The translations under genes and the position numbers were made by a program. The notes under the pieces are model-generated. The model saw nothing but the letters and a program-made list of their open reading frames with translations, was not told where the DNA came from and did no database searches. Source: Adhaeribacter rhizoryzae (GTDB taxonomy: Bacteria; Bacteroidota; Bacteroidia; Cytophagales; Hymenobacteraceae). From it: 64,000 nt of DNA. Location: NCBI RefSeq assembly GCF_008629685.1, contig NZ_VWSF01000017.1, positions 62,001 through 126,000 of the forward strand, written 5' to 3'. Each line of letters begins with the position of its first letter. Position 1 is the stretch's first letter. Below, one piece after another: positions 1 to 64,000 of this stretch.

Positions 1-450
1 GCCAGCCAGGGCGCGGTACAAACGTTTCTGCAAAATACCAACCTGCCGCCCGCCGACATGATCCGGAATGTGCATGCGGCCATAAAAAAAACGCGGGGAG
101 CCGTAGCTAATATTACCAGCATTAACGTTAAAAATCAGGAGCTTACTTATTGCGGTGTTGGGAATATTGCGGGCCGGGTTCTTGCGGGTCCCGAAGGTCC
201 TAAAAGTATTATTTCGTATAATGGTATTTTGGGGCACAACATACCCAATACCCTTAATAATCATGTTATTCCGTGGGTAGGCAATAATTTATTGGTTTTG
301 CATTCCGATGGTCTGAAAAGTAAGTGGGATTTTAGCCGGTACAAAGATTTGCTGCGCCACGATACCAGTATTATTGCAGCCGTATTATACAAAGATTTTA
401 ACCGCGGCACCGACGATACGCTGGTGCTGGTAGCCAGAACCCGAAGCTGA
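1..450 (+). CDS. RsbX-like SpoIIE/PP2C-type phosphatase, C-terminal part (5' end outside window)
   Basis: The frame is open from base 1 and ends at 450, so only the last ~150 residues are present. They show the RsbX/SpoIIE-like pattern: an R-G-A stretch, then Y-C-G-V-G-N-I-A-G, an L-H-S-D-G block and a terminal G-T-D-D-T-L-V-L-V motif whose Asp residues would help bind Mn/Mg. In stressosome modules such proteins dephosphorylate STAS-domain partners and reset the signal. It lies 21 bp upstream of a kinase with an RsbT-like domain on the same strand, which supports a partner-switching module whose earlier genes (RsbR/S/T-like) would lie left of the window. That left part is inference. An internal ATG at 58 is not the likely start because coding similarity continues upstream. 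Confidence 0.8.
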   Translation, partial: ASQGAVQTFLQNTNLPPADMIRNVHAAIKKTRGAVANITSINVKNQELTYCGVGNIAGRVLAGPEGPKSIISYNGILGHNIPNTLNNHVIPWVGNNLLVLHSDGLKSKWDFSRYKDLLRHDTSIIAAVLYKDFNRGTDDTLVLVARTRS

Positions 451-471
451 TAACAGAAGAACAGGAAAAAA

Positions 472-1821
472 ATGGACAAAGATATTATCAGAATAGAAAT
501 ACAGAACGAACTGGATGTGGTGCTGGCGTATAAGCGGGCCATGCAGCTATCGGGTTTGTGCGGTATGGCATCGGCTAACCAAACTAAATTTGCCACGGCC
601 GTATCCGAAATTTGCCGTAATGTGCTGGAACACGTAGGGCAGGGGCTAATAAAATTTAGTTTGGCAGAAGATAAAGGCCGCTTATTTTTAGAAGGGTTTG
701 TATCGGACCGCGGGCGTGGCATTCCGGATTTTCCGCAGATCCTGGACCGGGCACCGCAGGAAGGCCACAAAGGTTCGGGCCTGATTAACTCTAAAAAGCT
801 GGTAGAATCGTTTGTTATTCAGAGCGACAGCGAAAAAGGGACCCGGGTGCAACTGCGCAAACTCATACCGGCTAATCATCCGCCCATTAACAACAGTATT
901 ATTAAAGGTTGGGTAGAATATTTTGATTCGGAAAAAGAATTATCGCCTTACGCCGAAATAAAAAACCAGAACATGCAGCTAATTGAGTTGCTGGAAGAGC
1001 TGCGCCTGAAAAATATTCAGACCGAAACCCAGCTATCCGAAATTACCCGCCTGAACGAAGAATTACAGACCTCGAACCAGGAAATAGGTAAACTGTTGCA
1101 GGAAAGAAGTGTGGCCAACCAAGACCTGCAAAAAATTAACAAAGAGCTCGACCAGTTTGCCCACGTGGTATCGCACGATTTAAAGGCACCGCTGTATAAT
1201 ATTATTGCGCTTTCGGGTATAATAGAAGAATGCCTGCAAATGCAAAACTTATCCGAAGCGGTTTCCTCAATTGGTATGTTGAACGAGCAAGCCAACCACC
1301 TGAATAAATTAATAACCGATATTTTACTTTATTCTACCGCCGGCAGGCACAACTTGCCCCGCAAAGAAATAAATTTAAATACATTAATCCGGAATATTCT
1401 GGCAGCTCACCCGGTTAAAGCCACTACAAAAGTTTATTTACAGCCAGATTTACCCACACTTTTCTCCGAAGAAATTTATTTGCAACAGGTATTTGGCAAC
1501 CTCATCAGCAATGCCTGTAAATATACCAACCAGGAAAACGGCACCATTTCGATTAATTACCGCCAGGAAAAGAAGTATCTGGAATTTGCCATTGCGGATA
1601 ATGGACCGGGTATTCCGCTGGCTGATCAGGAAAGAATATTCCGGATATTTGAAAACAGCAGTTTGCACCGCAATACCAGCAGCGGCATCGGGCTTTCAAT
1701 TGTAGATAAAATAATAAAAGTAAAAGGTACGGCGGTTTGGGTAGAATCTAAAGGCTCGGCGGGAGCCGTTTTTAAATTTACCTGGCCCGCCAACGAATTA
1801 GTAAACAGCGTAGTAGCCTGA
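472..1821 (+). CDS. Hybrid sensor: N-terminal RsbT/RsbW-like ATPase domain plus C-terminal histidine kinase
   Basis: 449 residues. Residues ~1-135 form a GHKL anti-sigma-type ATPase (N box around E46-N50, G1-like S-D-R-G-R-G near 78-83). A coiled coil follows at ~160-228, then a HisKA domain with H-box F-A-H-V-V-S-H-D-L-K-A-P and phospho-acceptor His235, then a HATPase_c domain with N box (N-L-I-S-N-A-C-K), D-N-G-P-G-I and G-I-G-L-S motifs. There is no membrane segment, so it is cytosolic. It probably takes input from the stressosome through the first ATPase and signals by phosphotransfer through the second. The phosphatase gene lies 21 bp upstream and a lone receiver-domain gene converges 25 bp downstream, making that receiver a candidate partner. 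Two ATPase domains of different subfamilies in one chain is the noteworthy feature. Confidence 0.85.
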   Translation: MDKDIIRIEIQNELDVVLAYKRAMQLSGLCGMASANQTKFATAVSEICRNVLEHVGQGLIKFSLAEDKGRLFLEGFVSDRGRGIPDFPQILDRAPQEGHKGSGLINSKKLVESFVIQSDSEKGTRVQLRKLIPANHPPINNSIIKGWVEYFDSEKELSPYAEIKNQNMQLIELLEELRLKNIQTETQLSEITRLNEELQTSNQEIGKLLQERSVANQDLQKINKELDQFAHVVSHDLKAPLYNIIALSGIIEECLQMQNLSEAVSSIGMLNEQANHLNKLITDILLYSTAGRHNLPRKEINLNTLIRNILAAHPVKATTKVYLQPDLPTLFSEEIYLQQVFGNLISNACKYTNQENGTISINYRQEKKYLEFAIADNGPGIPLADQERIFRIFENSSLHRNTSSGIGLSIVDKIIKVKGTAVWVESKGSAGAVFKFTWPANELVNSVVA

Positions 1822-1846
1822 TGGCTGCAGCTTATTAATATTAATA

Positions 1847-2260
1847 CTATCCTTGAAAATATTCCTGTAAAATTTCCCGCACATCGGCATTAGTGAGGGC
1901 TTTGGAAATGTGCTTTTTAACTTTATTGTAATTTTTAAGCCGTTCCAAATCATAGAAGCTAGCCGAGGAAGTAAGCATCATAACAATAATGGGTTTATTG
2001 TTGCCCATATCGTGTTTTTCAAAAGCATCCAGAAACGAAAAGCCATCCATAATAGGCATTTTAATATCTAAAAATATTAAATCCGGATTAATATCCCCTT
2101 TACCAGCCGCTACATTCTGTAAATAAGTGAGCGCTTCCTGACCGTTGGTCATTATTTTTATTTCCTTAGCCACATTTAATTGGGTAAGCAGGCGCTTGTT
2201 TACATAGTTTGTTGTTTCGTCGTCGTCTACCAGCAATATTAGGTCCAGGGTTGGATGCAT
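1847..2260 (-). CDS. Single-domain (CheY-like) response regulator
   Basis: 137 residues, essentially one receiver domain and no output domain. Visible are the acidic pocket (L-V-D-D-D-E near the N-terminus), the phospho-acceptor Asp in L-I-F-L-D-I-K-M-P, the Thr/Ser switch in M-L-T-S-S and a C-terminal Lys (K-K-H-I-S-K). It probably works by protein-protein contact or as a phosphate shuttle. It converges on the hybrid kinase gene with only 25 bp between the stop codons, which suggests but does not prove partnership. Confidence 0.88.
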   Translation of the reverse strand: MHPTLDLILLVDDDETTNYVNKRLLTQLNVAKEIKIMTNGQEALTYLQNVAAGKGDINPDLIFLDIKMPIMDGFSFLDAFEKHDMGNNKPIIVMMLTSSASFYDLERLKNYNKVKKHISKALTNADVREILQEYFQG

Positions 2261-2563
2261 ATTTTATTTAGATTAATAATCCGAATTAAATATATAGAAT
2301 TAGCTTGAAGTTTTATTCTCTCTTAAGCGAATAAAGTGTAACTTAATTCCATTTTGGTTAAAAATATTTTAGCAAAGAAAAGGCTGATTTAACAAAACGG
2401 AAAACAAGCTGCGTAAATAATTATGATCGGAACAAACCAGCGAAAATAAATTAAAAATAAATTCAGAAAATATTAAATGGATTTTTTCTATATATAAAAT
2501 AATATTTATATTTAAGTGCTTCTATTTTACGCTGCGCATTTATTTCACTTTAAATATTAATAT
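2261..2563. other. AT-rich intergenic region between divergent genes
   Basis: About 300 bp separating the start of the receiver gene from the start of the DUF898 gene. It must hold promoters for both directions. It is strongly AT-rich, with runs of A/T near 2440-2510. No hairpin, repeat or small reading frame stands out. Confidence 0.5.
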
Positions 2564-3523
2564 ATGGAAGAAAATTCTACAACATCACATCAGCTTGTAT
2601 TCCGCGGTAAAGGTACAGCCTATTTCGAGATTCAGTTAGCCAACTGGGTACTTACTTTTATTTCGCTGGGGTTTTATTATCCGTGGGCCAAAGCTAACTC
2701 CTTACGCTTCCTCTACGGCAAAACCGAATTTGCGGGCAGCCGCTTTACTTTTCATGGCACCGGTAAAGAAATGTTTCTGGGCTTTATTAAAGCCATTGGT
2801 ATTTTTATTTTGCTGTACGGCATTTTAATGGCCGGCGTCATATCCGGTTCAAAAACGGGCTTGTACATTGGTTTTGGTATATTTTACATTGGTTTTCTGG
2901 CGCTTATACCGCTGGCCATTCACGGCCGCATGCGCTACCGCATGTCGCGTACCTCGTGGCGGGGCATTCATTTTGGCTACCGCGGCGAATTAATGCGGCT
3001 TTACGGGTTGTTTATTTCTAATTTGCTGCTAACTATTATTACGCTGGGTATTTATGGCTCGTGGTATACCGTAAACTTACGCAAAGAAATTATCGGCAAC
3101 ATCCGGATGGGTAACGTGCAGTTTTCTTACGAAGGTACCGGCACCGAATTATTCCTGATTAATCTAAAGGGAATATTGCTTTCGGTTGTAACGTTGGGCG
3201 CTTATTTATTTGCGTACACCCGCGATTTACACAATTTTTACCTGAACAATGTTTATCTGGAGCAAGATAGGCGCTTTGCCCGCCTGAGTTCGTCGGTAAC
3301 GGGTTGGGGTTATTTTAAGTTAATTGCCGTTAATTTATTTATTGTAGTATTTTCGTTGGGAATTGCGGCACCATTTGCCACCATCCGGACCATGCGGTTT
3401 GTGTTGCAAAATGCAGAGCTAGTAGGCGATTTTGATGCCGATAGCTTGCTGCAGACCGAAGCTATTTACAAAAACGCTACCTACGAAGACGTATCCGATA
3501 TGTTGGATATTAGTATTGTTTAA
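2564..3523 (+). CDS. DUF898 (YjgN-like) multi-pass membrane protein
   Basis: 319 residues with six or more hydrophobic segments. The architecture is an internal repeat: an F-x-G-x-G-T/G-x-E-x-F signature after each unit (F-H-G-T-G-K-E-M-F-L-G-F near residue 66 and Y-E-G-T-G-T-E-L-F-L near residue 190), each preceded by a block resembling S-L-G-F-Y-Y-P-W-A-K. This matches the DUF898/YjgN family of inner-membrane proteins of unknown role. It is followed after 9 bp by a membrane-anchored M48 peptidase, so the two are almost certainly co-transcribed and may form a membrane quality-control unit. That function is inference. Confidence 0.85.
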   Translation: MEENSTTSHQLVFRGKGTAYFEIQLANWVLTFISLGFYYPWAKANSLRFLYGKTEFAGSRFTFHGTGKEMFLGFIKAIGIFILLYGILMAGVISGSKTGLYIGFGIFYIGFLALIPLAIHGRMRYRMSRTSWRGIHFGYRGELMRLYGLFISNLLLTIITLGIYGSWYTVNLRKEIIGNIRMGNVQFSYEGTGTELFLINLKGILLSVVTLGAYLFAYTRDLHNFYLNNVYLEQDRRFARLSSSVTGWGYFKLIAVNLFIVVFSLGIAAPFATIRTMRFVLQNAELVGDFDADSLLQTEAIYKNATYEDVSDMLDISIV

Positions 3524-3532
3524 ATAAATCTA

Positions 3533-4639
3533 ATGACGGTTTACGAAGTAATTTATTTTGATGGAAAATCGTCGCAGCCGCACCGGGCTCAAGTAAGTTT
3601 AGAGCCCGGTGCGCTGCAAATTACCTATAAAGCGCAGGATGGTACCCTGCCCGTAACCGTTCACTGGCAAAGCCACCGCATCGAAAAAGAAGCATACGCC
3701 GAGGCGGGCAAAACAATTTTACGCTACGGCAATTACCCGGCCCAATCGCTGGAAGTAACAGTGCCCGATTTTTTGCCTGCCCTGGATAGTTATTATGCCG
3801 CTGCGCCATTGGTTACGCAACAAATTTCTTTACAAGCTAACCGGGGCACCAGTTGGTGGTGGCTGATTATTTTGTTTTTCTTGGCGTTAATACCCGTAAC
3901 GTACTTCTGGGTGCTGCCCGCCGTAGCCGATTTTGCCGCCCGCCAAATACCACCCGCCTACGAGCAGAAACTTGGCCAAACGTTGGCTACTCAAATTATT
4001 TCGGAAAGTGAAGACAGCCTGCAAACGGCTAATTTGCGTGGTTTTGCCCGGCAACTTAATTTACCTGCCCCTTATCCTATTACTTTTACGGTTATTCGTA
4101 ACGCAGAGCCAAACGCTTTTGCCGTACCCGGCGGACACATTGTGGTGCACCAGGGCATGTTTCATATTATTAAAAGCCCCGAAGCCTTAGCGGCCTTGCT
4201 GGGCCATGAATACGGCCATCTGAAACTGCGTCACTCATTGCGTGCTTTGTTCCGGAGTTTAAGTGGGTATATTTTTATATCGGCAATAATTGGCGATGTA
4301 AGCGCCATTACGGCTATAATAATCGAAAATGCCAATGCCCTGAAATCGTTGGAATATAGCCGCAGCTTTGAAACCGAAGCCGATTTGCTGGGCTTACAAA
4401 TAATGCAACAGCACCAGCTTAACCCAAAGGGCATGGTACAACTTTTCGAGCAGTTGCAAGCGCACAACCAGGGCCGGAGTCAGGATTTAGAGTTTATTAG
4501 CACGCACCCGGCTTTAAGTTCTCGCATCCGCAATATTCAGAAAAGAATAAAGCAAAACAACGCTTTCCCGCCACCTTCCGATTCGCTGCAATATTTCTGG
4601 CAGCAATTACAAAAAAAGCGAACGTCTGAAAAAAAATAG
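3533..4639 (+). CDS. Membrane-anchored M48-family zinc metallopeptidase
   Basis: 368 residues. The N-terminal ~100 residues are a soluble domain of unknown type, followed by one hydrophobic segment (~108-133) and then the peptidase domain. The zinc-binding motif H-E-Y-G-H sits at residues 225-229 and the third ligand is in the F-E-T-E-A-D motif near residue 282. The family includes HtpX/BepA/Oma1-type proteases acting on misfolded envelope proteins. Its start is 9 bp after the DUF898 gene. The single membrane anchor ahead of the catalytic domain suggests a periplasmic catalytic part, but topology cannot be settled from sequence alone. Confidence 0.9.
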   Translation: MTVYEVIYFDGKSSQPHRAQVSLEPGALQITYKAQDGTLPVTVHWQSHRIEKEAYAEAGKTILRYGNYPAQSLEVTVPDFLPALDSYYAAAPLVTQQISLQANRGTSWWWLIILFFLALIPVTYFWVLPAVADFAARQIPPAYEQKLGQTLATQIISESEDSLQTANLRGFARQLNLPAPYPITFTVIRNAEPNAFAVPGGHIVVHQGMFHIIKSPEALAALLGHEYGHLKLRHSLRALFRSLSGYIFISAIIGDVSAITAIIIENANALKSLEYSRSFETEADLLGLQIMQQHQLNPKGMVQLFEQLQAHNQGRSQDLEFISTHPALSSRIRNIQKRIKQNNAFPPPSDSLQYFWQQLQKKRTSEKK

Positions 4640-4872
4640 TACTGGTTTTTACACCAACTATTGGGGTTATTTTAGGTGGTTATTTATCAGTAGCAGCCTA
4701 AGTGTTTTTACCGATGAAGTACCTGATTACTAACCATTTTTAACAGAACGCGCTCACGAAAAGGTAATTTCTGGTTTTAAATAGTTAATTTCATACAAAG
4801 AGGAATTCTTCTGGCTTTACTTTATTAAATACCAAAGTATCCTGGCTTTTATTTTAAGTATATATTTTTGCT

Positions 4873-7533
4873 ATGTCAGGTATTCATACAAGTCAATCGC
4901 TTTCCCAAACGGCGCCCGCTTATGCAAAAGCAGAAGCCGGTACCGCCGTTTTCGATCAATATTTTCGGGTTTACGCTTGTAATGCAATATTCCGGGCGCA
5001 ATTCGGCCGTTTTAACCAGGAGCCAATTGGTCAGCTACTGGAAACACTTTTTCCGGGGTTACAGGAAGTAGATCTTTACCAGGAAGCGCAGCAATCAGAT
5101 TATTTTGTGTTCCCCGCCAGCCGTTTTATGCTGGAGTTTTCTTTTCTTTATGGCCCCAACCAAGCGTTTACGGGAGGCACTTTAACCTTAAACAACATTC
5201 CCCCCGAAGTAATAATAGCTTCGTCGGTTTCCAATAATAATCCTGTTGGGGCAAATTATTGGCCGGAGGAAAGTTACTTAGCGGCCGAAACTTATTTATC
5301 TGGCAATAGGCAGCCCGGAAAAGACGGTAAGCAGCCGCTCCTGGAACATGCGGCGTTACAGGCTGCCCAGAAACAATTATTGGAGTACGAAAACCGGCTC
5401 AAACTCGCCTCGCAAGCTGCCCGCATTGGTATATGGGAGTGGGATCTTAAAGACCAGCATGTTTACTGGAACGATTTTAAGTACGAACAAACCGAGCTGA
5501 CACCGCGTACATTTTTTGGTACTTACCACGACGTTGTAAATCTTATTCATCCGGAAGACTTTCCGCTGGTTAAAAAAGCAATTAAGGCTGCTATTCGGCA
5601 AAAAACAGCGTTAACGGTAAATTTCCGGATTGTGCTCGAAGACGCTTCGGTGCGTTATATTAACAGCCGGGGCATAACTTATTACAACGAAGCCGGGCAA
5701 CCGACTAAAATATCGGGCATTTCCAAAGATTTCACTTCTAAAGCTGAAGCCGATACCCAATTAGCCGAAACACAGTTTTTACTACAGCAGGTAACTGATG
5801 CCATGCCGGACACGCTTTATTTGCTGGATTTAAAAGAAAAAAAGACCCTGTACACCAACCGCAGCATAGCCGGTACCTTGGGCTATACCCCGCAGGAACT
5901 AAACCAAATGGGCCTATCGCTGGTAAATTTAATTCTACATGCCGAGGACCAGAAAAAAATAGCGGAGTGGGAAGAACGATTGATGCGGGCCAAAGAAAAC
6001 GAAGTTATCCAAACCGAGTACCGCATTCAGCATAAAAACGGCGACTGGCGCTGGATAAATACCCGCGAACGCGTGTTTAAACGCGAAGCCACCGGAAAAC
6101 CGCTGCAGGTAATTGGGTTAGCCAAAGATATTTCGGATGAAAAAGCCGCTTTACACGAACTCCGTTCTAAAACCAGGCTATTGAACGGCATATTAAGCCA
6201 TTTACCCATAGCCGTTTGGCGAATTGACCAGCAGGGGCTTATCCGGGAAGCAATGGGGGCGGGTTTGCAAATGAATAATTTAGAGGGACTGAAAGGAGAA
6301 AATTATTTTGAATTATTCCCGGAACTGAAAGAAGTACTCAGCCAGGTGTTGGCCGGAAATACCCGCTCATTTTTAAAGCAATCAGATAAAAACGGGGAAA
6401 GAAAATACAAGCAGAATTATTTTTATTACGATTTAGAAAGCCAGCAAGCCGTAGGTTTTTGCCTAGATGTAACCGAGTTGAAGCAAACCCAGGAACAACT
6501 TAAAGCGCAAGCCGATTTCACCCAAAACCTGATTGATAATAGCATAGATGGTATTTTTGCTTTCGACCAGAACGGCCAAATTAACGCCTGGAACCGGGTA
6601 ATGGAAGCCCGCTATCCGTTAAAAAAAGAACATGCAATTGGCAAGCACTTGTCTGAGGTAACAACAGCCCTGAATTTGTACGAAGAAGCCGATTCTTATT
6701 TACAGGTATTAAATGGCAAAACAATCCGGCACCAGAATAAATACTGCTTTTACTGGAACGGATATTTAGATGCCGTGGTGGTACCCCTCTTTGATGCTGA
6801 TAAACAAGTAGCCGGTGGAATTGCGTTTTTGCACGATGTTACCGAGCGCGTAAAACTGGAGCAGGAACGTACGCGCCTTAAATTGCGCCGTCAGAAAGAA
6901 ATATTAAATGCTATTTTGGAAACCCAGGAAGAAGAGCGCCGGCGCATTGCCGAATCGTTGCACAACGGGGTTGGGCAAATTTTATATGCGACTAAACTTA
7001 ATTTAGAATTACTCCAAGGCCAGATAGATCCCCGAAATAACGAACTTATAACATTAAGCGGACAAATTTCGGGTTTGTTGAACGAAGCCATTAAAGATAC
7101 ACGGGCCGTTTCGTTTGAACTGGTGCCGGTTATTCTCCGGGATTTTGGTTTGCAGCGCGCTCTGTTGGCTTTAAAACAAAAATTCTTTAAAGCACCTTTC
7201 GATTTATATTTCCATTTTGAAGGTTTAGAAAAGCCTTTGAAAAAAGAATACGAAACGGCTATTTACCGCATTATTCAGGAGTTACTCAATAATGTAATTA
7301 AACACGCCGAAGCTACCGAAGTGCACGTGCATCTAACCAAAACCGGTCGTAAAATAATGATAACAGTAGAAGATAACGGCCGCGGTTTTAACCACAAAGA
7401 TCCGGATTCTTGGGTTAACGGCATTGGTTTAAGCAGCATCCACAACCGGGTAAAGTTGTTCAACGGCACCCTGAATATTAATTCTCAAGCCGGTAAAGGC
7501 ACCATTATAGAAATTGATTTAAAGCTGAGCTAA
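4873..7533 (+). CDS. Multi-PAS sensor histidine kinase, NarL/HisKA_3 type
   Basis: 886 residues, no membrane segments. A PAS-like N-terminal part is followed by PAS domains at about 175-300, 300-425, 430-545 and 550-665 (several with PAC ends such as I-S-G-I-S-K-D and V-I-G-L-A-K-D-I-S), then a HisKA_3 dimerisation/phospho-acceptor region (E-E-E-R-R-R-I-A-E-S-L-H-N-G-V-G-Q, His within S-L-H-N) and a HATPase_c domain (N box E-L-L-N-N-V-I-K-H-A, G1 D-N-G-R-G-F, G2 G-I-G-L). This type normally phosphorylates LuxR-type regulators, but none is adjacent, so it is an orphan kinase in this window. The ATG at 4873 is used because the coding pattern begins there. Confidence 0.9.
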   Translation: MSGIHTSQSLSQTAPAYAKAEAGTAVFDQYFRVYACNAIFRAQFGRFNQEPIGQLLETLFPGLQEVDLYQEAQQSDYFVFPASRFMLEFSFLYGPNQAFTGGTLTLNNIPPEVIIASSVSNNNPVGANYWPEESYLAAETYLSGNRQPGKDGKQPLLEHAALQAAQKQLLEYENRLKLASQAARIGIWEWDLKDQHVYWNDFKYEQTELTPRTFFGTYHDVVNLIHPEDFPLVKKAIKAAIRQKTALTVNFRIVLEDASVRYINSRGITYYNEAGQPTKISGISKDFTSKAEADTQLAETQFLLQQVTDAMPDTLYLLDLKEKKTLYTNRSIAGTLGYTPQELNQMGLSLVNLILHAEDQKKIAEWEERLMRAKENEVIQTEYRIQHKNGDWRWINTRERVFKREATGKPLQVIGLAKDISDEKAALHELRSKTRLLNGILSHLPIAVWRIDQQGLIREAMGAGLQMNNLEGLKGENYFELFPELKEVLSQVLAGNTRSFLKQSDKNGERKYKQNYFYYDLESQQAVGFCLDVTELKQTQEQLKAQADFTQNLIDNSIDGIFAFDQNGQINAWNRVMEARYPLKKEHAIGKHLSEVTTALNLYEEADSYLQVLNGKTIRHQNKYCFYWNGYLDAVVVPLFDADKQVAGGIAFLHDVTERVKLEQERTRLKLRRQKEILNAILETQEEERRRIAESLHNGVGQILYATKLNLELLQGQIDPRNNELITLSGQISGLLNEAIKDTRAVSFELVPVILRDFGLQRALLALKQKFFKAPFDLYFHFEGLEKPLKKEYETAIYRIIQELLNNVIKHAEATEVHVHLTKTGRKIMITVEDNGRGFNHKDPDSWVNGIGLSSIHNRVKLFNGTLNINSQAGKGTIIEIDLKLS

Positions 7534-7600
7534 TATTCAATAAAGTAGATGAGCGGTTAAGCTAATACGAATATTAATTAGGTGCGCTTGCATTATTGTA

Positions 7601-7676
7601 GTCATCCTGAGCTTGCCGAAGGATCTATAACAGCATTGTAAAGTTGATTTAGATCCTTCGGCAAGCTCAGGATGAC
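7601..7676. repeat. Perfect 26-bp inverted repeat with 24-nt loop
   Basis: Arms at 7601-7626 and 7651-7676 are exact reverse complements; the core reads GAGCTTGCCGAAGGATCT. It lies between convergent genes. The arm resembles a palindromic core (CCTGAGC...GAAGGAT) that I recall from the intergenic DNA of many unrelated bacteria; that is memory, not a search. It could act as a transcription terminator or be a mobile palindromic element. Confidence 0.9.
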
Positions 7677-7779
7677 CCAGTAGTAAACACTTAAGCGCAA
7701 GCTTGGTTTTATACTGGTATAAAATAACTTTTGATTTAGCTACGCCCAATTTTATTCCAAACAGTTTATTAGTCAAAAG

Positions 7780-7857
7780 AGCCCCCTGTTGTCATTCAGG
7801 AGGAACCTATTTTGCAGATAACCAAATAGTTTACTCCTGAATGACAGGGATGGATTA
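7780..7857. repeat. Palindromic extragenic element (REP-like), copy 1 of 4
   Basis: Inverted arms around GTCATTCAGGAG and CTCCTGAATGAC (core 7790-7846) flank a loop that begins CCTATTTTGCAG. Flanks keep the shared ...GGGATGGATTACTT ending seen in the other copies. It lies between convergent genes, downstream of the multi-PAS kinase. The right arm carries one base change (CTCCTG preceded by TTA) relative to the left arm. Confidence 0.88.
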
Positions 7858-7958
7858 CTTAAACTTCTAATATTAAGCTTTGCATAACATCAATTATCAA
7901 AATTAACTAAGCTGTTAGTTCGCGCTAGGGTTGAACTAAATGCTTACTTATTCAATAA

Positions 7959-10904
7959 TTAAGTTTTGGGAATAATAGCTTTATAGACTACATCGTGAAT
8001 GCGCGTACGAATATTATAACTCGTTAACTTATTATTCACGGCATCCGGATTTACCCGGTTCGACAGGAATATATATACCAAATTGGTTTCAGGATCTACC
8101 CAGGCGCAGGTGCCGGTAAAGCCGGTATGGCCGTAGGTACTTAAAGAAGCCAGGTTAGAGGTAGCACCAACACCATCCGGAGCGGCCATATCCCAGCCTA
8201 AACCGCGGCGGTTACCTTTAAAAGGCCGCTGGGCAAACTCACTTACCACATCAGCGTTAAAGTACTTATAACCGCCATAAGAACCGCCTTGTAAATTCAT
8301 CTGCATCAGGGCAGCTAAATCAAAAGCATTCGAGAATAAACCGGCGTGGCCGGCAATACCGCCCAGCATGGCTGCTCCCTGATCGTGTACGGTGCCCCAG
8401 ATTAAGCTCTTCCGGAAATAAGTATCGTTTTCGGTTGGAGCAATTTGTTCTTTGGTAAACCGGGTTAAAGGGGTATAACCCAGCGTGGTTAAACCCATTG
8501 GTCCGTAAAAATTCTGATCCATAAAGTCGCTCAGGTTCTGGTTCAGGAGTTTTTCGGCTACCCGGCGCAATATATAGAACGTCAGGTCCGAATACTTAAA
8601 CTCGTAGCTGCTGTTTTTAGGTTTAGTTAGCAACGGCGAAGCAACCAGCCATTTCCACATGGTTTCTTCTATGTCTTTGGCGGCATACATGCCTGGTACT
8701 ACTTCGTGTGGAAAGTCCAGGCTCTGCGTTTCGGCGTAATATTTTTGTTTTACTTTGGGGTCGATGGTACGCTGGTAAAAAGGCAAACCTGGTTGTAAAC
8801 CGGCCTGGTGCGCCAGTAAATCCCGCATCACAATATTTTGCTTGTTAGTACCTTTCAGTTCGGGTAAATGTTGCACCAATTTGGCATCCAGGTTCAGCTT
8901 GCCCCGGTCTTTCAGATACATAATAGCCTGCAGCGTAGCCGATACTTTGGTAATAGATGCAATATCGTAGATGGTATTGGTGGTAACCGGTAAGGTTTTA
9001 TCGTAAGTATAGTGGCCGTAGGCTTTTTCGAATACCACCGCGCCATCTTTAGCTACCAACACCTGGCAACCCGGCGTAGCGGCATAGGCAATGGCCTCAC
9101 GGGCAATATTATCAATCTGGGTTAATACTTTAGAATCTAAACCCACGGCTTCGGGTAAGGTAAAGCGCAGCCGGTTTAAAGAGTTGGTCGCAAAGCCCCG
9201 GCCCACCGATAAAATTGTAGAAGGGGAAACCGGTAAAGTGCCCTGAGCCGGCAAGGCGCCAAATAATATTTGAGGTACCACCAGTTGCGAAACTTCATTG
9301 TTTTCGTAACCACAAACCAGCCAGTTGCTGTGCTCGAAATATTGCAGACTGTACGGGTTTCCCATGGCTACCACCACCACTTTTTGTTTCGGGTTAGCTT
9401 GCAGTTTCCGGATAAAATTGCGGGTAGCTTCGGGTATGCCAAAATTATTTACCGGGGTATTATTAATGCGTTGTAAGCTAATTACTACTACGTTATGCGC
9501 CTGTAATTTCCGGTACAATTGGGCATAAGCCGAGTCGTCGGTGGGGCGAATAGGGGCTTCGTAAGCGGTAACCGGGGCGTACTTTTGCAGGGTGCGGGTA
9601 AAAGTATTATCGGTACGGCCGCCAAAAGCTACCGAAGCAAAATTAATGGTATCGAGGGTCCGGAAAGGTAAAAAGCTATCTTTGTTGGTTACCACGGTAA
9701 CCGAATGCTCGTACAACTGTTGCTGAATAATTTTACTTACCGGCCGGCTTAAATCCTCGGTTAAGTTTTTGGTTTCTACGGGTTGATAATTATTCAGACC
9801 AGCCCAATATTTAGCGTGCAGCACTTTTCTAATCCGGTAATCTACTTCTTCCTGGCTTATTTTACCTTGGGTAACGGCTTCCTTTATTTTAGCCATGGCC
9901 ACGGGCACATCTTCTGAATACAGTAAAATATCGTTACCGGCAATTAAGGCCAGTGCATCTACTTCGCCGGGCTTATGAAATTTGGTAACGCTGCGCATGT
10001 TCAGGGCATCGGTAAATACCAGGCCTTTGTAATTCATTTTTTGCTTCAGTAAACCCGTAACCAGGTTATGCGAAAGCGTGGCCGCAATATTTTCGGTGGT
10101 ATCCAGTACCGGTAAATGAATGTGCGCCACCATTACGCCCATTACGCCGGCATCAAACGATTTTTTAAACGGGTATAAATCCACGGACTGCAACCGCCGC
10201 ATATCACTTCTAATCACCGGCAGGGTTTTATGCGAATCTTTATCCGTATCGCCGTGGCCCGGAAAGTGTTTGGCTACTGCCAGAATACCGTGGTCTTGCA
10301 AACCTTTAATATACGCAATACCTCGGCTGGAAACTTTTTCGATAGATTCGCCGAAAGAACGGTTGCCAATTACCGGATTACGCGGGTTGCTGTTTACATC
10401 CAGCACCGGCGAAAAACTCACGTGCACGCCCATCCGCTTTAATTTTAAGGCAATTTCGCGACCCATCAGGTACACGTATTTATCTTCGTTAATTGCCCCC
10501 AGCGTCATTTGTTTCGCAAAGTACATGCTGCTATCCAGGCGCATACTTAGGCCCCACTCGGCATCCATGGCAATAAACAAAGGCACTTTGGCTTTACTTT
10601 GGTATTTGTTCGTCAGGTTTACCTGGCGCTTGGGGCCGCCCTGCAAAAACATAAGGCCGCCCACATTATATTGGGAAACCAAACGCTCGATCTGGCGCAC
10701 GTGGGCCGCATCTTTGTTGGAGTAAGCCGTAACCATAAAAAGCTGGCCCAAACGCTGATCCGGGGTTAGAGAAGTAAAAACACTATCTACCCAATGCTGT
10801 TCCGCTTCCGAAACAACTCTTTCGGCAGACGGAGACGAGGAACTGATTATTCCAGCCCCTACAAACAATAATAAAACTAATAAAATATTAAAGCCTTTCA
10901 GCAT
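7959..10904 (-). CDS. Exported GH3 (NagZ-like) beta-N-acetylglucosaminidase fused to a beta-lactamase/serine-hydrolase domain
   Basis: About 981 residues. A hydrophobic signal segment (L-L-V-L-L-L-F-V-G-A) starts the protein. Residues ~35-390 are a GH3 barrel with the NagZ-type loop K-H-F-P-G-H-G-D-T-D (His/Asp acid-base pair) and the nucleophile region V-F-T-D-A-L-N-M. A GH3 C-terminal-like domain follows. Residues ~600-980 are a class-C-type serine hydrolase with S-x-x-K (S-I-T-K), Y-S-D and H-T-G-F-T-G motifs. The fusion pairs cleavage of amino-sugar glycosides with a peptidase/esterase-type domain, fitting peptidoglycan turnover in the periplasm. I chose the ATG at 10904; an in-frame GTG at 10910 adds two residues. 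Confidence 0.9.
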   Translation of the reverse strand: MLKGFNILLVLLLFVGAGIISSSSPSAERVVSEAEQHWVDSVFTSLTPDQRLGQLFMVTAYSNKDAAHVRQIERLVSQYNVGGLMFLQGGPKRQVNLTNKYQSKAKVPLFIAMDAEWGLSMRLDSSMYFAKQMTLGAINEDKYVYLMGREIALKLKRMGVHVSFSPVLDVNSNPRNPVIGNRSFGESIEKVSSRGIAYIKGLQDHGILAVAKHFPGHGDTDKDSHKTLPVIRSDMRRLQSVDLYPFKKSFDAGVMGVMVAHIHLPVLDTTENIAATLSHNLVTGLLKQKMNYKGLVFTDALNMRSVTKFHKPGEVDALALIAGNDILLYSEDVPVAMAKIKEAVTQGKISQEEVDYRIRKVLHAKYWAGLNNYQPVETKNLTEDLSRPVSKIIQQQLYEHSVTVVTNKDSFLPFRTLDTINFASVAFGGRTDNTFTRTLQKYAPVTAYEAPIRPTDDSAYAQLYRKLQAHNVVVISLQRINNTPVNNFGIPEATRNFIRKLQANPKQKVVVVAMGNPYSLQYFEHSNWLVCGYENNEVSQLVVPQILFGALPAQGTLPVSPSTILSVGRGFATNSLNRLRFTLPEAVGLDSKVLTQIDNIAREAIAYAATPGCQVLVAKDGAVVFEKAYGHYTYDKTLPVTTNTIYDIASITKVSATLQAIMYLKDRGKLNLDAKLVQHLPELKGTNKQNIVMRDLLAHQAGLQPGLPFYQRTIDPKVKQKYYAETQSLDFPHEVVPGMYAAKDIEETMWKWLVASPLLTKPKNSSYEFKYSDLTFYILRRVAEKLLNQNLSDFMDQNFYGPMGLTTLGYTPLTRFTKEQIAPTENDTYFRKSLIWGTVHDQGAAMLGGIAGHAGLFSNAFDLAALMQMNLQGGSYGGYKYFNADVVSEFAQRPFKGNRRGLGWDMAAPDGVGATSNLASLSTYGHTGFTGTCAWVDPETNLVYIFLSNRVNPDAVNNKLTSYNIRTRIHDVVYKAIIPKT

Positions 10905-11307
10905 GCGCACTTAACCCTAGTAATTTGAATAGCTCAGAATAAAATCTAATTTTGCAAGAAGCAGATTTTAGGTGCAGCCGGAATTTCAGAAGAGAAATTC
11001 AGCTGGTCCGCCCGATACGGTTCTGAACCGTACTCGAAAATTAAACAATTTTTGTTTAATCCGGCAAATGAATTTTAATCCTGATTTAAGGCTACAACAA
11101 AATATAGTGCTTTGGGGTTTAAACCCGGCGGCCTTATTGTTGCTTAATATTTAAACAAAATGCTTGCTCTTTTTACGATTGGGTAACTACGAGCTTGTTT
11201 TTATTTACCGGCGTTGCCAGTAAAACGGCTATAGATGGTAAGCTTTTGTTTAGTAAAAACGTTTTTTGTGCTGTATAATTTATTTTTCTAGTAGCTATTA
11301 AACCTGC
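10905..11307. other. Intergenic region between divergent GH3 fusion and mutL
   Basis: About 400 bp. It contains a short palindrome TACGGTTCTGAACCGTA (11016-11032, 7-bp arms, 3-bp spacer), which could be an operator, and a weaker GAATTTC/GAAATTC pair at 10981-11000. A 60-codon open frame at 10972-11154 has no protein-like features and is not called. Confidence 0.45.
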
Positions 11308-13152
11308 ATGGCCGATATAATAAATTTATTGCCTGAGTATCTGGCGAACCAGATAGCGGCCGGTGAGGTGGTTCAACGACCAGCCTCGGTGGTGAAAGAA
11401 CTCATGGAAAATGCGGTGGATGCCGGTGGTACCAATATTCAGTTAATTGTAAAGGAAGCCGGTAAAACCCTTATTCAGGTGGTAGATAACGGCATGGGCA
11501 TGTCGCCGACCGATGCCCGCATGAGTTTTGAACGGCACGCTACCTCCAAAATAAAGTCTACGGAAGATTTATTCCGCATCCGGACCATGGGGTTCCGGGG
11601 CGAAGCGCTGGCTTCTATTGCGGCCGTAGCCCAGGTAGAACTCAAAACTAAAAAGCGTGACGCCGATACGGGTACGCGGCTCGTGATTGAAGGGTCTGAA
11701 GTAATAAATCAGGAGCCGGTAGCCATGCCGGATGGTACTAATTTGTGCGTGAAAAATTTATTTTTTAACGTGCCGGCCCGCCGTAATTTTTTAAAATCCA
11801 ACGCTGTAGAAATGCGGCACATTCTGGACGAGTTTACCCGAATTGCCCTGGCGCATCCCAATATTGCTTTTTCGCTGTACCAAAACGATCTGGAAGTTTT
11901 TCAGTTGCCGGCGGCCAAGCTGAGCCAGCGCATTGTGGCCATATTTGGGAAAAGCTATAAAGAGCAATTAGCTGCCTGCGAAGAAAATACCCCTTTTATT
12001 AAAATAAGCGGCTACGTGGGCAAGCCCGAGTTTGCTAAAAAATCACGGGGTGAGCAATTCTTTTTTGTAAATAACCGCTACATCCGGAATGCTTACCTGA
12101 ACCACGCTGTATTAACCGCCTACGAAGGTTTATTGCCGAAAGACAGTTTTCCGTTTTACGTGTTGTTTCTGGAAATTGACCCCGAGAGCATTGATATTAA
12201 CGTACATCCCACTAAAACCGAAATTAAATTCGACGACGAAAAAACGGTTTACGCCATTGTGCGGGCAGCGGCTAAACAATCATTGGGCCTTAATAATATT
12301 GCCCCTTCGCTCGATTTTGAGGGCGATGTGAATTTTGCGCCGCTTCGGCCAGTGCATACCGATTTTGATTTTCCGCCTGCACCAGAAGCTCCGGTAATTC
12401 CCATACATGCGTTTAACCCGGCTAATAATGCTTCTTCCCGTAACGGAACAACCGAAATCCGGACTTCTTCTTTTTCTATGCCCCGGGCTACTATTACCTG
12501 GCCCGAACCAGAGAAGTTTAACAGCCAGAATGAAGATATTTTTGCCGATATTTTTACTGAAGCGCCGGAGCCGGTACCCGCAGCGGGCAGCAAAGCCATG
12601 CAAATACACAATAAATATTTGCTGGTACAAGTTAAATCAGGGGTAATGATGGTCGATCAGCAAGCGGCCCAGGAACGAATTTTGTACGAGAAGTTTTACA
12701 CCGCGCTGCAAAAAAACAAAGGCATTTCGCAAACTTTGTTATTCCCGGAAGTATTGTCGTTTTCGCCTACCGATTTTTCCATTGTGCAGGAAATGGGAGA
12801 GGAGTTAAAAGCCCTGGGGTTTGTTTACAACGATTTTGGCAAAAACACGATTGTGATTAATGCCATTCCGGCCGATGTACCGCCTAACCGCGAGAAAGAA
12901 CTTTTTGAAGGTTTAATAGAGCAGTACCAAAACAACCGCGACGAGTTGGCGTTGGATAAAAAAGAAGCCATGGCGCGGGCTATGGCCAAACGGGTGGCGG
13001 CCCGATTGGTAAACCGGATTACCGAATCCGAAATTAATGCCCTGGTTGATAAATTGTTTGCCACCCAGGTTCCTAATTATACCCCATCGGGCCAGAAAAC
13101 CTTGGTCATGATGGACCTGAACCAACTACAGCATTTGTTCGGGAAAAGCTGA
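11308..13152 (+). CDS. mutL: DNA mismatch repair protein MutL
   Basis: 614 residues. The N-terminal GHKL ATPase carries motifs N-A-V-D-A-G, D-N-G-M-G-M and F-R-G-E-A-L-A-S-I (residues ~35-105), followed by the transducer domain with D-I-N-V-H-P-T-K near 300. A low-complexity linker (~330-430) leads to the C-terminal dimerisation domain. MutL couples MutS mismatch recognition to strand excision. The metal-binding endonuclease motif, canonically D-Q-H-A-x-x-E, reads D-Q-Q-A-A-Q-E here (450-456), and the C-terminal C-P-x-G-R-type motif reads T-P-S-G-Q, so nicking activity may be weak or absent. It is followed after 19 bp by rhomboid genes. Confidence 0.95.
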   Translation: MADIINLLPEYLANQIAAGEVVQRPASVVKELMENAVDAGGTNIQLIVKEAGKTLIQVVDNGMGMSPTDARMSFERHATSKIKSTEDLFRIRTMGFRGEALASIAAVAQVELKTKKRDADTGTRLVIEGSEVINQEPVAMPDGTNLCVKNLFFNVPARRNFLKSNAVEMRHILDEFTRIALAHPNIAFSLYQNDLEVFQLPAAKLSQRIVAIFGKSYKEQLAACEENTPFIKISGYVGKPEFAKKSRGEQFFFVNNRYIRNAYLNHAVLTAYEGLLPKDSFPFYVLFLEIDPESIDINVHPTKTEIKFDDEKTVYAIVRAAAKQSLGLNNIAPSLDFEGDVNFAPLRPVHTDFDFPPAPEAPVIPIHAFNPANNASSRNGTTEIRTSSFSMPRATITWPEPEKFNSQNEDIFADIFTEAPEPVPAAGSKAMQIHNKYLLVQVKSGVMMVDQQAAQERILYEKFYTALQKNKGISQTLLFPEVLSFSPTDFSIVQEMGEELKALGFVYNDFGKNTIVINAIPADVPPNREKELFEGLIEQYQNNRDELALDKKEAMARAMAKRVAARLVNRITESEINALVDKLFATQVPNYTPSGQKTLVMMDLNQLQHLFGKS

Positions 13153-13171
13153 TTTAATTGCTGCATAACTT

Positions 13172-13948
13172 ATGATGAATATAACACCAATGGTTAGGAA
13201 CCTCCTAATCATTAATCTGGTTGCCTTTATAGCTTTTAGTTATTTCGGGAGCGGCAACATGTTTGCGCTGTACGATTTCCGGTCGGCTAATTTCCGGCCT
13301 TACCAGTTTTTGACGCACATGTTTATGCACGGTGGTTGGGGCCACTTGTTCAGTAACATGTTCAGCTTATTTATTTTCGGGCCAATGCTGGAATACCGCT
13401 GGGGCCCGCAGCGTTTTTTGTTGTTTTACCTGATAACCGGCTTTGGCGCCAGCGTATTATTTACGGCAGTACGGTCTTACGAATTTCACCAACTGGAGCA
13501 AGACACGGTTCAATATATTGCCGATCCTACGCCCATTAATTTCCGGAATTACTTGGAAGAACACCTAACCGGGCGGTACAACGAGCAGGCGGTAGAACAG
13601 TTTCGCAAAAATGCTTCCGATCAGTCTATGGTAAAGGCTACGGTGCAATCGGTGCGTAACCTCTACAACGATTTAATAAATGTGCCCATGCTGGGTGCTT
13701 CGGGCGCGGTTTTTGGCATTCTCATGGCTTTTGGCATGTTGTTTCCGAACACCGAACTCATGTTGTTGTTCTTTCCGTTTCCAATTAAAGCCAAGTATTT
13801 TGTAATGCTTTACGGTGCGTACGAGTTATACGCGGGTATCCAACGAAATCCGGGCGATAACGTAGCGCACTATGCCCACCTGGGCGGGATGTTATTTGCT
13901 TTCATTCTGTTAAAGGTTTGGGAAAAAGATAAAAATCATTTTTACTAA
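13172..13948 (+). CDS. Rhomboid family intramembrane serine protease (first of two)
   Basis: 258 residues with about six membrane segments. The conserved H-G-G-W-G-H-L-F-S-N-M block follows the first segments, the catalytic serine lies in G-A-S-G-A-V-F-G, and the catalytic His in A-H-Y-A-H-L-G-G-M. A ~65-residue hydrophilic insertion separates the early segments from the serine-bearing segment. Rhomboids cut membrane proteins within the bilayer. It follows mutL by 19 bp and precedes a second rhomboid by 2 bp, so the three are probably one transcription unit. Confidence 0.92.
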   Translation: MMNITPMVRNLLIINLVAFIAFSYFGSGNMFALYDFRSANFRPYQFLTHMFMHGGWGHLFSNMFSLFIFGPMLEYRWGPQRFLLFYLITGFGASVLFTAVRSYEFHQLEQDTVQYIADPTPINFRNYLEEHLTGRYNEQAVEQFRKNASDQSMVKATVQSVRNLYNDLINVPMLGASGAVFGILMAFGMLFPNTELMLLFFPFPIKAKYFVMLYGAYELYAGIQRNPGDNVAHYAHLGGMLFAFILLKVWEKDKNHFY

Positions 13949-13950
13949 AG

Positions 13951-14838
13951 ATGAACAGTATTTTTAACGATATAAAAAATGCCTTTAACCGGCGCGATAA
14001 TGCCTTAAACCAATTAATATTAATTAATATTCTGGTTTTTGTTGCCCTTATTTTACTCCGTACCATTTTGTGGTTAGCCCAAACCGATTATTTTGGGACT
14101 ATCATGACCTGGTTGTCGTTGCCGTCTAACCCCAGAGAACTGCTTTGGCACCCCTGGACTATATTTACGTACTTTTTTACGCACCGCGATTGGCTGCACA
14201 TTATTTTTAATATGCTTAACCTGTATTGGTTCGGGATGCTGGTGCAGGAATATTTGGGCAGCAAAAAAGTCGTGAGTTTGTATATTCTGGGTGGTTTGTG
14301 CGGCGCCTTGCTGTACTTGCTGTTCTATAACTTTGTGCCCTTTTTTATTCAAAGAGGCAGTGCCGAAATGATTGGCGCCTCGGCGAGTGTGTTGGCCATT
14401 ATTGTAGCCGCTGCCACTTTGCTGCCCGATTATACGTTTAATTTGCTGCTTTTAGGGCCGGTTAAAATTAAATGGATTGCCTGGTTTCTGGTACTGCTTT
14501 CCGTTTCGGGCGCAGTGGGCGATAATGCCGGTGGTAACGTGGCGCACTTAGGCGGCGCTTTGCTAGGCTATATTTTTATTCGGCAGTTAAAAAATGGCAG
14601 CGATTTAGGCCGACCAATTCATAGTACCTGGGATTTTATTACCGGTTTGTTTAACCGTCGGCCGCGCATGAAAGTAAGTTATAAAAGCCCGGCTACAGCC
14701 ACTACTTTTTCATCTCATTCGGGCAAACCCAGTCAAAATGAGATTGATTTTATTCTGGATAAAATATCTAAATCCGGTTACGAAAGCCTCAGCAAAGAAG
14801 AAAAGCAAAAACTTTTCCGCGCCAGCCAGAAGGAGTAG
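13951..14838 (+). CDS. Rhomboid family intramembrane serine protease (second of two)
   Basis: 295 residues. Visible motifs are H-R-D-W-L-H-I-I-F-N-M, the serine site I-G-A-S-A-S-V-L-A (Ala in place of the usual Gly after Ser) and G-N-V-A-H-L-G-G-A with the catalytic His. A soluble C-terminal tail of ~75 residues ends with a basic helical stretch rich in K-E. It starts 2 bp after the first rhomboid stop. The two are not close copies: the tail is unique here and the 65-residue insertion is unique to the first. Confidence 0.9.
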   Translation: MNSIFNDIKNAFNRRDNALNQLILINILVFVALILLRTILWLAQTDYFGTIMTWLSLPSNPRELLWHPWTIFTYFFTHRDWLHIIFNMLNLYWFGMLVQEYLGSKKVVSLYILGGLCGALLYLLFYNFVPFFIQRGSAEMIGASASVLAIIVAAATLLPDYTFNLLLLGPVKIKWIAWFLVLLSVSGAVGDNAGGNVAHLGGALLGYIFIRQLKNGSDLGRPIHSTWDFITGLFNRRPRMKVSYKSPATATTFSSHSGKPSQNEIDFILDKISKSGYESLSKEEKQKLFRASQKE

Positions 14839-14845
14839 GGTTGCA

Positions 14846-14873
14846 AGTTGTTAGTTGTTAGTTGTTAGTAATA
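14846..14873. repeat. Heptamer tandem array AGTTGTT (four units)
   Basis: Three exact AGTTGTT units and one AGTAATA variant in register, starting 8 bp after the second rhomboid stop. A reverse-complement array lies at 14954-14987, with a strong hairpin between them. Confidence 0.85.
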
Positions 14874-14897
14874 AGTGAAATTAAATATTCTGTTATA

Positions 14898-14936
14898 AAC
14901 AAGAAAGCACTGCTAAAGCAGTGCTTTCTTGTTTTA
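14898..14936. terminator. Strong bidirectional terminator between rhomboid and mdh genes
   Basis: Perfect 16-bp arms (14898-14913 and 14918-14933) with a TAAA loop, followed by TTTT. It lies between convergent genes and sits centrally between two inverted heptamer arrays. Confidence 0.9.
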
Positions 14937-14953
14937 ACCTATTAATGATTTTT

Positions 14954-14987
14954 AACTAACAACTAATTACTAACAACTAATTACTAG
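14954..14987. repeat. Heptamer tandem array AACTAAC/AACTAAT, inverted relative to 14846-14873
   Basis: About 4.5 units in register: AACTAAC, AACTAAT, TACTAAC, AACTAAT, TACTAG. The last bases form the mdh stop codon (14984-14986 on the minus strand), so the array directly abuts and overlaps the end of mdh. Confidence 0.85.
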
Positions 14988-15922
14988 CTACCCGATTGCA
15001 TGTTATCTAACACGGCCATTACTTCTTTTACGTGCTTGTCTGATAAGTGCAGTAATTCCATTTCCTGGTCGTTTAGCTTTAGTTCAATTACTTTTTCTAC
15101 GCCGTTTTTGCCTAATACTACGGGCACGCCCAGGTAAGTGCCATCAATGCCGTATTCACCTTCCAGTTTAATACAAACCGGGAAAACACGTTTTTGGTCA
15201 CGCACAATGGCTTCTACCATTTGAGCTGCTGCCGAACCCGGTGCGTACCAGGCCGAAGTTCCCATCAGTTTCACCAGTTCGCCGCCACCGTTTTTCGTGC
15301 GCTCAATAATGGCGTTTAACGCTTCTTCCTCAATTAATTCGGTAACCGGTATGCCACCTACAGTAGTATAGCGGGGCAGCGGCACCATGGTATCGCCGTG
15401 ACCACCCAGTAACACTGCCTGAATATCCTTAGGCGATACATCTAAAGCTTCGGCCAGGAAAGCCCGGTAACGAGCGGTATCCAGGATGCCGGCCATACCA
15501 ATAACTTTGCTGCGCGGCAGTTTAGAGGTAATATGCGCTGCGTAAGTCATTACATCCAGCGGATTGGATACCACTATAATAATGGCATTAGGCGAATGCT
15601 GAACAATATTTTGGGTAACCGACTGCACAATGCCTGCATTCGTAGAAATAAGGTCATCGCGGGTCATGCCGGGTTTGCGGGGTAACCCCGAGGTAATAAC
15701 TACAACATCCGAATTAGCAGTACGGGCATAGTCGTTGGTTACGCCCACGGTACGGGTATCGTATAAATTAATGGGCGATTTCTGCCAAATATCCAAGGCT
15801 TTACCTTCGGCAACACCTTCTTTAATATCTAATAATACTACTTCGTTTGCTATTTCGCGATAAGCTAATACGTCGGCACACGTGGCGCCCACATTACCTG
15901 CTCCAACTACGGTTACTTTCAT
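14984..15922 (-). CDS. mdh: Malate dehydrogenase
   Basis: 312 residues, the usual length for the LDH-like malate dehydrogenase group. The NAD-binding loop G-A-G-N-V-G-A-T is at residues 7-14, the substrate-binding R-K-P-G-M-T-R-D-D loop near 81-89, N-P-L-D-V-M-T near 118, and the catalytic His in G-G-H-G-D-T-M-V. It oxidises malate to oxaloacetate in the TCA cycle. The gene stands alone, transcribed away from the Rof-like gene region and ending inside a heptamer array. Confidence 0.96.
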   Translation of the reverse strand: MKVTVVGAGNVGATCADVLAYREIANEVVLLDIKEGVAEGKALDIWQKSPINLYDTRTVGVTNDYARTANSDVVVITSGLPRKPGMTRDDLISTNAGIVQSVTQNIVQHSPNAIIIVVSNPLDVMTYAAHITSKLPRSKVIGMAGILDTARYRAFLAEALDVSPKDIQAVLLGGHGDTMVPLPRYTTVGGIPVTELIEEEALNAIIERTKNGGGELVKLMGTSAWYAPGSAAAQMVEAIVRDQKRVFPVCIKLEGEYGIDGTYLGVPVVLGKNGVEKVIELKLNDQEMELLHLSDKHVKEVMAVLDNMQSGS

Positions 15923-16171
15923 GATGAATAATACTGAGTTTAAGTTGGTGAATAATTAAGTCCGCGTAAAAATATAAAAAATGGGTTATCTACATAGGAA
16001 TTAAAATATTTTATTTGGCAAAAGCTAAATGGCGCTGCCAGATTTATGCCTGAAAGGAACCAGGCCCAAATTATTTTAGGAGATTATTTTTTATTTTTTA
16101 CAAAGCGGATCAAAGCCGATGAGGGAACTATCGGGCAAGCGGATAAGCAGGTACGTACTATGTAATATTAA

Positions 16172-16447
16172 TTAGCAGTCGCAGGAAAACTCGTGGTAAT
16201 TTTCGAAGCCCGGCGCAAAGTTGTCGTCTACGTTGTAAAGGCGATCTAACCGTATTTGCTCGCCGGTAGCCAAAGTTAAATATTCTTCGCCGGCTTCCTG
16301 CACAATACCGGTAACAACGGCGCGGGCAGTTATAAATTCATGTATAGGCGTAAAATATTGCACCTTGCAATATTTCCGGCGGGCCGCCAGGTCTTCCAAC
16401 GTGGCGTAAAATGTTTCGGCGATGGGTTTATAAACAGTATCGTCCAT
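16172..16447 (-). CDS. Small Rof-like protein (possible Rho-binding antiterminator fold)
   Basis: 91 residues. The pattern Y-x-P-I near the N-terminus, F-Y-x-x-L-E-D-L-A-x-R, a central G-I-V followed by E-Y-L-x-L, and a final G-E-Q-I-R-L-D-R-L matches the small beta-barrel Rof family, which binds Rho and inhibits termination. The match is from recognised pattern only. The C-terminus ends in C-D-C. It could equally be another small Sm-like protein. A heptamer array lies 15 bp upstream of its ATG, within the presumed promoter/leader. Confidence 0.5.
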   Translation of the reverse strand: MDDTVYKPIAETFYATLEDLAARRKYCKVQYFTPIHEFITARAVVTGIVQEAGEEYLTLATGEQIRLDRLYNVDDNFAPGFENYHEFSCDC

Positions 16448-16461
16448 AGTTTTACGGTTAT

Positions 16462-16510
16462 CAGTTAGCAGTTAGCAGTAAACAGTTAGCAGTTAGCAGT
16501 AAACAGTTAA
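16462..16510. repeat. Heptamer tandem array CAGTTAG (seven units)
   Basis: Seven consecutive 7-nt units: CAGTTAG twice, CAGTAAA, CAGTTAG twice, CAGTAAA, CAGTTAA. This is an internal period of three units (21 nt). It begins 15 bp upstream of the Rof-like start codon and has an inverted partner at 16690-16731. Confidence 0.92.
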
Positions 16511-16542
16511 CAAGAATTAATAATGAATAGTTAAATTATTGA

Positions 16543-16619
16543 AACCCATATCTTTCATTCAGGAGGAAACTATTTAGCAGGTAACACAATAGGTTCCTCC
16601 TGAATGAAAGATGTGGATT
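16543..16619. repeat. Palindromic extragenic element (REP-like), copy 2 of 4
   Basis: Arms 16547-16568 and 16594-16615 pair at 21 of 22 positions. Compared with the other copies, the outer GTCATTC/GAATGAC pair is TTCATTC/GAATGAA, so both arms changed together and pairing is kept. It sits between two inverted heptamer arrays. Confidence 0.9.
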
Positions 16620-16689
16620 GTTCAGCCTTAATATTTTATTAACTAAATAATTAAGCCTGAAGTATTCTACCAATTTTTATAGTTCACCA

Positions 16690-16731
16690 TTTACTGCTAA
16701 CTGCTAACTGTTTACTGATAACTGTTTACTG
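16690..16731. repeat. Heptamer tandem array CTAACTG/TTTACTG (six units), inverted
   Basis: Units in register: TTTACTG, CTAACTG, CTAACTG, TTTACTG, ATAACTG, TTTACTG. It is the reverse-complement type of the array at 16462-16510 and ends one base before the stop codon of the nucleoid-protein gene (16733-16735, minus strand). Confidence 0.92.
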
Positions 16732-16732
16732 T

Positions 16733-17776
16733 CTAAGCTTCTTCTTTAAAAAAGAGCTGGTAATAATGCATGCCGCGCTCTTCGTCGTAGCCTTTTTCTA
16801 TGTTCTGGCTATTCCCGTGTACGTAAATATGGAAGCTTTTGTCGAGCTTGATAATGCTTTTCATGTAGCGGGTTTGCTTTTTTACCGCCGAATCGTGAAT
16901 ATCGAATTCGGGTTTTATTTCAAAATTCCGTTCGGTTTCGTAAGTGGTTTTGTAGTTCTGGAAGCTTTCAATAAGGTCAGGCTGGCCAATAACTTCGTTC
17001 TGGAATTCATTTAAATCGAAGACTTCTTTTTCTTTCATGAAGTCCATCGATTTGTGCAGCAGGTTGGCTTGTTCGGCACGGCTTACTTCAAATTCTTCGG
17101 GTAGGCGCTCTTCCACAAAACTTTTGCAGAGGTTCATTATTTTCTGGGTATGAAAATAACTATCCTGCCTGAATTTCAACTTCAGAAAATCGTCTTTCCA
17201 GTAAAGGGCTTCGTTGCTTTTGCTTAAATTATCGACGGTAGCTACCAGATAACCGTGTTCCTGGTCGGTGTTAAATATTAAACAGCCTTTATCCAGTTTA
17301 TTAATATTTACGCCATCTTCGCTATCAATGTCAAAGCTATCGCCGTTCGGAAAAACTTTCAGGTACGTTTCCCGCGACTCGGATTTAAACAAACCCACGG
17401 CATCTACGGCTTCGCCATCTACCACACAATCTGAAAGGTAAGTTACATAAAACTCACCTTCTTTAATTTTGGCGTGGGTGCTTTGCTCGTACAGGTGCCG
17501 GGCCAGGTTTATGGATTGTTCGTGCAGCGTTTCGGGCTCCGCAAAAATCTTAGAGACAAAACTAAATACCTCATTCAGGTTTATATCCGATTCGTGGTGC
17601 AGGTTAAAATATTCTTCGGATTTAAACGGCGACAAGAAATATTTTAAAAGGAGTTCTTTTACAAAGTTATCCAGCTTTAAGGGTTCTTTCGAAAACCGGA
17701 TATCTTCATCGCGACTTTTATTGCCTACTTTGTGCAGAATAATATTTTCTAGTTTTACTTCGGAAGTTACCAGCAT
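16733..17776 (-). CDS. Nucleoid-associated protein, NdpA/YejK (37-kDa) family
   Basis: 347 residues from the ATG at 17776; a longer frame from a TTG at 17827 adds a hydrophobic stretch with many Cys and is unlikely. The protein is soluble and charged, with the family-type start (V-K-L-E-N-I-I-L-H-K-V-G), a central Y-L-K-V-F-P-N-G-D region, and a C-terminal part with S-I-I-K-L-D-K-S-F-H-I-Y-V-H. The family associates with the nucleoid in Proteobacteria; its role in Bacteroidota is not established. It is a single gene with its own stop codon abutting a heptamer array. Confidence 0.8.
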   Translation of the reverse strand: MLVTSEVKLENIILHKVGNKSRDEDIRFSKEPLKLDNFVKELLLKYFLSPFKSEEYFNLHHESDINLNEVFSFVSKIFAEPETLHEQSINLARHLYEQSTHAKIKEGEFYVTYLSDCVVDGEAVDAVGLFKSESRETYLKVFPNGDSFDIDSEDGVNINKLDKGCLIFNTDQEHGYLVATVDNLSKSNEALYWKDDFLKLKFRQDSYFHTQKIMNLCKSFVEERLPEEFEVSRAEQANLLHKSMDFMKEKEVFDLNEFQNEVIGQPDLIESFQNYKTTYETERNFEIKPEFDIHDSAVKKQTRYMKSIIKLDKSFHIYVHGNSQNIEKGYDEERGMHYYQLFFKEEA

Positions 17777-17918
17777 GAATAAAATTAGGTAAAGTTTGGG
17801 AGGGCAAAGATACAGGTAGCAGCACAATTGCCAACCAGAAATATTTAGTGATTACCGGCAGGTAGTACGGTTTGTATTTAATAACAAGTTTTAACGAAAT
17901 GTGAACAATAGATAAAAT

Positions 17919-17957
17919 AAAAGCGGCTTGCTTTTTAAAACAGGCCGCTTTTGTTTT
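17919..17957. terminator. Bidirectional terminator between nucleoid-protein promoter region and NIPSNAP gene end
   Basis: Arms AAAAGCGGCTTG (17919-17930) and CAGGCCGCTTTT (17941-17952) pair with one G-T wobble, with A-rich and T-rich flanks. It lies 16 bp downstream of the NIPSNAP stop on the minus strand. Confidence 0.85.
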
Positions 17958-17972
17958 ATCTAAACCAGTTGC

Positions 17973-18770
17973 TTAAATATCGGAATATTCGGCGGGCCGT
18001 AAAAACAAAGTTACGTTTTTAGATACGTTGTTTTTGTATTCGGGCTTGGCTGATAAAGTTTTCCAGGCCGGATCGGCGCTGAACGATTTCCATTTTTCGT
18101 CGCGGGTAGGGCGGTCTTCGAAAGTAGTTAGGTACATCAGGTTAGGCATGGTGCTGCCGGCTACTACTTCGCCGTAAAATACCGCATTAAAGCCTAATCG
18201 GTTAAAAATATCGATCTCGCCACCCTGGTTAAACATTTGTACCTTGTTCTGGTAAATTTTTTCGGTGTGGCCTTCGTAGCTGCGTAGTTCATACACGCGT
18301 TCGGATTTTGGCCCTTTTAGTTTAGGCAAAGCCATTTGGGGCATTAACTCAAACGCCTGAATAACGATGCTTTCCATGCGGGTATAAGGCGGATTGTTGA
18401 AGGGCGCATTAATATAATCGGCACCGGCCTGGGCATATTGTTTGTCTTTCTGCAACGCTTGCGGCAGTTTAACTAACTGGTCCAGCGACTTCATGGGCAC
18501 TAATACAAATATTTTTTTGGTGCGGGCGGTATCGTTGCTAATGGGTTTAAATACGCCCACTTTACTGATGCCCGCGCGGTGCATGGCCGGCTGGTAAGCG
18601 TTTTTTAAATAATTTTCTACCCGTTCTTCCTGTTCTTTGGTTTTAAGCGAATACACTTTTAACTCGTAAAATTCGCGGGCGGGCGCACTGTAGGCAGGCA
18701 AAGCCAGCCCTACAAAATTAAGGAACAACACGGCCCAAAGCAGGCCCAATACACTTTTGTTTGTTTTCAT
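17973..18770 (-). CDS. Exported NIPSNAP-family protein
   Basis: 265 residues with an N-terminal signal peptide (hydrophobic segment ~8-28 ending near A-Y-S-A-P-A). Two NIPSNAP-type ferredoxin-like repeats follow: F-Y-E-L-K-V-Y-S near residue 34 and V-Y-E-L-R-S-Y-E-G-H near residue 163. The second ends with F-F/V-Y-G-E-V-V-A-G and a W-K-x-F-x-x-D-P-x-W motif typical of the family. The biochemical role in bacteria is unknown; exported Cytophagales members often carry this double form. Monocistronic, flanked by hairpins on both sides. Confidence 0.88.
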   Translation of the reverse strand: MKTNKSVLGLLWAVLFLNFVGLALPAYSAPAREFYELKVYSLKTKEQEERVENYLKNAYQPAMHRAGISKVGVFKPISNDTARTKKIFVLVPMKSLDQLVKLPQALQKDKQYAQAGADYINAPFNNPPYTRMESIVIQAFELMPQMALPKLKGPKSERVYELRSYEGHTEKIYQNKVQMFNQGGEIDIFNRLGFNAVFYGEVVAGSTMPNLMYLTTFEDRPTRDEKWKSFSADPAWKTLSAKPEYKNNVSKNVTLFLRPAEYSDI

Positions 18771-18940
18771 TTGGTGGATAAACTAGTAATTAATTGAATA
18801 TTTTTAATTACGGGTAAAAATATTAAAAATATCAGCGCGGCTATTAGGCATAAATACGTAATCGGCTGGCTTAACCAGATAAAATTAGTAAGGGCATATA
18901 CTTAGTTTAGCCTAAAATATTGCCGGAAATATTTATGCAA

Positions 18941-18985
18941 AAAAATAGCGCTGTGCCCATTAGCCACAGCGCTATTTCTGTTTGT
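18941..18985. terminator. Terminator downstream of small hydrophilic protein gene
   Basis: Perfect 12-bp arms AATAGCGCTGTG (18944-18955) and CACAGCGCTATT (18965-18976), with A-run on the left and T-rich sequence on the right, so it can act in either direction. Confidence 0.85.
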
Positions 18986-18999
18986 TTAAGAAAATATTG

Positions 19000-19191
19000 T
19001 TAATGGCTTCCGGCCGATGAACCTGCATCTTGTCCGCCATCCTGATCGGAGCTGGTACCCCGGCTGCCGCCTTTGGCTGGCCTTTTCGGATCGCCTACAT
19101 TGTCTTTATTTCCGGCCATTTTAGGCACCGAATTAATATCTTTTAAAATATCTTTGCCAGCATCCTGATCTTTATTTTTGTTATCCTTCAT
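19000..19191 (-). CDS. Small, highly hydrophilic, probably disordered protein
   Basis: 63 residues from ATG 19191; an in-frame upstream start at 19215 adds eight hydrophobic residues and is less likely. The sequence is rich in Lys, Asp, Gly, Ser and Gln, with no Cys or Trp, and ends in a Gly/Ser/Asp tail. No domain is recognised. The composition recalls hydrophilin-like stress proteins, but that is inference from composition only. The presence of a dedicated terminator 15 bp downstream supports a real gene. Confidence 0.6.
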   Translation of the reverse strand: MKDNKNKDQDAGKDILKDINSVPKMAGNKDNVGDPKRPAKGGSRGTSSDQDGGQDAGSSAGSH

Positions 19192-19370
19192 AATATTTAA
19201 GGTTAAGTTAAACATTAAAAGCTTTTTGCTTTTGTTTGTATACTTACGCAGAACCTTTTATTGGGGTGGTAAAAAAGTAAATTTAAGACGGGTTTAGTAG
19301 CCGTTTATACTTAGGCAAGCCAAAATCTTTGGCTTTTATTAAGGCTGATTACTTATCTGTTGGCCGCTAA

Positions 19371-20900
19371 TTATTTAATAACATTAACATCAGTGTTACT
19401 AATAAAAGCTACGCGCTTGCTGTCCGGCGACCAGGAAGGTGTGTTGATGCTGCCTTGCCCGCCGTAGAAATAAGCAATTACTTTGGGTTGACCGCCGCTG
19501 ATGGGTAGCAAACGCAAATACACGTGTTTGTAAAATGGGTGGTCGTCGGGTTTTACTTCTTCTTTCAAAAAAGATAAAAACACAATCCATTTACCGTCCG
19601 GCGATATATGCGGAAACCAGTCGTGGAATTCGTTAGTGGTAGTTACGGCTTCCTGGTTGCTACCGTCGGGTTTCATGCGCCAGATTTGCATGGTGCCGGT
19701 ACGATTGGAATTAAAATATATCCATTTGCCATCGGGGGTATATTCGGAGCCATCGTCGAGGGCCGGATGATTCGTTAAACGCTTTTCGGGGCCGCCCGCC
19801 GCGGGTACGGTATAAATATCGAATTCATTGTTGCGCTGGCCGGTAAAGGTAAGCGTTTTGCCATCCGGCGACCAGCCGTGCAAATAAGAGGGGCCGGTGG
19901 GCGTAATTTGTTTGGGTGTGCCGCCCGTAACCGGTACCGTCCAGATAATAGAACCCTGGTTGGGCAAAGAACTGCTTAAGCCCAGCATTTTGCCATCGAA
20001 AGAAAGTACATGGTCGTTGTTGTTGCTTTTAACGTTGCCGGTATTTATTACCTCGGGGGTGCGCTGGTCTAAATCGAATCGGTACATCAGGCCTTCGCTG
20101 TTGTAAATTAACGTTTTGTTATCGGGAGTCCAGTTGGGCGCCTGCAACGATTTGGGGGCGGTATAAATAATGTCGCGGTTGCCGGTAGCTATTTCCAGCA
20201 ACTCAATCTGGCTGCCAATGTATTCGCGGTAAGGCACAAAGTTTTCTTTGGCTGGTACGGTTAGGCGCACATCCCGGAAAAGGCCTTTTTCTACTATATC
20301 TTTGTTATGGGCGCACACAAATAAACCTACATAAATTTCATCGCCAATATTTAAGTTAGCTACCTGCTCGGTTACAAAAGGCTCGCCAAACTTAGCTACC
20401 CGCATGGTGTAAGTATTGCCGCGCCGTTCCAGTTGTATTACATCGGGAGCTGTAACTTTAGAACGAACTTCTTCGGTAACAGCGGCGGTTGCTTTCCGGT
20501 ATTGCAGGGCGGTGAGGCCATCGCCGTGTACCACGGCGTTTACGTGCGGTGCGTTAGGTTCTAAACTGGTGCGGGCCATCCAGCCAATTTTACGGTGCGG
20601 ATCTACGCCTTTACCCATTAGTTTGCCCCGCGTATACAAAATAAAATCTCCTTTAAGCTTTTTCCAGACAAAATGGAATTCATCTTTTTCGGCCCAAATA
20701 TTGGTGCCGGAGCCCGTAAGCGTATATTCCTGGGTTTTGGCGTTGTACGTGGCCGAACCTTTGTGTAAAACCGGTCCCACATCGGATTGTCCTTCGAAAA
20801 CACCTAGCTTATTTTGTTGGGCCCAAGAAGCGTAAGGCGCACCTGCTAAAGCCAGCAAGGCCAGCGCAAATAGTTGAAAAAAGAATAATTTATGTTTCAT
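19371..20900 (-). CDS. Exported TolB-like beta-propeller protein with N-terminal lectin-like domain
   Basis: 509 residues. A signal peptide (~1-27, ending near S-W-A-Q-Q) precedes a ~185-residue domain with a laminin-G/DUF1349-like look (F-x-F-V-W-K-K-L-K-G-D-F and M-A-R-T-S-L-E-P), then five or more PD40 blades such as W-S-P-D-G-K-T-L, Y-T-P-D-G-K-W-I-Y-F-N-S-N and W-S-P-D-S-K-R-V-A-F. No Tol-Pal genes are nearby, so a role in that system is unlikely; a periplasmic or surface binding protein is more plausible. Single gene; the lectin-like domain could bind glycans (inference). Confidence 0.82.
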   Translation of the reverse strand: MKHKLFFFQLFALALLALAGAPYASWAQQNKLGVFEGQSDVGPVLHKGSATYNAKTQEYTLTGSGTNIWAEKDEFHFVWKKLKGDFILYTRGKLMGKGVDPHRKIGWMARTSLEPNAPHVNAVVHGDGLTALQYRKATAAVTEEVRSKVTAPDVIQLERRGNTYTMRVAKFGEPFVTEQVANLNIGDEIYVGLFVCAHNKDIVEKGLFRDVRLTVPAKENFVPYREYIGSQIELLEIATGNRDIIYTAPKSLQAPNWTPDNKTLIYNSEGLMYRFDLDQRTPEVINTGNVKSNNNDHVLSFDGKMLGLSSSLPNQGSIIWTVPVTGGTPKQITPTGPSYLHGWSPDGKTLTFTGQRNNEFDIYTVPAAGGPEKRLTNHPALDDGSEYTPDGKWIYFNSNRTGTMQIWRMKPDGSNQEAVTTTNEFHDWFPHISPDGKWIVFLSFLKEEVKPDDHPFYKHVYLRLLPISGGQPKVIAYFYGGQGSINTPSWSPDSKRVAFISNTDVNVIK

Positions 20901-21043
20901 AACAGAAAAGTTTGAACAAACGATTTTAGAGGTTTGGGTGGATTATTTCGTCTTTAATTTAAATAATTGTTTTGGCGTTTTAACTAAGACCGGGCACTTG
21001 TTTTTAACAGATTAACAAGTAGGAATATAATTGGCCAAAAACA

Positions 21044-21078
21044 AAAAAGCACAACTGTTAACCAGTTGTGCTCTTGTT
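21044..21078. terminator. Terminator downstream of OmpH-like gene
   Basis: Perfect 10-bp arms AGCACAACTG (21048-21057) and CAGTTGTGCT (21063-21072), preceded by an A-run that becomes a U-run on the minus-strand transcript. Confidence 0.85.
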
Positions 21079-21097
21079 GCTAAATGATGGGATTATT

Positions 21098-21751
21098 TTA
21101 TTTAATGCCTAATTTAGCTTTTACCAGCGGCATTATGTTGTGGCTTTCTTTCGCGTAAATAAACGAGCCGGTGTTGGTATCAAAAATATAATCGTAGCCA
21201 TTTTCTTTGCCTACATCTTTCACAGCTTTTTCGGCTTTGTCCAGAATAGGCTTAAACAAGTCTTCCCGCTTTTTGGCTACCTGCTGCTGCCCCGATACCT
21301 GCGATTGTTGTAAACGCTGTTCTAAATCTTGCAGGGCCCGGATGCGGGTTTCTTTTACCGCATCTACCATGGTTTTCTCCTGAGACTGGAATTCGGTAAT
21401 TTTGGTTTGATATTCAGACTGCAAACCGCCAAATTGTTTTTCCAGGTTTTTTACAAAAGCTTCCAGGTTTGCTTCGGCTCTTTTGGTTTCGGGCATTACT
21501 TTAAGCAGTTCTGCGGAGTTAATGTAACCAAACTTCTGGTTGGGAGCAGTTGCCGTGGTTGGGGTAGCAGTGGCGGCAGGGGTGCTGGTGGCCGAAGTTT
21601 CGGTAGTGGCAACGGCACCGGAATCGGCGGTAACAGCCGTGTTGGGAGTGGTGGTTTTTCCGGCATCGCCTCCTTTTTGCTGGCACCCGGTAAATAAAGT
21701 AGTTCCGGCTACAGATAAACTTAAGGCTAAAACTAAAAAGGGCCTCTTCAT
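21098..21751 (-). CDS. Lipid-anchored OmpH/Skp-like periplasmic chaperone
   Basis: 217 residues. The N-terminus has a lipoprotein signal with lipobox L-F-T-G-C, so Cys23 would be lipidated. A ~45-residue Ala/Thr-rich linker is followed by an OmpH domain: F-G-Y-I-N-S-A-E-L-L-K-V-M-P-E start, long coiled-coil arms (~95-175) and the terminal Y-D-Y-I-F-D-T-N-T-G motif. Skp/OmpH proteins hold unfolded outer-membrane proteins; they are normally soluble, so a lipid anchor with flexible tether would fix this one to a membrane. Stand-alone gene, not next to bamA. Confidence 0.87.
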   Translation of the reverse strand: MKRPFLVLALSLSVAGTTLFTGCQQKGGDAGKTTTPNTAVTADSGAVATTETSATSTPAATATPTTATAPNQKFGYINSAELLKVMPETKRAEANLEAFVKNLEKQFGGLQSEYQTKITEFQSQEKTMVDAVKETRIRALQDLEQRLQQSQVSGQQQVAKKREDLFKPILDKAEKAVKDVGKENGYDYIFDTNTGSFIYAKESHNIMPLVKAKLGIK

Positions 21752-21978
21752 AATTGGTGGTATATAAATTAAATTAAAATTAACGGCAACAAAATAGCTA
21801 TATTATCTGGGTATTTCCTATTATTTTTTGTTCGGAATACCGCAAGTACCTTGCTCTGGGGTAATCTGGTAAGGTTAAAAACAAGGCTTTTTTAATCATA
21901 AACCCATTTTTTACTGCATTCTTAGCCAGCAAATATTTATTGTTCAGCGTATGCGGTAGCAGTGCTCAGGGGTAAATA

Positions 21979-22440
21979 TTAGCGTAATTCTTCAAAACTG
22001 TACTGTGCATCGCCCCAAAATTGATCCAGGGCAATAATTCGCGGCTTAAAAAAAGAAATGAGCGTAGGCCAATCGTCGCGGTTAAACAAATTTACAGAAC
22101 TAATTTCTTTATATATCCGGCTAATAATTTTACCGTTTTCATCCTGCGTATGCAAGGCCCATTCCCAGGTTTCGCCAACTTGTTCGTGCAGGTAGGTTTT
22201 TAAAGTAGTAAACTGGTCAAAAAATATTTCCTGAATTTCAGGGTCCGGGTGCGTTAGTTCTATGCCAATGGAAGCAATATTTTTATCAGCTTTCATCCGG
22301 AAATAAACGTGTTTCTGGCCGGTATTATAATTCAGCCAGTTGGGTTTTAATCCTTCCGCCGACAGCACGGGTGCCATGTATTGCCCAAAGGTAGTCCAGA
22401 AAGCCTGGCGTAATTGCGAAGCTTGTTCTCTTGTGTACAT
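21979..22440 (-). CDS. DUF4268-domain protein
   Basis: 153 residues, soluble. It shows the family-type start (F-W-T-x-F-G-Q-Y-M), N-W-L-N-Y-x-T-G, H-V-Y-F-R-M, a central E-x-W-E-W-A-L and a late D-W-P-x-L-I-S-F-F motif. DUF4268 occurs alone, as here, or attached to restriction or helicase-type proteins; its function is unknown and it resembles endonuclease-associated folds only loosely. Single gene. Confidence 0.8.
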   Translation of the reverse strand: MYTREQASQLRQAFWTTFGQYMAPVLSAEGLKPNWLNYNTGQKHVYFRMKADKNIASIGIELTHPDPEIQEIFFDQFTTLKTYLHEQVGETWEWALHTQDENGKIISRIYKEISSVNLFNRDDWPTLISFFKPRIIALDQFWGDAQYSFEELR

Positions 22441-23013
22441 GCTTCAAAATTAACAATAACCTGCCAAGTTCAGGCTGCTAAACCCATAGAAATAATTACT
22501 ATGCATTAATAATATATGTAGTAATAAATTTAACTATAAAAAATATTGAGGATCAAGGTAGGACCGTAAACTTAAAAAAGTTGGCACTATATTCCGGCTT
22601 TAGAATTCAATAATTTAACAATAGATATATTTAGGTTAAAAAATTTATATTAATTATTTGTTTTATACTAATATTGTTGTTATATTTACTACCAGCCTTG
22701 TATTTTTTAAATTTTATTAGAGTTCGCAGCTTGTTTGGGCTTACTACAAAAAATATTGAGCTAAACGCCAAAAAGCAGCAGTTCTGAAATTAATAATGAA
22801 ATTTCTTGGAGCCAATACCCTGTATTTATTGGTTTGAGTAAGGGTGTACGTGTCTAAAATACATCTAATTTAGGTGGGAGTGTTTTTAATTTTAAAACTA
22901 TTTTTAAAATGAAGTCAGGGTAAATGATAAAGAGCGGGCAGGTTTTAGCCTTAACTGATGCGTTAAGGTGAAAGCTTATAAAAGAGTAACAGTGGTCATA
23001 TTTTTTTTTTTGA
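22441..23013. other. AT-rich intergenic region, no gene seen
   Basis: About 570 bp of very AT-rich DNA. AAAAAATATTGAG occurs twice (near 22538 and 22748). Two minus-strand open frames at 22854-23196 lack protein-like composition and are not called. No hairpin stands out. Confidence 0.5.
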
Positions 23014-23385
23014 ATGCTGCGAGTTATGGGTTTCGAAATGTTTAAAATAGATGGCATTGCCTATCTGGTAGTTCCTAAAGATTATACGGTGCAAGCCAAA
23101 ATAAACAACAGTTACCAGTTCGAATCCAGTACCGGTATGCCGGCGCAGGAAGTAGAAGCAATTCTGAACGAAAATATTATAAAGCTGCTCCGCCACTACG
23201 TAGAACTATTTATGCCCCACATTATCCCCGCCGATTTATATTTTGATTATACCGATTTGTATACATTTGTCGGGAAGTTGAACCGCCACGAAATACGGGA
23301 AGCAACTGCTACTGAAAAAGAAACTTATTGCAACAAAGAAGTAATAACCCTCTATTACGATTACAATACCCACATAACGCTGTAA
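23014..23385 (+). CDS. Small hypothetical protein
   Basis: 123 residues from ATG 23014; internal ATGs at codons 5 and 9 are also possible starts, the ninth giving M-F-K-I-D-G-I-A-Y-L. The protein is soluble with mixed alpha/beta composition and a run of aromatic residues (I-P-A-D-L-Y-F-D-Y-T-D-L-Y-T-F) in the middle. I do not recognise the family. Codon use matches surrounding genes. It converges on a PH-domain gene 26 bp away. Confidence 0.55.
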   Translation: MLRVMGFEMFKIDGIAYLVVPKDYTVQAKINNSYQFESSTGMPAQEVEAILNENIIKLLRHYVELFMPHIIPADLYFDYTDLYTFVGKLNRHEIREATATEKETYCNKEVITLYYDYNTHITL

Positions 23386-23411
23386 ATTTTTCCGGCAAAC
23401 CTGCTCTAATA

Positions 23412-23789
23412 TTATTTCAGAATATGCGTACTAAGCAGTTGGTACACCACATTTATATTATTATCTTTTTTAAACTCTTTTCGGATGGGCTCCGGCTGAC
23501 CAGTAATCCAGATTTTTAATTCCGCATCTAAATCCAGGAGACCCGCACTTTCTTTCGAAAATTTAGTTATAGAACGATAAGGCACCGATAAATATTCGGC
23601 TTTAGAACCGGTTAAACCTTGTTTCTCCACCAAAATCAGGCGCTTATTCGTAAACACAAACATATCCCGGATTACCTTAAAAGCTATTTCCAGGCGTTCG
23701 CCTTCTACCAATACCATCGAAAATTCCTTTTGCAACTTATCCAGCGAAACTTCAGAAGCGTTGCCCATTAAGCCATCGAGTAAGCCCAT
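23412..23789 (-). CDS. Bacterial PH-domain (bPH_1/DUF1696) protein
   Basis: 125 residues matching the stand-alone bacterial PH domain: an N-terminal G-L-L-D-G-L-M-G, then G-E-R-L-E-I-A-F-K-V-I-R-D-M-F-V-F-T-N-K-R-L-I-L-V, a central Y-R-S-I-T-K-F-S and D-L-D-A-E-L-K-I-W. Such proteins are cytosolic and form ring-like oligomers; their function is unclear, though some are stress-linked. Single gene converging with the hypothetical gene at 23014. Confidence 0.85.
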   Translation of the reverse strand: MGLLDGLMGNASEVSLDKLQKEFSMVLVEGERLEIAFKVIRDMFVFTNKRLILVEKQGLTGSKAEYLSVPYRSITKFSKESAGLLDLDAELKIWITGQPEPIRKEFKKDNNINVVYQLLSTHILK

Positions 23790-24096
23790 GTTTATATTTG
23801 TTAAGTTAAGAATGAAAATAAGAATTTATAGCAGGCTTGTACCCAATTTAAAAAACTAGTTATAGTCCCAAAGTATTAATATAAGGTATAATATTTTATC
23901 TGATGCAGCCAGCATAAAATTATTTTAGAGCAGTAGGAAAGTGGCTGAGGAATATTTATAAAAGGTGGGCAAGTAAAACTAAAAAGAGCGTTGAGAATTG
24001 GTACTGAAAGGCATTAAGCCGTTAAAAAATTAGAGAGGCAACCCGGTATTTGGCCCGTTAAAAAAAATAATAGTTCTGGTAAATAACTTGTTTAAT
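23790..24096. other. Intergenic region, no gene seen
   Basis: About 305 bp, AT-rich, containing the promoter of the PH-domain gene at its left end. No repeat, clear hairpin or credible reading frame. Confidence 0.45.
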
Positions 24097-24318
24097 TTAA
24101 CGATTAATCCAGCTTAGTTTTTTACGAGGGTCGCAATGCTGAATACAAAGTTTATCCTGGGCAAATAATTCTAAACCTTTTTTGTAAGCAGCAAAAAATG
24201 AATCAAATCCTTCTATTACTTTTTGCTCCCTTATAAGAATGTACTGGTCTTTGTACTCCCGCTTCAGATTATTTTCATTCTCCAGGAAGAATACGAAATC
24301 TTTTTCAATATCATACAT
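24097..24318 (-). CDS. Small DUF5678-like protein
   Basis: 73 residues. The pattern E-Y-K-D-Q-Y-I-L-I-R-E-Q-K-V-I-E followed by a helix with A-A-Y-K-K-G and the ending C-I-Q-H-C-D-P resembles the DUF5678-type fold (a short helix, two strands and a Q-H-C tail). The identification comes from pattern memory. Function unknown. Flanked by >300 bp non-coding DNA on both sides, so monocistronic. Confidence 0.6.
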   Translation of the reverse strand: MYDIEKDFVFFLENENNLKREYKDQYILIREQKVIEGFDSFFAAYKKGLELFAQDKLCIQHCDPRKKLSWINR

Positions 24319-24831
24319 AAAACTAAAATTTTATACTTGACAATGATAAGTTTAACAACACGTTAATAGCCAACTTTTTGTTACTATTAAGTTAATGCTT
24401 TTTTTATAAATTTATTTACAAGGTTGTTTAATCAAAAAAAAAATCGTTTAAACTTAGTCTATAAACTTTATACAATAAAATTTTACTTAAAAATATTTTA
24501 TGTAAGCAGGGTGAGAAGTATAAGTTGGTGATTTTTTATAATTGTTAATATTAACCACCAGTAGTTGGCACACCAACTTACCTCTTGTTAGTAATGGTAT
24601 TAAGAATTTATATAAGCGCAAATATTACTAGTTACTCCGGATAAAGTTCTTTAACCAGCAGTTTTACAAGTTAAGGAACGTAATGTTTTTACAATTGCAG
24701 TTTTGCTACTATGCTAAATAAATTTTTGCGCTTACAATAATTATTAGCCCATCTTTTTAATTTAAGTACAAAGCTGGCACATTTCCACACCAGCTTTGTA
24801 CAGTTATTTTGCAACCTTATTTATTAAAATG
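24319..24831. other. AT-rich intergenic region with a terminator at its right end
   Basis: About 510 bp. Apart from the hairpin at 24766-24801 it holds only AT-rich sequence and a small AGTTGGCACACCAACT palindrome near 24563. Confidence 0.45.
24766..24812. terminator. Terminator downstream of DUF4177-like gene
   Basis: Perfect 12-bp arms GTACAAAGCTGG (24766-24777) and CCAGCTTTGTAC (24790-24801), 12-nt loop. It lies 20-30 bp past the stop of the minus-strand gene that ends at 24832. Confidence 0.8.
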
Positions 24832-25080
24832 TTAATTAACCGAAGGGCTTAAACCAATATTTTCGGGGTTGTTCAGCTCATCGGTATTTTCTTCCATCAG
24901 TTCTTTCAGAACCAGATCGGTGCCATTAGAAACCAGTAAAGCAAAATAAACGGGCAGCGTATCTGAGCCATTTTGCGCTAAGTTAGCTGATACCACTTTC
25001 CAGCCTTGTTTGGCTAATTGGTTTAAATCTATCTCAAAAGCTTCGGCCGAGTCGGTGGTTAATACCTTGTATTTTTTCAT
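24832..25080 (-). CDS. Small DUF4177-like protein
   Basis: 82 residues. It begins M-K-K-Y-K-V-L and has L-N-Q-L-A-K-Q-G-W-K-V-V-S-A, the hallmark of DUF4177-type proteins, followed by a strand (P-V-Y-F-A-L-L-V) and an acidic tail. No function is known. Single gene with own terminator. Confidence 0.6.
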   Translation of the reverse strand: MKKYKVLTTDSAEAFEIDLNQLAKQGWKVVSANLAQNGSDTLPVYFALLVSNGTDLVLKELMEENTDELNNPENIGLSPSVN

Positions 25081-25356
25081 AATTTTACTTTATACTAATT
25101 TTAATTAATTCTGTTTGGCAACTGGTTTAATAAACTTGTGGCACAAAATCTGTTCTATAACAATTACGGTAAGAAGTAGCCTTAAAAATGTGTTTTGAAC
25201 CTTATTTTAAGCTTTACAAATAAGATTTAAATAGAAATTTCAGGTTATTTTAAAAATATTTAAATATAAATTGGTGTATATCTAATTTATATCTAAATTA
25301 TTAATACCTAAAGGAATTTGGACCGTAGAAGGCTATTCTAATTACTTTATTTTACC

Positions 25357-25635
25357 ATGAAATACATAGTTTTTAACTTAAAAGAAGAAGCGGAGGCTTT
25401 CTGTACCATGGTCGATGCGGCTTTAGGTTATCCTAAAACGTATACTTTAGGAGCAGGAGCAGGTGTTTACCAGCAGGCGGTGCAGAAAACTTATTCTACT
25501 TATGCCACTCCTATAAAAAAATACAACGCCGAAAAATATGCTTACCCGGTTACCGAAGCCAACCGTCACCTGATTCCGGCCGAAAAAGAAATGATTGAAT
25601 ATTTAGAGAATTGGTACCCCGATGGTATAATCTAA
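25357..25635 (+). CDS. Small hypothetical protein
   Basis: 92 residues. It starts M-K-Y-I-V-F-N-L-K-E-E-A-E-A-F, then Y-P-K-T-Y-T-L-G-A-G-A-G-V-Y, and ends with an acidic helix and a W-Y-P-D-G tail. I do not recognise the family; the short N-terminal strand-helix recalls small phage-borne proteins but no other phage genes are near. A terminator 13 bp downstream supports expression. Confidence 0.6.
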   Translation: MKYIVFNLKEEAEAFCTMVDAALGYPKTYTLGAGAGVYQQAVQKTYSTYATPIKKYNAEKYAYPVTEANRHLIPAEKEMIEYLENWYPDGII

Positions 25636-25647
25636 ACGGCCAACTTG

Positions 25648-25680
25648 AAAGCACTTTATCCATGTGCTTTTTTTATTTTA
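25648..25680 (+). terminator. Terminator after small hypothetical gene
   Basis: 7-bp arms AAAGCAC and GTGCTTT (25648-25654, 25664-25670) followed by a run of seven T. Confidence 0.8.
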
Positions 25681-25816
25681 TAGCTTATTTCATTAATGGC
25701 TTTCTTATCGGTTTGTTTTTATTCACCGCATCAGGCGAACAGGACAAGCTATTAGTTTTGGTTTAATTTAGAACAAGGCTAAACGGAATACGTGTTGGTT
25801 GGCAAATTGGAGAGCG

Positions 25817-26143
25817 TTAAGCAAAAAGATTATGCACAAACTTATCCGGAAAGCCCAGGCAGTTAAGATAATCCAGGATAATATGAATAATTAGGCCTAC
25901 TGAAAAAATCCGGAGCCGGGGCACAAAGTACAGCGCACAGTAAATAATAATGGGGATGGGCGTATGAAATAAATGGTAGTTGATGCTGCATCGTTCCGAA
26001 TCGTAAAAAGGATTGGCCATAATATGATCTACGTCGATAATCATGCCGGCCATTAACCGAATAAAGGCTGCCCGGCCGTAGCGAGGGTAAAAAATTAGTG
26101 TAACAAGAATTGGTATTAATAAATGCAGAACGAGGTGCAGCAT
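25817..26143 (-). CDS. DUF6122 membrane protein
   Basis: 108 residues with three hydrophobic segments. Conserved polar positions within or next to membrane segments are visible: H-L-V-L-H near the start, I-I-D-V-D-H-I in the middle, Y-H-L-F-H-T-P, and I-I-H-I-I-L-D-Y-L-N. This H/D pattern is typical of DUF6122 and recalls membrane metal-dependent hydrolases of the YdjM type, so metal binding at the membrane is plausible but unproven. Single gene. Confidence 0.8.
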   Translation of the reverse strand: MLHLVLHLLIPILVTLIFYPRYGRAAFIRLMAGMIIDVDHIMANPFYDSERCSINYHLFHTPIPIIIYCALYFVPRLRIFSVGLIIHIILDYLNCLGFPDKFVHNLFA

Positions 26144-26250
26144 GTTCTAAATAATAAAGGTATGGGGCTTTTACTATAAACCTTAGGCCGGGGTTCGCAG
26201 ATTTTTTGCAGCTATCTTTTACGATTGCAGCCTGTTTGCTCAGCGTGTTT

Positions 26251-29193
26251 TTATTTAATTAAAGCTTCCCACAGAATTTCTACCGGGTGCTGGGCCAATC
26301 GGCCAGTACCGTCTTTTATCTGGTGCCGGCAACTGGTGCCTGGTGCGGCTACCATAACTTCGGCAGCTAAAGCCCGCACAGCCGGGAAAAGCACCAACTC
26401 CCCAATTTTCATCGATACCTCGTAGTGTTCGGCTTCGTAGCCAAAAGAGCCCGCCATGCCACAGCAACCCGAAGGAATAACATCGACGTGGTAATTTACC
26501 GGTAGCGATAATATTTTAACCGTAGCATTTACCGACGACAACGCTTTTTGATGGCAATGGCCATGAATTTTAATCTTTTTTTCGGCAGTGGTAAATCTAT
26601 CGGCTTTAATAAAACCCCGGCTTATTTCGGTAGCCAGAAACTCATCAATTAAAAATGCCTGTTTGGCTATAGCCTGGGCTTGAGGCAATAAATTATCCGG
26701 TACCAAATCTAAATATTCATCGCGCAAAGTAAGTATCGCCGAAGGTTCCAGGCCTACAATTGGCGCACCATCTGCCAGCACCTGGCCTAAAAGTTCTGTG
26801 TTTTTGATAGCCAGTTTTTGCGCATCGCGCAGTAAACCTTTCGATAAATAAGTGCGGCCACTTTCTTCGTGTTTGGGCACCTGCACCTCGTAACCCAGTG
26901 CATGCAGTAATTGCACCGCTCGCTGGCCTACGGCTACGTCGTTATAATTGGTAAATTCATCGGCGAATAAATATACTTTGGGTGCACCCGCCGCAGCCGG
27001 GTTACCAGCCTGCCACTTGCGGAACCAAGCAATAAAAGTTGTTTTGTGCAAACGCGGTAAAGAACGTTCCGGCGCAAAACCCATCAATTTCTTGGCCAGT
27101 TTGCCGGCGGCATTATCGCTCATCATTAAATTATAAGCACCGGGCAGCACCGAAGCCAGCGCGTTAAGCTTGGTAAAATTACCCACCAGCCGGGTACGCA
27201 GTGGTATGCCGTTAGCATCGTAATAATGCTGCAGAAATTCGGCTTTCATTTTGGCCACATCTACCCCCGACGGGCATTCGGTTTTACAACCTTTACAGCT
27301 AATGCACAAATCCATTACACTCCGGATTTCTTCGTGATCGAAGTTGTTGATCTTATCAGAGTGGGTGAGGAACTGGCGCAGAATATTGGCGCGGGCGCGG
27401 GTGGTGTCGTGTTCCTGGCGGGTAGCCATAAAACTGGGGCACATGGTACCGCCCGTTAAGTTGGTTTTGCGACAGTCGCCGGAGCCGGAACATTTTTCGG
27501 CTAACCGCAGAATGCTGCCTTCTTTATTAAAGTTGAAAACGGTTCTGTGTTTCGGGGTTTCCTGTTCGGGTGTATAGCGCAAATATTCATCCATGGGCGG
27601 CGTATCTACTATTTTGCCGGCATTAAAAATATGCTGCGGGTCGAAAACCTGCTTTATCTGCCGGAAAAGTTCGTAAACGGCCGGCCCCATTATTTCGGGA
27701 ATAAATTCTCCGCGCAGCCGGCCATCGCCGTGCTCGCCACTGAGGGCACCATCGTATTTTTTCAGGATTTCAACGGTATCGGCCAAAACCTGCCGGAATA
27801 ATTTTTTACCCTCCGAAGTTTTCAGGTTAAGCATGGGCTCGATGTGCAGCTCGCCGGCGCCGGCGTGGGCATAATAAGAAGCTACCAAATTGTGCTGCCG
27901 GAGCATGGCATCTATGTCGGCCACATAGGCTGGTAAATCGGCGGCATCAACGGCACAATCTTCTATTAAATTTACCGGTTGGGTATCGCCGGGCATGTTG
28001 CGTAATAAACCTAATCCGCCTTTCCGGACGTCCCAAGCCCGGTTAGCATCCGGACCTACCAGAATGGGATAGGCGTAGCCAATATTTTTTGCTTGTAAAT
28101 CCCGCACCAGGTTTTGGGCTAATTCCTGTACAGTTGCCTTGGTATCAGAAAAAAATTCTACCATTAAAATGGCTTCCGGATCGCCTTGAATAAAAAAGCG
28201 GTTGGGCAGATGGCCCGGGTTGTGTTTGGTAAAATCCATTATCCGCTTATCCACCAATTCCGAGGCGGTAGGGTCGTGCTGCAGTGCTACTAAGTTGGCC
28301 GCCAAAGATTCCTGGAGCGTTGCGCAGTGAATACAAACCAGTGCGTTTTCCTTGGGCGGTAAATTCAGCAGGTTTATTTTCAGCTCCGTTAAAAAACAAA
28401 GCGTACCTTCGGAGCCCGCCACCAAGCGGCACAAGTTAAAAGGCACATCGGGGTTTTGGAAAGGCGCTGTCGCGAGCAAAGCATCCAGGGCATAACCGGT
28501 GTTGCGGCGGGTTATCGATTTTTTAGGAAATTTTTCCTGGATTAGTTGTTGATTTTGGGGTTGCTCCAGTAAATGCAGCACCTCCTGGTAAATATTTTTC
28601 TCCAGCGAATCAGGGCCGTGGGTTTTCGCTTTTATTTCAGTAGGGGTTAAGGCTTTAAAAGTAGCTTCGGAACCATCGCTTAATAAAACCTTGGCTTCGA
28701 GCAGGTGATCGCGGGTGCTGCCCCATTTAATGCTGTGCAACCCGCAGGAATTATTGCCCACCATTCCCCCAATCATTGCCCGACTGGCTGTGGAGGTTTC
28801 GGGCCCGAACATTAAACCGTAAGGAAGCAGGTGTTTATTTAAGTCGTCGCGAATTACGCCGGGTTGTACCCGCGCCCATTTTTCTTGGGCATTTATTTCT
28901 AAAATCTGGCCAAAGTGCGTAGAAATATCGACCACAATGCCCTGGCCTACCACCTGCCCGGCCAGCGAAGTGCCGGCAGCCCGGGGTATAAGCGTTACCT
29001 GGTGCTGCCGGGCAAAATTAATTAAAGTTTTAATATCGTCGGTGGTTTTGGGCAAGGCTACGGCTAGCGGCTTTTCCTGGTAAATAGAGGCATCGGTGGC
29101 GTAAATCATCCGCATGGCATTGTCGATGCCGGTATTGCGGAAATAAAAATCGCCTGCCAGGTTATTTTTCAGGAGAGCCAGTTCGTCGGTCAT
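26251..29193 (-). CDS. FAD-binding and 4Fe-4S-binding oxidoreductase (YdiJ/D-lactate dehydrogenase type)
   Basis: 980 residues. The N-terminal half is a GlcD/FAD_binding_4 domain (R-A-A-G-T-S-L-A-G-Q near 72, G-G-M-V-G-N-N-S-C-G-L near 142) plus its C-terminal cap with G-E-H-G-D-G-R. The C-terminal half has Fe-S cysteines (C-I-S-C-K-G-C-K-T-E-C-P near 638) and a CCG domain with G-C-C-G-M-A-G-S-F. Such proteins oxidise 2-hydroxy acids (D-lactate or 2-hydroxyglutarate) and pass electrons to the quinone pool or cytochromes; substrate cannot be assigned. Monocistronic, with 438 bp upstream. Confidence 0.92.
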   Translation of the reverse strand: MTDELALLKNNLAGDFYFRNTGIDNAMRMIYATDASIYQEKPLAVALPKTTDDIKTLINFARQHQVTLIPRAAGTSLAGQVVGQGIVVDISTHFGQILEINAQEKWARVQPGVIRDDLNKHLLPYGLMFGPETSTASRAMIGGMVGNNSCGLHSIKWGSTRDHLLEAKVLLSDGSEATFKALTPTEIKAKTHGPDSLEKNIYQEVLHLLEQPQNQQLIQEKFPKKSITRRNTGYALDALLATAPFQNPDVPFNLCRLVAGSEGTLCFLTELKINLLNLPPKENALVCIHCATLQESLAANLVALQHDPTASELVDKRIMDFTKHNPGHLPNRFFIQGDPEAILMVEFFSDTKATVQELAQNLVRDLQAKNIGYAYPILVGPDANRAWDVRKGGLGLLRNMPGDTQPVNLIEDCAVDAADLPAYVADIDAMLRQHNLVASYYAHAGAGELHIEPMLNLKTSEGKKLFRQVLADTVEILKKYDGALSGEHGDGRLRGEFIPEIMGPAVYELFRQIKQVFDPQHIFNAGKIVDTPPMDEYLRYTPEQETPKHRTVFNFNKEGSILRLAEKCSGSGDCRKTNLTGGTMCPSFMATRQEHDTTRARANILRQFLTHSDKINNFDHEEIRSVMDLCISCKGCKTECPSGVDVAKMKAEFLQHYYDANGIPLRTRLVGNFTKLNALASVLPGAYNLMMSDNAAGKLAKKLMGFAPERSLPRLHKTTFIAWFRKWQAGNPAAAGAPKVYLFADEFTNYNDVAVGQRAVQLLHALGYEVQVPKHEESGRTYLSKGLLRDAQKLAIKNTELLGQVLADGAPIVGLEPSAILTLRDEYLDLVPDNLLPQAQAIAKQAFLIDEFLATEISRGFIKADRFTTAEKKIKIHGHCHQKALSSVNATVKILSLPVNYHVDVIPSGCCGMAGSFGYEAEHYEVSMKIGELVLFPAVRALAAEVMVAAPGTSCRHQIKDGTGRLAQHPVEILWEALIK

Positions 29194-29631
29194 GGGGTAG
29201 GTAGTTGCAAATTTTAAAAAGCTGTTCCGGAAAAGTAGGTTTATTGCCGGCCTAAACTTAGCGGAACAGGGGTAAAAATAAAACGCTTATCCGACGGAAA
29301 AAAATATGATTGGCGGAAAGCCGCTTAAATTTAACTAAGCCTTTATTTTAAATTTAAAACAGCATTAATCCGGGTAATATTTAAAAATAGATTGGTTGGT
29401 GTAAATTACTAAAAATCATTAAAATATGAATTTTTTTGATATTTAATATTGTTAAATATTTACCTGCTTTAGCGGAAATAGAACTAGGAATATTTTAACA
29501 GAAATAAATAAGTGATATATTTCAACCCAATTAATTTAATATTCTTTTAAACTTGGTATGCAAGTTGTTTTGTAAGCCTTTATTATTTAAAATATTACTT
29601 TTCCACCCACAATTTTTAAGCCAGTACTTAC
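29194..29631. other. AT-rich intergenic region between divergent genes
   Basis: About 440 bp holding promoters for the FAD/Fe-S oxidoreductase (leftward) and the Tat-exported isomerase (rightward). AATATT-type words are common. No other structure seen. Confidence 0.45.
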
Positions 29632-30516
29632 ATGAATTTGAATCGTAGAGATTTTTTAAAGCAGGCCGGTCTGTTATCGGCGGGCGCTCTGGTGGTGCCT
29701 AATTTATTAAAAGCCGCGCAAGCTCCCCAAAAACTGCCCGCGCCGGGCCTGCAATTGTACACCGTCCGGACCCTGCTGGATAAAGACCTGAAAGGCACCT
29801 TGCAGAAAGTTGCCGGCATTGGTTATAAAAATATGGAATCGGCGGCTGGTGCTAAAGGGCATTATTATGGCCTGAAACCCAAAGAATTTACCCAAATGCT
29901 CGCGGATATGGGCATGAAGCTGCGCAGTTCGCACGTAATGGTAGGCTCGTCCGGACCCAAAATGCCTTTCGAAACCCTGCAAAACGACATGCAGAAACTG
30001 GTAGATATGGCCGCCGAATCGGGCCAGGAATATTTGACCTGCGCGTATTTAATGCCGGATGAGCGGAAAACCCTGGACCAATACAAAAAGCACATTGAGC
30101 TGTTTAACAAAACCGACGAGGCCTGTAAAAAAGCCGGAGTTAAGTTTGCTTACCACAACCACGATTTTGAATTCGAAACCTTAGAAGGCCAGGTGCCTTA
30201 CAACATGCTGCTAACGCAAACCAAAGCCAAAATGGAGCTGGATTTATACTGGGCCGTAAAATCGGGCAACGATCCGGTAGGCTTGTTTAAAAAGCATCCG
30301 GGCCGGTTTGAGATGTGGCACGTAAAAGACATGGATAAAACTGAAAAGAAATTCTTTACCGAAGTGGGCAATGGCGTTATTAACTTTAAACCAATATTTG
30401 CGGCAGCTAAAACAGCCGGCTTAAAATATTATTACGTAGAGCAAGACCAAACCCCCGGCAACCCGCTCGATAGCATCACGGCCAGTTATAAAAACCTAAC
30501 CAAAATATTAGCGTAA
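29632..30516 (+). CDS. Tat-exported sugar phosphate isomerase/epimerase-like TIM-barrel protein
   Basis: 294 residues. The N-terminus carries a twin-arginine signal (N-R-R-D-F-L-K-Q-A followed by a hydrophobic stretch to A-L-V-V-P-N), so export of the folded, probably metal-bound enzyme is likely. The mature part is an AP-endonuclease-2/xylose-isomerase-like barrel with G-L-Q-L-Y-T-V-R, A-Y-H-N-H-D-F-E-F (metal-binding His), E-L-D-L-Y-W-A and W-H-V-K-D-M-D. Cytophagales carry many such exported proteins, often linked to sugar or inositol metabolism; the substrate is not known. Confidence 0.88.
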   Translation: MNLNRRDFLKQAGLLSAGALVVPNLLKAAQAPQKLPAPGLQLYTVRTLLDKDLKGTLQKVAGIGYKNMESAAGAKGHYYGLKPKEFTQMLADMGMKLRSSHVMVGSSGPKMPFETLQNDMQKLVDMAAESGQEYLTCAYLMPDERKTLDQYKKHIELFNKTDEACKKAGVKFAYHNHDFEFETLEGQVPYNMLLTQTKAKMELDLYWAVKSGNDPVGLFKKHPGRFEMWHVKDMDKTEKKFFTEVGNGVINFKPIFAAAKTAGLKYYYVEQDQTPGNPLDSITASYKNLTKILA

Positions 30517-30541
30517 AAATAACCGGATAGACTAAGCAGCC

Positions 30542-30579
30542 ACGGCCTGACAATGAAAGTTAGGCCGTTTTGTTTTTTT
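30542..30579 (+). terminator. Terminator after TIM-barrel isomerase gene
   Basis: Arms ACGGCCTGAC (30542-30551) and GTTAGGCCGT (30559-30568) with one internal mismatch, then a run of T. Confidence 0.8.
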
Positions 30580-30708
30580 AAACCCGGAGGCATTTGCTTG
30601 GTTCTGAAATATTGCCTTTGGCTGCTTAGGGATCTTATTTAATTTCCGGCCTTATAACCAAACTTCTTTTACTAGCCACGCCTATATTATTATATTAATA
30701 TTTAAAAG

Positions 30709-31710
30709 ATGCGGATTCCACTCACCACCTTACAAGCCGAATTACAGCGGGTACTCGATAAAAAAGGTTTTACGCCCGAAAGAGCTGCGCTTTGTGCCCA
30801 ATTATTCTCGGAAACAGACCAAGACGGCGTTTATTCCCACGGCCTAAATCGTTTTCCAAGGTTTATGCAGTATATTCAGAAAGGGTATGTGGTGCCCGCG
30901 GCCGAACCCCAGTCCGAGAACAAGCACGGCAGCTTTGAACGGTGGAATGGTAACCAGGGGCCGGGTAATTTAAATGCGTACGCCGCTATGAATCACGCGG
31001 TAGCTTTGGCCAAAGCAGGTGGCATAGGTGGTGTTGCCCTGCGCAACACCAACCACTGGATGCGGGGCGGCACTTACGGCTGGCTGGCCGCCGATGCGGG
31101 TTGCGTGGCTTTCTGTTTTACCAATACCATCCCGAACATGCCCCCTTGGGGCGGCAAAACGCCAGCTATTGGTAATAACCCGTTTGTAATGGCGGTGCCG
31201 CGTACTAATGGGCAACACGTGGTGCTGGATATGGCCATGAGTCAGTATTCTTACGGCAAACTGTACAAATATTCCCAGGCCAGTAAAAAATTGCCGGTGC
31301 CGGGCGGTTACGATGCGGCCGGTAATTTAACCCAAGACCCGGCTGCCATTGAACAAACCGAACGTGCGTTGCCGGTAGGTTTCTGGAAAGGTTCGGGCTT
31401 AAGTATTTTGTTGGATTTGGCTTTGGGCGTTTTAGCTGGTGGCCGCACCACCGCCGATCTAAAAGAATTAGGCGATGAGTACGGGGTTTCCCAGACTTTT
31501 ATTTGCCTCGATGTAACTCAGTTTCAGGATGCCGCTTTTACCGACGAAATTATTCAAAAAACGCTCAGTTTTATTAAAAGCAGTACACCCGTTTCGCCGG
31601 ACGAGTCGATTCTGTATCCTGGCGAGAATACGTGGCGCACCCGCCAGGAAAATATCAGGTTAGGCATTCCTGTTGATCCTCAGATTTGGCAACAGGTGCA
31701 GGCAATGTAA
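30709..31710 (+). CDS. 3-dehydro-L-gulonate 2-dehydrogenase-like (YiaK, LDH2/malate-L-sulfolactate type) oxidoreductase
   Basis: 333 residues, the usual YiaK length. Family marks seen: S-H-G-L-N-R-F-P-R near residue 45 (catalytic His), N-T-N-H-W-M-R-G-G-T-Y-G near 107, N-P-F-V-M-A-V-P near 157 and D-M-A-M-S-Q-Y-S-Y-G-K near 175. YiaK reduces 2,3-diketo-L-gulonate with NADH. No other Yia pathway genes are here, so its physiological substrate could be another 2-keto acid. The position after the isomerase may be coincidental: a terminator separates them. Confidence 0.87.
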   Translation: MRIPLTTLQAELQRVLDKKGFTPERAALCAQLFSETDQDGVYSHGLNRFPRFMQYIQKGYVVPAAEPQSENKHGSFERWNGNQGPGNLNAYAAMNHAVALAKAGGIGGVALRNTNHWMRGGTYGWLAADAGCVAFCFTNTIPNMPPWGGKTPAIGNNPFVMAVPRTNGQHVVLDMAMSQYSYGKLYKYSQASKKLPVPGGYDAAGNLTQDPAAIEQTERALPVGFWKGSGLSILLDLALGVLAGGRTTADLKELGDEYGVSQTFICLDVTQFQDAAFTDEIIQKTLSFIKSSTPVSPDESILYPGENTWRTRQENIRLGIPVDPQIWQQVQAM

Positions 31711-31854
31711 AGTTAGTAGGTCGCTTTGCGCTTGCATACAGCGCGTTAACCTAAATGATTTATAAAATTTACACTGAAACGGTTAAGAATATTTACCCGT
31801 GGGCTTGGTTTGAATAAAGAAACTTAAGCAATCTGCTATTAAGCTAGTAATTTA

Positions 31855-32271
31855 TTATTGTGCGGTTAATGGTTTATAGCTGCGATAAAGAACATACCCA
31901 ATAATTAAATAAACAACTACGGCTACACCAATGGGCCCTTCCTCCTGGGCATACCAAACGCCAGTATCCTTAAATAAAGGGTTGGTTAGCATACCCAACA
32001 GCATAATCGAACCAAAAACTACAACCGGCGAAAGCAAGATGGCTATTATGCGAAGTAGTAGTGGGCCTTTAAAACTAAATCGGTAACCAATTCCCGTTGA
32101 ACCAATTGCCAGCAGGAGCAGACCGGCTCTCATGAAGAATGCGGCGGCCCCGGTGTTTATAATGCGGCCATTCGTAGAAATAATAACGCCTAGTTTCAGA
32201 GCCCATGCCAGTGCGCCGGCCATTAATAACAAAGCTGCAATTTGGGTCCATTTAGAAAATAATATTTTCAT
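31855..32271 (-). CDS. Small integral membrane protein of unknown function
   Basis: 138 residues with four hydrophobic segments (starting near 10, 42, 70 and 108). It has no charged signature motif, and I do not recognise a family. Codon use agrees with neighbours. It converges on the YiaK-like gene. Confidence 0.65.
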   Translation of the reverse strand: MKILFSKWTQIAALLLMAGALAWALKLGVIISTNGRIINTGAAAFFMRAGLLLLAIGSTGIGYRFSFKGPLLLRIIAILLSPVVVFGSIMLLGMLTNPLFKDTGVWYAQEEGPIGVAVVVYLIIGYVLYRSYKPLTAQ

Positions 32272-32897
32272 ACAAGCTAACTATTTAGTGCAGGAATAAA
32301 GTGTATTTAATATAGTTAAAATTAGAATAATTAATAATATTTTAATAAAAAAAAATTTTACCACTTAAAAATCGAAAGTCTAATTGTAACAAGTTTTATC
32401 TATAAATCTTAATCTCTTTAATATCTCAGCTGCAAGGAGTGGATTTTTTCTATTATTAGTAAAGCTCTTATTATTCTTATAAATTGCTTTTATTGTGAAT
32501 AATATGTTAAATAGAAAATCAAATTTTTGCCTATAAACTAGTTGATATCGTAAACTGATGAAGCATTTTTGTAGACGATTAATCAAGCTAATTCTCATGG
32601 GATATGTGCTAGTCTAACTAATGATGCCGTGTAAACCAACCTATATTAAATTTAAAGTGGAGCCTTAGTTGATGTTAAATTAATTCGGGTTTTGCCAGAC
32701 TAGAGATATTTTTAACGGGTTTACTAAAGCCGCAAAATACAAGCCTTTTTAACAGAAGGTGCGGATACGTATTAGGCTGCTCAAGGCCTGCGATTAAATT
32801 GTGTCCTAAAAAAGAAGCATATATTTGCCGCCGCACCAAACTGCCGGGGCTAATCTCCGTAAGGTGATCCGGCAAACAAACCGACACAAATTAAAAT
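32272..32897. other. AT-rich region ahead of the permuted glycosidase gene
   Basis: About 625 bp, with 32290-32650 markedly AT-rich. A 72-codon minus-strand ATG frame at 32380-32598 encodes a basic, hydrophobic peptide with AT-biased codons, and another at 32675-32887 has mixed composition; neither is credible enough to call. I translated the + strand just upstream of 32898 and found no remnant of the missing half of the glycosidase barrel. The promoter for the operon starting at 32898 must lie here. Confidence 0.45.
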
Positions 32898-33782
32898 ATG
32901 ATCGAAGCAGTTAAGTTTTGGAATGAACCTAATAATAAATCGCATTGGGCTTTTGAAATTGACCCGGAATGGCAAATATTTGGGAACATGGTAAAATTAG
33001 CGGCCGCCGCCGTTAAAGCCGAAAATCCAGGTATTTTAAGGGTACTGGGTGGCATATCGCCCATAGACCCGCATTTTATTAAGAAACTAGAAAATCACGG
33101 CGCCCTCGAAAATTTAGATGCCGTGGCTGTACATGGCTTTCCGTTAGATTGGAACCTGTGGCAAATACACGAGTGGCCCGATAAAATTGCCGAAATTGAA
33201 GCAGTAACCAATTTGCCGGTGTGGGTTACCGAAGTAGGTATTTCGAGCTTTGGGGCCGAAGAAGTGCAGGAGTTTGGCTTGCGCCGGACAGCCGAATTAT
33301 TATTGGGCCGTGTGGACCGGGCGCTTTGGTACAGCTTGTACGATTTACCCCGGAACTGGGAAGCAACTACCCGCCACCGCGAAGCCGAGGGCTCTTCTTA
33401 TTACCGCCATTTTCACATGGGCTTGCTGCGCGAAGATGGCACCCCTAAACTAGCGTTAAAGCATTTCTCAGATTATACCCCGGAGTTTGGTATTTGCCAG
33501 TGGTTTCATTTTGAAGATCACCGCCTCGACAATGCAATAGACTGGCTCCGGAAATTAGGCGTTAAACGTTTGCGCACCGGCTTAAGCTGGGCCGATTGGT
33601 TACGACCGGATGCCGACAAATGGTTTGACCACGTAATGAAAAAGCTGGAAGAATTTGATTTAACCGTTACTTTTTGCTTTACGCCCGAATCCAGGGGTAT
33701 ACAGCCGCACCATACCTCGCCGCCCCAAAATATTGAGGAATTTGCCGATTTCTGCGTAACCATGATGCGCCGTTATGCTTAA
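32898..33782 (+). CDS. Clan-A glycosidase-like protein with circularly permuted order of barrel halves
   Basis: 294 residues. Residues 1-193 match residues ~121-303 of the glycosidase domain in the fusion protein at 56605 (F-W-N-E-P-N with acid-base Glu10; V-W-V-T-E-V-G-I-S with nucleophile Glu112; shared G-G-I-S-P-I-D-P-H and A-V-H-G-F-P). Residues ~197-294 match the fusion protein's residues 18-118 (L-G-V-K-R-L-R-T-G-L-S-W-A-D-W; T-S-P-P). So the C-terminal half comes first and the cut falls just before the strand carrying W-N-E-P-N. An in-frame TAA six bases upstream of the ATG fixes the N-terminus. Both catalytic Glu are kept. It starts a probable two-gene unit with a GT9-like gene 57 bp downstream. 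Substrate unknown; beta-xylosidase-like is a family guess. Confidence 0.82.
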   Translation: MIEAVKFWNEPNNKSHWAFEIDPEWQIFGNMVKLAAAAVKAENPGILRVLGGISPIDPHFIKKLENHGALENLDAVAVHGFPLDWNLWQIHEWPDKIAEIEAVTNLPVWVTEVGISSFGAEEVQEFGLRRTAELLLGRVDRALWYSLYDLPRNWEATTRHREAEGSSYYRHFHMGLLREDGTPKLALKHFSDYTPEFGICQWFHFEDHRLDNAIDWLRKLGVKRLRTGLSWADWLRPDADKWFDHVMKKLEEFDLTVTFCFTPESRGIQPHHTSPPQNIEEFADFCVTMMRRYA

Positions 33783-33839
33783 AGGTGGTATGGCTACAAT
33801 TCTAAAAAATCAATTTAAAAATACGGCAAATATTACTAA

Positions 33840-34784
33840 ATGAGCCAGGATAATCAGGAAGACTCGTCAGATTTTTGGATAAGGAAGATGCGGCAAGGGG
33901 CTTTTGCAGAAGCATGGCAATTTAGCGATAAGGTACTGGCATCGAGGGCAGGTAAACCGTGCTGGCATTGGCCGCGGCATTTTCAATATATTTGGGATGG
34001 CCGTTCGCTGGAAGGAAAGCGCGTGCTGGTACGCTGCTACCATGGTTTAGGCGATACTATTCAGTTTATCCGCTACGCGCCACTACTAAAAGCAATGGCG
34101 GCTAAAGTTATTGTTTGGGCACAGGAGCCACTTATTCCTTTGCTGGAAACTGTTGCGGGAATTGACGAAATATTGCCGCTGCACGATGGTACACCGGAAG
34201 CAGATTACGAGGCAGATGTAGAAATAATGGAGTTGCCGCACATCTTCCGGACTACCGTGGCTACTATTCCTCGGCAAATTCCGTATTTGCACGTTGCACC
34301 GCGGCCACTTGCACCTGCAAACAAGCAAATCTCAGTTGGGCTGGTCTGGAAACCGGGAGATTGGGCACCGCACCGCTCTATTCCGTTCGATTACCTGGCA
34401 CCCTTAGCCAATATTAAAGGCATCAATCTCTATATTCTCCAAGCCGATGCCCAAGAGGCCGGTTGGCAGGACGGTTTTGGCATTAACCCTGGCGCGTTTA
34501 ATTTGTATGAGTTTGCCCGAGTAATAAAGGGTTTAGATTTGTTAATATCGGTAGATTCAATGCCGGTGCATCTGGCGGGCGCGCTAGGGGTACCCGTTTG
34601 GACTTTGCTGCACGCCGAAGCTGATTGGCGGTGGATGGAAGATAGAGAAGACAGCCCCTGGTACCCAACCATGCGGCTTTTCCGGCAAGCACAAGCCGGC
34701 GATTGGGAAAGCCTGATTTTGCGGGTAGCAGGTGAGCTGGAGAACTTGGTTCAAACCAAAACCCTGGCGTTATTGCCGAAGTAA
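33840..34784 (+). CDS. GT9-like (ADP-heptose-transferase-type) glycosyltransferase
   Basis: 314 residues with GT-B features. A short N-terminal helical part precedes G-L-G-D-T-I-Q-F-I-R-Y-A-P-L near residue 63 (the classic first-domain loop). The C-terminal domain has V-G-L-V-W-K-P-G near 163 and the donor-binding stretch I-S-V-D-S-M-P-V-H-L-A-G-A-L-G near 237. This type often occurs next to TPR domains, which are short or absent here. It lies 57 bp after the permuted glycosidase and before a bidirectional terminator, so these two genes share a transcript. The acceptor is unknown. Confidence 0.82.
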   Translation: MSQDNQEDSSDFWIRKMRQGAFAEAWQFSDKVLASRAGKPCWHWPRHFQYIWDGRSLEGKRVLVRCYHGLGDTIQFIRYAPLLKAMAAKVIVWAQEPLIPLLETVAGIDEILPLHDGTPEADYEADVEIMELPHIFRTTVATIPRQIPYLHVAPRPLAPANKQISVGLVWKPGDWAPHRSIPFDYLAPLANIKGINLYILQADAQEAGWQDGFGINPGAFNLYEFARVIKGLDLLISVDSMPVHLAGALGVPVWTLLHAEADWRWMEDREDSPWYPTMRLFRQAQAGDWESLILRVAGELENLVQTKTLALLPK

Positions 34785-34810
34785 TATTTCCTAAATTAAA
34801 CTTTAAACTA

Positions 34811-34842
34811 AAAAGGCAGGATTTATTCCTGCCTTTTGTTTA
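34811..34842. terminator. Bidirectional terminator between convergent glycan genes
   Basis: Arms AAAAGGCAGGA (34811-34821) and TCCTGCCTTTT (34827-34837) pair perfectly, with A's left and T's right. It overlaps the stop codon of the minus-strand FrhB-like gene. Confidence 0.88.
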
Positions 34843-36225
34843 TCCTTTTAATTCGCCAAACCGCTTTCGCATTTCGCTGAACTTGCCTTGGTGATAAGCT
34901 AAACCATGATAAACGGCGGCTACCATGCGGGCCCATTTAAAATATAATTCGGGTTTCTGCAGGAGGCGGGCAAACGAAAATACGCGGTGGCTGCCAGCCG
35001 AAATAAAACTACGCATCCGGTAAATTGTTTTCCGGTGTTTGGCCACCGTTTCCGCATCTGGTTTTACGCGCTTACAGGGCTGTACACCTTTGCGGGGCCA
35101 GGTAAGGCGGTATGCCAGGCCTTCGCGGCGTTGCCGGAAACCAGCCGCCTGCGTTTGCTCCACAAATTTCTGGTCTACGGTTTCGAGTTGTAAACGGCCT
35201 TCTTGTATAGCGTTCTCCACTAATTCCTCCACCACGGTTGAGCGAACTACAACCACGTTGGTGCCTTTGCCATCCGAGGAATACGGTTCTACCCAGGCAT
35301 CACCAAACGAAATATCGGCCGTTTCGGCCACTACATCGTCGCAGAAGTTACAAGCCGAATTCATGTAAAAGCCTGCTCCCCAGTCGCCATCTTTTAAATG
35401 CCACCAGTCGCGGTTAATAGTACTGCCGTCGCGCAAGGTAAGCTGGGCATTATACCAGTTGGCCGGGCGGTTTGGATCTTTGTGCCGGAATTCAACCTGC
35501 TCAATCTGGTGTACCGGCACCTTCATTTGCCAGGCAAAGCTCTCAACAAACCGGGCACTTTTCATGTGGCCGCAAAACAAACCCAAGGTAAACCGGATTC
35601 GTTCGCGAAACAGCGGATCTTCGTTGCGGAGCAATTGTACGGCTTTAATAAAACAAGGCACCCCAACCACCGCATACCGGCCCGGCACTTCCCGGATAGT
35701 TTGCAATATTTCGGATAACTCAATTGGGTAATACCTGGATTTGGCGCCTTCCTGAACTTGCGCTACGGTGCGCGAAATACGGTAACGAAAATACCGGCCT
35801 TCTTTTTGCGGTTCTTTGGTGGCAATTACATGGGCTACGCCATCAATTAAGCCCTGCCGTAATAATTCGGTAGCTACCCAGGTAACCATGCCACCGGAGC
35901 TGCCCTGCAAGCGATATTCTTCTTCGGCTACATAACCCACGTAAGCGGTTTGGAAGCGCCCAATGGCGGCATCCTGGTGTTTCGCTAATGGGTATAAATT
36001 AGTAGCCAGATAATCTTCGTTTTTAGCCGCCGGCGAAAACGGGCAGGTACGGGTAAAACTATCGGAAGGCCGCCGGTACCAGGCTGGTACGCCACTGGGT
36101 TTTAACTCGCCGTAAGCATCAAAGGCCATGTGGGTATCGGGTAAATTGGCCTGCGCCACGCAACTTCCACAGCCAATGCACAAACCAGAAGTAACAATAT
36201 CTTTCGGACTTAGCGGCTCTGTCAT
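34840..36225 (-). CDS. FrhB-like flavo-iron-sulfur protein (coenzyme F420 hydrogenase/dehydrogenase beta-subunit family)
   Basis: 461 residues. An N-terminal ferredoxin-like part has C-I-G-C-G-S-C (residues ~17-23) and C-P-F-S-P. The FrhB N- and C-domains follow, with Q-G-S-S-G-G-M-V near 108, G-V-P-C-F-I-K-A near 197 and a late cluster C-N-F-C-D-D-V-V-A-E with D-I-S-F-G-D-A-W. FrhB relatives reduce or oxidise deazaflavin/FAD-linked substrates; in glycan loci they commonly accompany polysaccharide pyruvyl transferases, role not settled. Its ATG overlaps the end of the pyruvyl transferase gene by 4 bp (ATGA), so translation is coupled. Confidence 0.88.
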   Translation of the reverse strand: MTEPLSPKDIVTSGLCIGCGSCVAQANLPDTHMAFDAYGELKPSGVPAWYRRPSDSFTRTCPFSPAAKNEDYLATNLYPLAKHQDAAIGRFQTAYVGYVAEEEYRLQGSSGGMVTWVATELLRQGLIDGVAHVIATKEPQKEGRYFRYRISRTVAQVQEGAKSRYYPIELSEILQTIREVPGRYAVVGVPCFIKAVQLLRNEDPLFRERIRFTLGLFCGHMKSARFVESFAWQMKVPVHQIEQVEFRHKDPNRPANWYNAQLTLRDGSTINRDWWHLKDGDWGAGFYMNSACNFCDDVVAETADISFGDAWVEPYSSDGKGTNVVVVRSTVVEELVENAIQEGRLQLETVDQKFVEQTQAAGFRQRREGLAYRLTWPRKGVQPCKRVKPDAETVAKHRKTIYRMRSFISAGSHRVFSFARLLQKPELYFKWARMVAAVYHGLAYHQGKFSEMRKRFGELKG

Positions 36226-37370
36226 GCGAATTGCAGTTGTTTTGTACCCAGCGCCCGATCGAGGTAGGTGTTAGAAGTTTTGCGCAGGCGCTCTATTTTC
36301 TGGGTAATTTCCTGGTCCAGCGGTTCGTTTAAACGGGCGCGGTAAATGTCCGAAGGGGTACCTTCCGGCAGCAAATGCTTTTCGCCGCCAATTTTAGTCA
36401 TTAAACCTTGCAATTTGTGCCGGCGGTAAGGCGAAGATTCACACACAAAAGGCCGGGCATTGCGCAAAGCAAAAACGCACCCGTGAAAAAAGTTAGTAGC
36501 CACGGCTTCGGCTTGCGCCATAAAATGAGCAAAATCGTGCGGGTCGGCGGTAATCCATTGTTCGTCGGCCCAATCGTTGCGGTAACCAATGCTAATGAGC
36601 GGCAATTGGCGGCTATCGGCCCAGTTCCGGATTTCGCGGGCAAAAGATTCGGAAAAATTATGTCCGTAAACCGCTACGTACGGTTTAGTTAAGTTTTCCA
36701 AATTTCTGGCATCCGGTAAAACCGGGAATTGCAAACAAGGGTCCAGCACCATTTCGGGCTCAAAACCAAGCGCATTTTTAATAATATTTTGGGAATTTTC
36801 GTCCCGAACAGAAATTAAATCAAACTTCCGCAATTTTTCGGCCCAGGTTGGTTCCATGCCCCAGGTAGCATCGTAATTACCAAAGCTGGCGGCGTAAGAA
36901 ATTAGCTTCTGGGTTTTCAGGCCATCGCCGTAAAACAACGAGCAGCCGCCAAACCACGGGTGCGATAAATTCCAAACTTCGTCGCTGCCCACTACCACCA
37001 AATCGTAATTATCCATAGCTGCCGGATTGTTTAAGGCAAAACGGTTAGATAGAGGTAGGGTAGGAAAAAGGCGGAAAAATTTAAGCGTTTTTTCGCGGTA
37101 AAGCGCATAATCTGATTTAGGAACCCGGGTAGGTAAAACGGGTTGCAAGGCGCAGGTCCATTCGGCCTGGTTTACCTGGTCCGAGTCGTGGTCAAGAATT
37201 TCGGCCTGGTGCCCGCGTGCCTGTAAACCTTCGGCCAGGCAACGCGCCTGCCAGTAACTGCCATAATTAATGCACCTATGAAAGGTTAATACCCCAATTT
37301 TTAAGGAATTATTTTTACTTGTTTGCTCCAATGTATTTCGGAATAAATTTATTAGCTGTAAGTGAACCAA
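36222..37370 (-). CDS. Polysaccharide pyruvyl transferase (CsaB/WcaK-like)
   Basis: Up to 382 residues. The N-terminal domain has the family start K-I-G-V-L-T-F-H-R-C-I-N-Y-G-S-Y-W-Q-A, then D-L-V-V-V-G-S-D-E-V-W-N, and the C-terminal half has A-V-Y-G-H-N-F, D-P-H-D-F and A-T-N-F-F-H-G-C-V-F-A-L. It would transfer pyruvate from phosphoenolpyruvate to a sugar as a ketal. No in-frame ATG exists: the longest frame starts with TTG at 37370, and a second TTG at 37331 (codon 14) leaves ten fewer extra residues before the conserved K-I-G-V-L. The start is therefore uncertain. Leads the FrhB-like gene in a two-gene operon. Confidence 0.85.
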   Translation of the reverse strand: MVHLQLINLFRNTLEQTSKNNSLKIGVLTFHRCINYGSYWQARCLAEGLQARGHQAEILDHDSDQVNQAEWTCALQPVLPTRVPKSDYALYREKTLKFFRLFPTLPLSNRFALNNPAAMDNYDLVVVGSDEVWNLSHPWFGGCSLFYGDGLKTQKLISYAASFGNYDATWGMEPTWAEKLRKFDLISVRDENSQNIIKNALGFEPEMVLDPCLQFPVLPDARNLENLTKPYVAVYGHNFSESFAREIRNWADSRQLPLISIGYRNDWADEQWITADPHDFAHFMAQAEAVATNFFHGCVFALRNARPFVCESSPYRRHKLQGLMTKIGGEKHLLPEGTPSDIYRARLNEPLDQEITQKIERLRKTSNTYLDRALGTKQLQFA

Positions 37371-37627
37371 AACGCATGAATATTTTGGTTGGGCATTGGT
37401 AATTACCCTGGCAAATCGTTGGTCAATGCCAACGCAAGAAACAGCCCTTTGGTTATAAATATTTTTGTTAAAAATAATAGGGTGGAGGCCAGTAAAAAAT
37501 AAATGCCTGAGAACAGGGCACTTGCTTCTTTCCGCTTAAATTTAGAAGAATAAAAAATTTATTTTTAAAGGAATATGCATCAACTTGGCTGGAAAAACAG
37601 GTATAAGAACAAGCTAAGCACTACGCC

Positions 37628-38230
37628 ATGACCAAGTTTCTTTTGATTCGGCACGCCACCACCGATTCGGTTGGCAAACGATTGAGCGGCCGCATGCCGG
37701 GTGTTTCTTTAAATATAGAAGGGCAGGCACAGGCACAGAAACTAGCCCAGCGGCTCGCCGGCGCGCCCATTGCCGCAATTTACAGCAGCCCTTTGGAGCG
37801 GACTTTACAAACGGCCCAGCCCATTGCCGCAATATTAAATTTGCAACCCCAAACAGACGAAAGTTTTCTCGAAATGAATTTTGGGGAATGGACCAATGCC
37901 GATTTCAAGGAATTAGCCAACGACCAGCAATTTAAATATTTTAATTATTTCCGGAGCAGCGCGCGCATTCCGGGCGGCGAGCTGATGCTGGAAGCCCAAA
38001 CCCGGATTGTTTCGGGACTTATAAAATTAGCCCAGCAACATCCCAACGAAACTGTGGCTGTGGTAAGCCACTCCGATTTAATAAAAGCTGCCATTGCTTA
38101 TTTTGCCGGCATTCACCTGGATATGTTTCAACGCCTCGAAATCAGCCCGGCTTCAATTAGTATTATTCAGCTTTACCCAGAAACAGCCCAAATACTTTTA
38201 GTAAACGATACCGGCGGGCTTACTTTTTAA
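37628..38230 (+). CDS. Histidine phosphatase family protein (phosphoglycerate-mutase-like)
   Basis: 200 residues. The catalytic R-H-A-T motif is at the start (F-L-L-I-R-H-A-T-T-D), with Y-S-S-P-L-E-R-T-L-Q-T-A near 55, the acid/base Glu in F-L-E-M-N-F-G-E-W, and the second catalytic His in V-V-S-H-S-D. The usual N-terminal R-H-G is R-H-A. Substrate unknown; members dephosphorylate small sugar phosphates or phosphoproteins. Of interest, an inositol-phosphate synthase gene follows (after 438 bp) and would make a phosphate ester needing a phosphatase, but family specificity does not show this. Confidence 0.88.
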   Translation: MTKFLLIRHATTDSVGKRLSGRMPGVSLNIEGQAQAQKLAQRLAGAPIAAIYSSPLERTLQTAQPIAAILNLQPQTDESFLEMNFGEWTNADFKELANDQQFKYFNYFRSSARIPGGELMLEAQTRIVSGLIKLAQQHPNETVAVVSHSDLIKAAIAYFAGIHLDMFQRLEISPASISIIQLYPETAQILLVNDTGGLTF

Positions 38231-38668
38231 GCTTTATTAGCGGCTTAAACAAAATATTTAACCTGTACTTACTGAATAAGAACCTGTTGAATTTAATACC
38301 TTAATTTAACCAAGTTTATTTAAAACTTTTTTAATTATTTTCGGTTAAAGGCATTGCCACAGGTGTAAGTTTTAGTTGGCGATCTTCCAGATTATACCAG
38401 GTTAACTCTATTGGCTTAATATAAAGTGGTTTATTTTTCTGAAAAGAATTCCAGCGTTATAATCTTTAAAAGATTGGTTATTTAATTTTTGCTTTTAACC
38501 GAAGTAAGAATTAAAGCCCTGCTTTAAAGATTTTTGCCCATACCAGATTTTATTACTTTGAATTAAATAAATCAGGTAAAACCAGTACAACAATTAATAA
38601 TTTGGCTATTTCAATACGATTTCAGCCATCCGATATAATTAGTTTTTACTATTCTAAAAACAATTCAC
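38231..38668. other. Intergenic region ahead of the inositol-phosphate synthase gene
   Basis: About 440 bp, AT-rich, with no clear terminator after the phosphatase gene and no credible reading frame. It must hold the promoter for the synthase. Confidence 0.45.
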
Positions 38669-39994
38669 ATGCATAATACCATAGAAAAAGCAACAGGAAA
38701 GCTTGGTATCTTAACTCCTGGTTTAGGTGCGGTAGCTACTACGCTTATTGCCGGTGTAGAAGCCGTTAAGAAGAATCTGGCGCAACCCGTTGGTTCTTTA
38801 ACCCAAATGGGAAATATCCGGTTAGGAAAAAGAACCGAAAACCGCTTTCCTAAAATTAAAGATTTTGTGCCACTGGCCGACCTGAATGATATTGTTTTTG
38901 GAGGCTGGGATGTGTATAACGACAACGTGTTTGAAGCTGCCCTGAAGGCCAAGGTAATTGAGCCCATGATGTTGCACGCCGTTAAGTCGGAGCTGGAAGC
39001 TATTAAGCCCATGAAAGCGGTTTTTGACCGTTCTTATGTATCTAACCTCGATGGCGACCACATTAAGCAAGCCGCTACCAAAGCCGACCTGGCTAAAATG
39101 GTAATGGACGACATCGAGAATTTTAAAGAAGCCAACGATTGCGCGCGCATGGTAGTGGTTTGGTGCGGCTCTACCGAAATATATTTAGAGCCATCGGCGG
39201 TACACGAAACCCTGGAAAGCTTTGAAGAAGGTTTACAGAATAATGATCCGGCCATTGCGCCTTCCATGATATACGCCTATGCCGCCATTAAACTGGGCGT
39301 TCCGTTTATGAACGGCGCACCTAATTTAACCTGCGATATTCCGGCCCTGATTGAACTGGCTAAACAAACCGGTACGCCAATTGGTGGTAAAGATTTTAAA
39401 ACTGGCCAAACCCTCATGAAAACCATTCTGGCTCCTGGCCTGCAGGCCAGGGCTTTGGGTGTAAGAGGTTGGTTTTCTTCTAATATTCTGGGTAACCGCG
39501 ATGGTTATGTGCTGGACCATCCGGAAAATTTTAAAACCAAAGAAGTATCTAAACTAAGCGTGCTGGAAGATATTTTTCAGCCCGAAATGAACCCGGAACT
39601 GTACGGCGAAATCTACCATAAAGTAAGAATTAACTATTATCCGCCGGCCGGCGATAACAAAGAAAGCTGGGATAATATTGATATTTTTGGCTGGATGGGT
39701 TACCAAATGCAAATAAAGGTAAACTTCTTGTGCCGCGATTCTATTCTGGCCGCTCCGCTGGTATTGGATTTAGCCTTGTTCAGCGATTTGGCCAAAAGAG
39801 CCGGCATGTCGGGCATTCAGGAGTGGTTATCTTTTTACTTTAAATCGCCCCAAACAGCCCCCGGCCTTAATCCTGAGCACGATATTTTTAAGCAATTAAT
39901 TAAAATGCAGAATACCCTGCGCCACATGATGGGTGAGGACCTTATTACGCATCTGGGTTTAGAATATTACCAGGATTTAACCGAAGCGTTGTAA
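38669..39994 (+). CDS. myo-Inositol-1-phosphate (inositol-3-phosphate) synthase
   Basis: 441 residues. NAD-binding loop L-T-P-G-L-G-A-V-A-T-T near residue 15; further family motifs are D-I-V-F-G-G-W-D-V-Y near 70, V-V-V-W-C-G-S-T-E near 163, F-M-N-G-A-P-N-L-T near 212, G-G-K-D-F-K-T-G-Q-T near 239 and S-N-I-L-G-N-R-D-G near 271. It turns glucose-6-phosphate into inositol-phosphate in an NAD-dependent cyclisation. Single gene ending in a strong terminator. In this group of bacteria inositol serves phospholipid or glycoconjugate synthesis. Confidence 0.95.
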   Translation: MHNTIEKATGKLGILTPGLGAVATTLIAGVEAVKKNLAQPVGSLTQMGNIRLGKRTENRFPKIKDFVPLADLNDIVFGGWDVYNDNVFEAALKAKVIEPMMLHAVKSELEAIKPMKAVFDRSYVSNLDGDHIKQAATKADLAKMVMDDIENFKEANDCARMVVVWCGSTEIYLEPSAVHETLESFEEGLQNNDPAIAPSMIYAYAAIKLGVPFMNGAPNLTCDIPALIELAKQTGTPIGGKDFKTGQTLMKTILAPGLQARALGVRGWFSSNILGNRDGYVLDHPENFKTKEVSKLSVLEDIFQPEMNPELYGEIYHKVRINYYPPAGDNKESWDNIDIFGWMGYQMQIKVNFLCRDSILAAPLVLDLALFSDLAKRAGMSGIQEWLSFYFKSPQTAPGLNPEHDIFKQLIKMQNTLRHMMGEDLITHLGLEYYQDLTEAL

Positions 39995-40017
39995 AAGACT
40001 AAAGTTATTCTGTTTTT

Positions 40018-40077
40018 AAGCAGGCAAAGTATTCTGATTATTTTAATAGCCAGAATACTTTGCCTGCTTTTGTTTTA
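40018..40077 (+). terminator. Strong terminator after inositol-phosphate synthase gene
   Basis: Perfect 19-bp arms (40018-40036 and 40051-40069), then a T-rich tail. A very stable hairpin suggests strong expression of the gene or insulation from the next one. Confidence 0.9.
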
Positions 40078-40160
40078 TTTGCCATTAACCAACTACTAAA
40101 AAAAATTGATTAGGTTTATGTGCCCACCCTAGTATTAAGAATATTGGTTTAGGTCTTTAA

Positions 40161-40237
40161 AATCCATACCTGTCATTCAGGAGGAAACTATTTAGCAACT
40201 AGCTACATAGGTTCCTCCTGAATGACAAATGTGGGTT
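40161..40237. repeat. Palindromic extragenic element (REP-like), copy 3 of 4
   Basis: Arms TGTCATTCAGGAGGAA (40171-40186) and TTCCTCCTGAATGACA (40212-40227) pair perfectly; weaker pairing extends outward through CCATAC...GTGGG. Loop starts ACTATTTAGCA as in copy 2. Located between the synthase terminator and the ABC transporter operon. Confidence 0.92.
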
Positions 40238-40476
40238 ACTTATACTTTTATTCTTTTACTTTTGCGTATTTTCTTTTTGCATAACCATAGGTATTTAAAA
40301 TCTACTCTTCCTTTCCTATAAATATTCCTTCTTTATATAAAAACCGTTCTTCTTCAAGTAAAATATTTTCGTTGCGGTTTGAGCCAGTCTGGTTGGTTTA
40401 TAAGCAGGATTGGTCGATATTTTTTCTGAATAAAGCGGGATAAGGTTAGCCTTGTATAACCAAACCCCTTTTACGG

Positions 40477-41343
40477 ATGATTCAGTTAAACAACTTTTGT
40501 TACCGCTACTCCCGTAACCAGGAGCTGTTTCGGGGCTTAAACCTGACGCTGCAGTCGGGGCAGATTTACGGTTTGCTCGGCAAAAACGGCGCAGGTAAAT
40601 CTACGCTAATCAAAAATATTGGCGGTCTTTTATTCCCGACAACCGGCCAGGTTCAGGTTTTTGGTCAGGAGTCCCGGTTAAGGCAAGTCAATTTTCTGAA
40701 GGATATATTTTTTATTCCGGAAGAATGTTATTTGCCCAACCTGACGGTAAAAGAATTTATTCAGGTTTACGCACCCTTTTACCCCAACTTCGATTTAACG
40801 CAGTACCAAAGTTATTTAGATTTATTTGGCATTGCACCCAGCCGGAAATTACGGTCTCTATCTTACGGCCAGAAAAAGAAAACCCTGATTGGCTTTGCCC
40901 TTGCTACCAATACCCGCGTGCTTATTCTGGACGAGCCCACCAATGGCTTAGATATTCCGGCCAAAGGAATTTTCCGGAACATGATAAAAGATGCCTTTAA
41001 ACCCGACCGGCTGGTAATTATTTCGTCGCATCAGGTGCGTGATTTAGATGAACTGATTAGCAGCCTCATTATTCTGGACCAAGGCAAAGTACTTTTGCAT
41101 GCCGCGAAAGATGAAATTCTGCAACGGTTAATTTTTGGCATTTCGCCGGCTTCATTACCCGAAACGGCGGTGCTTTACCAGGAAAAATCACCCGCCGGCT
41201 GGCCTTACATTGCTAAAAATACTTCCGGCCAGAAGACTTACCTCGACATGGAACTGCTTTTTAATGCCTTGCTGGAAAATAATGCGGCTTTACAACCAAT
41301 GTTTACCACTAACCCAAAAATACCGGCTTATGAACTTAGTTAA
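40477..41343 (+). CDS. ABC transporter ATP-binding protein
   Basis: 288 residues. Walker A is G-K-N-G-A-G-K-S-T (near 33-41), the signature is L-S-Y-G-Q-K-K-K and Walker B is L-I-L-D-E-P-T-N-G-L-D, followed by the H-loop S-S-H-Q. The single-domain subunit matches those partnering an ABC-2-type permease. Its last 14 bases overlap the start of the permease gene, so both are translated together. Together with the sensor kinase and regulator downstream this looks like a self-sensing efflux module. Confidence 0.93.
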   Translation: MIQLNNFCYRYSRNQELFRGLNLTLQSGQIYGLLGKNGAGKSTLIKNIGGLLFPTTGQVQVFGQESRLRQVNFLKDIFFIPEECYLPNLTVKEFIQVYAPFYPNFDLTQYQSYLDLFGIAPSRKLRSLSYGQKKKTLIGFALATNTRVLILDEPTNGLDIPAKGIFRNMIKDAFKPDRLVIISSHQVRDLDELISSLIILDQGKVLLHAAKDEILQRLIFGISPASLPETAVLYQEKSPAGWPYIAKNTSGQKTYLDMELLFNALLENNAALQPMFTTNPKIPAYELS

Positions 41344-42088
41344 TTTAACCTTGCTCCTGAAGCGCCAGTTAAAGGAGCAATCTCAGCTTTATTTATTGGG
41401 CAGCCTGGTATTATTTGGCTTGCTGGCAACGCTGTTTTTAATAGTACACCACTGGCGCGACAGCTTTGGCGGAGCCGTACAAAACGGCGTTTTTCTGATT
41501 GGTTTATTTGGGAGCGGCGGCATATTTACCGCTACCATGTTCCAGGAATTTTCGGAATCCGCCAAAGGCATCTGGCTCTTAAGCATTCCGGCTACCGCCG
41601 CCGAAAAAATAGCTGCGGCCATCTTGTTATCGGGCTTTGCTTTTTTAGTGGCGTATTTAGGTATTTATTACCTGACCGATGGATTGTATACGCTGTTAAC
41701 TTACCAAAAATACGGAACCACGCCGCTGAATTTATTTCGGAATGGATTTTACTGGTTAGTGTGCGCGTACTTTTTGTTTAACGGCATTATTTTACTGGGC
41801 AGCGTTTATTTTACCAAGCTAAGTTTCGTTAAAACGCTGCTGGTTTTACTACTGGTGCTGGTTTTCCTGAATTATGCTAATAATTTCCTGATGGGAATAA
41901 TTTCAGGCATCCCGAATATTAATTCCAGTACGCCGCTCAGTGGTTTTCAGTTCGAGCACCAGGGCGAGAATATTTACGTGAACCTTCCCGAAAACATAGA
42001 TAGCATAAGCAATATTTTTGCCCGGGCAGTATTACCGCTAATTTTTTGGAGCATTACCTGGCTGCGCTTCCGGGAAAAAGAAGTTTAA
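41330..42088 (+). CDS. ABC-2-type permease subunit
   Basis: 252 residues from the ATG at 41330, which lies within the last codons of the ATPase gene (14-bp overlap). A longer frame beginning at 41135 runs antisense-like through ATPase codons and is not real. Six hydrophobic segments are visible, including L-Y-L-L-G-S-L-V-L-F-G-L-L-A-T-L-F, but no sequence motif defines its substrate. It likely forms the membrane channel with the ATPase upstream. Confidence 0.88.
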   Translation: MNLVNLTLLLKRQLKEQSQLYLLGSLVLFGLLATLFLIVHHWRDSFGGAVQNGVFLIGLFGSGGIFTATMFQEFSESAKGIWLLSIPATAAEKIAAAILLSGFAFLVAYLGIYYLTDGLYTLLTYQKYGTTPLNLFRNGFYWLVCAYFLFNGIILLGSVYFTKLSFVKTLLVLLLVLVFLNYANNFLMGIISGIPNINSSTPLSGFQFEHQGENIYVNLPENIDSISNIFARAVLPLIFWSITWLRFREKEV

Positions 42089-42100
42089 AACATCTGCCAC

Positions 42101-42811
42101 ATGAAAAAAAGTAATATTGCTTTGCTGGGTTTAGCCTTAATATTTACCGCGGGTATGCTCACTACCGGTTTTATCCTGAAAAAAGAAGCCGCCAAAATAA
42201 ATTTAAACGACCCGCTCCGGAATTATGAAACTACTCCAACGGCGGCTTTCAAAGTTTTAAAAATTAGCGGCAGCAACGGTTATCCCATCCACATTCAGTA
42301 CGATACTGGTAATAGCCTGACGGTTTTACGAAGGAGAAAAAGTTTTCTAAAGGCCAAAAACACGGCCGATACGCTGGAAATAATTTTTTCGGGTGCCAAT
42401 ATTCCGCTGGATGAAGCTAGTAAAAATACCACCCCCGCCGGTATAATTATTAAAACCAATGCGGTAAATAAAATAGCTAACCAAAATACTTTCGTCCGGA
42501 TTATAGATTTTAGGAAAACTGATCTGGATTTGGCTTTAAGCGGCCAGGCGGTGGCTACTTTTAGTAACTGCCAATTTCCGGCGCTAAATATTAGGGCCAC
42601 CGGCCAGAGCCGATTTGGCTTCGATGGGCAAAATATTGCTGATAACTTTAATTTAAACCTACAAAACAGTACAATCGGCTTTCTCAAAAATATTCAGTTT
42701 GCGGTTTTGCAGCACCAGGTTGGCGATAGTGCCGCGGTGGTATTATCGAATCAAGTTATGGCCCAGGTTTTTAACCAAGGGCAAAAAAAGCTAATGCAAC
42801 CAACTAAATAA
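42101..42811 (+). CDS. Exported GIN/DUF2807-like protein
   Basis: 236 residues. An N-terminal hydrophobic segment (~5-27) is followed by a beta-rich part with repeating patterns such as F-S-G-A-N, T-F-S-N-C-Q-F-P-A-L-N-I-R-A-T-G-Q-S and L-Q-N-S-T-I-G-F. This resembles the right-handed beta-helix GIN domain (DUF2807) often found beside such ABC transporter/LytS operons. It lies 12 bp after the permease gene. Function unknown; surface or periplasmic location is likely. Confidence 0.7.
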   Translation: MKKSNIALLGLALIFTAGMLTTGFILKKEAAKINLNDPLRNYETTPTAAFKVLKISGSNGYPIHIQYDTGNSLTVLRRRKSFLKAKNTADTLEIIFSGANIPLDEASKNTTPAGIIIKTNAVNKIANQNTFVRIIDFRKTDLDLALSGQAVATFSNCQFPALNIRATGQSRFGFDGQNIADNFNLNLQNSTIGFLKNIQFAVLQHQVGDSAAVVLSNQVMAQVFNQGQKKLMQPTK

Positions 42812-42920
42812 TTTTTCTATTATCTTAAGTTTTGCCTTTTTCAGAATTTATAAATTTAGACAATTCAGATATTTATACTGGTTAATACCTAATTTAAATT
42901 ATTTTACGGCCAATCTGCTC

Positions 42921-44033
42921 ATGCGCCTGCCCCTGGACACTTTACTACTGAAAAGACAAATTAAACCAAGTTGGCGCATTGCGTCGCATGTACTTTTCTG
43001 GCTGGTATTTTTTGGCAGCATCTGGCATTTTAATTCTATATCGTTTAATCCTTACCGCAATTCGCCGCTGGTTTACCTGAGTCCGTTGCGCGGAACCATT
43101 ACCCTTATCCTGATTTATTACCCGTTGGTGTATGGGGTTGGGTTAAAACTTATTCCGAAAAAAAAGTGGTTGGCGGTTATAGCGGCTAGTCTGGCCCTTT
43201 TAATAAGCTTTACCTTTATTGATTACATTGCCGAAATGTTAATCTTAAACCTGTGCCAGCCCTGCCGCGAGGCCGTGCAAACCCAAACTAAATATTACGG
43301 ATATTTACAACGTGGCTGGTTGGCGGTAGTATCGTCGCGGGTAGTAAGCTTAGGGGTTTTATTCGGGCTTATTGTGTATATAACGCCGGCCATCGCCATA
43401 AAAGCCGGCCTGGAATACCACCGGCAGTATATTCAGAACCTGAAGCTAAACCGCGACAATATTCAGTTAGAACTCAACTTTTTAAAAGCCCAACTAAATC
43501 CGCATTTTTTATTTAATACCTTAAATAATTTGTACGGCTTAATTATTCATGGCCGCAACGAACAGTCGGCCGAAACTGTGGCCCGGCTTTCGGACTTTAT
43601 GCGGTATACTTTGTACGATTCGGCGGAAGATAAAATTGCGCTAAACAAAGAAGTAAGTTTAATTAAGAATTACCTGGAACTGGAAAAACTGCGGCTAAAT
43701 TATACCCCGGTTTGTTTTGAATATGTTATTGATAATCAGGTGTATATTGTGCCGCCTTTATTGTTTATGCCGCTCATCGAAAATGCTTTTAAGTACAACC
43801 TGGATGCGCCGCAATCGCCGGCCATTCACATTAAATTAACGGTTCAGGACCATGTATTGCACTTTTGTTGCCAAAACAGTTTTGAACCGCAGCGGGCAAA
43901 AAACCAAACCGGCGGCATTGGCTTGGCAAACCTGCAAAAGCGACTGGCAATTTATTATCCGGGCAAGCACACGTACCATACCCAAATTAACGGAACCGCC
44001 TACGAAACCCAGCTAACCATAAATCTTGCATGA
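42921..44033 (+). CDS. LytS-type (His_kinase/YehU-like) sensor histidine kinase
   Basis: 370 residues. Four membrane segments occupy ~20-160, followed by a linker helix and the His_kinase domain with the phospho-acceptor motif L-K-A-Q-L-N-P-H-F-L-F-N-T-L-N-N near residue 190, then a HATPase with N-box (M-P-L-I-E-N-A-F-K-Y) and a G-G-I-G-L motif. It overlaps the response-regulator gene by 4 bp (ATGA). The pair likely senses an envelope signal related to the neighbouring ABC transporter. Confidence 0.93.
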   Translation: MRLPLDTLLLKRQIKPSWRIASHVLFWLVFFGSIWHFNSISFNPYRNSPLVYLSPLRGTITLILIYYPLVYGVGLKLIPKKKWLAVIAASLALLISFTFIDYIAEMLILNLCQPCREAVQTQTKYYGYLQRGWLAVVSSRVVSLGVLFGLIVYITPAIAIKAGLEYHRQYIQNLKLNRDNIQLELNFLKAQLNPHFLFNTLNNLYGLIIHGRNEQSAETVARLSDFMRYTLYDSAEDKIALNKEVSLIKNYLELEKLRLNYTPVCFEYVIDNQVYIVPPLLFMPLIENAFKYNLDAPQSPAIHIKLTVQDHVLHFCCQNSFEPQRAKNQTGGIGLANLQKRLAIYYPGKHTYHTQINGTAYETQLTINLA

Positions 44034-44743
44034 AAATTATTCGCTGCCTGATTGTAGATGATGAGCCCTTGGCCCGGGAAATTATTCAGACGTATCTGAA
44101 GCATATTCCAAATTGGGAAGTGGTAAAAACTTGTATAAATGCCGAAGAAGCGTACGAGGCTTTAATGCAGAACGGGGTTGATGTCTTGTTTCTGGATATT
44201 CAGATGCCGGTTATTTCGGGCATTGATTTTCTGCGTTCCCTTAAAAACCCGCCGCTGGTGGTTTTTACCACCGCTTACAGCCATTACGCCGTAGAAGGTT
44301 TTGCCTTACACGCCGCCGATTATTTGTTAAAACCCATTACCCTAAGCCGGTTTTTTCAGGCCGTAGAAAGGGTGCAGGAATTACTAGCTTTAAAGCAAAA
44401 TCCGTTGCAATCTACTCCGGAAAAGCCTGTCTATATTTTTGTAAAGCACAACGGCCGCTTAATAAAAATATACTTCGATGAAATCCAATACATCCGGGCG
44501 GAGAAAGATTTTAGTACTGTTTACCTGACAGATAAAAAATTATTGCTGAGTATGCATTTAAAATTGCTGGAAGCTGCTTTGCCTGCAGAAATGTTTTTTC
44601 GGGTACACCGCTCTTATATTATCAATGCGGCCAAAATAACTTCTATTTACGGTAATATGGTATTTATTGGGGATGCCGAAATTCCGATTGGCGCAAATTA
44701 TAAAGAAGATCTGTACCAAAAACTGCACATCAGCGGCAGCTAA
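44030..44743 (+). CDS. LytTR-family response regulator
   Basis: 237 residues. Receiver domain with L-I-V-D-D-E-P-L-A-R at the start and phospho-acceptor Asp in L-F-L-D-I-Q-M-P, then a LytTR DNA-binding domain (I-F-V-K-H-N-G-R-L, Y-I-R-A-E-K-D-F-S-T-V-Y, F-F-R-V-H-R-S-Y-I-I-N). The start codon overlaps the kinase stop (ATGA), showing translational coupling. LytTR proteins bind direct repeats; no clear pair was identified upstream of the ABC genes. Confidence 0.95.
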   Translation: MKIIRCLIVDDEPLAREIIQTYLKHIPNWEVVKTCINAEEAYEALMQNGVDVLFLDIQMPVISGIDFLRSLKNPPLVVFTTAYSHYAVEGFALHAADYLLKPITLSRFFQAVERVQELLALKQNPLQSTPEKPVYIFVKHNGRLIKIYFDEIQYIRAEKDFSTVYLTDKKLLLSMHLKLLEAALPAEMFFRVHRSYIINAAKITSIYGNMVFIGDAEIPIGANYKEDLYQKLHISGS

Positions 44744-44814
44744 GGCTAATATTGTATGCGTATTAGTTAAAAGCCTACTTATCAAATGTGGCTGCAAAGC
44801 CTTTTAATGCTATA

Positions 44815-45270
44815 TTATTCGCCTACTGTAGCTAAAATTTTTCTGATGATGTTTTCAGCTATTCTGAAGTTGGTTTGCTGCACTTGTTCAAGAATGGGCG
44901 AAAGCTTTTCTATAAATCCTTGTTGTTTTGCTTTAACTAAAATTCCTAAACTCCCAGTAATTTTCAGGTTTAAAGATTTAGCAATTTTTCTTGCTTTCAG
45001 ATCGTCCAGCACAACTACATTATCAGGTATATCAAAGGTTAATGCAATGGCACTAGCTTCTCCTCTACCTAAAATCTGTGTTAGTGTTTGTTGAAGTGCT
45101 TGGTTGCTTGCTTCTTTTATTATTAGCCAATCAGGTAGTGTTTTGCCAAATCCTTCTGCAATTTCTGTTGTAATATAAATATTTGAGTAGCAAAGCTTTA
45201 GTAGATCTAGTTTATTTAGCTTATCCAACAAAATTAAACAACTAGTATCACAAATTATTAATTCAGGCAT
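44815..45270 (-). CDS. DUF3368 PIN-like toxin of a toxin-antitoxin pair
   Basis: 151 residues from ATG 45270; the longer frame from 45330 lies over the antitoxin gene and is unlikely. PIN-like acidic residues are visible: I-C-D-T-S-C near residue 5, G-R-G-E-A-S-A-I-A-L near 88 and V-V-L-D-D-L-K-A-R near 106. DUF3368 proteins are predicted RNA-cleaving toxins. The start overlaps the antitoxin stop by 8 bp, so antitoxin is made first. Function is inferred from family and arrangement. Confidence 0.88.
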   Translation of the reverse strand: MPELIICDTSCLILLDKLNKLDLLKLCYSNIYITTEIAEGFGKTLPDWLIIKEASNQALQQTLTQILGRGEASAIALTFDIPDNVVVLDDLKARKIAKSLNLKITGSLGILVKAKQQGFIEKLSPILEQVQQTNFRIAENIIRKILATVGE

Positions 45271-45490
45271 TGGCAATGTCGGATAGTAAATCAGCTTCTG
45301 ATTTGCTGAAGACAGAAAATCCGTACACACCCATTATTTCTATGAAAGCTCTTTTAGAAAGCCCAGCTAAATCAGCGGCCTGTCCTAAAGAAAGTTTTTC
45401 CCTTTCGTATAACTCACCAGCTAAAATTACTTTTAGTTCTGATTCATTTAAATCCAGGTTTTCTGGTAAGTTTAAGTTTACGGTTCGCAT
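45263..45490 (-). CDS. UPF0175 antitoxin
   Basis: 75 residues. UPF0175 pattern: L-A-G-E-L-Y-E-R-E-K-L-S-L-G-Q-A-A-D-L-A-G-L-S-K, a helix-turn-helix-like part, followed by a C-terminal part (F-I-E-I-M-G-V-Y-G) for toxin binding. It precedes the DUF3368 toxin with an 8-bp overlap, the usual order. It likely represses its own promoter in the short region upstream. Confidence 0.9.
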   Translation of the reverse strand: MRTVNLNLPENLDLNESELKVILAGELYEREKLSLGQAADLAGLSKRAFIEIMGVYGFSVFSKSEADLLSDIANA

Positions 45491-45685
45491 ATTCCAGTAC
45501 TTTTATAAATATAATCGTTTTTTTTAAGTTTTGGTTTCTTCAGCCTGGGCCTAACAGGTTAGTACATGAAGTGAACAAGACGTAGCCGTTTATTAAATCA
45601 ACTTTAAGCGGGTAAGCTCCCCGCTGATTTTCTACTAATTTATAGTCCGATTCACTACCTTACTGAAATTTTGATTGATATCCCA

Positions 45686-45731
45686 GAACAGCAAAGCCCA
45701 CCAGGTGAGGTAGGCTTTGCTGTTTTATTTT
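45686..45731 (+). terminator. Hairpin beyond the 3' end of the rhamnose operon
   Basis: Arms AACAGCAAAGCC and GGCTTTGCTGTT (12 bp perfect) followed by TTATTTT on the + strand side. The T-run is on the wrong side to stop the leftward operon, so it may stop rightward transcription; the hairpin could still stabilise the operon's 3' end. Confidence 0.6.
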
Positions 45732-45756
45732 AAATCTTCTGCTAGAACATATGCAT

Positions 45757-47076
45757 TTACCAGATATTCAGAATCATTGCTGCGCCTAGCGCCGTGCCTT
45801 GCGAGTTCTCCGAAATTACAATATTTAAATCGGGGAAATTAGCTTGCAGCAGGTGCATGAATATTTTGTTTTTACTAAAGCCGCCATCAACCAGTAAATA
45901 TTCGAAATTACTTAGGTTGTACTCACCGGCCAGGCGAATAGCTTCTACCTGGGGTTCGGTAATTTTTTGCATGAGCACGTGGTAAGCTTCTTCGTACGTT
46001 TCGAACTGCGTTAGATCTAACTGAATGTTAAGCTTGGTGGTTTTAGTGGCCGTTAAGGTGCTATCGTCCGGCGTAACAGGTTCATCGGGTTGGGGCTTGC
46101 TATAAGCCGGATTGTAAGTAACTATTTTAAAATAATCGGCGGGTTTGTTGTAGTGGCTGGCCAATTTTTTTACCTGCTCTTCGTGCTCGTTGCCAATAAA
46201 CATTCTGGACGCTTTAACCCGCTGACCGTTGTAGGTTAAAAAATTTAAACAATCCTGCTGCAGTTCTTCTTTGGTTAAATTTTCTTTGGCAAACGGATTT
46301 AAAGTAATGCCCCAAGTACCCGTAGAAAGCAATAAAAATGGATCGGTATATTTATACAAATAAGGAATCAGGGCCGAAGAACTGTCGTGTAACCCAATGC
46401 CGGCCGGTATTCTTTTCTTCCGGAAAGTGGTACCGAAGGTATTGCTTTGTTCGGTAATGCGGGGCAGTAAGCTAATAATATTTTCCTCGTAAACCCAGTT
46501 GTGATAGCATTTGGTTTCGAAATTCCAGAGGCCGGTGTGGCAGCCAATGCTGGTGTATTCCGATACCATATTGCCCGAGAACAGGAAGGAAACATACTGC
46601 GGCAAATGGAGCGAGGTTGTTATTTTGGCGAAAAGTTCCGGCTTCTTGTATTTCAGCCAGTACAATTGCAACCCAGAATTGAGCATGCCCAAGTTAGGCG
46701 AAGCCGTAACGGTAGCAAAAGTTAATTTATCGCCGTAACGGTCGTAAAACTGTTTTTCTAAATCTTCGGGGTACGGTTTTAAGTAGGAGTAAAGGGGCGT
46801 AGCGGGTTTAAGTTGCGCATTTAAATGCACCATGCTGGCACCGTAAGTGGTAAAGTTTACCCCAACTACATCAAACCGTTCGTCGGCTTCCAGTTCTTTC
46901 CAGGTAGCCAGCAGCCAGGCGGTAAGCCTATCTACATCTTCGCAGGGATAACCGTCATCATCCAGGATTTCGGGAAACCGTGCTTCAATTTCATGAATAA
47001 TATTAAAATAGTGGTCAAAGAGAATACACTTTTTATTTGTTTTGCCAATATCGAAAACTGCCACACAAGATACCAT
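45757..47076 (-). CDS. FGGY-family sugar kinase (L-rhamnulokinase of the rhamnose operon)
   Basis: About 439 residues from ATG 47076; an in-frame TTG at 47082 adds two residues. N-terminal phosphate loop V-F-D-I-G-K-T-N-K-K, the adenosine/phosphate motif S-T-G-T-W-G-I-T-L-N near 255, and a C-terminal L-V-D-G-G-F-S-K-N with G-T-A-L-G-A-A. The FGGY kinase would phosphorylate L-rhamnulose to rhamnulose-1-phosphate, fitting an operon whose other members are rhamnose isomerase, aldolase-dehydrogenase and transporter. Fuculokinase-like specificity cannot be excluded from the sequence. Confidence 0.88.
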   Translation of the reverse strand: MVSCVAVFDIGKTNKKCILFDHYFNIIHEIEARFPEILDDDGYPCEDVDRLTAWLLATWKELEADERFDVVGVNFTTYGASMVHLNAQLKPATPLYSYLKPYPEDLEKQFYDRYGDKLTFATVTASPNLGMLNSGLQLYWLKYKKPELFAKITTSLHLPQYVSFLFSGNMVSEYTSIGCHTGLWNFETKCYHNWVYEENIISLLPRITEQSNTFGTTFRKKRIPAGIGLHDSSSALIPYLYKYTDPFLLLSTGTWGITLNPFAKENLTKEELQQDCLNFLTYNGQRVKASRMFIGNEHEEQVKKLASHYNKPADYFKIVTYNPAYSKPQPDEPVTPDDSTLTATKTTKLNIQLDLTQFETYEEAYHVLMQKITEPQVEAIRLAGEYNLSNFEYLLVDGGFSKNKIFMHLLQANFPDLNIVISENSQGTALGAAMILNIW

Positions 47077-47128
47077 ACGCAATCGGGTGTTTAAAAATAG
47101 TGGATAATTAAGAACGGGATATTAATGG

Positions 47129-47170
47129 CAGCAGCCTCAGGCACCTGGGTGTCTGGGGCTGCTGTTTAAA
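47129..47170. other. Intercistronic hairpin in the rhamnose operon
   Basis: CAGCAGCCTCAGGCACC and GGTGTCTGGGGCTGCTG pair over 17 bp with two positions that are G-U wobbles in + strand RNA but A-C mismatches in operon-sense RNA. T-rich sequence follows on the + side. It lies between the isomerase and kinase genes and may modulate relative expression. Confidence 0.55.
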
Positions 47171-47201
47171 TTTAACTTTAATATAGAACTTTGCCGGAAA
47201 A

Positions 47202-48485
47202 TTACAAACCAGTAGAGTAGGTTTTTTCGCCCCGCTGCTTGATTAACGCTTGCCGGATTTTTTGCTCGCGGTAAAAGGCAACCGGGTTTAAAGCAGCGCC
47301 GGCTTGTAAACGGGCCTCGGCCAGCAAAGGCCTTACATCGGTGCGGTAAGCATTTTGCAATATTTCCTGGGCCAAAGTGGCATCATTTTGCAATTGGGCT
47401 TTTTCCAGCGCCGGCCGGTCAATAATCAAAGCTTGGGCATAGGCCATCATAATGGCTTCTACCGATTGCATTAAATCTTCGAGCGGATCTTTTATGTTGT
47501 GGCTGGCATCAATCATCCAGCTTAATTCCGGATTTTTAATTTCGCTGCTGGTCATGCCGTCTACCAGTTCGTTAAATATTAAAAACAACTGGTAAGGTCG
47601 CATGGCGCCCACGGTTAAATCATCGTCGCCGTATTTAGAATCGTTGAAGTGGAAGCCGCCCAGTTTACCTTCCATTAAAAACCGCGATACAATCTGCTCG
47701 ATGTTGGTATTAGGCAAATGATGACCTAAATCGACCAATCCTAAAGCTTTTTCGCCCAATTTCTGGCAGAAAAGGAGCGAAGAACCCCAGTCGGCTACAA
47801 CAGTAGAGTAGAAGTGCGGCTCGTAAGGTTTGTACTCGATAAACACTTTCCAATCAGCGGGTAATTGGGCGTAAATTTGCTCGAAAGAATCTAAGGTACG
47901 GGCAAAAGAACGCCGGAAATTCTGCTGACCCGGAAAATCGGTACCATCCGAAAGCCAGATAGTTAAAGATTTAGAGCCTAGCTCTACGCCATGCCGGATA
48001 ACTTCTACGTTATGGGCAATGGCCTGGTCGCGCACGGCTTTATCGGTATGCGACAGCGACCCAAATTTATACGAGTAATCCTGGTTTTCCTGGTCCTGGA
48101 AGGTATTAGAATTAACCGCATCGAACTTCAGCTCAAAAGAAGCGGCCAGTTGCTGAATGGCTTTCGGATTTTGCGGAATATCCCAGGGAATGTGCAGCGA
48201 AATAGCGCCACTCGATTGGTTCAGGGCGTGGAGCAAACCCACGTCTTCAATTTTTTCTTCGAGGCTGCGGGGCTCGCCGCCCCCGGCAAACCGCCCGAAA
48301 CGCGTACCACCGGTGCCTAAAGCCCAACTCGGAATAGCTACCTGAAAAGCCGCTAACCGTTCCAGAATAGTATTCACCTGATGCCCTTCGTCCTGCAATA
48401 AAGAAGCCAGCAGCCCATATTTCTTTTGGTGCAAAGCATTTCCCTGGCTGTTATGCTGGTCGATAAGCGATTTATCTAAAATCAT
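47202..48485 (-). CDS. L-rhamnose isomerase (RhaI/RhaL type)
   Basis: 427 residues. TIM-barrel isomerase of the Pseudomonas-type rhamnose isomerase group: G-G-T-R-F-G-R-F near residue 60, S-L-H-I-P-W-D near 97, W-L-S-D-G-T-D-F-P-G near 176, the metal ligands in F-I-E-Y-K-P-Y-E-P-H and V-D-L-G-H-H-L-P-N-T, and H-F-N-D-S-K-Y-G-D-D-D-L near 277. It converts L-rhamnose to L-rhamnulose. It lies between the aldolase-dehydrogenase and kinase genes in one leftward operon. Confidence 0.93.
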   Translation of the reverse strand: MILDKSLIDQHNSQGNALHQKKYGLLASLLQDEGHQVNTILERLAAFQVAIPSWALGTGGTRFGRFAGGGEPRSLEEKIEDVGLLHALNQSSGAISLHIPWDIPQNPKAIQQLAASFELKFDAVNSNTFQDQENQDYSYKFGSLSHTDKAVRDQAIAHNVEVIRHGVELGSKSLTIWLSDGTDFPGQQNFRRSFARTLDSFEQIYAQLPADWKVFIEYKPYEPHFYSTVVADWGSSLLFCQKLGEKALGLVDLGHHLPNTNIEQIVSRFLMEGKLGGFHFNDSKYGDDDLTVGAMRPYQLFLIFNELVDGMTSSEIKNPELSWMIDASHNIKDPLEDLMQSVEAIMMAYAQALIIDRPALEKAQLQNDATLAQEILQNAYRTDVRPLLAEARLQAGAALNPVAFYREQKIRQALIKQRGEKTYSTGL

Positions 48486-48661
48486 TATTTGGAACTAAAT
48501 AATTGGTGATTATATGCGGGGTTTATTTTAATTTTGAAAAGAGATAGCGGTACCGTGGATGGCTTTCCCAGGCTTCTGCCCGGAAAGAGTTAAAGTTAAT
48601 AAACCACCCAAATTTTTAACCAAAACAAACCAATTCCACGGTGACCGACTATTTCTGCAAA

Positions 48662-50788
48662 TTATCGAACAAAAGCGGCTGGTACGCCACCATCTACATT
48701 AATTACGTTGCCGGTGCTCTTGTGCAACAGGCCACCTACGCATAAGAATACTGCGTTGGCAATATCTTCGGCTAATATTTCTTCGTTTAACACGGTGCGT
48801 TTGGCATAATAAGCCGGCAGTTCTTCAATAGAAATACCGTAGGCTTTGGCCCGACCGGCGGCCCAACCGCTTTCCCAAATTTTGCTGCCCCGGATTACGG
48901 CATCCGGATTTACTACGTTTACGCGAATTTTTTCGGGCCCCAGTTCGGCTGCCATCAGGCGCGACATGTGCAACTGCGCGGCTTTGGCGGTACCATAGGC
49001 TACGTTGTTCGGACCGGAAACCAAGGCGTTTTTACTTACAATATTTACAATGTCGCCCCCAATTTGCTGCTTGCGCAATATGCCCAAACCTTCTTTCGAT
49101 ACCAAAAACTGGCCTTTTACCAAAACATCCTGCAGAATATCGTAATCAGCTTCGGTGGTATCGGCAATAGATTTAGAGATAGATAAGCCGGCGCAGTTTA
49201 CAATAATATCGACCCCGCCAAAGCTTAAATTAGCGGTTTTAAAAGCATTTACAATGGCGTTACCATCGGTCACGTTTAAAGTGGCGGTTACGGCGGTATC
49301 TTTGCCAAAAACTTTTTTGAATTCGTCGTTTACCTCATTGAGCGCGTTATCGTTCATGTCGGTAATAACCACGCAGGCACCTTCCTGGGCAAGTTTTTCG
49401 GCAATGGCTTTACCAATACCGCCCGAACCACCGGTTACCAAGGCAATTTTCCGCGATAAAGGTTTTTCTTTTGGCATCCGCTGTAATTTCGCTTCTTCCA
49501 GTAACCAATATTCAATGTTAAAAGCTTCCTGCTCGGGTAAACCCTGGTATTCCGAAATGGCTTCGGCTCCGCGCATTACGTTAATGGCGTTAATGTAAAA
49601 TTCGCTCGACACGCGAGCGGTTTGCTTGTCTTTGGCAAAAGAGAACATGCCTACGCCGGGGTACAAAATAATTACCGGGTTCGTGTCGCGGACGGCCGGG
49701 CTGTTGGTGTGCTTGCAGCGCTCGTAGTACGCATTATAACCCGCCCGATAATCTTCGAACTGCTGCACCAGTTGTTCTTTTAATTGCTGCGCATCCGATA
49801 AATCGGCCTCCGGTGTTAAGTTTAATACCAGCGGACGAATTTTAGTCCGTAAGAAGTGGTCGGGGCAACTGGTACCCATAGGCGCCAGTTTGTCTAAGTC
49901 GTTGCTGTTAATATATTCCAGTACCCGCTCATCATCGGTGAAATGGCCAATCATGCGGTTCTGGCTAGAGCACAAGCCGCGCAGCAAAGGAATTAAAGTG
50001 CTGGCTTTTTCCAGGCGTTGTTCTTTGGGCAAAGACTGAATTTTAGCGCCACCAAATACCGGGCGGTTTTTGCCGTAATTTTCGTTCAAATATTCCGAAG
50101 CCCGCTCGATGGTTTCTAAGGTATTTATATAGCTTTCGTAAGCGGTATCGCCCCAGGTAAATAAACCGTGGCTCCCTAAAATTAAGCCGGTTATACCGGG
50201 GTTTTCCTGTACGGTTCTTTCCAGAATTAAACCTAAATCGAAACCGGGTTTTTGCCAGGGCACCCAGGCCAGTTTGCCGCCAAATAATTCTTTAGTTATC
50301 TGCTCACCATTTTTGGCCGCCGCAATAGCAATAATCGCATCGGGGTGCAAATGATCTATGTGCTTAAAAGGCAGGAAAGCGTGTAAAGGGGTATCAATGG
50401 AGGGCGCTTTGGAATCGAGGTCGTAAATGCAGTGGTTAAACAAACCCACCATTTCGTCTTCGTTTTCTAAACCCCGGTAGCGTTTTTTCAGGCTGTGCAG
50501 TTTATCTACGTAAAGCGCGGCCAATCCGCTTTTCTTTAAAGTACCCAAATCTCCGCCGGAACCTTTTACCCACATTACTTCTACTTCCTGGCCGGTAAGC
50601 GGATCGGTTTCCATTACTTTACAACTGGTATTGCCGCCGGCATAGTTGGTTAAGCGTAAGTCGGCACCTAACAGGTTAGAACGATAGATTAAAAGGGCTA
50701 CTTCGTCGTTGCCCAACGAGCTTGCTACTTCTTCGTCCCAAAGATAACTTACATACTTATAAGAGATTTTATCTACCGTATTTTCCAT
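48662..50788 (-). CDS. Bifunctional rhamnulose-1-phosphate aldolase/L-lactaldehyde dehydrogenase (RhaEW type)
   Basis: 708 residues, two domains. Residues ~1-430 are a class-II aldolase (L-T-N-Y-A-G-G-N-T-S near 51, D-T-P-L-H-A-F-L-P near 137 with metal His, G-S-H-G-L-F-T-W-G near 203). Residues ~435-708 form a short-chain dehydrogenase with T-G-G-S-G-G-I-G-K (NAD loop), N-C-A-G-L and Y-G-T-A-K-A (catalytic Tyr-Lys). It splits rhamnulose-1-phosphate into DHAP and L-lactaldehyde and oxidises the latter, so both steps are on one chain. A motif resembling operators elsewhere in the operon lies ~125 bp upstream of its start. Confidence 0.94.
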   Translation of the reverse strand: MENTVDKISYKYVSYLWDEEVASSLGNDEVALLIYRSNLLGADLRLTNYAGGNTSCKVMETDPLTGQEVEVMWVKGSGGDLGTLKKSGLAALYVDKLHSLKKRYRGLENEDEMVGLFNHCIYDLDSKAPSIDTPLHAFLPFKHIDHLHPDAIIAIAAAKNGEQITKELFGGKLAWVPWQKPGFDLGLILERTVQENPGITGLILGSHGLFTWGDTAYESYINTLETIERASEYLNENYGKNRPVFGGAKIQSLPKEQRLEKASTLIPLLRGLCSSQNRMIGHFTDDERVLEYINSNDLDKLAPMGTSCPDHFLRTKIRPLVLNLTPEADLSDAQQLKEQLVQQFEDYRAGYNAYYERCKHTNSPAVRDTNPVIILYPGVGMFSFAKDKQTARVSSEFYINAINVMRGAEAISEYQGLPEQEAFNIEYWLLEEAKLQRMPKEKPLSRKIALVTGGSGGIGKAIAEKLAQEGACVVITDMNDNALNEVNDEFKKVFGKDTAVTATLNVTDGNAIVNAFKTANLSFGGVDIIVNCAGLSISKSIADTTEADYDILQDVLVKGQFLVSKEGLGILRKQQIGGDIVNIVSKNALVSGPNNVAYGTAKAAQLHMSRLMAAELGPEKIRVNVVNPDAVIRGSKIWESGWAAGRAKAYGISIEELPAYYAKRTVLNEEILAEDIANAVFLCVGGLLHKSTGNVINVDGGVPAAFVR

Positions 50789-50912
50789 GATATTTTGATA
50801 ATTATGAATAATTGTTTTGCTTAAACGTTATCAACTAAACCGAACTGCCGCCTAAAACCCATATTTAAGTAAGTGATGGTTAACAAATCTAAAATTCTAA
50901 AAAGGGTAATCC

Positions 50913-50929
50913 ATCCTGTACTATCCTGA
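50913..50929 (-). promoter_or_regulatory. Putative rhamnose-operon operator, site 1
   Basis: On the minus strand it reads TCAGGATAGTACAGGAT: two AGGAT half-sites in direct repeat, 10 bp apart, in the gap between rhaT and the aldolase-dehydrogenase gene. The direct repeat with one helical turn spacing is the form expected for a regulator binding successive major grooves. The regulator is not in the window. Confidence 0.6.
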
Positions 50930-51021
50930 GATCTGTTATATTTTTCTTAAAAAATAATACTTTTTGCGCCCGGCTACGGAATATTTTTAAATTTTTGTGC
51001 TACTGGTTTTAACTTTTGGCT

Positions 51022-52092
51022 TTAAGAGGCCAGGTAATTGCCGTAACCCACCACCATTGTAGATAATATTACCGTGGCAATACCCAGAATAATCATGCGC
51101 ATGGTTTTGGGGCTGGCACCTTTCCATTCGTTAAAATAAATACCCCAGATATTACTTACAATAATAATAAACGCCATGTGTAGGGTCCAGCTAGAAAAAC
51201 CTAAGCCGTTGGCCGAAAAAAGGCTTTCGCCCATGCCGTAAAAGAAGAACTGCAAATACCAGGTAGTACCGGCAATAGCCGAAAATAAATAGTTGCGGCC
51301 CAGGGGCGTGGCTTTATTGATGTAATCGCCGCCGGTTTTATTTTTAATATTCAAATAAATACACCAGATAAAATTGGTGGTTAAGCCACCCAATAATATT
51401 ACCACCAGTACCGGGTTGTTTTGCCAGAGCGGATCGATACCTTTGGCCACGGTGGCTTCGGCAATGGGCTTGCCGGTTTCGTAACCAAACGACATAAAAG
51501 CACTTAAAACACCCGAAAATATTGCCACCAGCAAACCTTTCGGGAAGTTGAATTCTTTAATATTTTCGGTTTTCTGTTCAGCGGAAAGTTCTTTTTCTTT
51601 CATGGTGCCGGCTTTGCCGCAAATGGCAATGCCCAGCAACGTAAGCATAACGCCCCCAAAAGTAACCAGGCCCGAAGTGGTGCTTAATAATTCCGAAATG
51701 GTTTTAGCATTGCCGGAGCGGCCGAAAAACTCGTAAAACATAGGCGGTATAAGCGTGCCGAAAGCCGCACAAAAGCCCAGCACAATGGCCATGCCCAGCG
51801 ATAGACCCAGGTAACGCATGGTTAAACCAAAGGTTAAACCCCCAATTCCCCACAACAAGCCCATGAGGTAGGTGTAAAATAAAGTAGTAGAATCGGTATT
51901 CAGTAAAGTTTCGAGGTAACCCGGCGCGGTAAGGGCTGCACCCAAAGGCGGTACAATCAGCCAGGAAAAAACACCGCCCACCAACCAGTAACTTTCCCAG
52001 GCCCATTTCTTTACTTTATTAAAAGGAATATAAAAACTGCCGGAAGCAAAGCCCCCAATAAAATGATATAACAGACCAAAAAGTACTTGCAT
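51022..52092 (-). CDS. rhaT: L-rhamnose:proton symporter
   Basis: 356 residues, about ten membrane segments. It begins with F-G-L-L-Y-H-F-I-G-G-F-A-S-G-S-F-Y-I-P-F-N-K-V-K followed by W-A-W-E-S-Y-W, the RhaT-type start, and has G-G-L-T-F-G-L-T-M-R-Y-L-G and G-Y-E-T-G-K-P-I later. It imports L-rhamnose across the inner membrane. First gene of the leftward operon; two operator-like sites lie upstream and a third between it and the next gene, suggesting two promoters. Confidence 0.93.
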   Translation of the reverse strand: MQVLFGLLYHFIGGFASGSFYIPFNKVKKWAWESYWLVGGVFSWLIVPPLGAALTAPGYLETLLNTDSTTLFYTYLMGLLWGIGGLTFGLTMRYLGLSLGMAIVLGFCAAFGTLIPPMFYEFFGRSGNAKTISELLSTTSGLVTFGGVMLTLLGIAICGKAGTMKEKELSAEQKTENIKEFNFPKGLLVAIFSGVLSAFMSFGYETGKPIAEATVAKGIDPLWQNNPVLVVILLGGLTTNFIWCIYLNIKNKTGGDYINKATPLGRNYLFSAIAGTTWYLQFFFYGMGESLFSANGLGFSSWTLHMAFIIIVSNIWGIYFNEWKGASPKTMRMIILGIATVILSTMVVGYGNYLAS

Positions 52093-52233
52093 GGAAGTGT
52101 TTAAGAATTTGCCGGATTAAACATTTATTATTTCTGGAACCGGAAAGTTTTCGTTCGTGGCCCAAAATTGGTTTTAAGGTTTTAGTGTATAAAGAACAAT
52201 TATGGCCTAATGTAAACAGGAATTCTAAATCGC

Positions 52234-52251
52234 GTATCCTGTTGTATCCTT
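52234..52251 (-). promoter_or_regulatory. Putative rhamnose-operon operator, site 2
   Basis: Minus strand reads AAGGATACAACAGGATAC: AGGATA repeated in direct orientation at 10-11 bp spacing, ~145 bp upstream of the rhaT start codon and in the same orientation as site 1. Confidence 0.58.
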
Positions 52252-52431
52252 TTTGGGAAACTTTTTTCATTAATTTTCTAAATATTCGGTTTTAAAGCAG
52301 AAAAAATCAGGTTACAACTGTAAAAAGAAAATTGATTGGGCGCTATATTTTTAGCTGGCTATAAATGTATTCCCAAGCAGGGCGTAAAGAAGCTTTGTTT
52401 AAGGAAGCGCATTTTTACGGCGCTTTATTGG

Positions 52432-52452
52432 CAGGATAGTACAGGATAGTGG
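52432..52452 (+). promoter_or_regulatory. Putative rhamnose-operon operator, site 3
   Basis: Plus strand reads CAGGATAGTACAGGATAGTGG. It shares CAGGATAGTACAGGAT with site 1 but points the other way, about 340 bp upstream of rhaT and 470 bp upstream of the barrel gene. It may permit DNA looping or control of the rightward gene. Confidence 0.58.
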
Positions 52453-52919
52453 CGGACAAAGGGCGGCACTTATTTGAAAATTTTGCTTAGCCGGGTTGCC
52501 CGCAAATAATATTATCCAGAAAAAATTAATGGTGATAGAGAAATAACCCAATATAAATTTCAGGGTAGTCAATTTATTAAAACCAAAGCTATTCAAGTTA
52601 CAATTTGTCGCCTTCAAAGTGCGTTTTCCGGTATTCAGCCATAATCATTTGCCTAGCCCCTCAGGCAACTACTATATTTACAACATCAAAACAAAATAAA
52701 CCAAAACAGAAAGGAGTTTACTAATAGTTAAATAACAAAAGATGCCCGTTACTAATAAATATTCCTGTAATAAAACAGCAGGATTTAACCGCAGAAGTTA
52801 ATCTTTTTCTTTTGCTGGTGCCGACCTTAAATTCTACTATACCTCATTTTGAGTAGCTGATTTTTAGCTATTTAATTGCTAAACGAACTGTACACTAATA
52901 AAAAAACTAAACCGAAACT

Positions 52920-53456
52920 ATGAAAAAAGTTACCTTACTTCTTGTTGCTTTCTTTTTTGCCTTTGCTTTATTGCCAGCCCAAGCCCAGGATGGTGGCCGC
53001 AGTATAAATGTTAATGCCGGTATTGGCCTGGGTGTTTACAATGCAGGTGGCTTGCCCATTGGTGCTTCCGTTGAAGTAGGCATTAAAGATAATATTGCAG
53101 TGGGTGGTTTTGTAGATTATGCCCGTTATGGCCGTAACTGGGGTGGCTACCGCTGGAGTTATAACTTCCTGTATTTTGGTGCCCGCGGCTCTTACCATTT
53201 AGGCGATTTACTAAAAGAACTGGGTATGAGCGAAGATAAGTTCGACCCGTATGCCGGCTTATCTTTAGGCATCAGAACGGCTTCTTACAAAGATAATGTG
53301 GGTATCGAAAATTATGATAGCCCTTATTCTTCGGCCAGCGTATTCTTAGGCGGCCACGTAGGTACCCGCTACTACTTCTCCGATAAAATTGGTGGTTTTG
53401 GCGAAGTTGGCTACGGCGTGTCGGCCCTGCGGTTAGGCGTAACCTTTAAACTTTAA
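52920..53456 (+). CDS. Small outer-membrane beta-barrel protein
   Basis: 178 residues. A signal peptide (K-K-V-T-L-L-L-V-A-F-F-F-A-F-A-L-L-P-A-Q-A) is cleaved around residue 22. The mature protein has alternating aromatic/hydrophobic strands rich in Gly and Tyr (I-N-V-N-A-G-I-G-L-G-V-Y-N; W-S-Y-N-F-L-Y-F-G-A-R-G-S-Y) and ends in a strand with terminal L (R-L-G-V-T-F-K-L), as outer-membrane barrels do. Probably an eight-stranded OmpA/OmpW-like or porin-family barrel. Function unknown; the start neighbours the rhamnose operator region, so co-regulation is possible but unsupported. Confidence 0.85.
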   Translation: MKKVTLLLVAFFFAFALLPAQAQDGGRSINVNAGIGLGVYNAGGLPIGASVEVGIKDNIAVGGFVDYARYGRNWGGYRWSYNFLYFGARGSYHLGDLLKELGMSEDKFDPYAGLSLGIRTASYKDNVGIENYDSPYSSASVFLGGHVGTRYYFSDKIGGFGEVGYGVSALRLGVTFKL

Positions 53457-53473
53457 TATTTTGGGTTTAAGAT

Positions 53474-53558
53474 AAAGTACAGCGGGGATTGGGTGGATAT
53501 TCTGGTTTTGGTTTGTCAAACGAACTTCTAAATCAGAACCTTAGCTGTACTTTTCTTA
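53474..53558 (+). terminator. Large stem-loop terminator after the barrel gene
   Basis: Outer arms AAAGTACAGC (53474-53483) and GCTGTACTTT (53544-53553) followed by TTCTT; the ~60-nt interior has its own weak pairing. Confidence 0.7.
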
Positions 53559-53632
53559 CCTCCCTTCATAAACTAAATAATATTTAACCAATACCTGCGC
53601 AATTCTTCTAAGATAAAAGTGTGAAAACCGGC

Positions 53633-53670
53633 AAAAGCCTTTCTACCCGTAAGTAGTCAGGCTTTTTCCA
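53633..53670 (+). terminator. Second hairpin without a preceding gene
   Basis: Arms AAAAGCCT (53633-53640) and AGGCTTTT (53659-53666) with an inner CTAC/GTAG stem and a T-run after it. Either a back-up terminator for the barrel gene or the end of a small RNA. Confidence 0.6.
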
Positions 53671-54190
53671 TTTTATTACTTTTCTGAAATAGCAGGAATA
53701 AATTTATTAGGTAAGCTGCATCCTGAGCCGGAAAACTAACCAACCGAAATAAAAGTAGCAGGAAAACCATAAAATACATAAAGCTGGAAATATTTTTTGC
53801 GCAGCAATTACACAACTGACAATAATATTCGCTATCAGGTTAGCGTATGCAGCAACAATTTTTATACTGCTATCAGCAGAATAGGTTTTTTGAGTTTAGG
53901 CTGGTACTTAACGGGAATTGAATCAGCAATTTACCCTCCTGCCTGTAAAATAACAAGCAAGCGTAAGTATCAGTGTACTAATAGTCAATTACTTTGAATA
54001 AGCGAGTTATTAGTAAAATAAATATTAATAAATTATTGTTAACGAGCTTAAAATAGTATTTTTAATATATTTAAGTCTACAGAAATTTTTTTACTAAGTT
54101 TTATGCAACTTTAATTTATTTAGAACGTAAGGCTTGTCTGGTATTTTTTTCTGGTTTTATATTTGTTTTACTAACCGGAAAAATTGGCAG
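53671..54190. other. Intergenic region, no gene seen
   Basis: About 520 bp. It becomes very AT-rich towards the right. An open frame at 53797-53997 begins with TTG and has no protein-like features; it is not called. Confidence 0.45.
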
Positions 54191-54439
54191 ATGAATCAGA
54201 AAGATTATTTGGTGAGGGCCACTAACGACAAAGACTATAATATTCGGCTTTGTGAAATTTTGGCGACGGGCAGCGAAACAGAAGCTTACGATAAAATTTA
54301 CATTATTTACCGAACCCCCGAAGGAGAATATTTAAAAAGAGTGAAGCATTTCCATCCTTTGGCTGGTGCACCGGAAGTTACCTACGAAATAATCAGCAGT
54401 AAAGAATTCGCCCACTACGAGCAGCAAAAGCTTATCTGA
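54191..54439 (+). CDS. Small hypothetical protein
   Basis: 82 residues from ATG 54191, directly after an A-rich/GCAG leader; a longer frame from 54134 adds a hydrophobic run and is less likely. Soluble, with two strands (Y-D-K-I-Y-I-I-Y-R-T-P and V-T-Y-E-I-I-S-S-K) and a helical end. Family not recognised. It stands alone in a long low-gene region. Confidence 0.55.
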   Translation: MNQKDYLVRATNDKDYNIRLCEILATGSETEAYDKIYIIYRTPEGEYLKRVKHFHPLAGAPEVTYEIISSKEFAHYEQQKLI

Positions 54440-55031
54440 AAATTTTTTGCTTTAAGCTTTAACTGTAATTTTCTGCTGTTTAAATCCACTGCCAAACAAC
54501 TTAAAGGTAATAGAAAAATTAGCCTTTCCGGATGGCTTTCCAGGCCTTGCATCCGCTAAATGTTCCGATTATCCGCCATAAAATACCCGACCCACCGCCG
54601 GGTAAGCAGCAATCTTATAATTTCTAAAAACATAAAGCTACTTTGAGGTACAAAGAAGCAGCCTTTTATTTTAATCTTATATTAAATTTCGAATTATTGG
54701 TAGTGGTGAGGTAGCGTTTGAAGAGGTAATTAAGTTAGAAAATTATCTTGTTTAAGGCCTTCGCTTAGAAATAACCGGGTGTTTAATCTTTGGTAAAAAT
54801 ACGTATTTATAGGTCATAAGTACGTACTTGTTCTTTGTTTCGCCTTTTTTTAGTTATTGGATTATTTTATAAAATTTTAGGTAAATAATTTATAATCAAG
54901 AAAATATTATGTGACAAATTAAAGAAGTATAAAATGCTATATTTTATCCTCAAAATATGGCAGCTTCTTCTTCTATAACCCCTCAACCAGTTTTACGTTT
55001 AGGTGGATGATTCAGGAATATAGCTATTTGG
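54440..55031. other. Intergenic region, no gene seen
   Basis: About 590 bp. It includes a short phrase near 54530 (GGATGGCTTTCC) that also occurs near 48563, and AT-rich sequence from 54600 onward. No credible reading frame. Confidence 0.45.
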
Positions 55032-55283
55032 CTATCGGAGTTGTTTATTGAAAACGCCTAATTTACATACCACAGTGGGCCGTAAAGCCTTTATTTCCGG
55101 AGAATATTCCGGTAGCGGATTAATCGTAACTAAAAAAAATATTAATTCCTGGTTTTTCCCCGGATTAGCCACTAAGGTTACTGGTGCTGGTGCAGCATCT
55201 GGCAATTCTTCTTTTCCCAGCAGTATTACGGCGGTTAAGAATAAATTTTGCTCTTGGCCCCAAAAAGCCAGGCAACAACCCAT
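55032..55283 (-). pseudogene. Possible decayed gene (coding-like frame of unknown family)
   Basis: The minus-strand frame ending at 55032 reads smoothly with this genome's preferred codons (TTA, GAA, CCG, GTA), giving features such as G-K-E-E-L-P-D-A-A-P-A-P-V-T-L-V and N-P-L-P-E-Y-S-P-E-I-K-A-L-R-P. The coding-like pattern continues upstream of the only ATG (55283) through D-T-L-Y-E-K-P-I-F-F-I-K-D-S until two adjacent in-frame stops near 55335, beyond which there is another open stretch. That suggests an interrupted or truncated gene. I do not recognise the family, and chance cannot be excluded. Confidence 0.35.
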
Positions 55284-55448
55284 AATGCTGTCTTTAATAA
55301 AAAATATCGGCTTTTCGTAAAGAGTATCCGGCTACTAAGGTCTAAGTGGTACCATTCGCAGGTTTTCAGGCGAATAACGCAGCTTATTATTTAAATAATT
55401 ATTACTAAACGCAGAACCATTTTAATCAGAAAATATCGACATAAAACC

Positions 55449-56567
55449 ATGAAGAAAAAAGTGTTAATTACCGGCGGAGCGGGATTTATTGGCTCTCACT
55501 TAGCCGATGAGTTACTTAATTTTGGTTACGAAGTCCGGGCCTTGGACAATTTATCGGAGCAAGTGCATGGCAAAAATTGTGAACGCCCGGAATATCTGAA
55601 TCCCGAAGTAGAGTTAATGGTTGGCGATGTGCGGGATAAAAAAATGGTGGAGCAGGCGTTGGAAGGTGTAGATGCGGTATTTCATTTGGCTGCTATGGTG
55701 GGCGTGGGGCAGAGCATGTACGAAATAAAAGAATATACCGATGTAAATAATACCGGTACCGCTGTTTTACTCGAAGCTTTAGCTAAGAATCCGGTGCAGA
55801 AACTGGTAGTAGCTTCCAGCATGAGTATTTACGGCGAAGGTTTGTACCAGAATATTGCGGGTAAATCTATTATTGGTTCCGAGCGGCCCTTGGAGCAACT
55901 AAAAGCCGGACAGTGGGAAGTAATGGATGAAGCTGGCAACGAGTTGCAGCCACTACCAACGCCGGAATCCAAAACACCTTGCTTATCTTCGGTTTACGCC
56001 TTATCTAAATACGACCAGGAACGCATGAGTTTAATTGTAGGCCGGGCTTATAATATTCCGACGGTGGCGATGCGGTTCTTTAATGTGTATGGTACGCGCC
56101 AGGCATTATCAAACCCGTATACGGGCGTACTGGCCATATTTGCTTCCCGGTTCCTGAACGATAATCCGCCCATGATATTTGAAGATGGCAACCAGCAGCG
56201 TGACTTTGTTCACGTGCGCGATGTGGCTTTGGCTTGCCGTTTGGCGCTGGAAACGCCCGAAGCCGATGGACAGGTATTTAACGTGGGCAGCGGCAATAAT
56301 TACACCATTACCGAAATAGCCGAAAGATTAGCAGAGGTCATAAACAAAGGACATCTGAAACCGCAGATTACTGGTAAGTACCGGGTGGGCGATATCCGGC
56401 ATTGCTACGCCGATATTTCTTTGGCTCAGAAAATACTTGGTTTTTATCCGCAGGTAGATTTTAACAGTGGTTTATCCGAAATGGCAGAATGGCTGGAAGG
56501 CCAGATTGCTTACGACCGGGTAAATGAGGCCAGTGCCGAGTTAGCGGCGCGCGGCCTGACGGTTTAA
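55449..56567 (+). CDS. NAD-dependent sugar epimerase/dehydratase (extended SDR)
   Basis: 372 residues. Glycine-rich NAD loop T-G-G-A-G-F-I-G-S-H at residues ~8-17, catalytic Tyr-Lys in V-Y-A-L-S-K-Y near 180, F-F-N-V-Y-G-T-R near 208 and N-V-G-S-G-N-N-Y-T near 276. It resembles dTDP-rhamnose 4-epimerase-like and UDP-glucose 4-epimerase-like enzymes that alter an NDP-sugar. First gene of the right-hand glycan operon; the fusion gene follows after 37 bp. Confidence 0.9.
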   Translation: MKKKVLITGGAGFIGSHLADELLNFGYEVRALDNLSEQVHGKNCERPEYLNPEVELMVGDVRDKKMVEQALEGVDAVFHLAAMVGVGQSMYEIKEYTDVNNTGTAVLLEALAKNPVQKLVVASSMSIYGEGLYQNIAGKSIIGSERPLEQLKAGQWEVMDEAGNELQPLPTPESKTPCLSSVYALSKYDQERMSLIVGRAYNIPTVAMRFFNVYGTRQALSNPYTGVLAIFASRFLNDNPPMIFEDGNQQRDFVHVRDVALACRLALETPEADGQVFNVGSGNNYTITEIAERLAEVINKGHLKPQITGKYRVGDIRHCYADISLAQKILGFYPQVDFNSGLSEMAEWLEGQIAYDRVNEASAELAARGLTV

Positions 56568-56604
56568 TGCGTCTTCACTGTTATTAAAATTAAAAGATAC
56601 TACC

Positions 56605-58665
56605 ATGTCAGAGACATTAATCCATAACAACACAACAAGCAACCGGCAACCAACTGTTGGGTTAGTTCAGAATTTTAAACCCGGCGACCAGGCGCTGGTA
56701 GAAAAAGTGCTGGCCGATGTAAAAGCATTAGGCGTAAAAGAACTCCGGACCAATATTTCCTGGGCCGAATACGTTACGCCTGCCGGCAAACAATGGTATA
56801 ACTGGTTAATTCCGCACCTAGCCAAAGCAGTTAAAATATTGCCTTGCTTTTGCGATACACCAACTAATTTAGCTTTATCACCCCGTCCATCATCGCCGCC
56901 AAAAGACCCAAAGGCTTTCGCCGATTTTCTGCAAATCTTCCTCACCGATTTAGGCAAGCATTTCGAGTGGGTAGAACTCTGGAACGAACCCAATAAAAAA
57001 GAAGCGTACGATTACACCCTTGATAAATCCTGGTCGGCGTTTGCCGCAATGATTAGCGCAGCCGCAAAACTCGCCAAAGCACACGGCAAAAAAACAGTGC
57101 TAGGCGGCATGAGCCCCATCGACCCGCATTGGCTGCAATTAATGTTCGAGCAAAACGCCATGCAAAATATCGATGCTGTTGGGGTACATGGCTTTCCGGA
57201 TGTATACGACCAGCAATGGGAAGGTTGGGATGAAAATATTAACAAAGTAAAATCAGTTCTGGCGGCCAATAATTCTCCGGCCGAAATCTGGATTACTGAG
57301 GCTGGTTTTTCTACGTGGCAGCACGATGAATACAAGCAACTAGAAGAGTTCCGGCAGGTACTTAAAGCCGATGTAACGAAAGTTTTCTGGAGTAATGTGC
57401 TGGACACTAATACGGATTCTTTTTCGGAAAGTAGTTTGTACGCCGATGAGCGGGAATATTATTTCGGTCTGAAACGAGCTGATAGCAGTCCTAAATTATT
57501 ATACCGGTTATGGGCTGATCATGGCTTAGCTGGAGTCTATAAATTTTCCTGTATCAAGCGTAAAACCTCTTTTAACCCTTCCGAAAAATATTCCTTAATT
57601 ACCGGCGGCGCCGGTTTTGTGGGCACCAACCTGGCCAAACGTTTACTCGAAGAAGGCAAGCGCGTTTTAATTCTGGATAATTTATCACGCCCCGGCGTAG
57701 AGCGAAATGTGCAATGGTTGGAAGATAATTACGGCGACCGGCTGGAAGTTTATGTGGGCGATATGCGAAATTTGCAAATGGTAAAAATGCTCATGCGAAA
57801 TGCCAGCGAGGTTTACCATTTTGCCGCGCAGGTAGCCGTTACCACTTCCCTGGATTTCCCAATCAACGATTTTGACATTAATGCCCGCGGTATTGTAAAC
57901 GTGCTCGAAGCCATCCGGACCCAGGATAATCCACCGCCACTGGTATTTACTTCTACCAATAAAGTTTACGGCGGCCTCGAAGATTTGCAGTTTATTGCGG
58001 ATGGTTCCCGCTATAATCCTTCCGATAAAAATATTCTAAAAAACGGCATTTCGGAAGAACGCCCCCTTGATTTTCATAGCCCATACGGCTGTTCCAAAGG
58101 TGCCGCTGACCAGTACGTGATTGATTATGCCCGCACGTATGGCATCCAGGCGGTGGTATTCCGGATGAGTTGCATTTACGGTCCGCACCAGTACGGCACC
58201 GAAGACCAGGGCTGGGTAGCACATTTTGCTATTCGGGCCATCGAAAACAAGGCCATTAGCATTTACGGCGATGGCAAACAAGTACGCGATGTCTTGTTTG
58301 TTGAAGATTTGGTAGATGCTTTCGTGCTGGCGCAAAAACACATGCCCGAAATATCGGGGCAAGCCTTTAATATTGGCGGTGGCCCGGAAAATACCACCAG
58401 TTTATTAGAATTACTCCAAACCATCGGCGAGTTTCAGGGCCATAAAATTCCGCTGAATTTTGATAACTGGCGGCCCGGCGACCAGCATTATTACGTGTCG
58501 GACATTCGCAAATTAAGGAAGGCGACCGGCTGGTACCCGAAGCACTCGGTGCAGGAAGGCGTTTCTAAATTATTCCGCTGGCTCTGCGAAGCCCGCGGTT
58601 TGGAATTACCCGCCGACTTTTCGATGGTAGAAGAAAAAGAACACACCAAAGTAGCCTTAGCCTAA
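56605..58665 (+). CDS. Fusion of clan-A glycosidase-like domain and CDP-paratose-2-epimerase-like domain
   Basis: 686 residues. Residues ~17-310 are a glycosidase-like barrel (L-G-V-K-E-L-R-T-N-I-S-W-A-E-Y near 42-56, W-N-E-P-N with Glu128, H-G-F-P near 195, W-I-T-E-A-G-F-S with Glu232). Residues ~328-660 are an extended SDR with T-G-G-A-G-F-V-G-T-N, S-T-N-K-V-Y-G-G, Y-G-C-S-K-G-A-A-D-Q (Tyr-Lys) and G-D-Q-H-Y-Y-V-S-D, most like CDP-paratose/tyvelose 2-epimerase. Combining a hydrolase-type fold with sugar epimerisation in one chain is unusual and shows a shared substrate or product. The stop overlaps the next start (TAATG). Confidence 0.87.
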   Translation: MSETLIHNNTTSNRQPTVGLVQNFKPGDQALVEKVLADVKALGVKELRTNISWAEYVTPAGKQWYNWLIPHLAKAVKILPCFCDTPTNLALSPRPSSPPKDPKAFADFLQIFLTDLGKHFEWVELWNEPNKKEAYDYTLDKSWSAFAAMISAAAKLAKAHGKKTVLGGMSPIDPHWLQLMFEQNAMQNIDAVGVHGFPDVYDQQWEGWDENINKVKSVLAANNSPAEIWITEAGFSTWQHDEYKQLEEFRQVLKADVTKVFWSNVLDTNTDSFSESSLYADEREYYFGLKRADSSPKLLYRLWADHGLAGVYKFSCIKRKTSFNPSEKYSLITGGAGFVGTNLAKRLLEEGKRVLILDNLSRPGVERNVQWLEDNYGDRLEVYVGDMRNLQMVKMLMRNASEVYHFAAQVAVTTSLDFPINDFDINARGIVNVLEAIRTQDNPPPLVFTSTNKVYGGLEDLQFIADGSRYNPSDKNILKNGISEERPLDFHSPYGCSKGAADQYVIDYARTYGIQAVVFRMSCIYGPHQYGTEDQGWVAHFAIRAIENKAISIYGDGKQVRDVLFVEDLVDAFVLAQKHMPEISGQAFNIGGGPENTTSLLELLQTIGEFQGHKIPLNFDNWRPGDQHYYVSDIRKLRKATGWYPKHSVQEGVSKLFRWLCEARGLELPADFSMVEEKEHTKVALA

Positions 58666-59672
58666 TGAATCCGGATTTAGTAGCAGAAAAAACAATACAA
58701 GATAAAAAAGTAACACTCATGCGAGCAGCCGTTATAACTGCTCCGCAAACCGTAGAAATACAAGAAGTCGCCTTGCCGAAACCCGGACCCACGCAGGTGC
58801 GGATAAAAATGGAAGGCTGCGGCTTATGTGCCTCCAATATTCCGGTGTGGCAAGGACGGGAATGGTTTAGTTATCCAATTCCGGCCGGCAATCCCGGCCA
58901 CGAAGGCTGGGGCGTGGTAGATGCTGTTGGCGCAGAGGTAAAAACCATTAAAATTGGCGACCGTGTAGCCGCGCTTTCTTATCATGCCTACGCTGAGTAT
59001 GATTTGGCCGAAGCCGATGCCGTAGTACAAATCCCCGAAATATTGGCCGGTGTGCCTTTTCCCGGCGAACCTTTGGGCTGCGCCATAAATATTTTTAAAC
59101 GTTCCGATATTCAGGCCGGGCAAACGGTAGCTATTTTGGGCATTGGGTTTTTAGGCGCTTTGCTGGTGCAACTGGCTAAAGAAGCCGGAGCCCGCGTTAT
59201 TGCATTGTCCCAACGGGAATATTCCTTAAACGTAGCCGCCGAGACCGGTGCCGATGAATTAATAAAGCTCGACGACCATTACCAGATTATCGAAAAAGTG
59301 AAAGCGCTTACTGGGGGCAAATTCTGCGAACGCGTAATTGAATGTACCGGAAAAGAATGGCCGCTAAACTTGTCCGGCGAATTAACCGCCGAACGGGGAA
59401 AATTAATTATTGCCGGCTTCCACCAGGATGGCATGCGCTCGGTGAATGTGCAGCTTTGGAACTGGCGCGGCCTGGATGTAATTAACGCCCACGAGCGCGA
59501 CCCCAAAATTTACCTGAGTGGTATTGCCGAAGCCGTAAAAGCCGTTACAACCGGTCGCCTGAATCCGCAACCTTTATATACCCACGAATTTTCTCTGGAA
59601 AATATCGCCGAAGCTTTCCAGTTGCTAAATAATCGCCCGGATGGGTTTATGAAAGCTTTGATAAAGTTTTAA
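58665..59672 (+). CDS. Zinc-binding alcohol/sugar dehydrogenase (MDR family)
   Basis: 335 residues. GroES-like domain with catalytic zinc region G-C-G-L-C-A-S-N-I, and P-G-H-E-G-W-G near 74, then a Rossmann fold with G-I-G-F-L-G-A-L near 166. The four-Cys structural zinc cluster is not obvious, as in sorbitol/threonine-dehydrogenase-type relatives. The enzyme probably oxidises a sugar or cyclitol alcohol with NAD(P). Its ATG overlaps the fusion gene's stop (TAATG); an ATG at 58719, just before M-R-A-A-V-I-T-A, is another possible start that better matches the family length. Confidence 0.88.
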   Translation: MNPDLVAEKTIQDKKVTLMRAAVITAPQTVEIQEVALPKPGPTQVRIKMEGCGLCASNIPVWQGREWFSYPIPAGNPGHEGWGVVDAVGAEVKTIKIGDRVAALSYHAYAEYDLAEADAVVQIPEILAGVPFPGEPLGCAINIFKRSDIQAGQTVAILGIGFLGALLVQLAKEAGARVIALSQREYSLNVAAETGADELIKLDDHYQIIEKVKALTGGKFCERVIECTGKEWPLNLSGELTAERGKLIIAGFHQDGMRSVNVQLWNWRGLDVINAHERDPKIYLSGIAEAVKAVTTGRLNPQPLYTHEFSLENIAEAFQLLNNRPDGFMKALIKF

Positions 59673-59729
59673 TTAGTTTACCAAACTGAGCTCGCACAAT
59701 ATTATATTTTGAAAAGCGAGGTTCAAATA

Positions 59730-59807
59730 ACTCATCTCTGTCATTCAGGAGGAACCTATTTAGCAGGTTGCAAAAAAGTTTCCTCCTGAATGACAGGGGT
59801 GGATTTC
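59730..59807. repeat. Palindromic extragenic element (REP-like), copy 4 of 4
   Basis: Arms TGTCATTCAGGAGGAA (59739-59754) and TTCCTCCTGAATGACA (59780-59795) pair perfectly; the loop begins CCTATTTAGCAGG. Located inside the glycan cluster, between the dehydrogenase and oxidoreductase genes. Confidence 0.92.
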
Positions 59808-59906
59808 TTAATCTAATAAATTTTTATAAAGGAATATTACTTAGAGTTAAGTGGCAAAGTGATACTGCCAAATTTAAATAAATATTCCTTACCATATGTT
59901 TGATAT

Positions 59907-60941
59907 ATGCCGGAAGAATTAGTACTACCAAACACCTCATCAATAGAAAGTAAAAATATTAAACCTCGCTTGGGCTTTTTGGGCGTGGGCTGGATTGGCC
60001 GCAACCGCATGGAAGTAATTGCCAACCATCAGGCCGGAGAAATTACCTTTATCTCAGACACCGTACCCCAGAATACCGAAGCTGCCTTACAAGCCGTACC
60101 AACTGCGCAATCAGTTAATGCCCTATCCGACATGCTCACCGAAGACACGGACGGGGTGGTGATTGCTACCCCCAGTGCTTTTCATGCGGAGCAAAGCATT
60201 CAGGTCCTGCAAGCCGGTAAAGCCGTTTTCTGCCAGAAGCCTTTGGGCCGGAATTTAGAAGAAACGCAACAGGTAGTGGAAGCTGCCCGCCAGGCTAATA
60301 AATTATTGGGCGTAGATTTATCTTATCGGTTTACCAAAGCCATGCAAGCTGTGTACCAGGTGGTGCAATCCGGCGAGTTGGGCAATATTTACGCGGTGGA
60401 GCTTACTTTTCATAACGCGTATGGTCCCGATAAACCCTGGTTTTACGATCCTAAATTATCGGGCGGCGGCTGCGTTATCGATCTGGGTGTGCACCTGGTA
60501 GATTTAGCCTTGTGGACTTTAAACTTTCCGGAAGTAGAAAAGGTAACCAGCAGCTTGTTTTCGAAAGGACATAAAATAACCAATACCCAGGATACGGTAG
60601 AAGATTATGCCAATGCCAGCATAGCATTAGCCAGCGGCACGCACGTAGCTTTAAGTTGCTCCTGGAATTTACCGGCCGGACAAGAAGCTATTATTAGTGC
60701 AATATTTTACGGTACACAAGGCGGCGTAGCGTTTAAAAATATTAACGGTTCTTTCTACGATTTTGTGGCCGAGCGCTTTTACGGTACCCGCACCGAAACC
60801 CTAACTGCACCACCCGACGATTGGTCGGGTCGGGCCGGTGTGGTTTGGGCAAACCGGGTAGCTGCCGGCGAAAAATATAGCCCCGAAGCGGAAGAATTTG
60901 TGAAAGTAGCGGCTGTGTTGGATAAGATTTATGGAAGATAG
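59907..60941 (+). CDS. Gfo/Idh/MocA-family oxidoreductase
   Basis: 344 residues. N-terminal NAD(P) fold (L-G-F-L-G-V-G-W-I-G-R-N-R near 27-38), the conserved K-P-L-G-R-N motif (C-Q-K-P-L near 112), and the C-terminal sheet domain with G-G-G-C-V-I-D-L-G-V-H-L-V-D (catalytic His) near 190-203. Family members act on sugars, inositols and their amino derivatives. It starts 235 bp after the dehydrogenase gene, across a palindromic element, and its end overlaps the next gene by 11 bp. Confidence 0.9.
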   Translation: MPEELVLPNTSSIESKNIKPRLGFLGVGWIGRNRMEVIANHQAGEITFISDTVPQNTEAALQAVPTAQSVNALSDMLTEDTDGVVIATPSAFHAEQSIQVLQAGKAVFCQKPLGRNLEETQQVVEAARQANKLLGVDLSYRFTKAMQAVYQVVQSGELGNIYAVELTFHNAYGPDKPWFYDPKLSGGGCVIDLGVHLVDLALWTLNFPEVEKVTSSLFSKGHKITNTQDTVEDYANASIALASGTHVALSCSWNLPAGQEAIISAIFYGTQGGVAFKNINGSFYDFVAERFYGTRTETLTAPPDDWSGRAGVVWANRVAAGEKYSPEAEEFVKVAAVLDKIYGR

Positions 60942-62061
60942 AAATTCGTTACCTACCCGTATTCTCATGACTGCCGATACGATGGGCGGGGTTTGGACTT
61001 ACACGCTAGAATTAATAAAAGCGCTGGCGCCTTTTAACACCAAGGTGGCCTTAGCTACTATGGGCAATAACCTAAGTTTGCGGCAACGCGAACAGGTTGC
61101 TGCTTTGCCCCAGCTTACGCTTTATGAAAGTAATTTTAAACTGGAGTGGATGGATAACCCTTGGGAAGATTTGCAAGCCGCCGGCGAGTGGTTGTTACAA
61201 ATAAACCAGGAATTTAAGCCCGATATTATTCACCTGAACAATTTTTGCCATGGCAACCTTAACTGGGGCAAACCGGTGGTAATGGTGGCGCATTCCTGCG
61301 TGAGTTCCTGGTGGCAAGCCGTAAACGACGAACCGGTACCGGCGGAATGGCAATATTACCGAAAAGCCGTAGCCCAAGGTTTGCAAGCCGCCGATTTAGT
61401 AGTGGCACCAACGGCGGCTATGCTGCAGGAGGCTCAGGTACTTTACGGCCCTTTTAAGCAAAGCCAGATAATTTATAATGGGCAGGATACCGCTAAATTT
61501 AAATATGCGCACAAAGAGCCATTTGTATTTAGCATGGGCCGGGTCTGGGACGAAGCCAAAAATATCTCTTTGCTGGCCCAGGTAGGGGCCGAATTGGATT
61601 GGCCGGTATATATTGCCGGCGAGGCGCGCCACCCGGTAACCGGCGAAACCCTGGAACTGCCCAACGTGCATTTTTTAGGAATACTCTCCGAATCCGAAAT
61701 AATTAATTGGCTAAGCCGGGCCGCTATATTTTGTTTGCCGGTTAAATACGAGCCTTTTGGTTTAGCTATTCTGGAAGCAGCTTTATCGGGTTGTGCCCTC
61801 GTGGTTGGCAATATTGCCAGTCAGCGGGAAATCTGGGGTAAAGCGGCTACTTACGTTAACCCAAATAATGCCGGCGAGTTAGCTACGGCTGTTACCAAAT
61901 TAATTCAGGACGAATTTATCCGGAATATTATGAGTTTCCGGGCCATGCAACAAGGGCTGGGCTATAATATTCAGCAAACCGCTTACTATTACCGACAGGC
62001 TTATGGTCAGTTGCTGGGCGTAACCAACCAGAAAAAATCACCAGAAAAAATATTAATCTGA
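60931..62061 (+). CDS. GT4-type glycosyltransferase
   Basis: 376 residues, GT-B fold. The N-terminal domain begins T-A-D-T-M-G-G-V-W-T-Y (acceptor-side glycine loop), with H-S-C-V-S-S-W-W near 112. The C-terminal donor domain has V-F-S-M-G-R-V-W-D-E-A-K-N near 197 and the nucleotide-sugar binding motif E-P-F-G-L-A-I-L-E-A-A-L-S-G-C-A-L near 271-287. It starts within the end of the oxidoreductase gene (11-bp overlap) and precedes another transferase by 7 bp. Acceptor and sugar unknown. Confidence 0.9.
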   Translation: MEDRNSLPTRILMTADTMGGVWTYTLELIKALAPFNTKVALATMGNNLSLRQREQVAALPQLTLYESNFKLEWMDNPWEDLQAAGEWLLQINQEFKPDIIHLNNFCHGNLNWGKPVVMVAHSCVSSWWQAVNDEPVPAEWQYYRKAVAQGLQAADLVVAPTAAMLQEAQVLYGPFKQSQIIYNGQDTAKFKYAHKEPFVFSMGRVWDEAKNISLLAQVGAELDWPVYIAGEARHPVTGETLELPNVHFLGILSESEIINWLSRAAIFCLPVKYEPFGLAILEAALSGCALVVGNIASQREIWGKAATYVNPNNAGELATAVTKLIQDEFIRNIMSFRAMQQGLGYNIQQTAYYYRQAYGQLLGVTNQKKSPEKILI

Positions 62062-62068
62062 TAAAACT

Positions 62069-63199
62069 ATGAAAATAGTAATGTTTTACCATTCCCTGCT
62101 TTCGGACTGGAACCACGGCAACGCGCACTTTTTGCGGGGCATTGTGCAGGAATTAAAGCACCGGGGCCACGAGGTGCAGGTGTATGAACCAGAGCAAGGC
62201 TGGAGTTTACAAAACCTGGTAAACGACTACGGAAAAGAAAAAATCCAGGAATTGCAAGAATATTATCCCGGCCTGGAAACCAATTTTTATAACCTGGAAA
62301 GCCTGAACCTGGATGCTGTTTTAAATAATGCCGATTTGGTATTGGTACACGAATGGAACGACCACGACTTAGTTAAGCAGATAGGCCAGCACCGGGTAAC
62401 TAATAATTACAAGTTAATATTCCACGACACCCACCACCGGGCCGTTACCGAAAAAGCCAGCATGGCGCAGTACGACCTGCAACACTACGATGGCGTGTTG
62501 GCTTTTGGTGAGGTTATCCAGCAAATATATTTAAAAGAAAACTGGACCCAGAAAGCCTGGACCTGGCACGAGGCCGCCGATGATTCGGTCTTTTATCCGC
62601 ACGAAAAAGGTGAAGTGGAAGGTGATTTGGTTTGGGTTGGGAACTGGGGCGATGAAGAACGAACCGCTGAACTCCACGAATTTTTAATAAATCCGGTAAA
62701 AGAATTAGGCCTAAAAGCGAAAATATACGGCGTGCGCTACCCGGAACATGCGCTAAAATCGTTGGCCGAGGCAGGTATAGAATATGGTGGTTGGCTACCC
62801 AATTACAAAGCACCAGAAGTTTTTGCCAAATACAAAGTTACGATGCATGTACCGCGTCGGCCTTACGTAGAAGCTTTACCCGGCATTCCTACCATTCGCC
62901 CGTTTGAGGCCCTTAGTTGCGGCATTCCGTTAATATCTGCTCCGTGGGAAGATGCTGAAAATTTATTTACCCCCGGTCAGGATTTTTTAGTAGCTGGTAA
63001 CGGCGAAGAAATGAAAAAGCATCTCCTGACTATTTTAAATCAGCCCGAAAAGGCCGAAACATTAGTGCAAAATGGTTTAACTGTAATCCGCCAGCGCCAT
63101 ACGTGCCGGCATCGGGTAAACGAACTGGAGCAAGTTTGCGCTGAATTAGGTATCGATAAAACTAAAATTTTCCTGAACGAAGAAATAACTAATGAATAA
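62069..63199 (+). CDS. CgeB-like glycosyltransferase (first of two)
   Basis: 376 residues. The N-terminal half has H-G-N-A-H-F-L-R-G-I-V-Q-E-L with H-E-V-Q-V-Y-E-P-E, and F-H-D-T-H-H-R near 127. The C-terminal half contains L-V-W-V-G-N-W-G near 188 and the typical R-P-F-E-A-L-S-C-G-I-P-L-I-S-A-P-W near 277-293. These are features of CgeB/GT-B transferases, often with an N-terminal dedicated acceptor loop. The next gene overlaps by 8 bp and is a relative of it, suggesting duplication. Confidence 0.85.
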   Translation: MKIVMFYHSLLSDWNHGNAHFLRGIVQELKHRGHEVQVYEPEQGWSLQNLVNDYGKEKIQELQEYYPGLETNFYNLESLNLDAVLNNADLVLVHEWNDHDLVKQIGQHRVTNNYKLIFHDTHHRAVTEKASMAQYDLQHYDGVLAFGEVIQQIYLKENWTQKAWTWHEAADDSVFYPHEKGEVEGDLVWVGNWGDEERTAELHEFLINPVKELGLKAKIYGVRYPEHALKSLAEAGIEYGGWLPNYKAPEVFAKYKVTMHVPRRPYVEALPGIPTIRPFEALSCGIPLISAPWEDAENLFTPGQDFLVAGNGEEMKKHLLTILNQPEKAETLVQNGLTVIRQRHTCRHRVNELEQVCAELGIDKTKIFLNEEITNE

Positions 63200-64000
63200 T
63201 AAAAAACTAAAAATCGCTTTTTTCGGCTCCAGCCTGGTTTCGGCTTACTGGAACGGCGCGGCTACGTATTACCGGGGCATTGTGCGGGCTTTGCATGCAC
63301 GTGAGCACCAGGTTACTTTTTACGAACCAGATGCTTACCAGCGCCAGGAACACCGCGATATGCCCGACCCAGATTGGGCCAAAGTAGTAGTTTACCCGGC
63401 CACCGAAGAAGCGGTTTTTAAAGTATTAGAACAAGCCACCGAAGCCGATTTAGTGGTAAAAGCCAGCGGCGTAGGCGTGTTTGATGAATTGCTGGAAGCC
63501 GAAGTGTTGAAACTGCAAACGCCGGAGCGCATGGTCGTGTTCTGGGATGTGGACGCCCCGGCCACTTTGGATCGGGTACAGCATAATCCGCAAGACGCTT
63601 TTCTACCCCTAATTCCGCAGTACGATTTAATATTAACCTACGGCGGCGGCGATCCGGTGGTGCAGGCTTACAAGGCTTTAGGTGCGCGGCAATGTGTACC
63701 TATTTACAATGCCCTAGATACCGCTACCCATTTCCCGGTAGAACCTAACCCGCGTTTTGCCTGCGATTTGGCCTTTCTGGGTAATCGTTTGCCCGATCGC
63801 GAGGCCCGCGTAGAGCAATTCTTCCTGGACGTAGCCGCCCAATTACCGCAAAATAAATTCATTATTGGCGGCAGTGGTTGGGGCGATAAACCCATGAGCC
63901 CGAATATTAATTATATCGGGCACGTGTACACGCAAGACCACAATGCTTTTAACTGTACGCCCAAAGCTGTTTTAAATATTAGTCGCGAAAGCATGGCCCG
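63192..64000 (+). CDS. CgeB-like glycosyltransferase (second, 3' end outside window)
   Basis: The frame begins at ATG 63192, inside the last codons of the preceding gene (8-bp overlap), and remains open to the window edge (~269 codons). The N-terminus has I-A-F-F-G-S-S-L-V-S-A-Y-W-N-G-A-A-T-Y-Y-R-G-I-V, then H-Q-V-T-F-Y-E-P-D, D-V-D-A-P-A-T-L, Y-D-L-I-L-T-Y-G-G-G-D and C-D-L-A-F-L-G-N-R. These parallel the first transferase and the CgeB family. The C-terminal donor-binding region is cut off at N-I-S-R-E-S-M-A. Confidence 0.85.
   Translation, partial: MNNKKLKIAFFGSSLVSAYWNGAATYYRGIVRALHAREHQVTFYEPDAYQRQEHRDMPDPDWAKVVVYPATEEAVFKVLEQATEADLVVKASGVGVFDELLEAEVLKLQTPERMVVFWDVDAPATLDRVQHNPQDAFLPLIPQYDLILTYGGGDPVVQAYKALGARQCVPIYNALDTATHFPVEPNPRFACDLAFLGNRLPDREARVEQFFLDVAAQLPQNKFIIGGSGWGDKPMSPNINYIGHVYTQDHNAFNCTPKAVLNISRESMA

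Follow-up and report, generated by a model that had tools for sequence, protein, structure and literature searches.

The window, by which we mean the whole stretch of DNA analysed here, comprises 64,000 nucleotides of Adhaeribacter rhizoryzae (assembly GCF_008629685.1, contig NZ_VWSF01000017.1, positions 62,001 to 126,000 of the forward strand). It holds an open reading frame for a 294-residue protein that begins with ATG, as first described in a sequence-only reading of this DNA; an in-frame TAA (32892-32894) precedes it with one intervening codon. The product resembles clan GH-A glycosidases with its parts in swapped order, and the surrounding genes form a locus whose second part, about 22 kb away, contains a related but unpermuted domain fused to an epimerase (Table 1). 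In plasmid records the permuted protein is annotated as a beta-xylosidase, a glycosyl hydrolase or a hypothetical protein. A TIGR04290 methyltransferase is encoded at contig positions 127500-128177, about 1.5 kb beyond the end of the window. Positions 45757-52092 of the window encode an FGGY kinase, a xylose-isomerase-like barrel, an aldolase/short-chain-dehydrogenase fusion and a RhaT symporter, presumably an L-rhamnose catabolism operon.

Table 1. Features of the locus (positions are those of the window).
Feature	Position	Strand	Basis
In-frame TAA; ATG one codon further on	32892..32894	+	
Permuted clan GH-A-like protein, 294 aa, ATG start, β4-β8 then β1-β3	32898..33782	+	
Residues 1-193, equivalent to the C-terminal part (β4-β8) of the unpermuted domain	32898..33476	+	BLASTP, rotation test
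Codon of E10, predicted acid/base Glu, just past β4 (WNE)	32925..32927	+	Role from PslG alignment
Codon of E112, predicted nucleophile Glu, β7 (WVTE)	33231..33233	+	Role from PslG alignment
Loop after β8, residues 157-169, largely invariant, pLDDT <50	33366..33404	+	
Residues 194-294, equivalent to the N-terminal part (β1-β3) of the unpermuted domain	33477..33779	+	BLASTP, rotation test
GT9-like (heptosyltransferase-like) protein, recurrent neighbour	33840..34784	+	
FrhB/FdhB-like protein, recurrent neighbour	34840..36225	-	
Polysaccharide pyruvyl transferase, recurrent neighbour	36222..37370	-	
Histidine phosphatase, recurrent neighbour	37628..38230	+	
Myo-inositol-1-phosphate synthase homologue, recurrent neighbour	38669..39994	+	
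NAD-dependent epimerase/dehydratase, opening the second part of the locus	55449..56567	+	
Unpermuted GH-A-like domain of the fusion, residues 1-320, Glu128 and Glu232 present	56605..57564	+	
Epimerase/dehydratase domain of the fusion; Pfam match begins at residue 331	57580..58665	+	
Zinc-binding dehydrogenase	58665..59672	+	
Gfo/Idh/MocA oxidoreductase	59907..60941	+	
GT4-type glycosyltransferase	60931..62061	+	
Glycosyltransferase	62069..63199	+	

Using BLASTP against the fusion protein encoded at 56605, residues 5-193 of the permuted protein aligned with fusion residues 123-306 (34% identity; E = 5e-26) and residues 191-285 with fusion residues 12-108 (33% identity; E = 4e-15), and the coordinates given for the two swapped alignments in the sequence-only reading proved correct to within a few residues. 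The C-terminal part scored 62 bits compared to 23 bits for the best of 200 shuffled sequences, 199 of which gave some match. When the window's own genome was searched, the permuted protein and the fusion, the latter in two pieces, were the only matches. We then scored all 294 rotations of the protein against a profile of seven unpermuted fused domains (that of the window and those of loci L015, L016, L022, L025, L041, and L076). The best rotation starts at residue 194 and aligns as a single stretch of 200.3 bits that covers positions 9-297 of the 311 in the profile and leaves one gap position at the point where residue 294 is joined to residue 1; unrotated, the protein matched in two swapped stretches of 111.1 and 76.5 bits, and the best stretch among 300 shuffled sequences reached 3.6 bits. 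A search of the sequences of solved structures gave a comparable picture. The GH39 enzyme PslG matched the unrotated protein in two weak swapped pieces (E = 9.4e-4), and only upon rotation did a near full-length, one-piece match arise (E = 2.2e-9; rotated residues 7-285 to chain residues 25-319). The unpermuted domain of the fusion had no PDB sequence match at E ≤1. The halves are thus swapped, nothing is lost at the join and the match extends over the whole length once the protein is rotated, as in a natural circular permutant. Together, these results confirm that the 294-residue open reading frame encodes a circular permutant of the epimerase-fused clan GH-A-like domain.

A scan of genome_contigs identified 539 stretches encoding a relative of the permuted protein, of which 80 loci were kept. 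The permuted order was found in one piece in all 80, with matches extending from query residues 1-290 to 1-294 at 69-96% identity, and the similar proteins beginning M-I-E-A-V-x-F-W-N-E-P-N-N that had earlier been mentioned for other bacteria therefore exist. Going by record titles, the same order occurs across about eight phyla: Pseudomonadota (30 loci), Bacteroidota (24), Acidobacteriota (7), Verrucomicrobiota (7), and Myxococcota (5), with one locus each in Actinomycetota, Chloroflexota, Armatimonadota, and Candidatus Binatota, and 3 unplaced; many of these records are MAGs, and single ones may be misnamed. The MAG titled Williamsia (Actinomycetota; L024) is probably such a misnamed bin, since the identity of its copy and its neighbours look like those of Bacteroidota. 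Within the window's own family (150 genomes), the permuted gene occurs in 21, of which 19 also have the fused domain and 2 do not; another 27 have the fused domain only and one has a decayed remnant. This remnant (L162; genome G128, contig 157) carries two stops, and its genome has no other match. In an even draw of 395 Bacteroidota genomes, the permuted gene was detected in the window's own genome alone (E ≤1e-6). The distribution of the permuted gene is wide but patchy. Two permuted copies are present in Segetibacter sp. 3557_3 (L020 and L031). Plasmids contributed 147 matching records, 97 of them at 60-80% identity; in a set of 50 of the 147 plasmid rows, 33 were single-piece permuted proteins at 63-70% identity, 16 were fusions matching in two or three pieces and one was a weak Methanomethylovorans match. 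A phage origin was considered and rejected: none of the 18 pattern matches in viral_contigs was a relative.

For a phylogenetic tree, we combined 22 of the 64 permuted rows, in rotated form, with 19 of the 59 unpermuted rows and six remote outgroup rows, on which the root rests. Permuted (support 99/96) and fused (98/98) forms came out as sister clades, and a long stem (1.69) leads to the shallow crown of the permuted clade. No permutation intermediate was seen among the 80 kept loci, and the 459 other stretches may include some. These observations fit best with a single ancient event and later spread, in which horizontal transfer probably took part. In five loci, tblastn alignments of the unpermuted domain continued upstream of the start. 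These extensions were considered as a possible relic of β1-β3, but they were poor, two of them passed through a stop, and we judged them to be noise.

The structure of the permuted protein was predicted with AlphaFold2 using 64 sequences (the window and 63 of the 80 kept loci). The model (pLDDT 88.3, pTM 0.88) is an eight-stranded (β/α)8 barrel with a helix after each strand, the strands comprising residues 2-7, 47-53, 75-80, 108-113, 142-144, 198-200, 224-230, and 254-260. The two halves folding as separate non-barrel units, the outcome that would have spoken against a permutation, was thus not predicted. For the unpermuted domain, AlphaFold with seven sequences only gave a model of pLDDT 68.8 and pTM 0.76 in which strands 1 to 8 span residues 17-21, 46-51, 77-82, 122-126, 163-167, 191-196, 227-233, and 259-263. 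Comparison of the two models places the cut between α3 and β4 and the new join between α8 and β1. The permuted chain does not follow the β1 to β8 order of clan GH-A and runs 4-8, 1-3 instead, making it, as modelled, a permuted variant of the clan rather than a regular member. In such barrels the α-to-β connections, where both the cut and the join are located, lie on the face opposite the active site; the permutation should therefore leave the catalytic face unchanged, with Glu10 and Glu112 in their places. Taken together, the rotation tests, the predicted barrel, the permuted order of all kept loci and the separate clades support the earlier suggestion of a natural, old and conserved permutation.

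Structure searches with the two models behaved differently. Foldseek with the unpermuted model returned PslG first (E = 1.1e-11), followed by many GH1 β-glucosidases, while the better-predicted permuted model had a best match of E = 3.9e-4 and retrieved mostly unrelated barrels. Enzymes of GH5, a clan GH-A family, appeared from rank 26 downward in the Foldseek list of the permuted model. VIA-align gave rows with Z scores of 11.8 to 13.9 spanning the whole chain; its top row was a de novo barrel, and a single GH5 enzyme appeared at rank 32. Weak matches in order-dependent comparisons are expected of a permutant and say nothing about its family.

Enzymes of clan GH-A carry the acid/base Glu, with an Asn before it, at the end of β4 and the nucleophile Glu at the end of β7. 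In the permuted protein, W8-N9-E10 comes directly after the chain's first strand, the equivalent of β4 in the alignment, and E112 is located in strand 108-113, three strands past β4, where the nucleophile of this clan is expected. The claim that both catalytic Glu are retained was well founded: E10 (WNEPNN) and E112 (WVTEVG) are invariant in 64/64 aligned permuted proteins, as is the Asn before the acid/base, and both Glu are also present in 20/20 permuted proteins from other genomes of the window's family. The Glu of PslG that align with this pair are at chain positions 139 and 250, which we infer to be the published E165 and E276 under one constant numbering offset. With thresholds of at least 97% of the 64 permuted rows and at least 90% of the 52 fused rows that keep both Glu, 39 positions count as conserved in permuted and fused forms alike, including W8, N9, E10, H79-G80-F81-P82, W109, E112, R226-T227, and S230-W231. 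At another 35 positions the permuted rows show no variation and differ from the residue most common in the fused rows; 10 of these positions fall in residues 154-172, around loop 157-169. This loop is poorly predicted (pLDDT <50) though largely invariant, and ordering only upon substrate binding would fit this behaviour.

Membership in a defined family was less clear. The Pfam model Glyco_hydro_cc (PF11790) scored 20.1 bits with the unrotated protein, below its curated cut-off of 21, and 21.0 bits with the rotated one. No GH39 model was among the Pfam matches at E ≤1, unrotated or rotated, where HMMER filters can drop weak matches, and no NCBIfam model matched the permuted protein at E ≤1. The alignment with PslG fits homology at the level of the clan and is no proof of membership in GH39. 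The permutation itself may explain why these proteins are poorly annotated, with Pfam below cut-off, NCBIfam empty and structure search favouring unrelated barrels.

The permuted gene lies in a conserved cluster that appears to build a sugar chain. Neighbours in the 80 kept loci, many of whose stretches end at a contig edge, include homologues of a histidine phosphatase (57 loci), myo-inositol-1-phosphate synthase (51), GT9-like proteins (43), glycosyltransferases (42), TIGR04290 methyltransferase (36), FrhB-like proteins (29), and polysaccharide pyruvyl transferase (29), as well as epimerases, zinc dehydrogenase and Gfo/Idh oxidoreductase. We scored inositol-phosphate synthase, TIGR04290 methyltransferase, FrhB, pyruvyltransferase, and the cluster glycosyltransferases, taking as references the window and two annotated permuted-gene loci. 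At least one of these neighbours was present in 55/56 full-length loci compared to 0/20 control stretches of equal length, the controls coming from one genome only. The sole full-length locus without the usual neighbours is L031. We also inspected 10 annotated plasmid regions, 4 with the permuted gene and 6 with the fusion (L102 and L133 lack annotation). Four glycosyltransferases and the TIGR04290 methyltransferase were found in 9/10, UDP-glucuronic acid decarboxylase in 6/10, and a TIGR04295 B12-binding radical SAM protein in 3/10. Five plasmid fusion clusters (L106 and L129-L132) lie near genes for DUF1003, ferritin-like proteins, manganese catalase, UdgX, ClpP, and sigma factors, genes of kinds frequently associated with surviving stress. 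Within the cluster gene runs examined, no gene was named as a flippase, polymerase or exporter, suggesting a small soluble glycan or glycoside as the likely product. In L103, a lipid A exporter is located to one side, among lipid A genes. These results point to an uncharacterised glycan cluster common to several bacterial phyla.

The unpermuted domain of the fusion is among the closest known counterparts of the permuted protein. Both share the catalytic pair, the conserved positions described above and related clusters, with a mean identity to the window protein of 33% (28-36% in 59 rows, over 235-285 aligned residues). The fused domain differs in its strand order (1-8), in its fusion to the epimerase, and in that catalytic Glu is lost in 7/59 proteins. 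In one genome (G009; L161) the fusion is split into two adjacent frames, for the glycosidase domain and the epimerase. In the window's family, loss was found in 5/19 genomes with the permuted gene compared to 0/27 without it (Fisher p = 0.0085, with genomes treated as independent though they are related). The nucleophile is lost in G003, G014, G024, G041, and G079, and the acid/base too in G003 and G041. Outside the family, loci L041 and L076, whose titles are not Bacteroidota, have also lost the nucleophile and have the permuted gene nearby. Both Glu are kept despite the presence of the permuted gene in 14/19 genomes, in four Dyadobacter loci and in L133 (a Rhizobium plasmid), and six further plasmid fused domains keep both. 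In all seven loss proteins the nucleophile has been replaced by Ala, encoded by GCC, GCG or GCT, and there are no stops. On a tree of the 59 fused domains built without the catalytic columns, Glu loss needs five changes, all in rows bearing the permuted gene. A relatedness-aware pair test, which scored the plasmid rows as unknown for carriage of the permuted gene even though the L133 record holds one, had 1.3 informative pairs on average, none opposing, where at least six would be needed; it therefore had no power and was not significant. The association of Glu loss with the permuted gene is suggestive only. The simplest reading is that the fused and permuted barrels overlap in function and that the permuted barrel is sufficient for catalysis; if so, the pattern would speak indirectly for activity of the permuted enzyme. 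More tentatively, the paired barrels could have divided the work, the permuted one keeping catalysis and the unpermuted one serving the epimerase as a module for sugar binding or transfer, which we regard as rather unlikely. Replacement of the nucleophile Glu by Ala is the kind of change that turns engineered glycosidases into non-hydrolysing glycosynthases. The loss of the acid/base Glu in 2 of the 7 proteins (G003 and G041) argues against the transfer version of this division.

The explanation that we consider likely is that the window protein arose by natural circular permutation of a clan GH-A-like glycosidase and edits the cluster glycan. From its sequence, we infer that it would be an active, retaining, cytosolic β-glycosidase, the location following from a chain that starts directly with β4 and leaves a signal peptide no room. 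The unpermuted ancestor, common to this protein and the epimerase-fused domain, would have been re-opened once between α3 and β4, and its old ends joined through the short α8-β1 connection. Duplication, fusion and trimming would be the simplest route, as in the model of circular permutation outlined in PMC3320104. The permuted enzyme may trim, edit or recycle an oligosaccharide or glycoside intermediate produced by the glycosyltransferases and nucleotide-sugar enzymes of the cluster, acting on its glycan as PslG is thought to act on Psl, with a function that would overlap that of the fused domain.

The main alternative is that the permuted barrel, its catalytic pair intact, would act in the cytosol as a transglycosidase and carry a glycosyl unit from one cluster intermediate to another instead of hydrolysing the bond. 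The gene is surrounded by biosynthetic genes, the permuted-barrel enzymes of GH70 are described as glucan-synthesising transglycosylases (PMC4919382), and the largely invariant loop could keep water from the active site. Sequence alone cannot separate hydrolases from transglycosidases in this clan, however, and the closest relative of known structure, PslG, is reported to be a retaining endo-β-glucosidase (PMC11912335). We give this alternative a minor share of probability. Much less probable is that the barrel binds sugar without catalysis and serves to regulate or scaffold the cluster enzymes. The fused paralogue is non-catalytic by sequence in some lineages, where binding alone may be selected, but the invariance of both Glu and of the Asn before the acid/base in the permuted proteins speaks against such a role. 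We attach equally little probability to a domain-swapped dimer in which the swapped halves exchange between chains to form the working unit; prediction of a monomer cannot exclude such an exchange, but the single-chain model (pTM 0.88) speaks against it. Finally, that the gene is a broken fragment or an assembly error of a tandem-domain protein has practically nothing in its favour apart from the odd order of its halves, and we rejected it because the permuted order occurs in one piece in every kept locus and in the 33 plasmid rows, in 49/80 loci no other start codon separates the start from the in-frame stop before it, an in-frame stop lies within 30 codons upstream in 45/80, the barrel is predicted by AlphaFold, and a second half-copy is found within the retrieved stretch in only 6/80, always as part of the separate unpermuted paralogue, so that this further outcome named beforehand as refuting was not borne out. 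The start codon in the 80 loci is ATG in 71 and GTG in 9, and a longer N-terminus is possible in the 31 with an upstream in-frame start.

Among known systems, PslG provides the precedent for the proposed hydrolase. It is a GH39 enzyme (PMC10485009) with solved structures (PDB 5bx9 and 4zn2), and its gene shares a transcript with those for Psl synthesis, its hydrolytic activity being described as important for Psl production (PMC9075953). Like the permuted protein, it is a glycosidase encoded within a polysaccharide biosynthesis cluster, and it matches the rotated protein over nearly its full length with both Glu motifs aligned. It differs in being unpermuted, remote in sequence and described as mainly located at the inner membrane, with some in the periplasm.

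Families GH70 and GH13 belong to clan GH-H. The GH70 barrel, related to that of GH13, is described as permuted and beginning with α3-β4 (PMC4919382), and the GH70 glucansucrases thus offer a natural permuted (β/α)8 barrel cut at almost the same place as the one reported here, where β4 comes first. They differ in clan and substrate class and are large multidomain enzymes, and the two permutations are separate, parallel and independent events. Other natural permutations described in carbohydrate enzymes are those of the Fibrobacter 1,3-1,4-β-glucanase, a jellyroll, and the CE4 domain of PgaB, a deacetylase, neither of which belongs to clan GH-A. Transaldolase B and class I aldolase, TIM barrels discussed in a study of non-sequential alignment (PMC2213659), are not glycosidases. 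Among the titles and abstract openings listed in searches of open-licence literature, none describes a permuted clan GH-A barrel or this cluster, and passages of a permutation-search preprint (PMC12667903) name no glycosidase. The occurrence of permuted and unpermuted forms in one locus makes the effects of connectivity on folding and catalysis comparable between natural paralogues. Natural permutation of a (β/α)8 glycoside-active enzyme is known from GH70, and the present protein adds a predicted example from clan GH-A.
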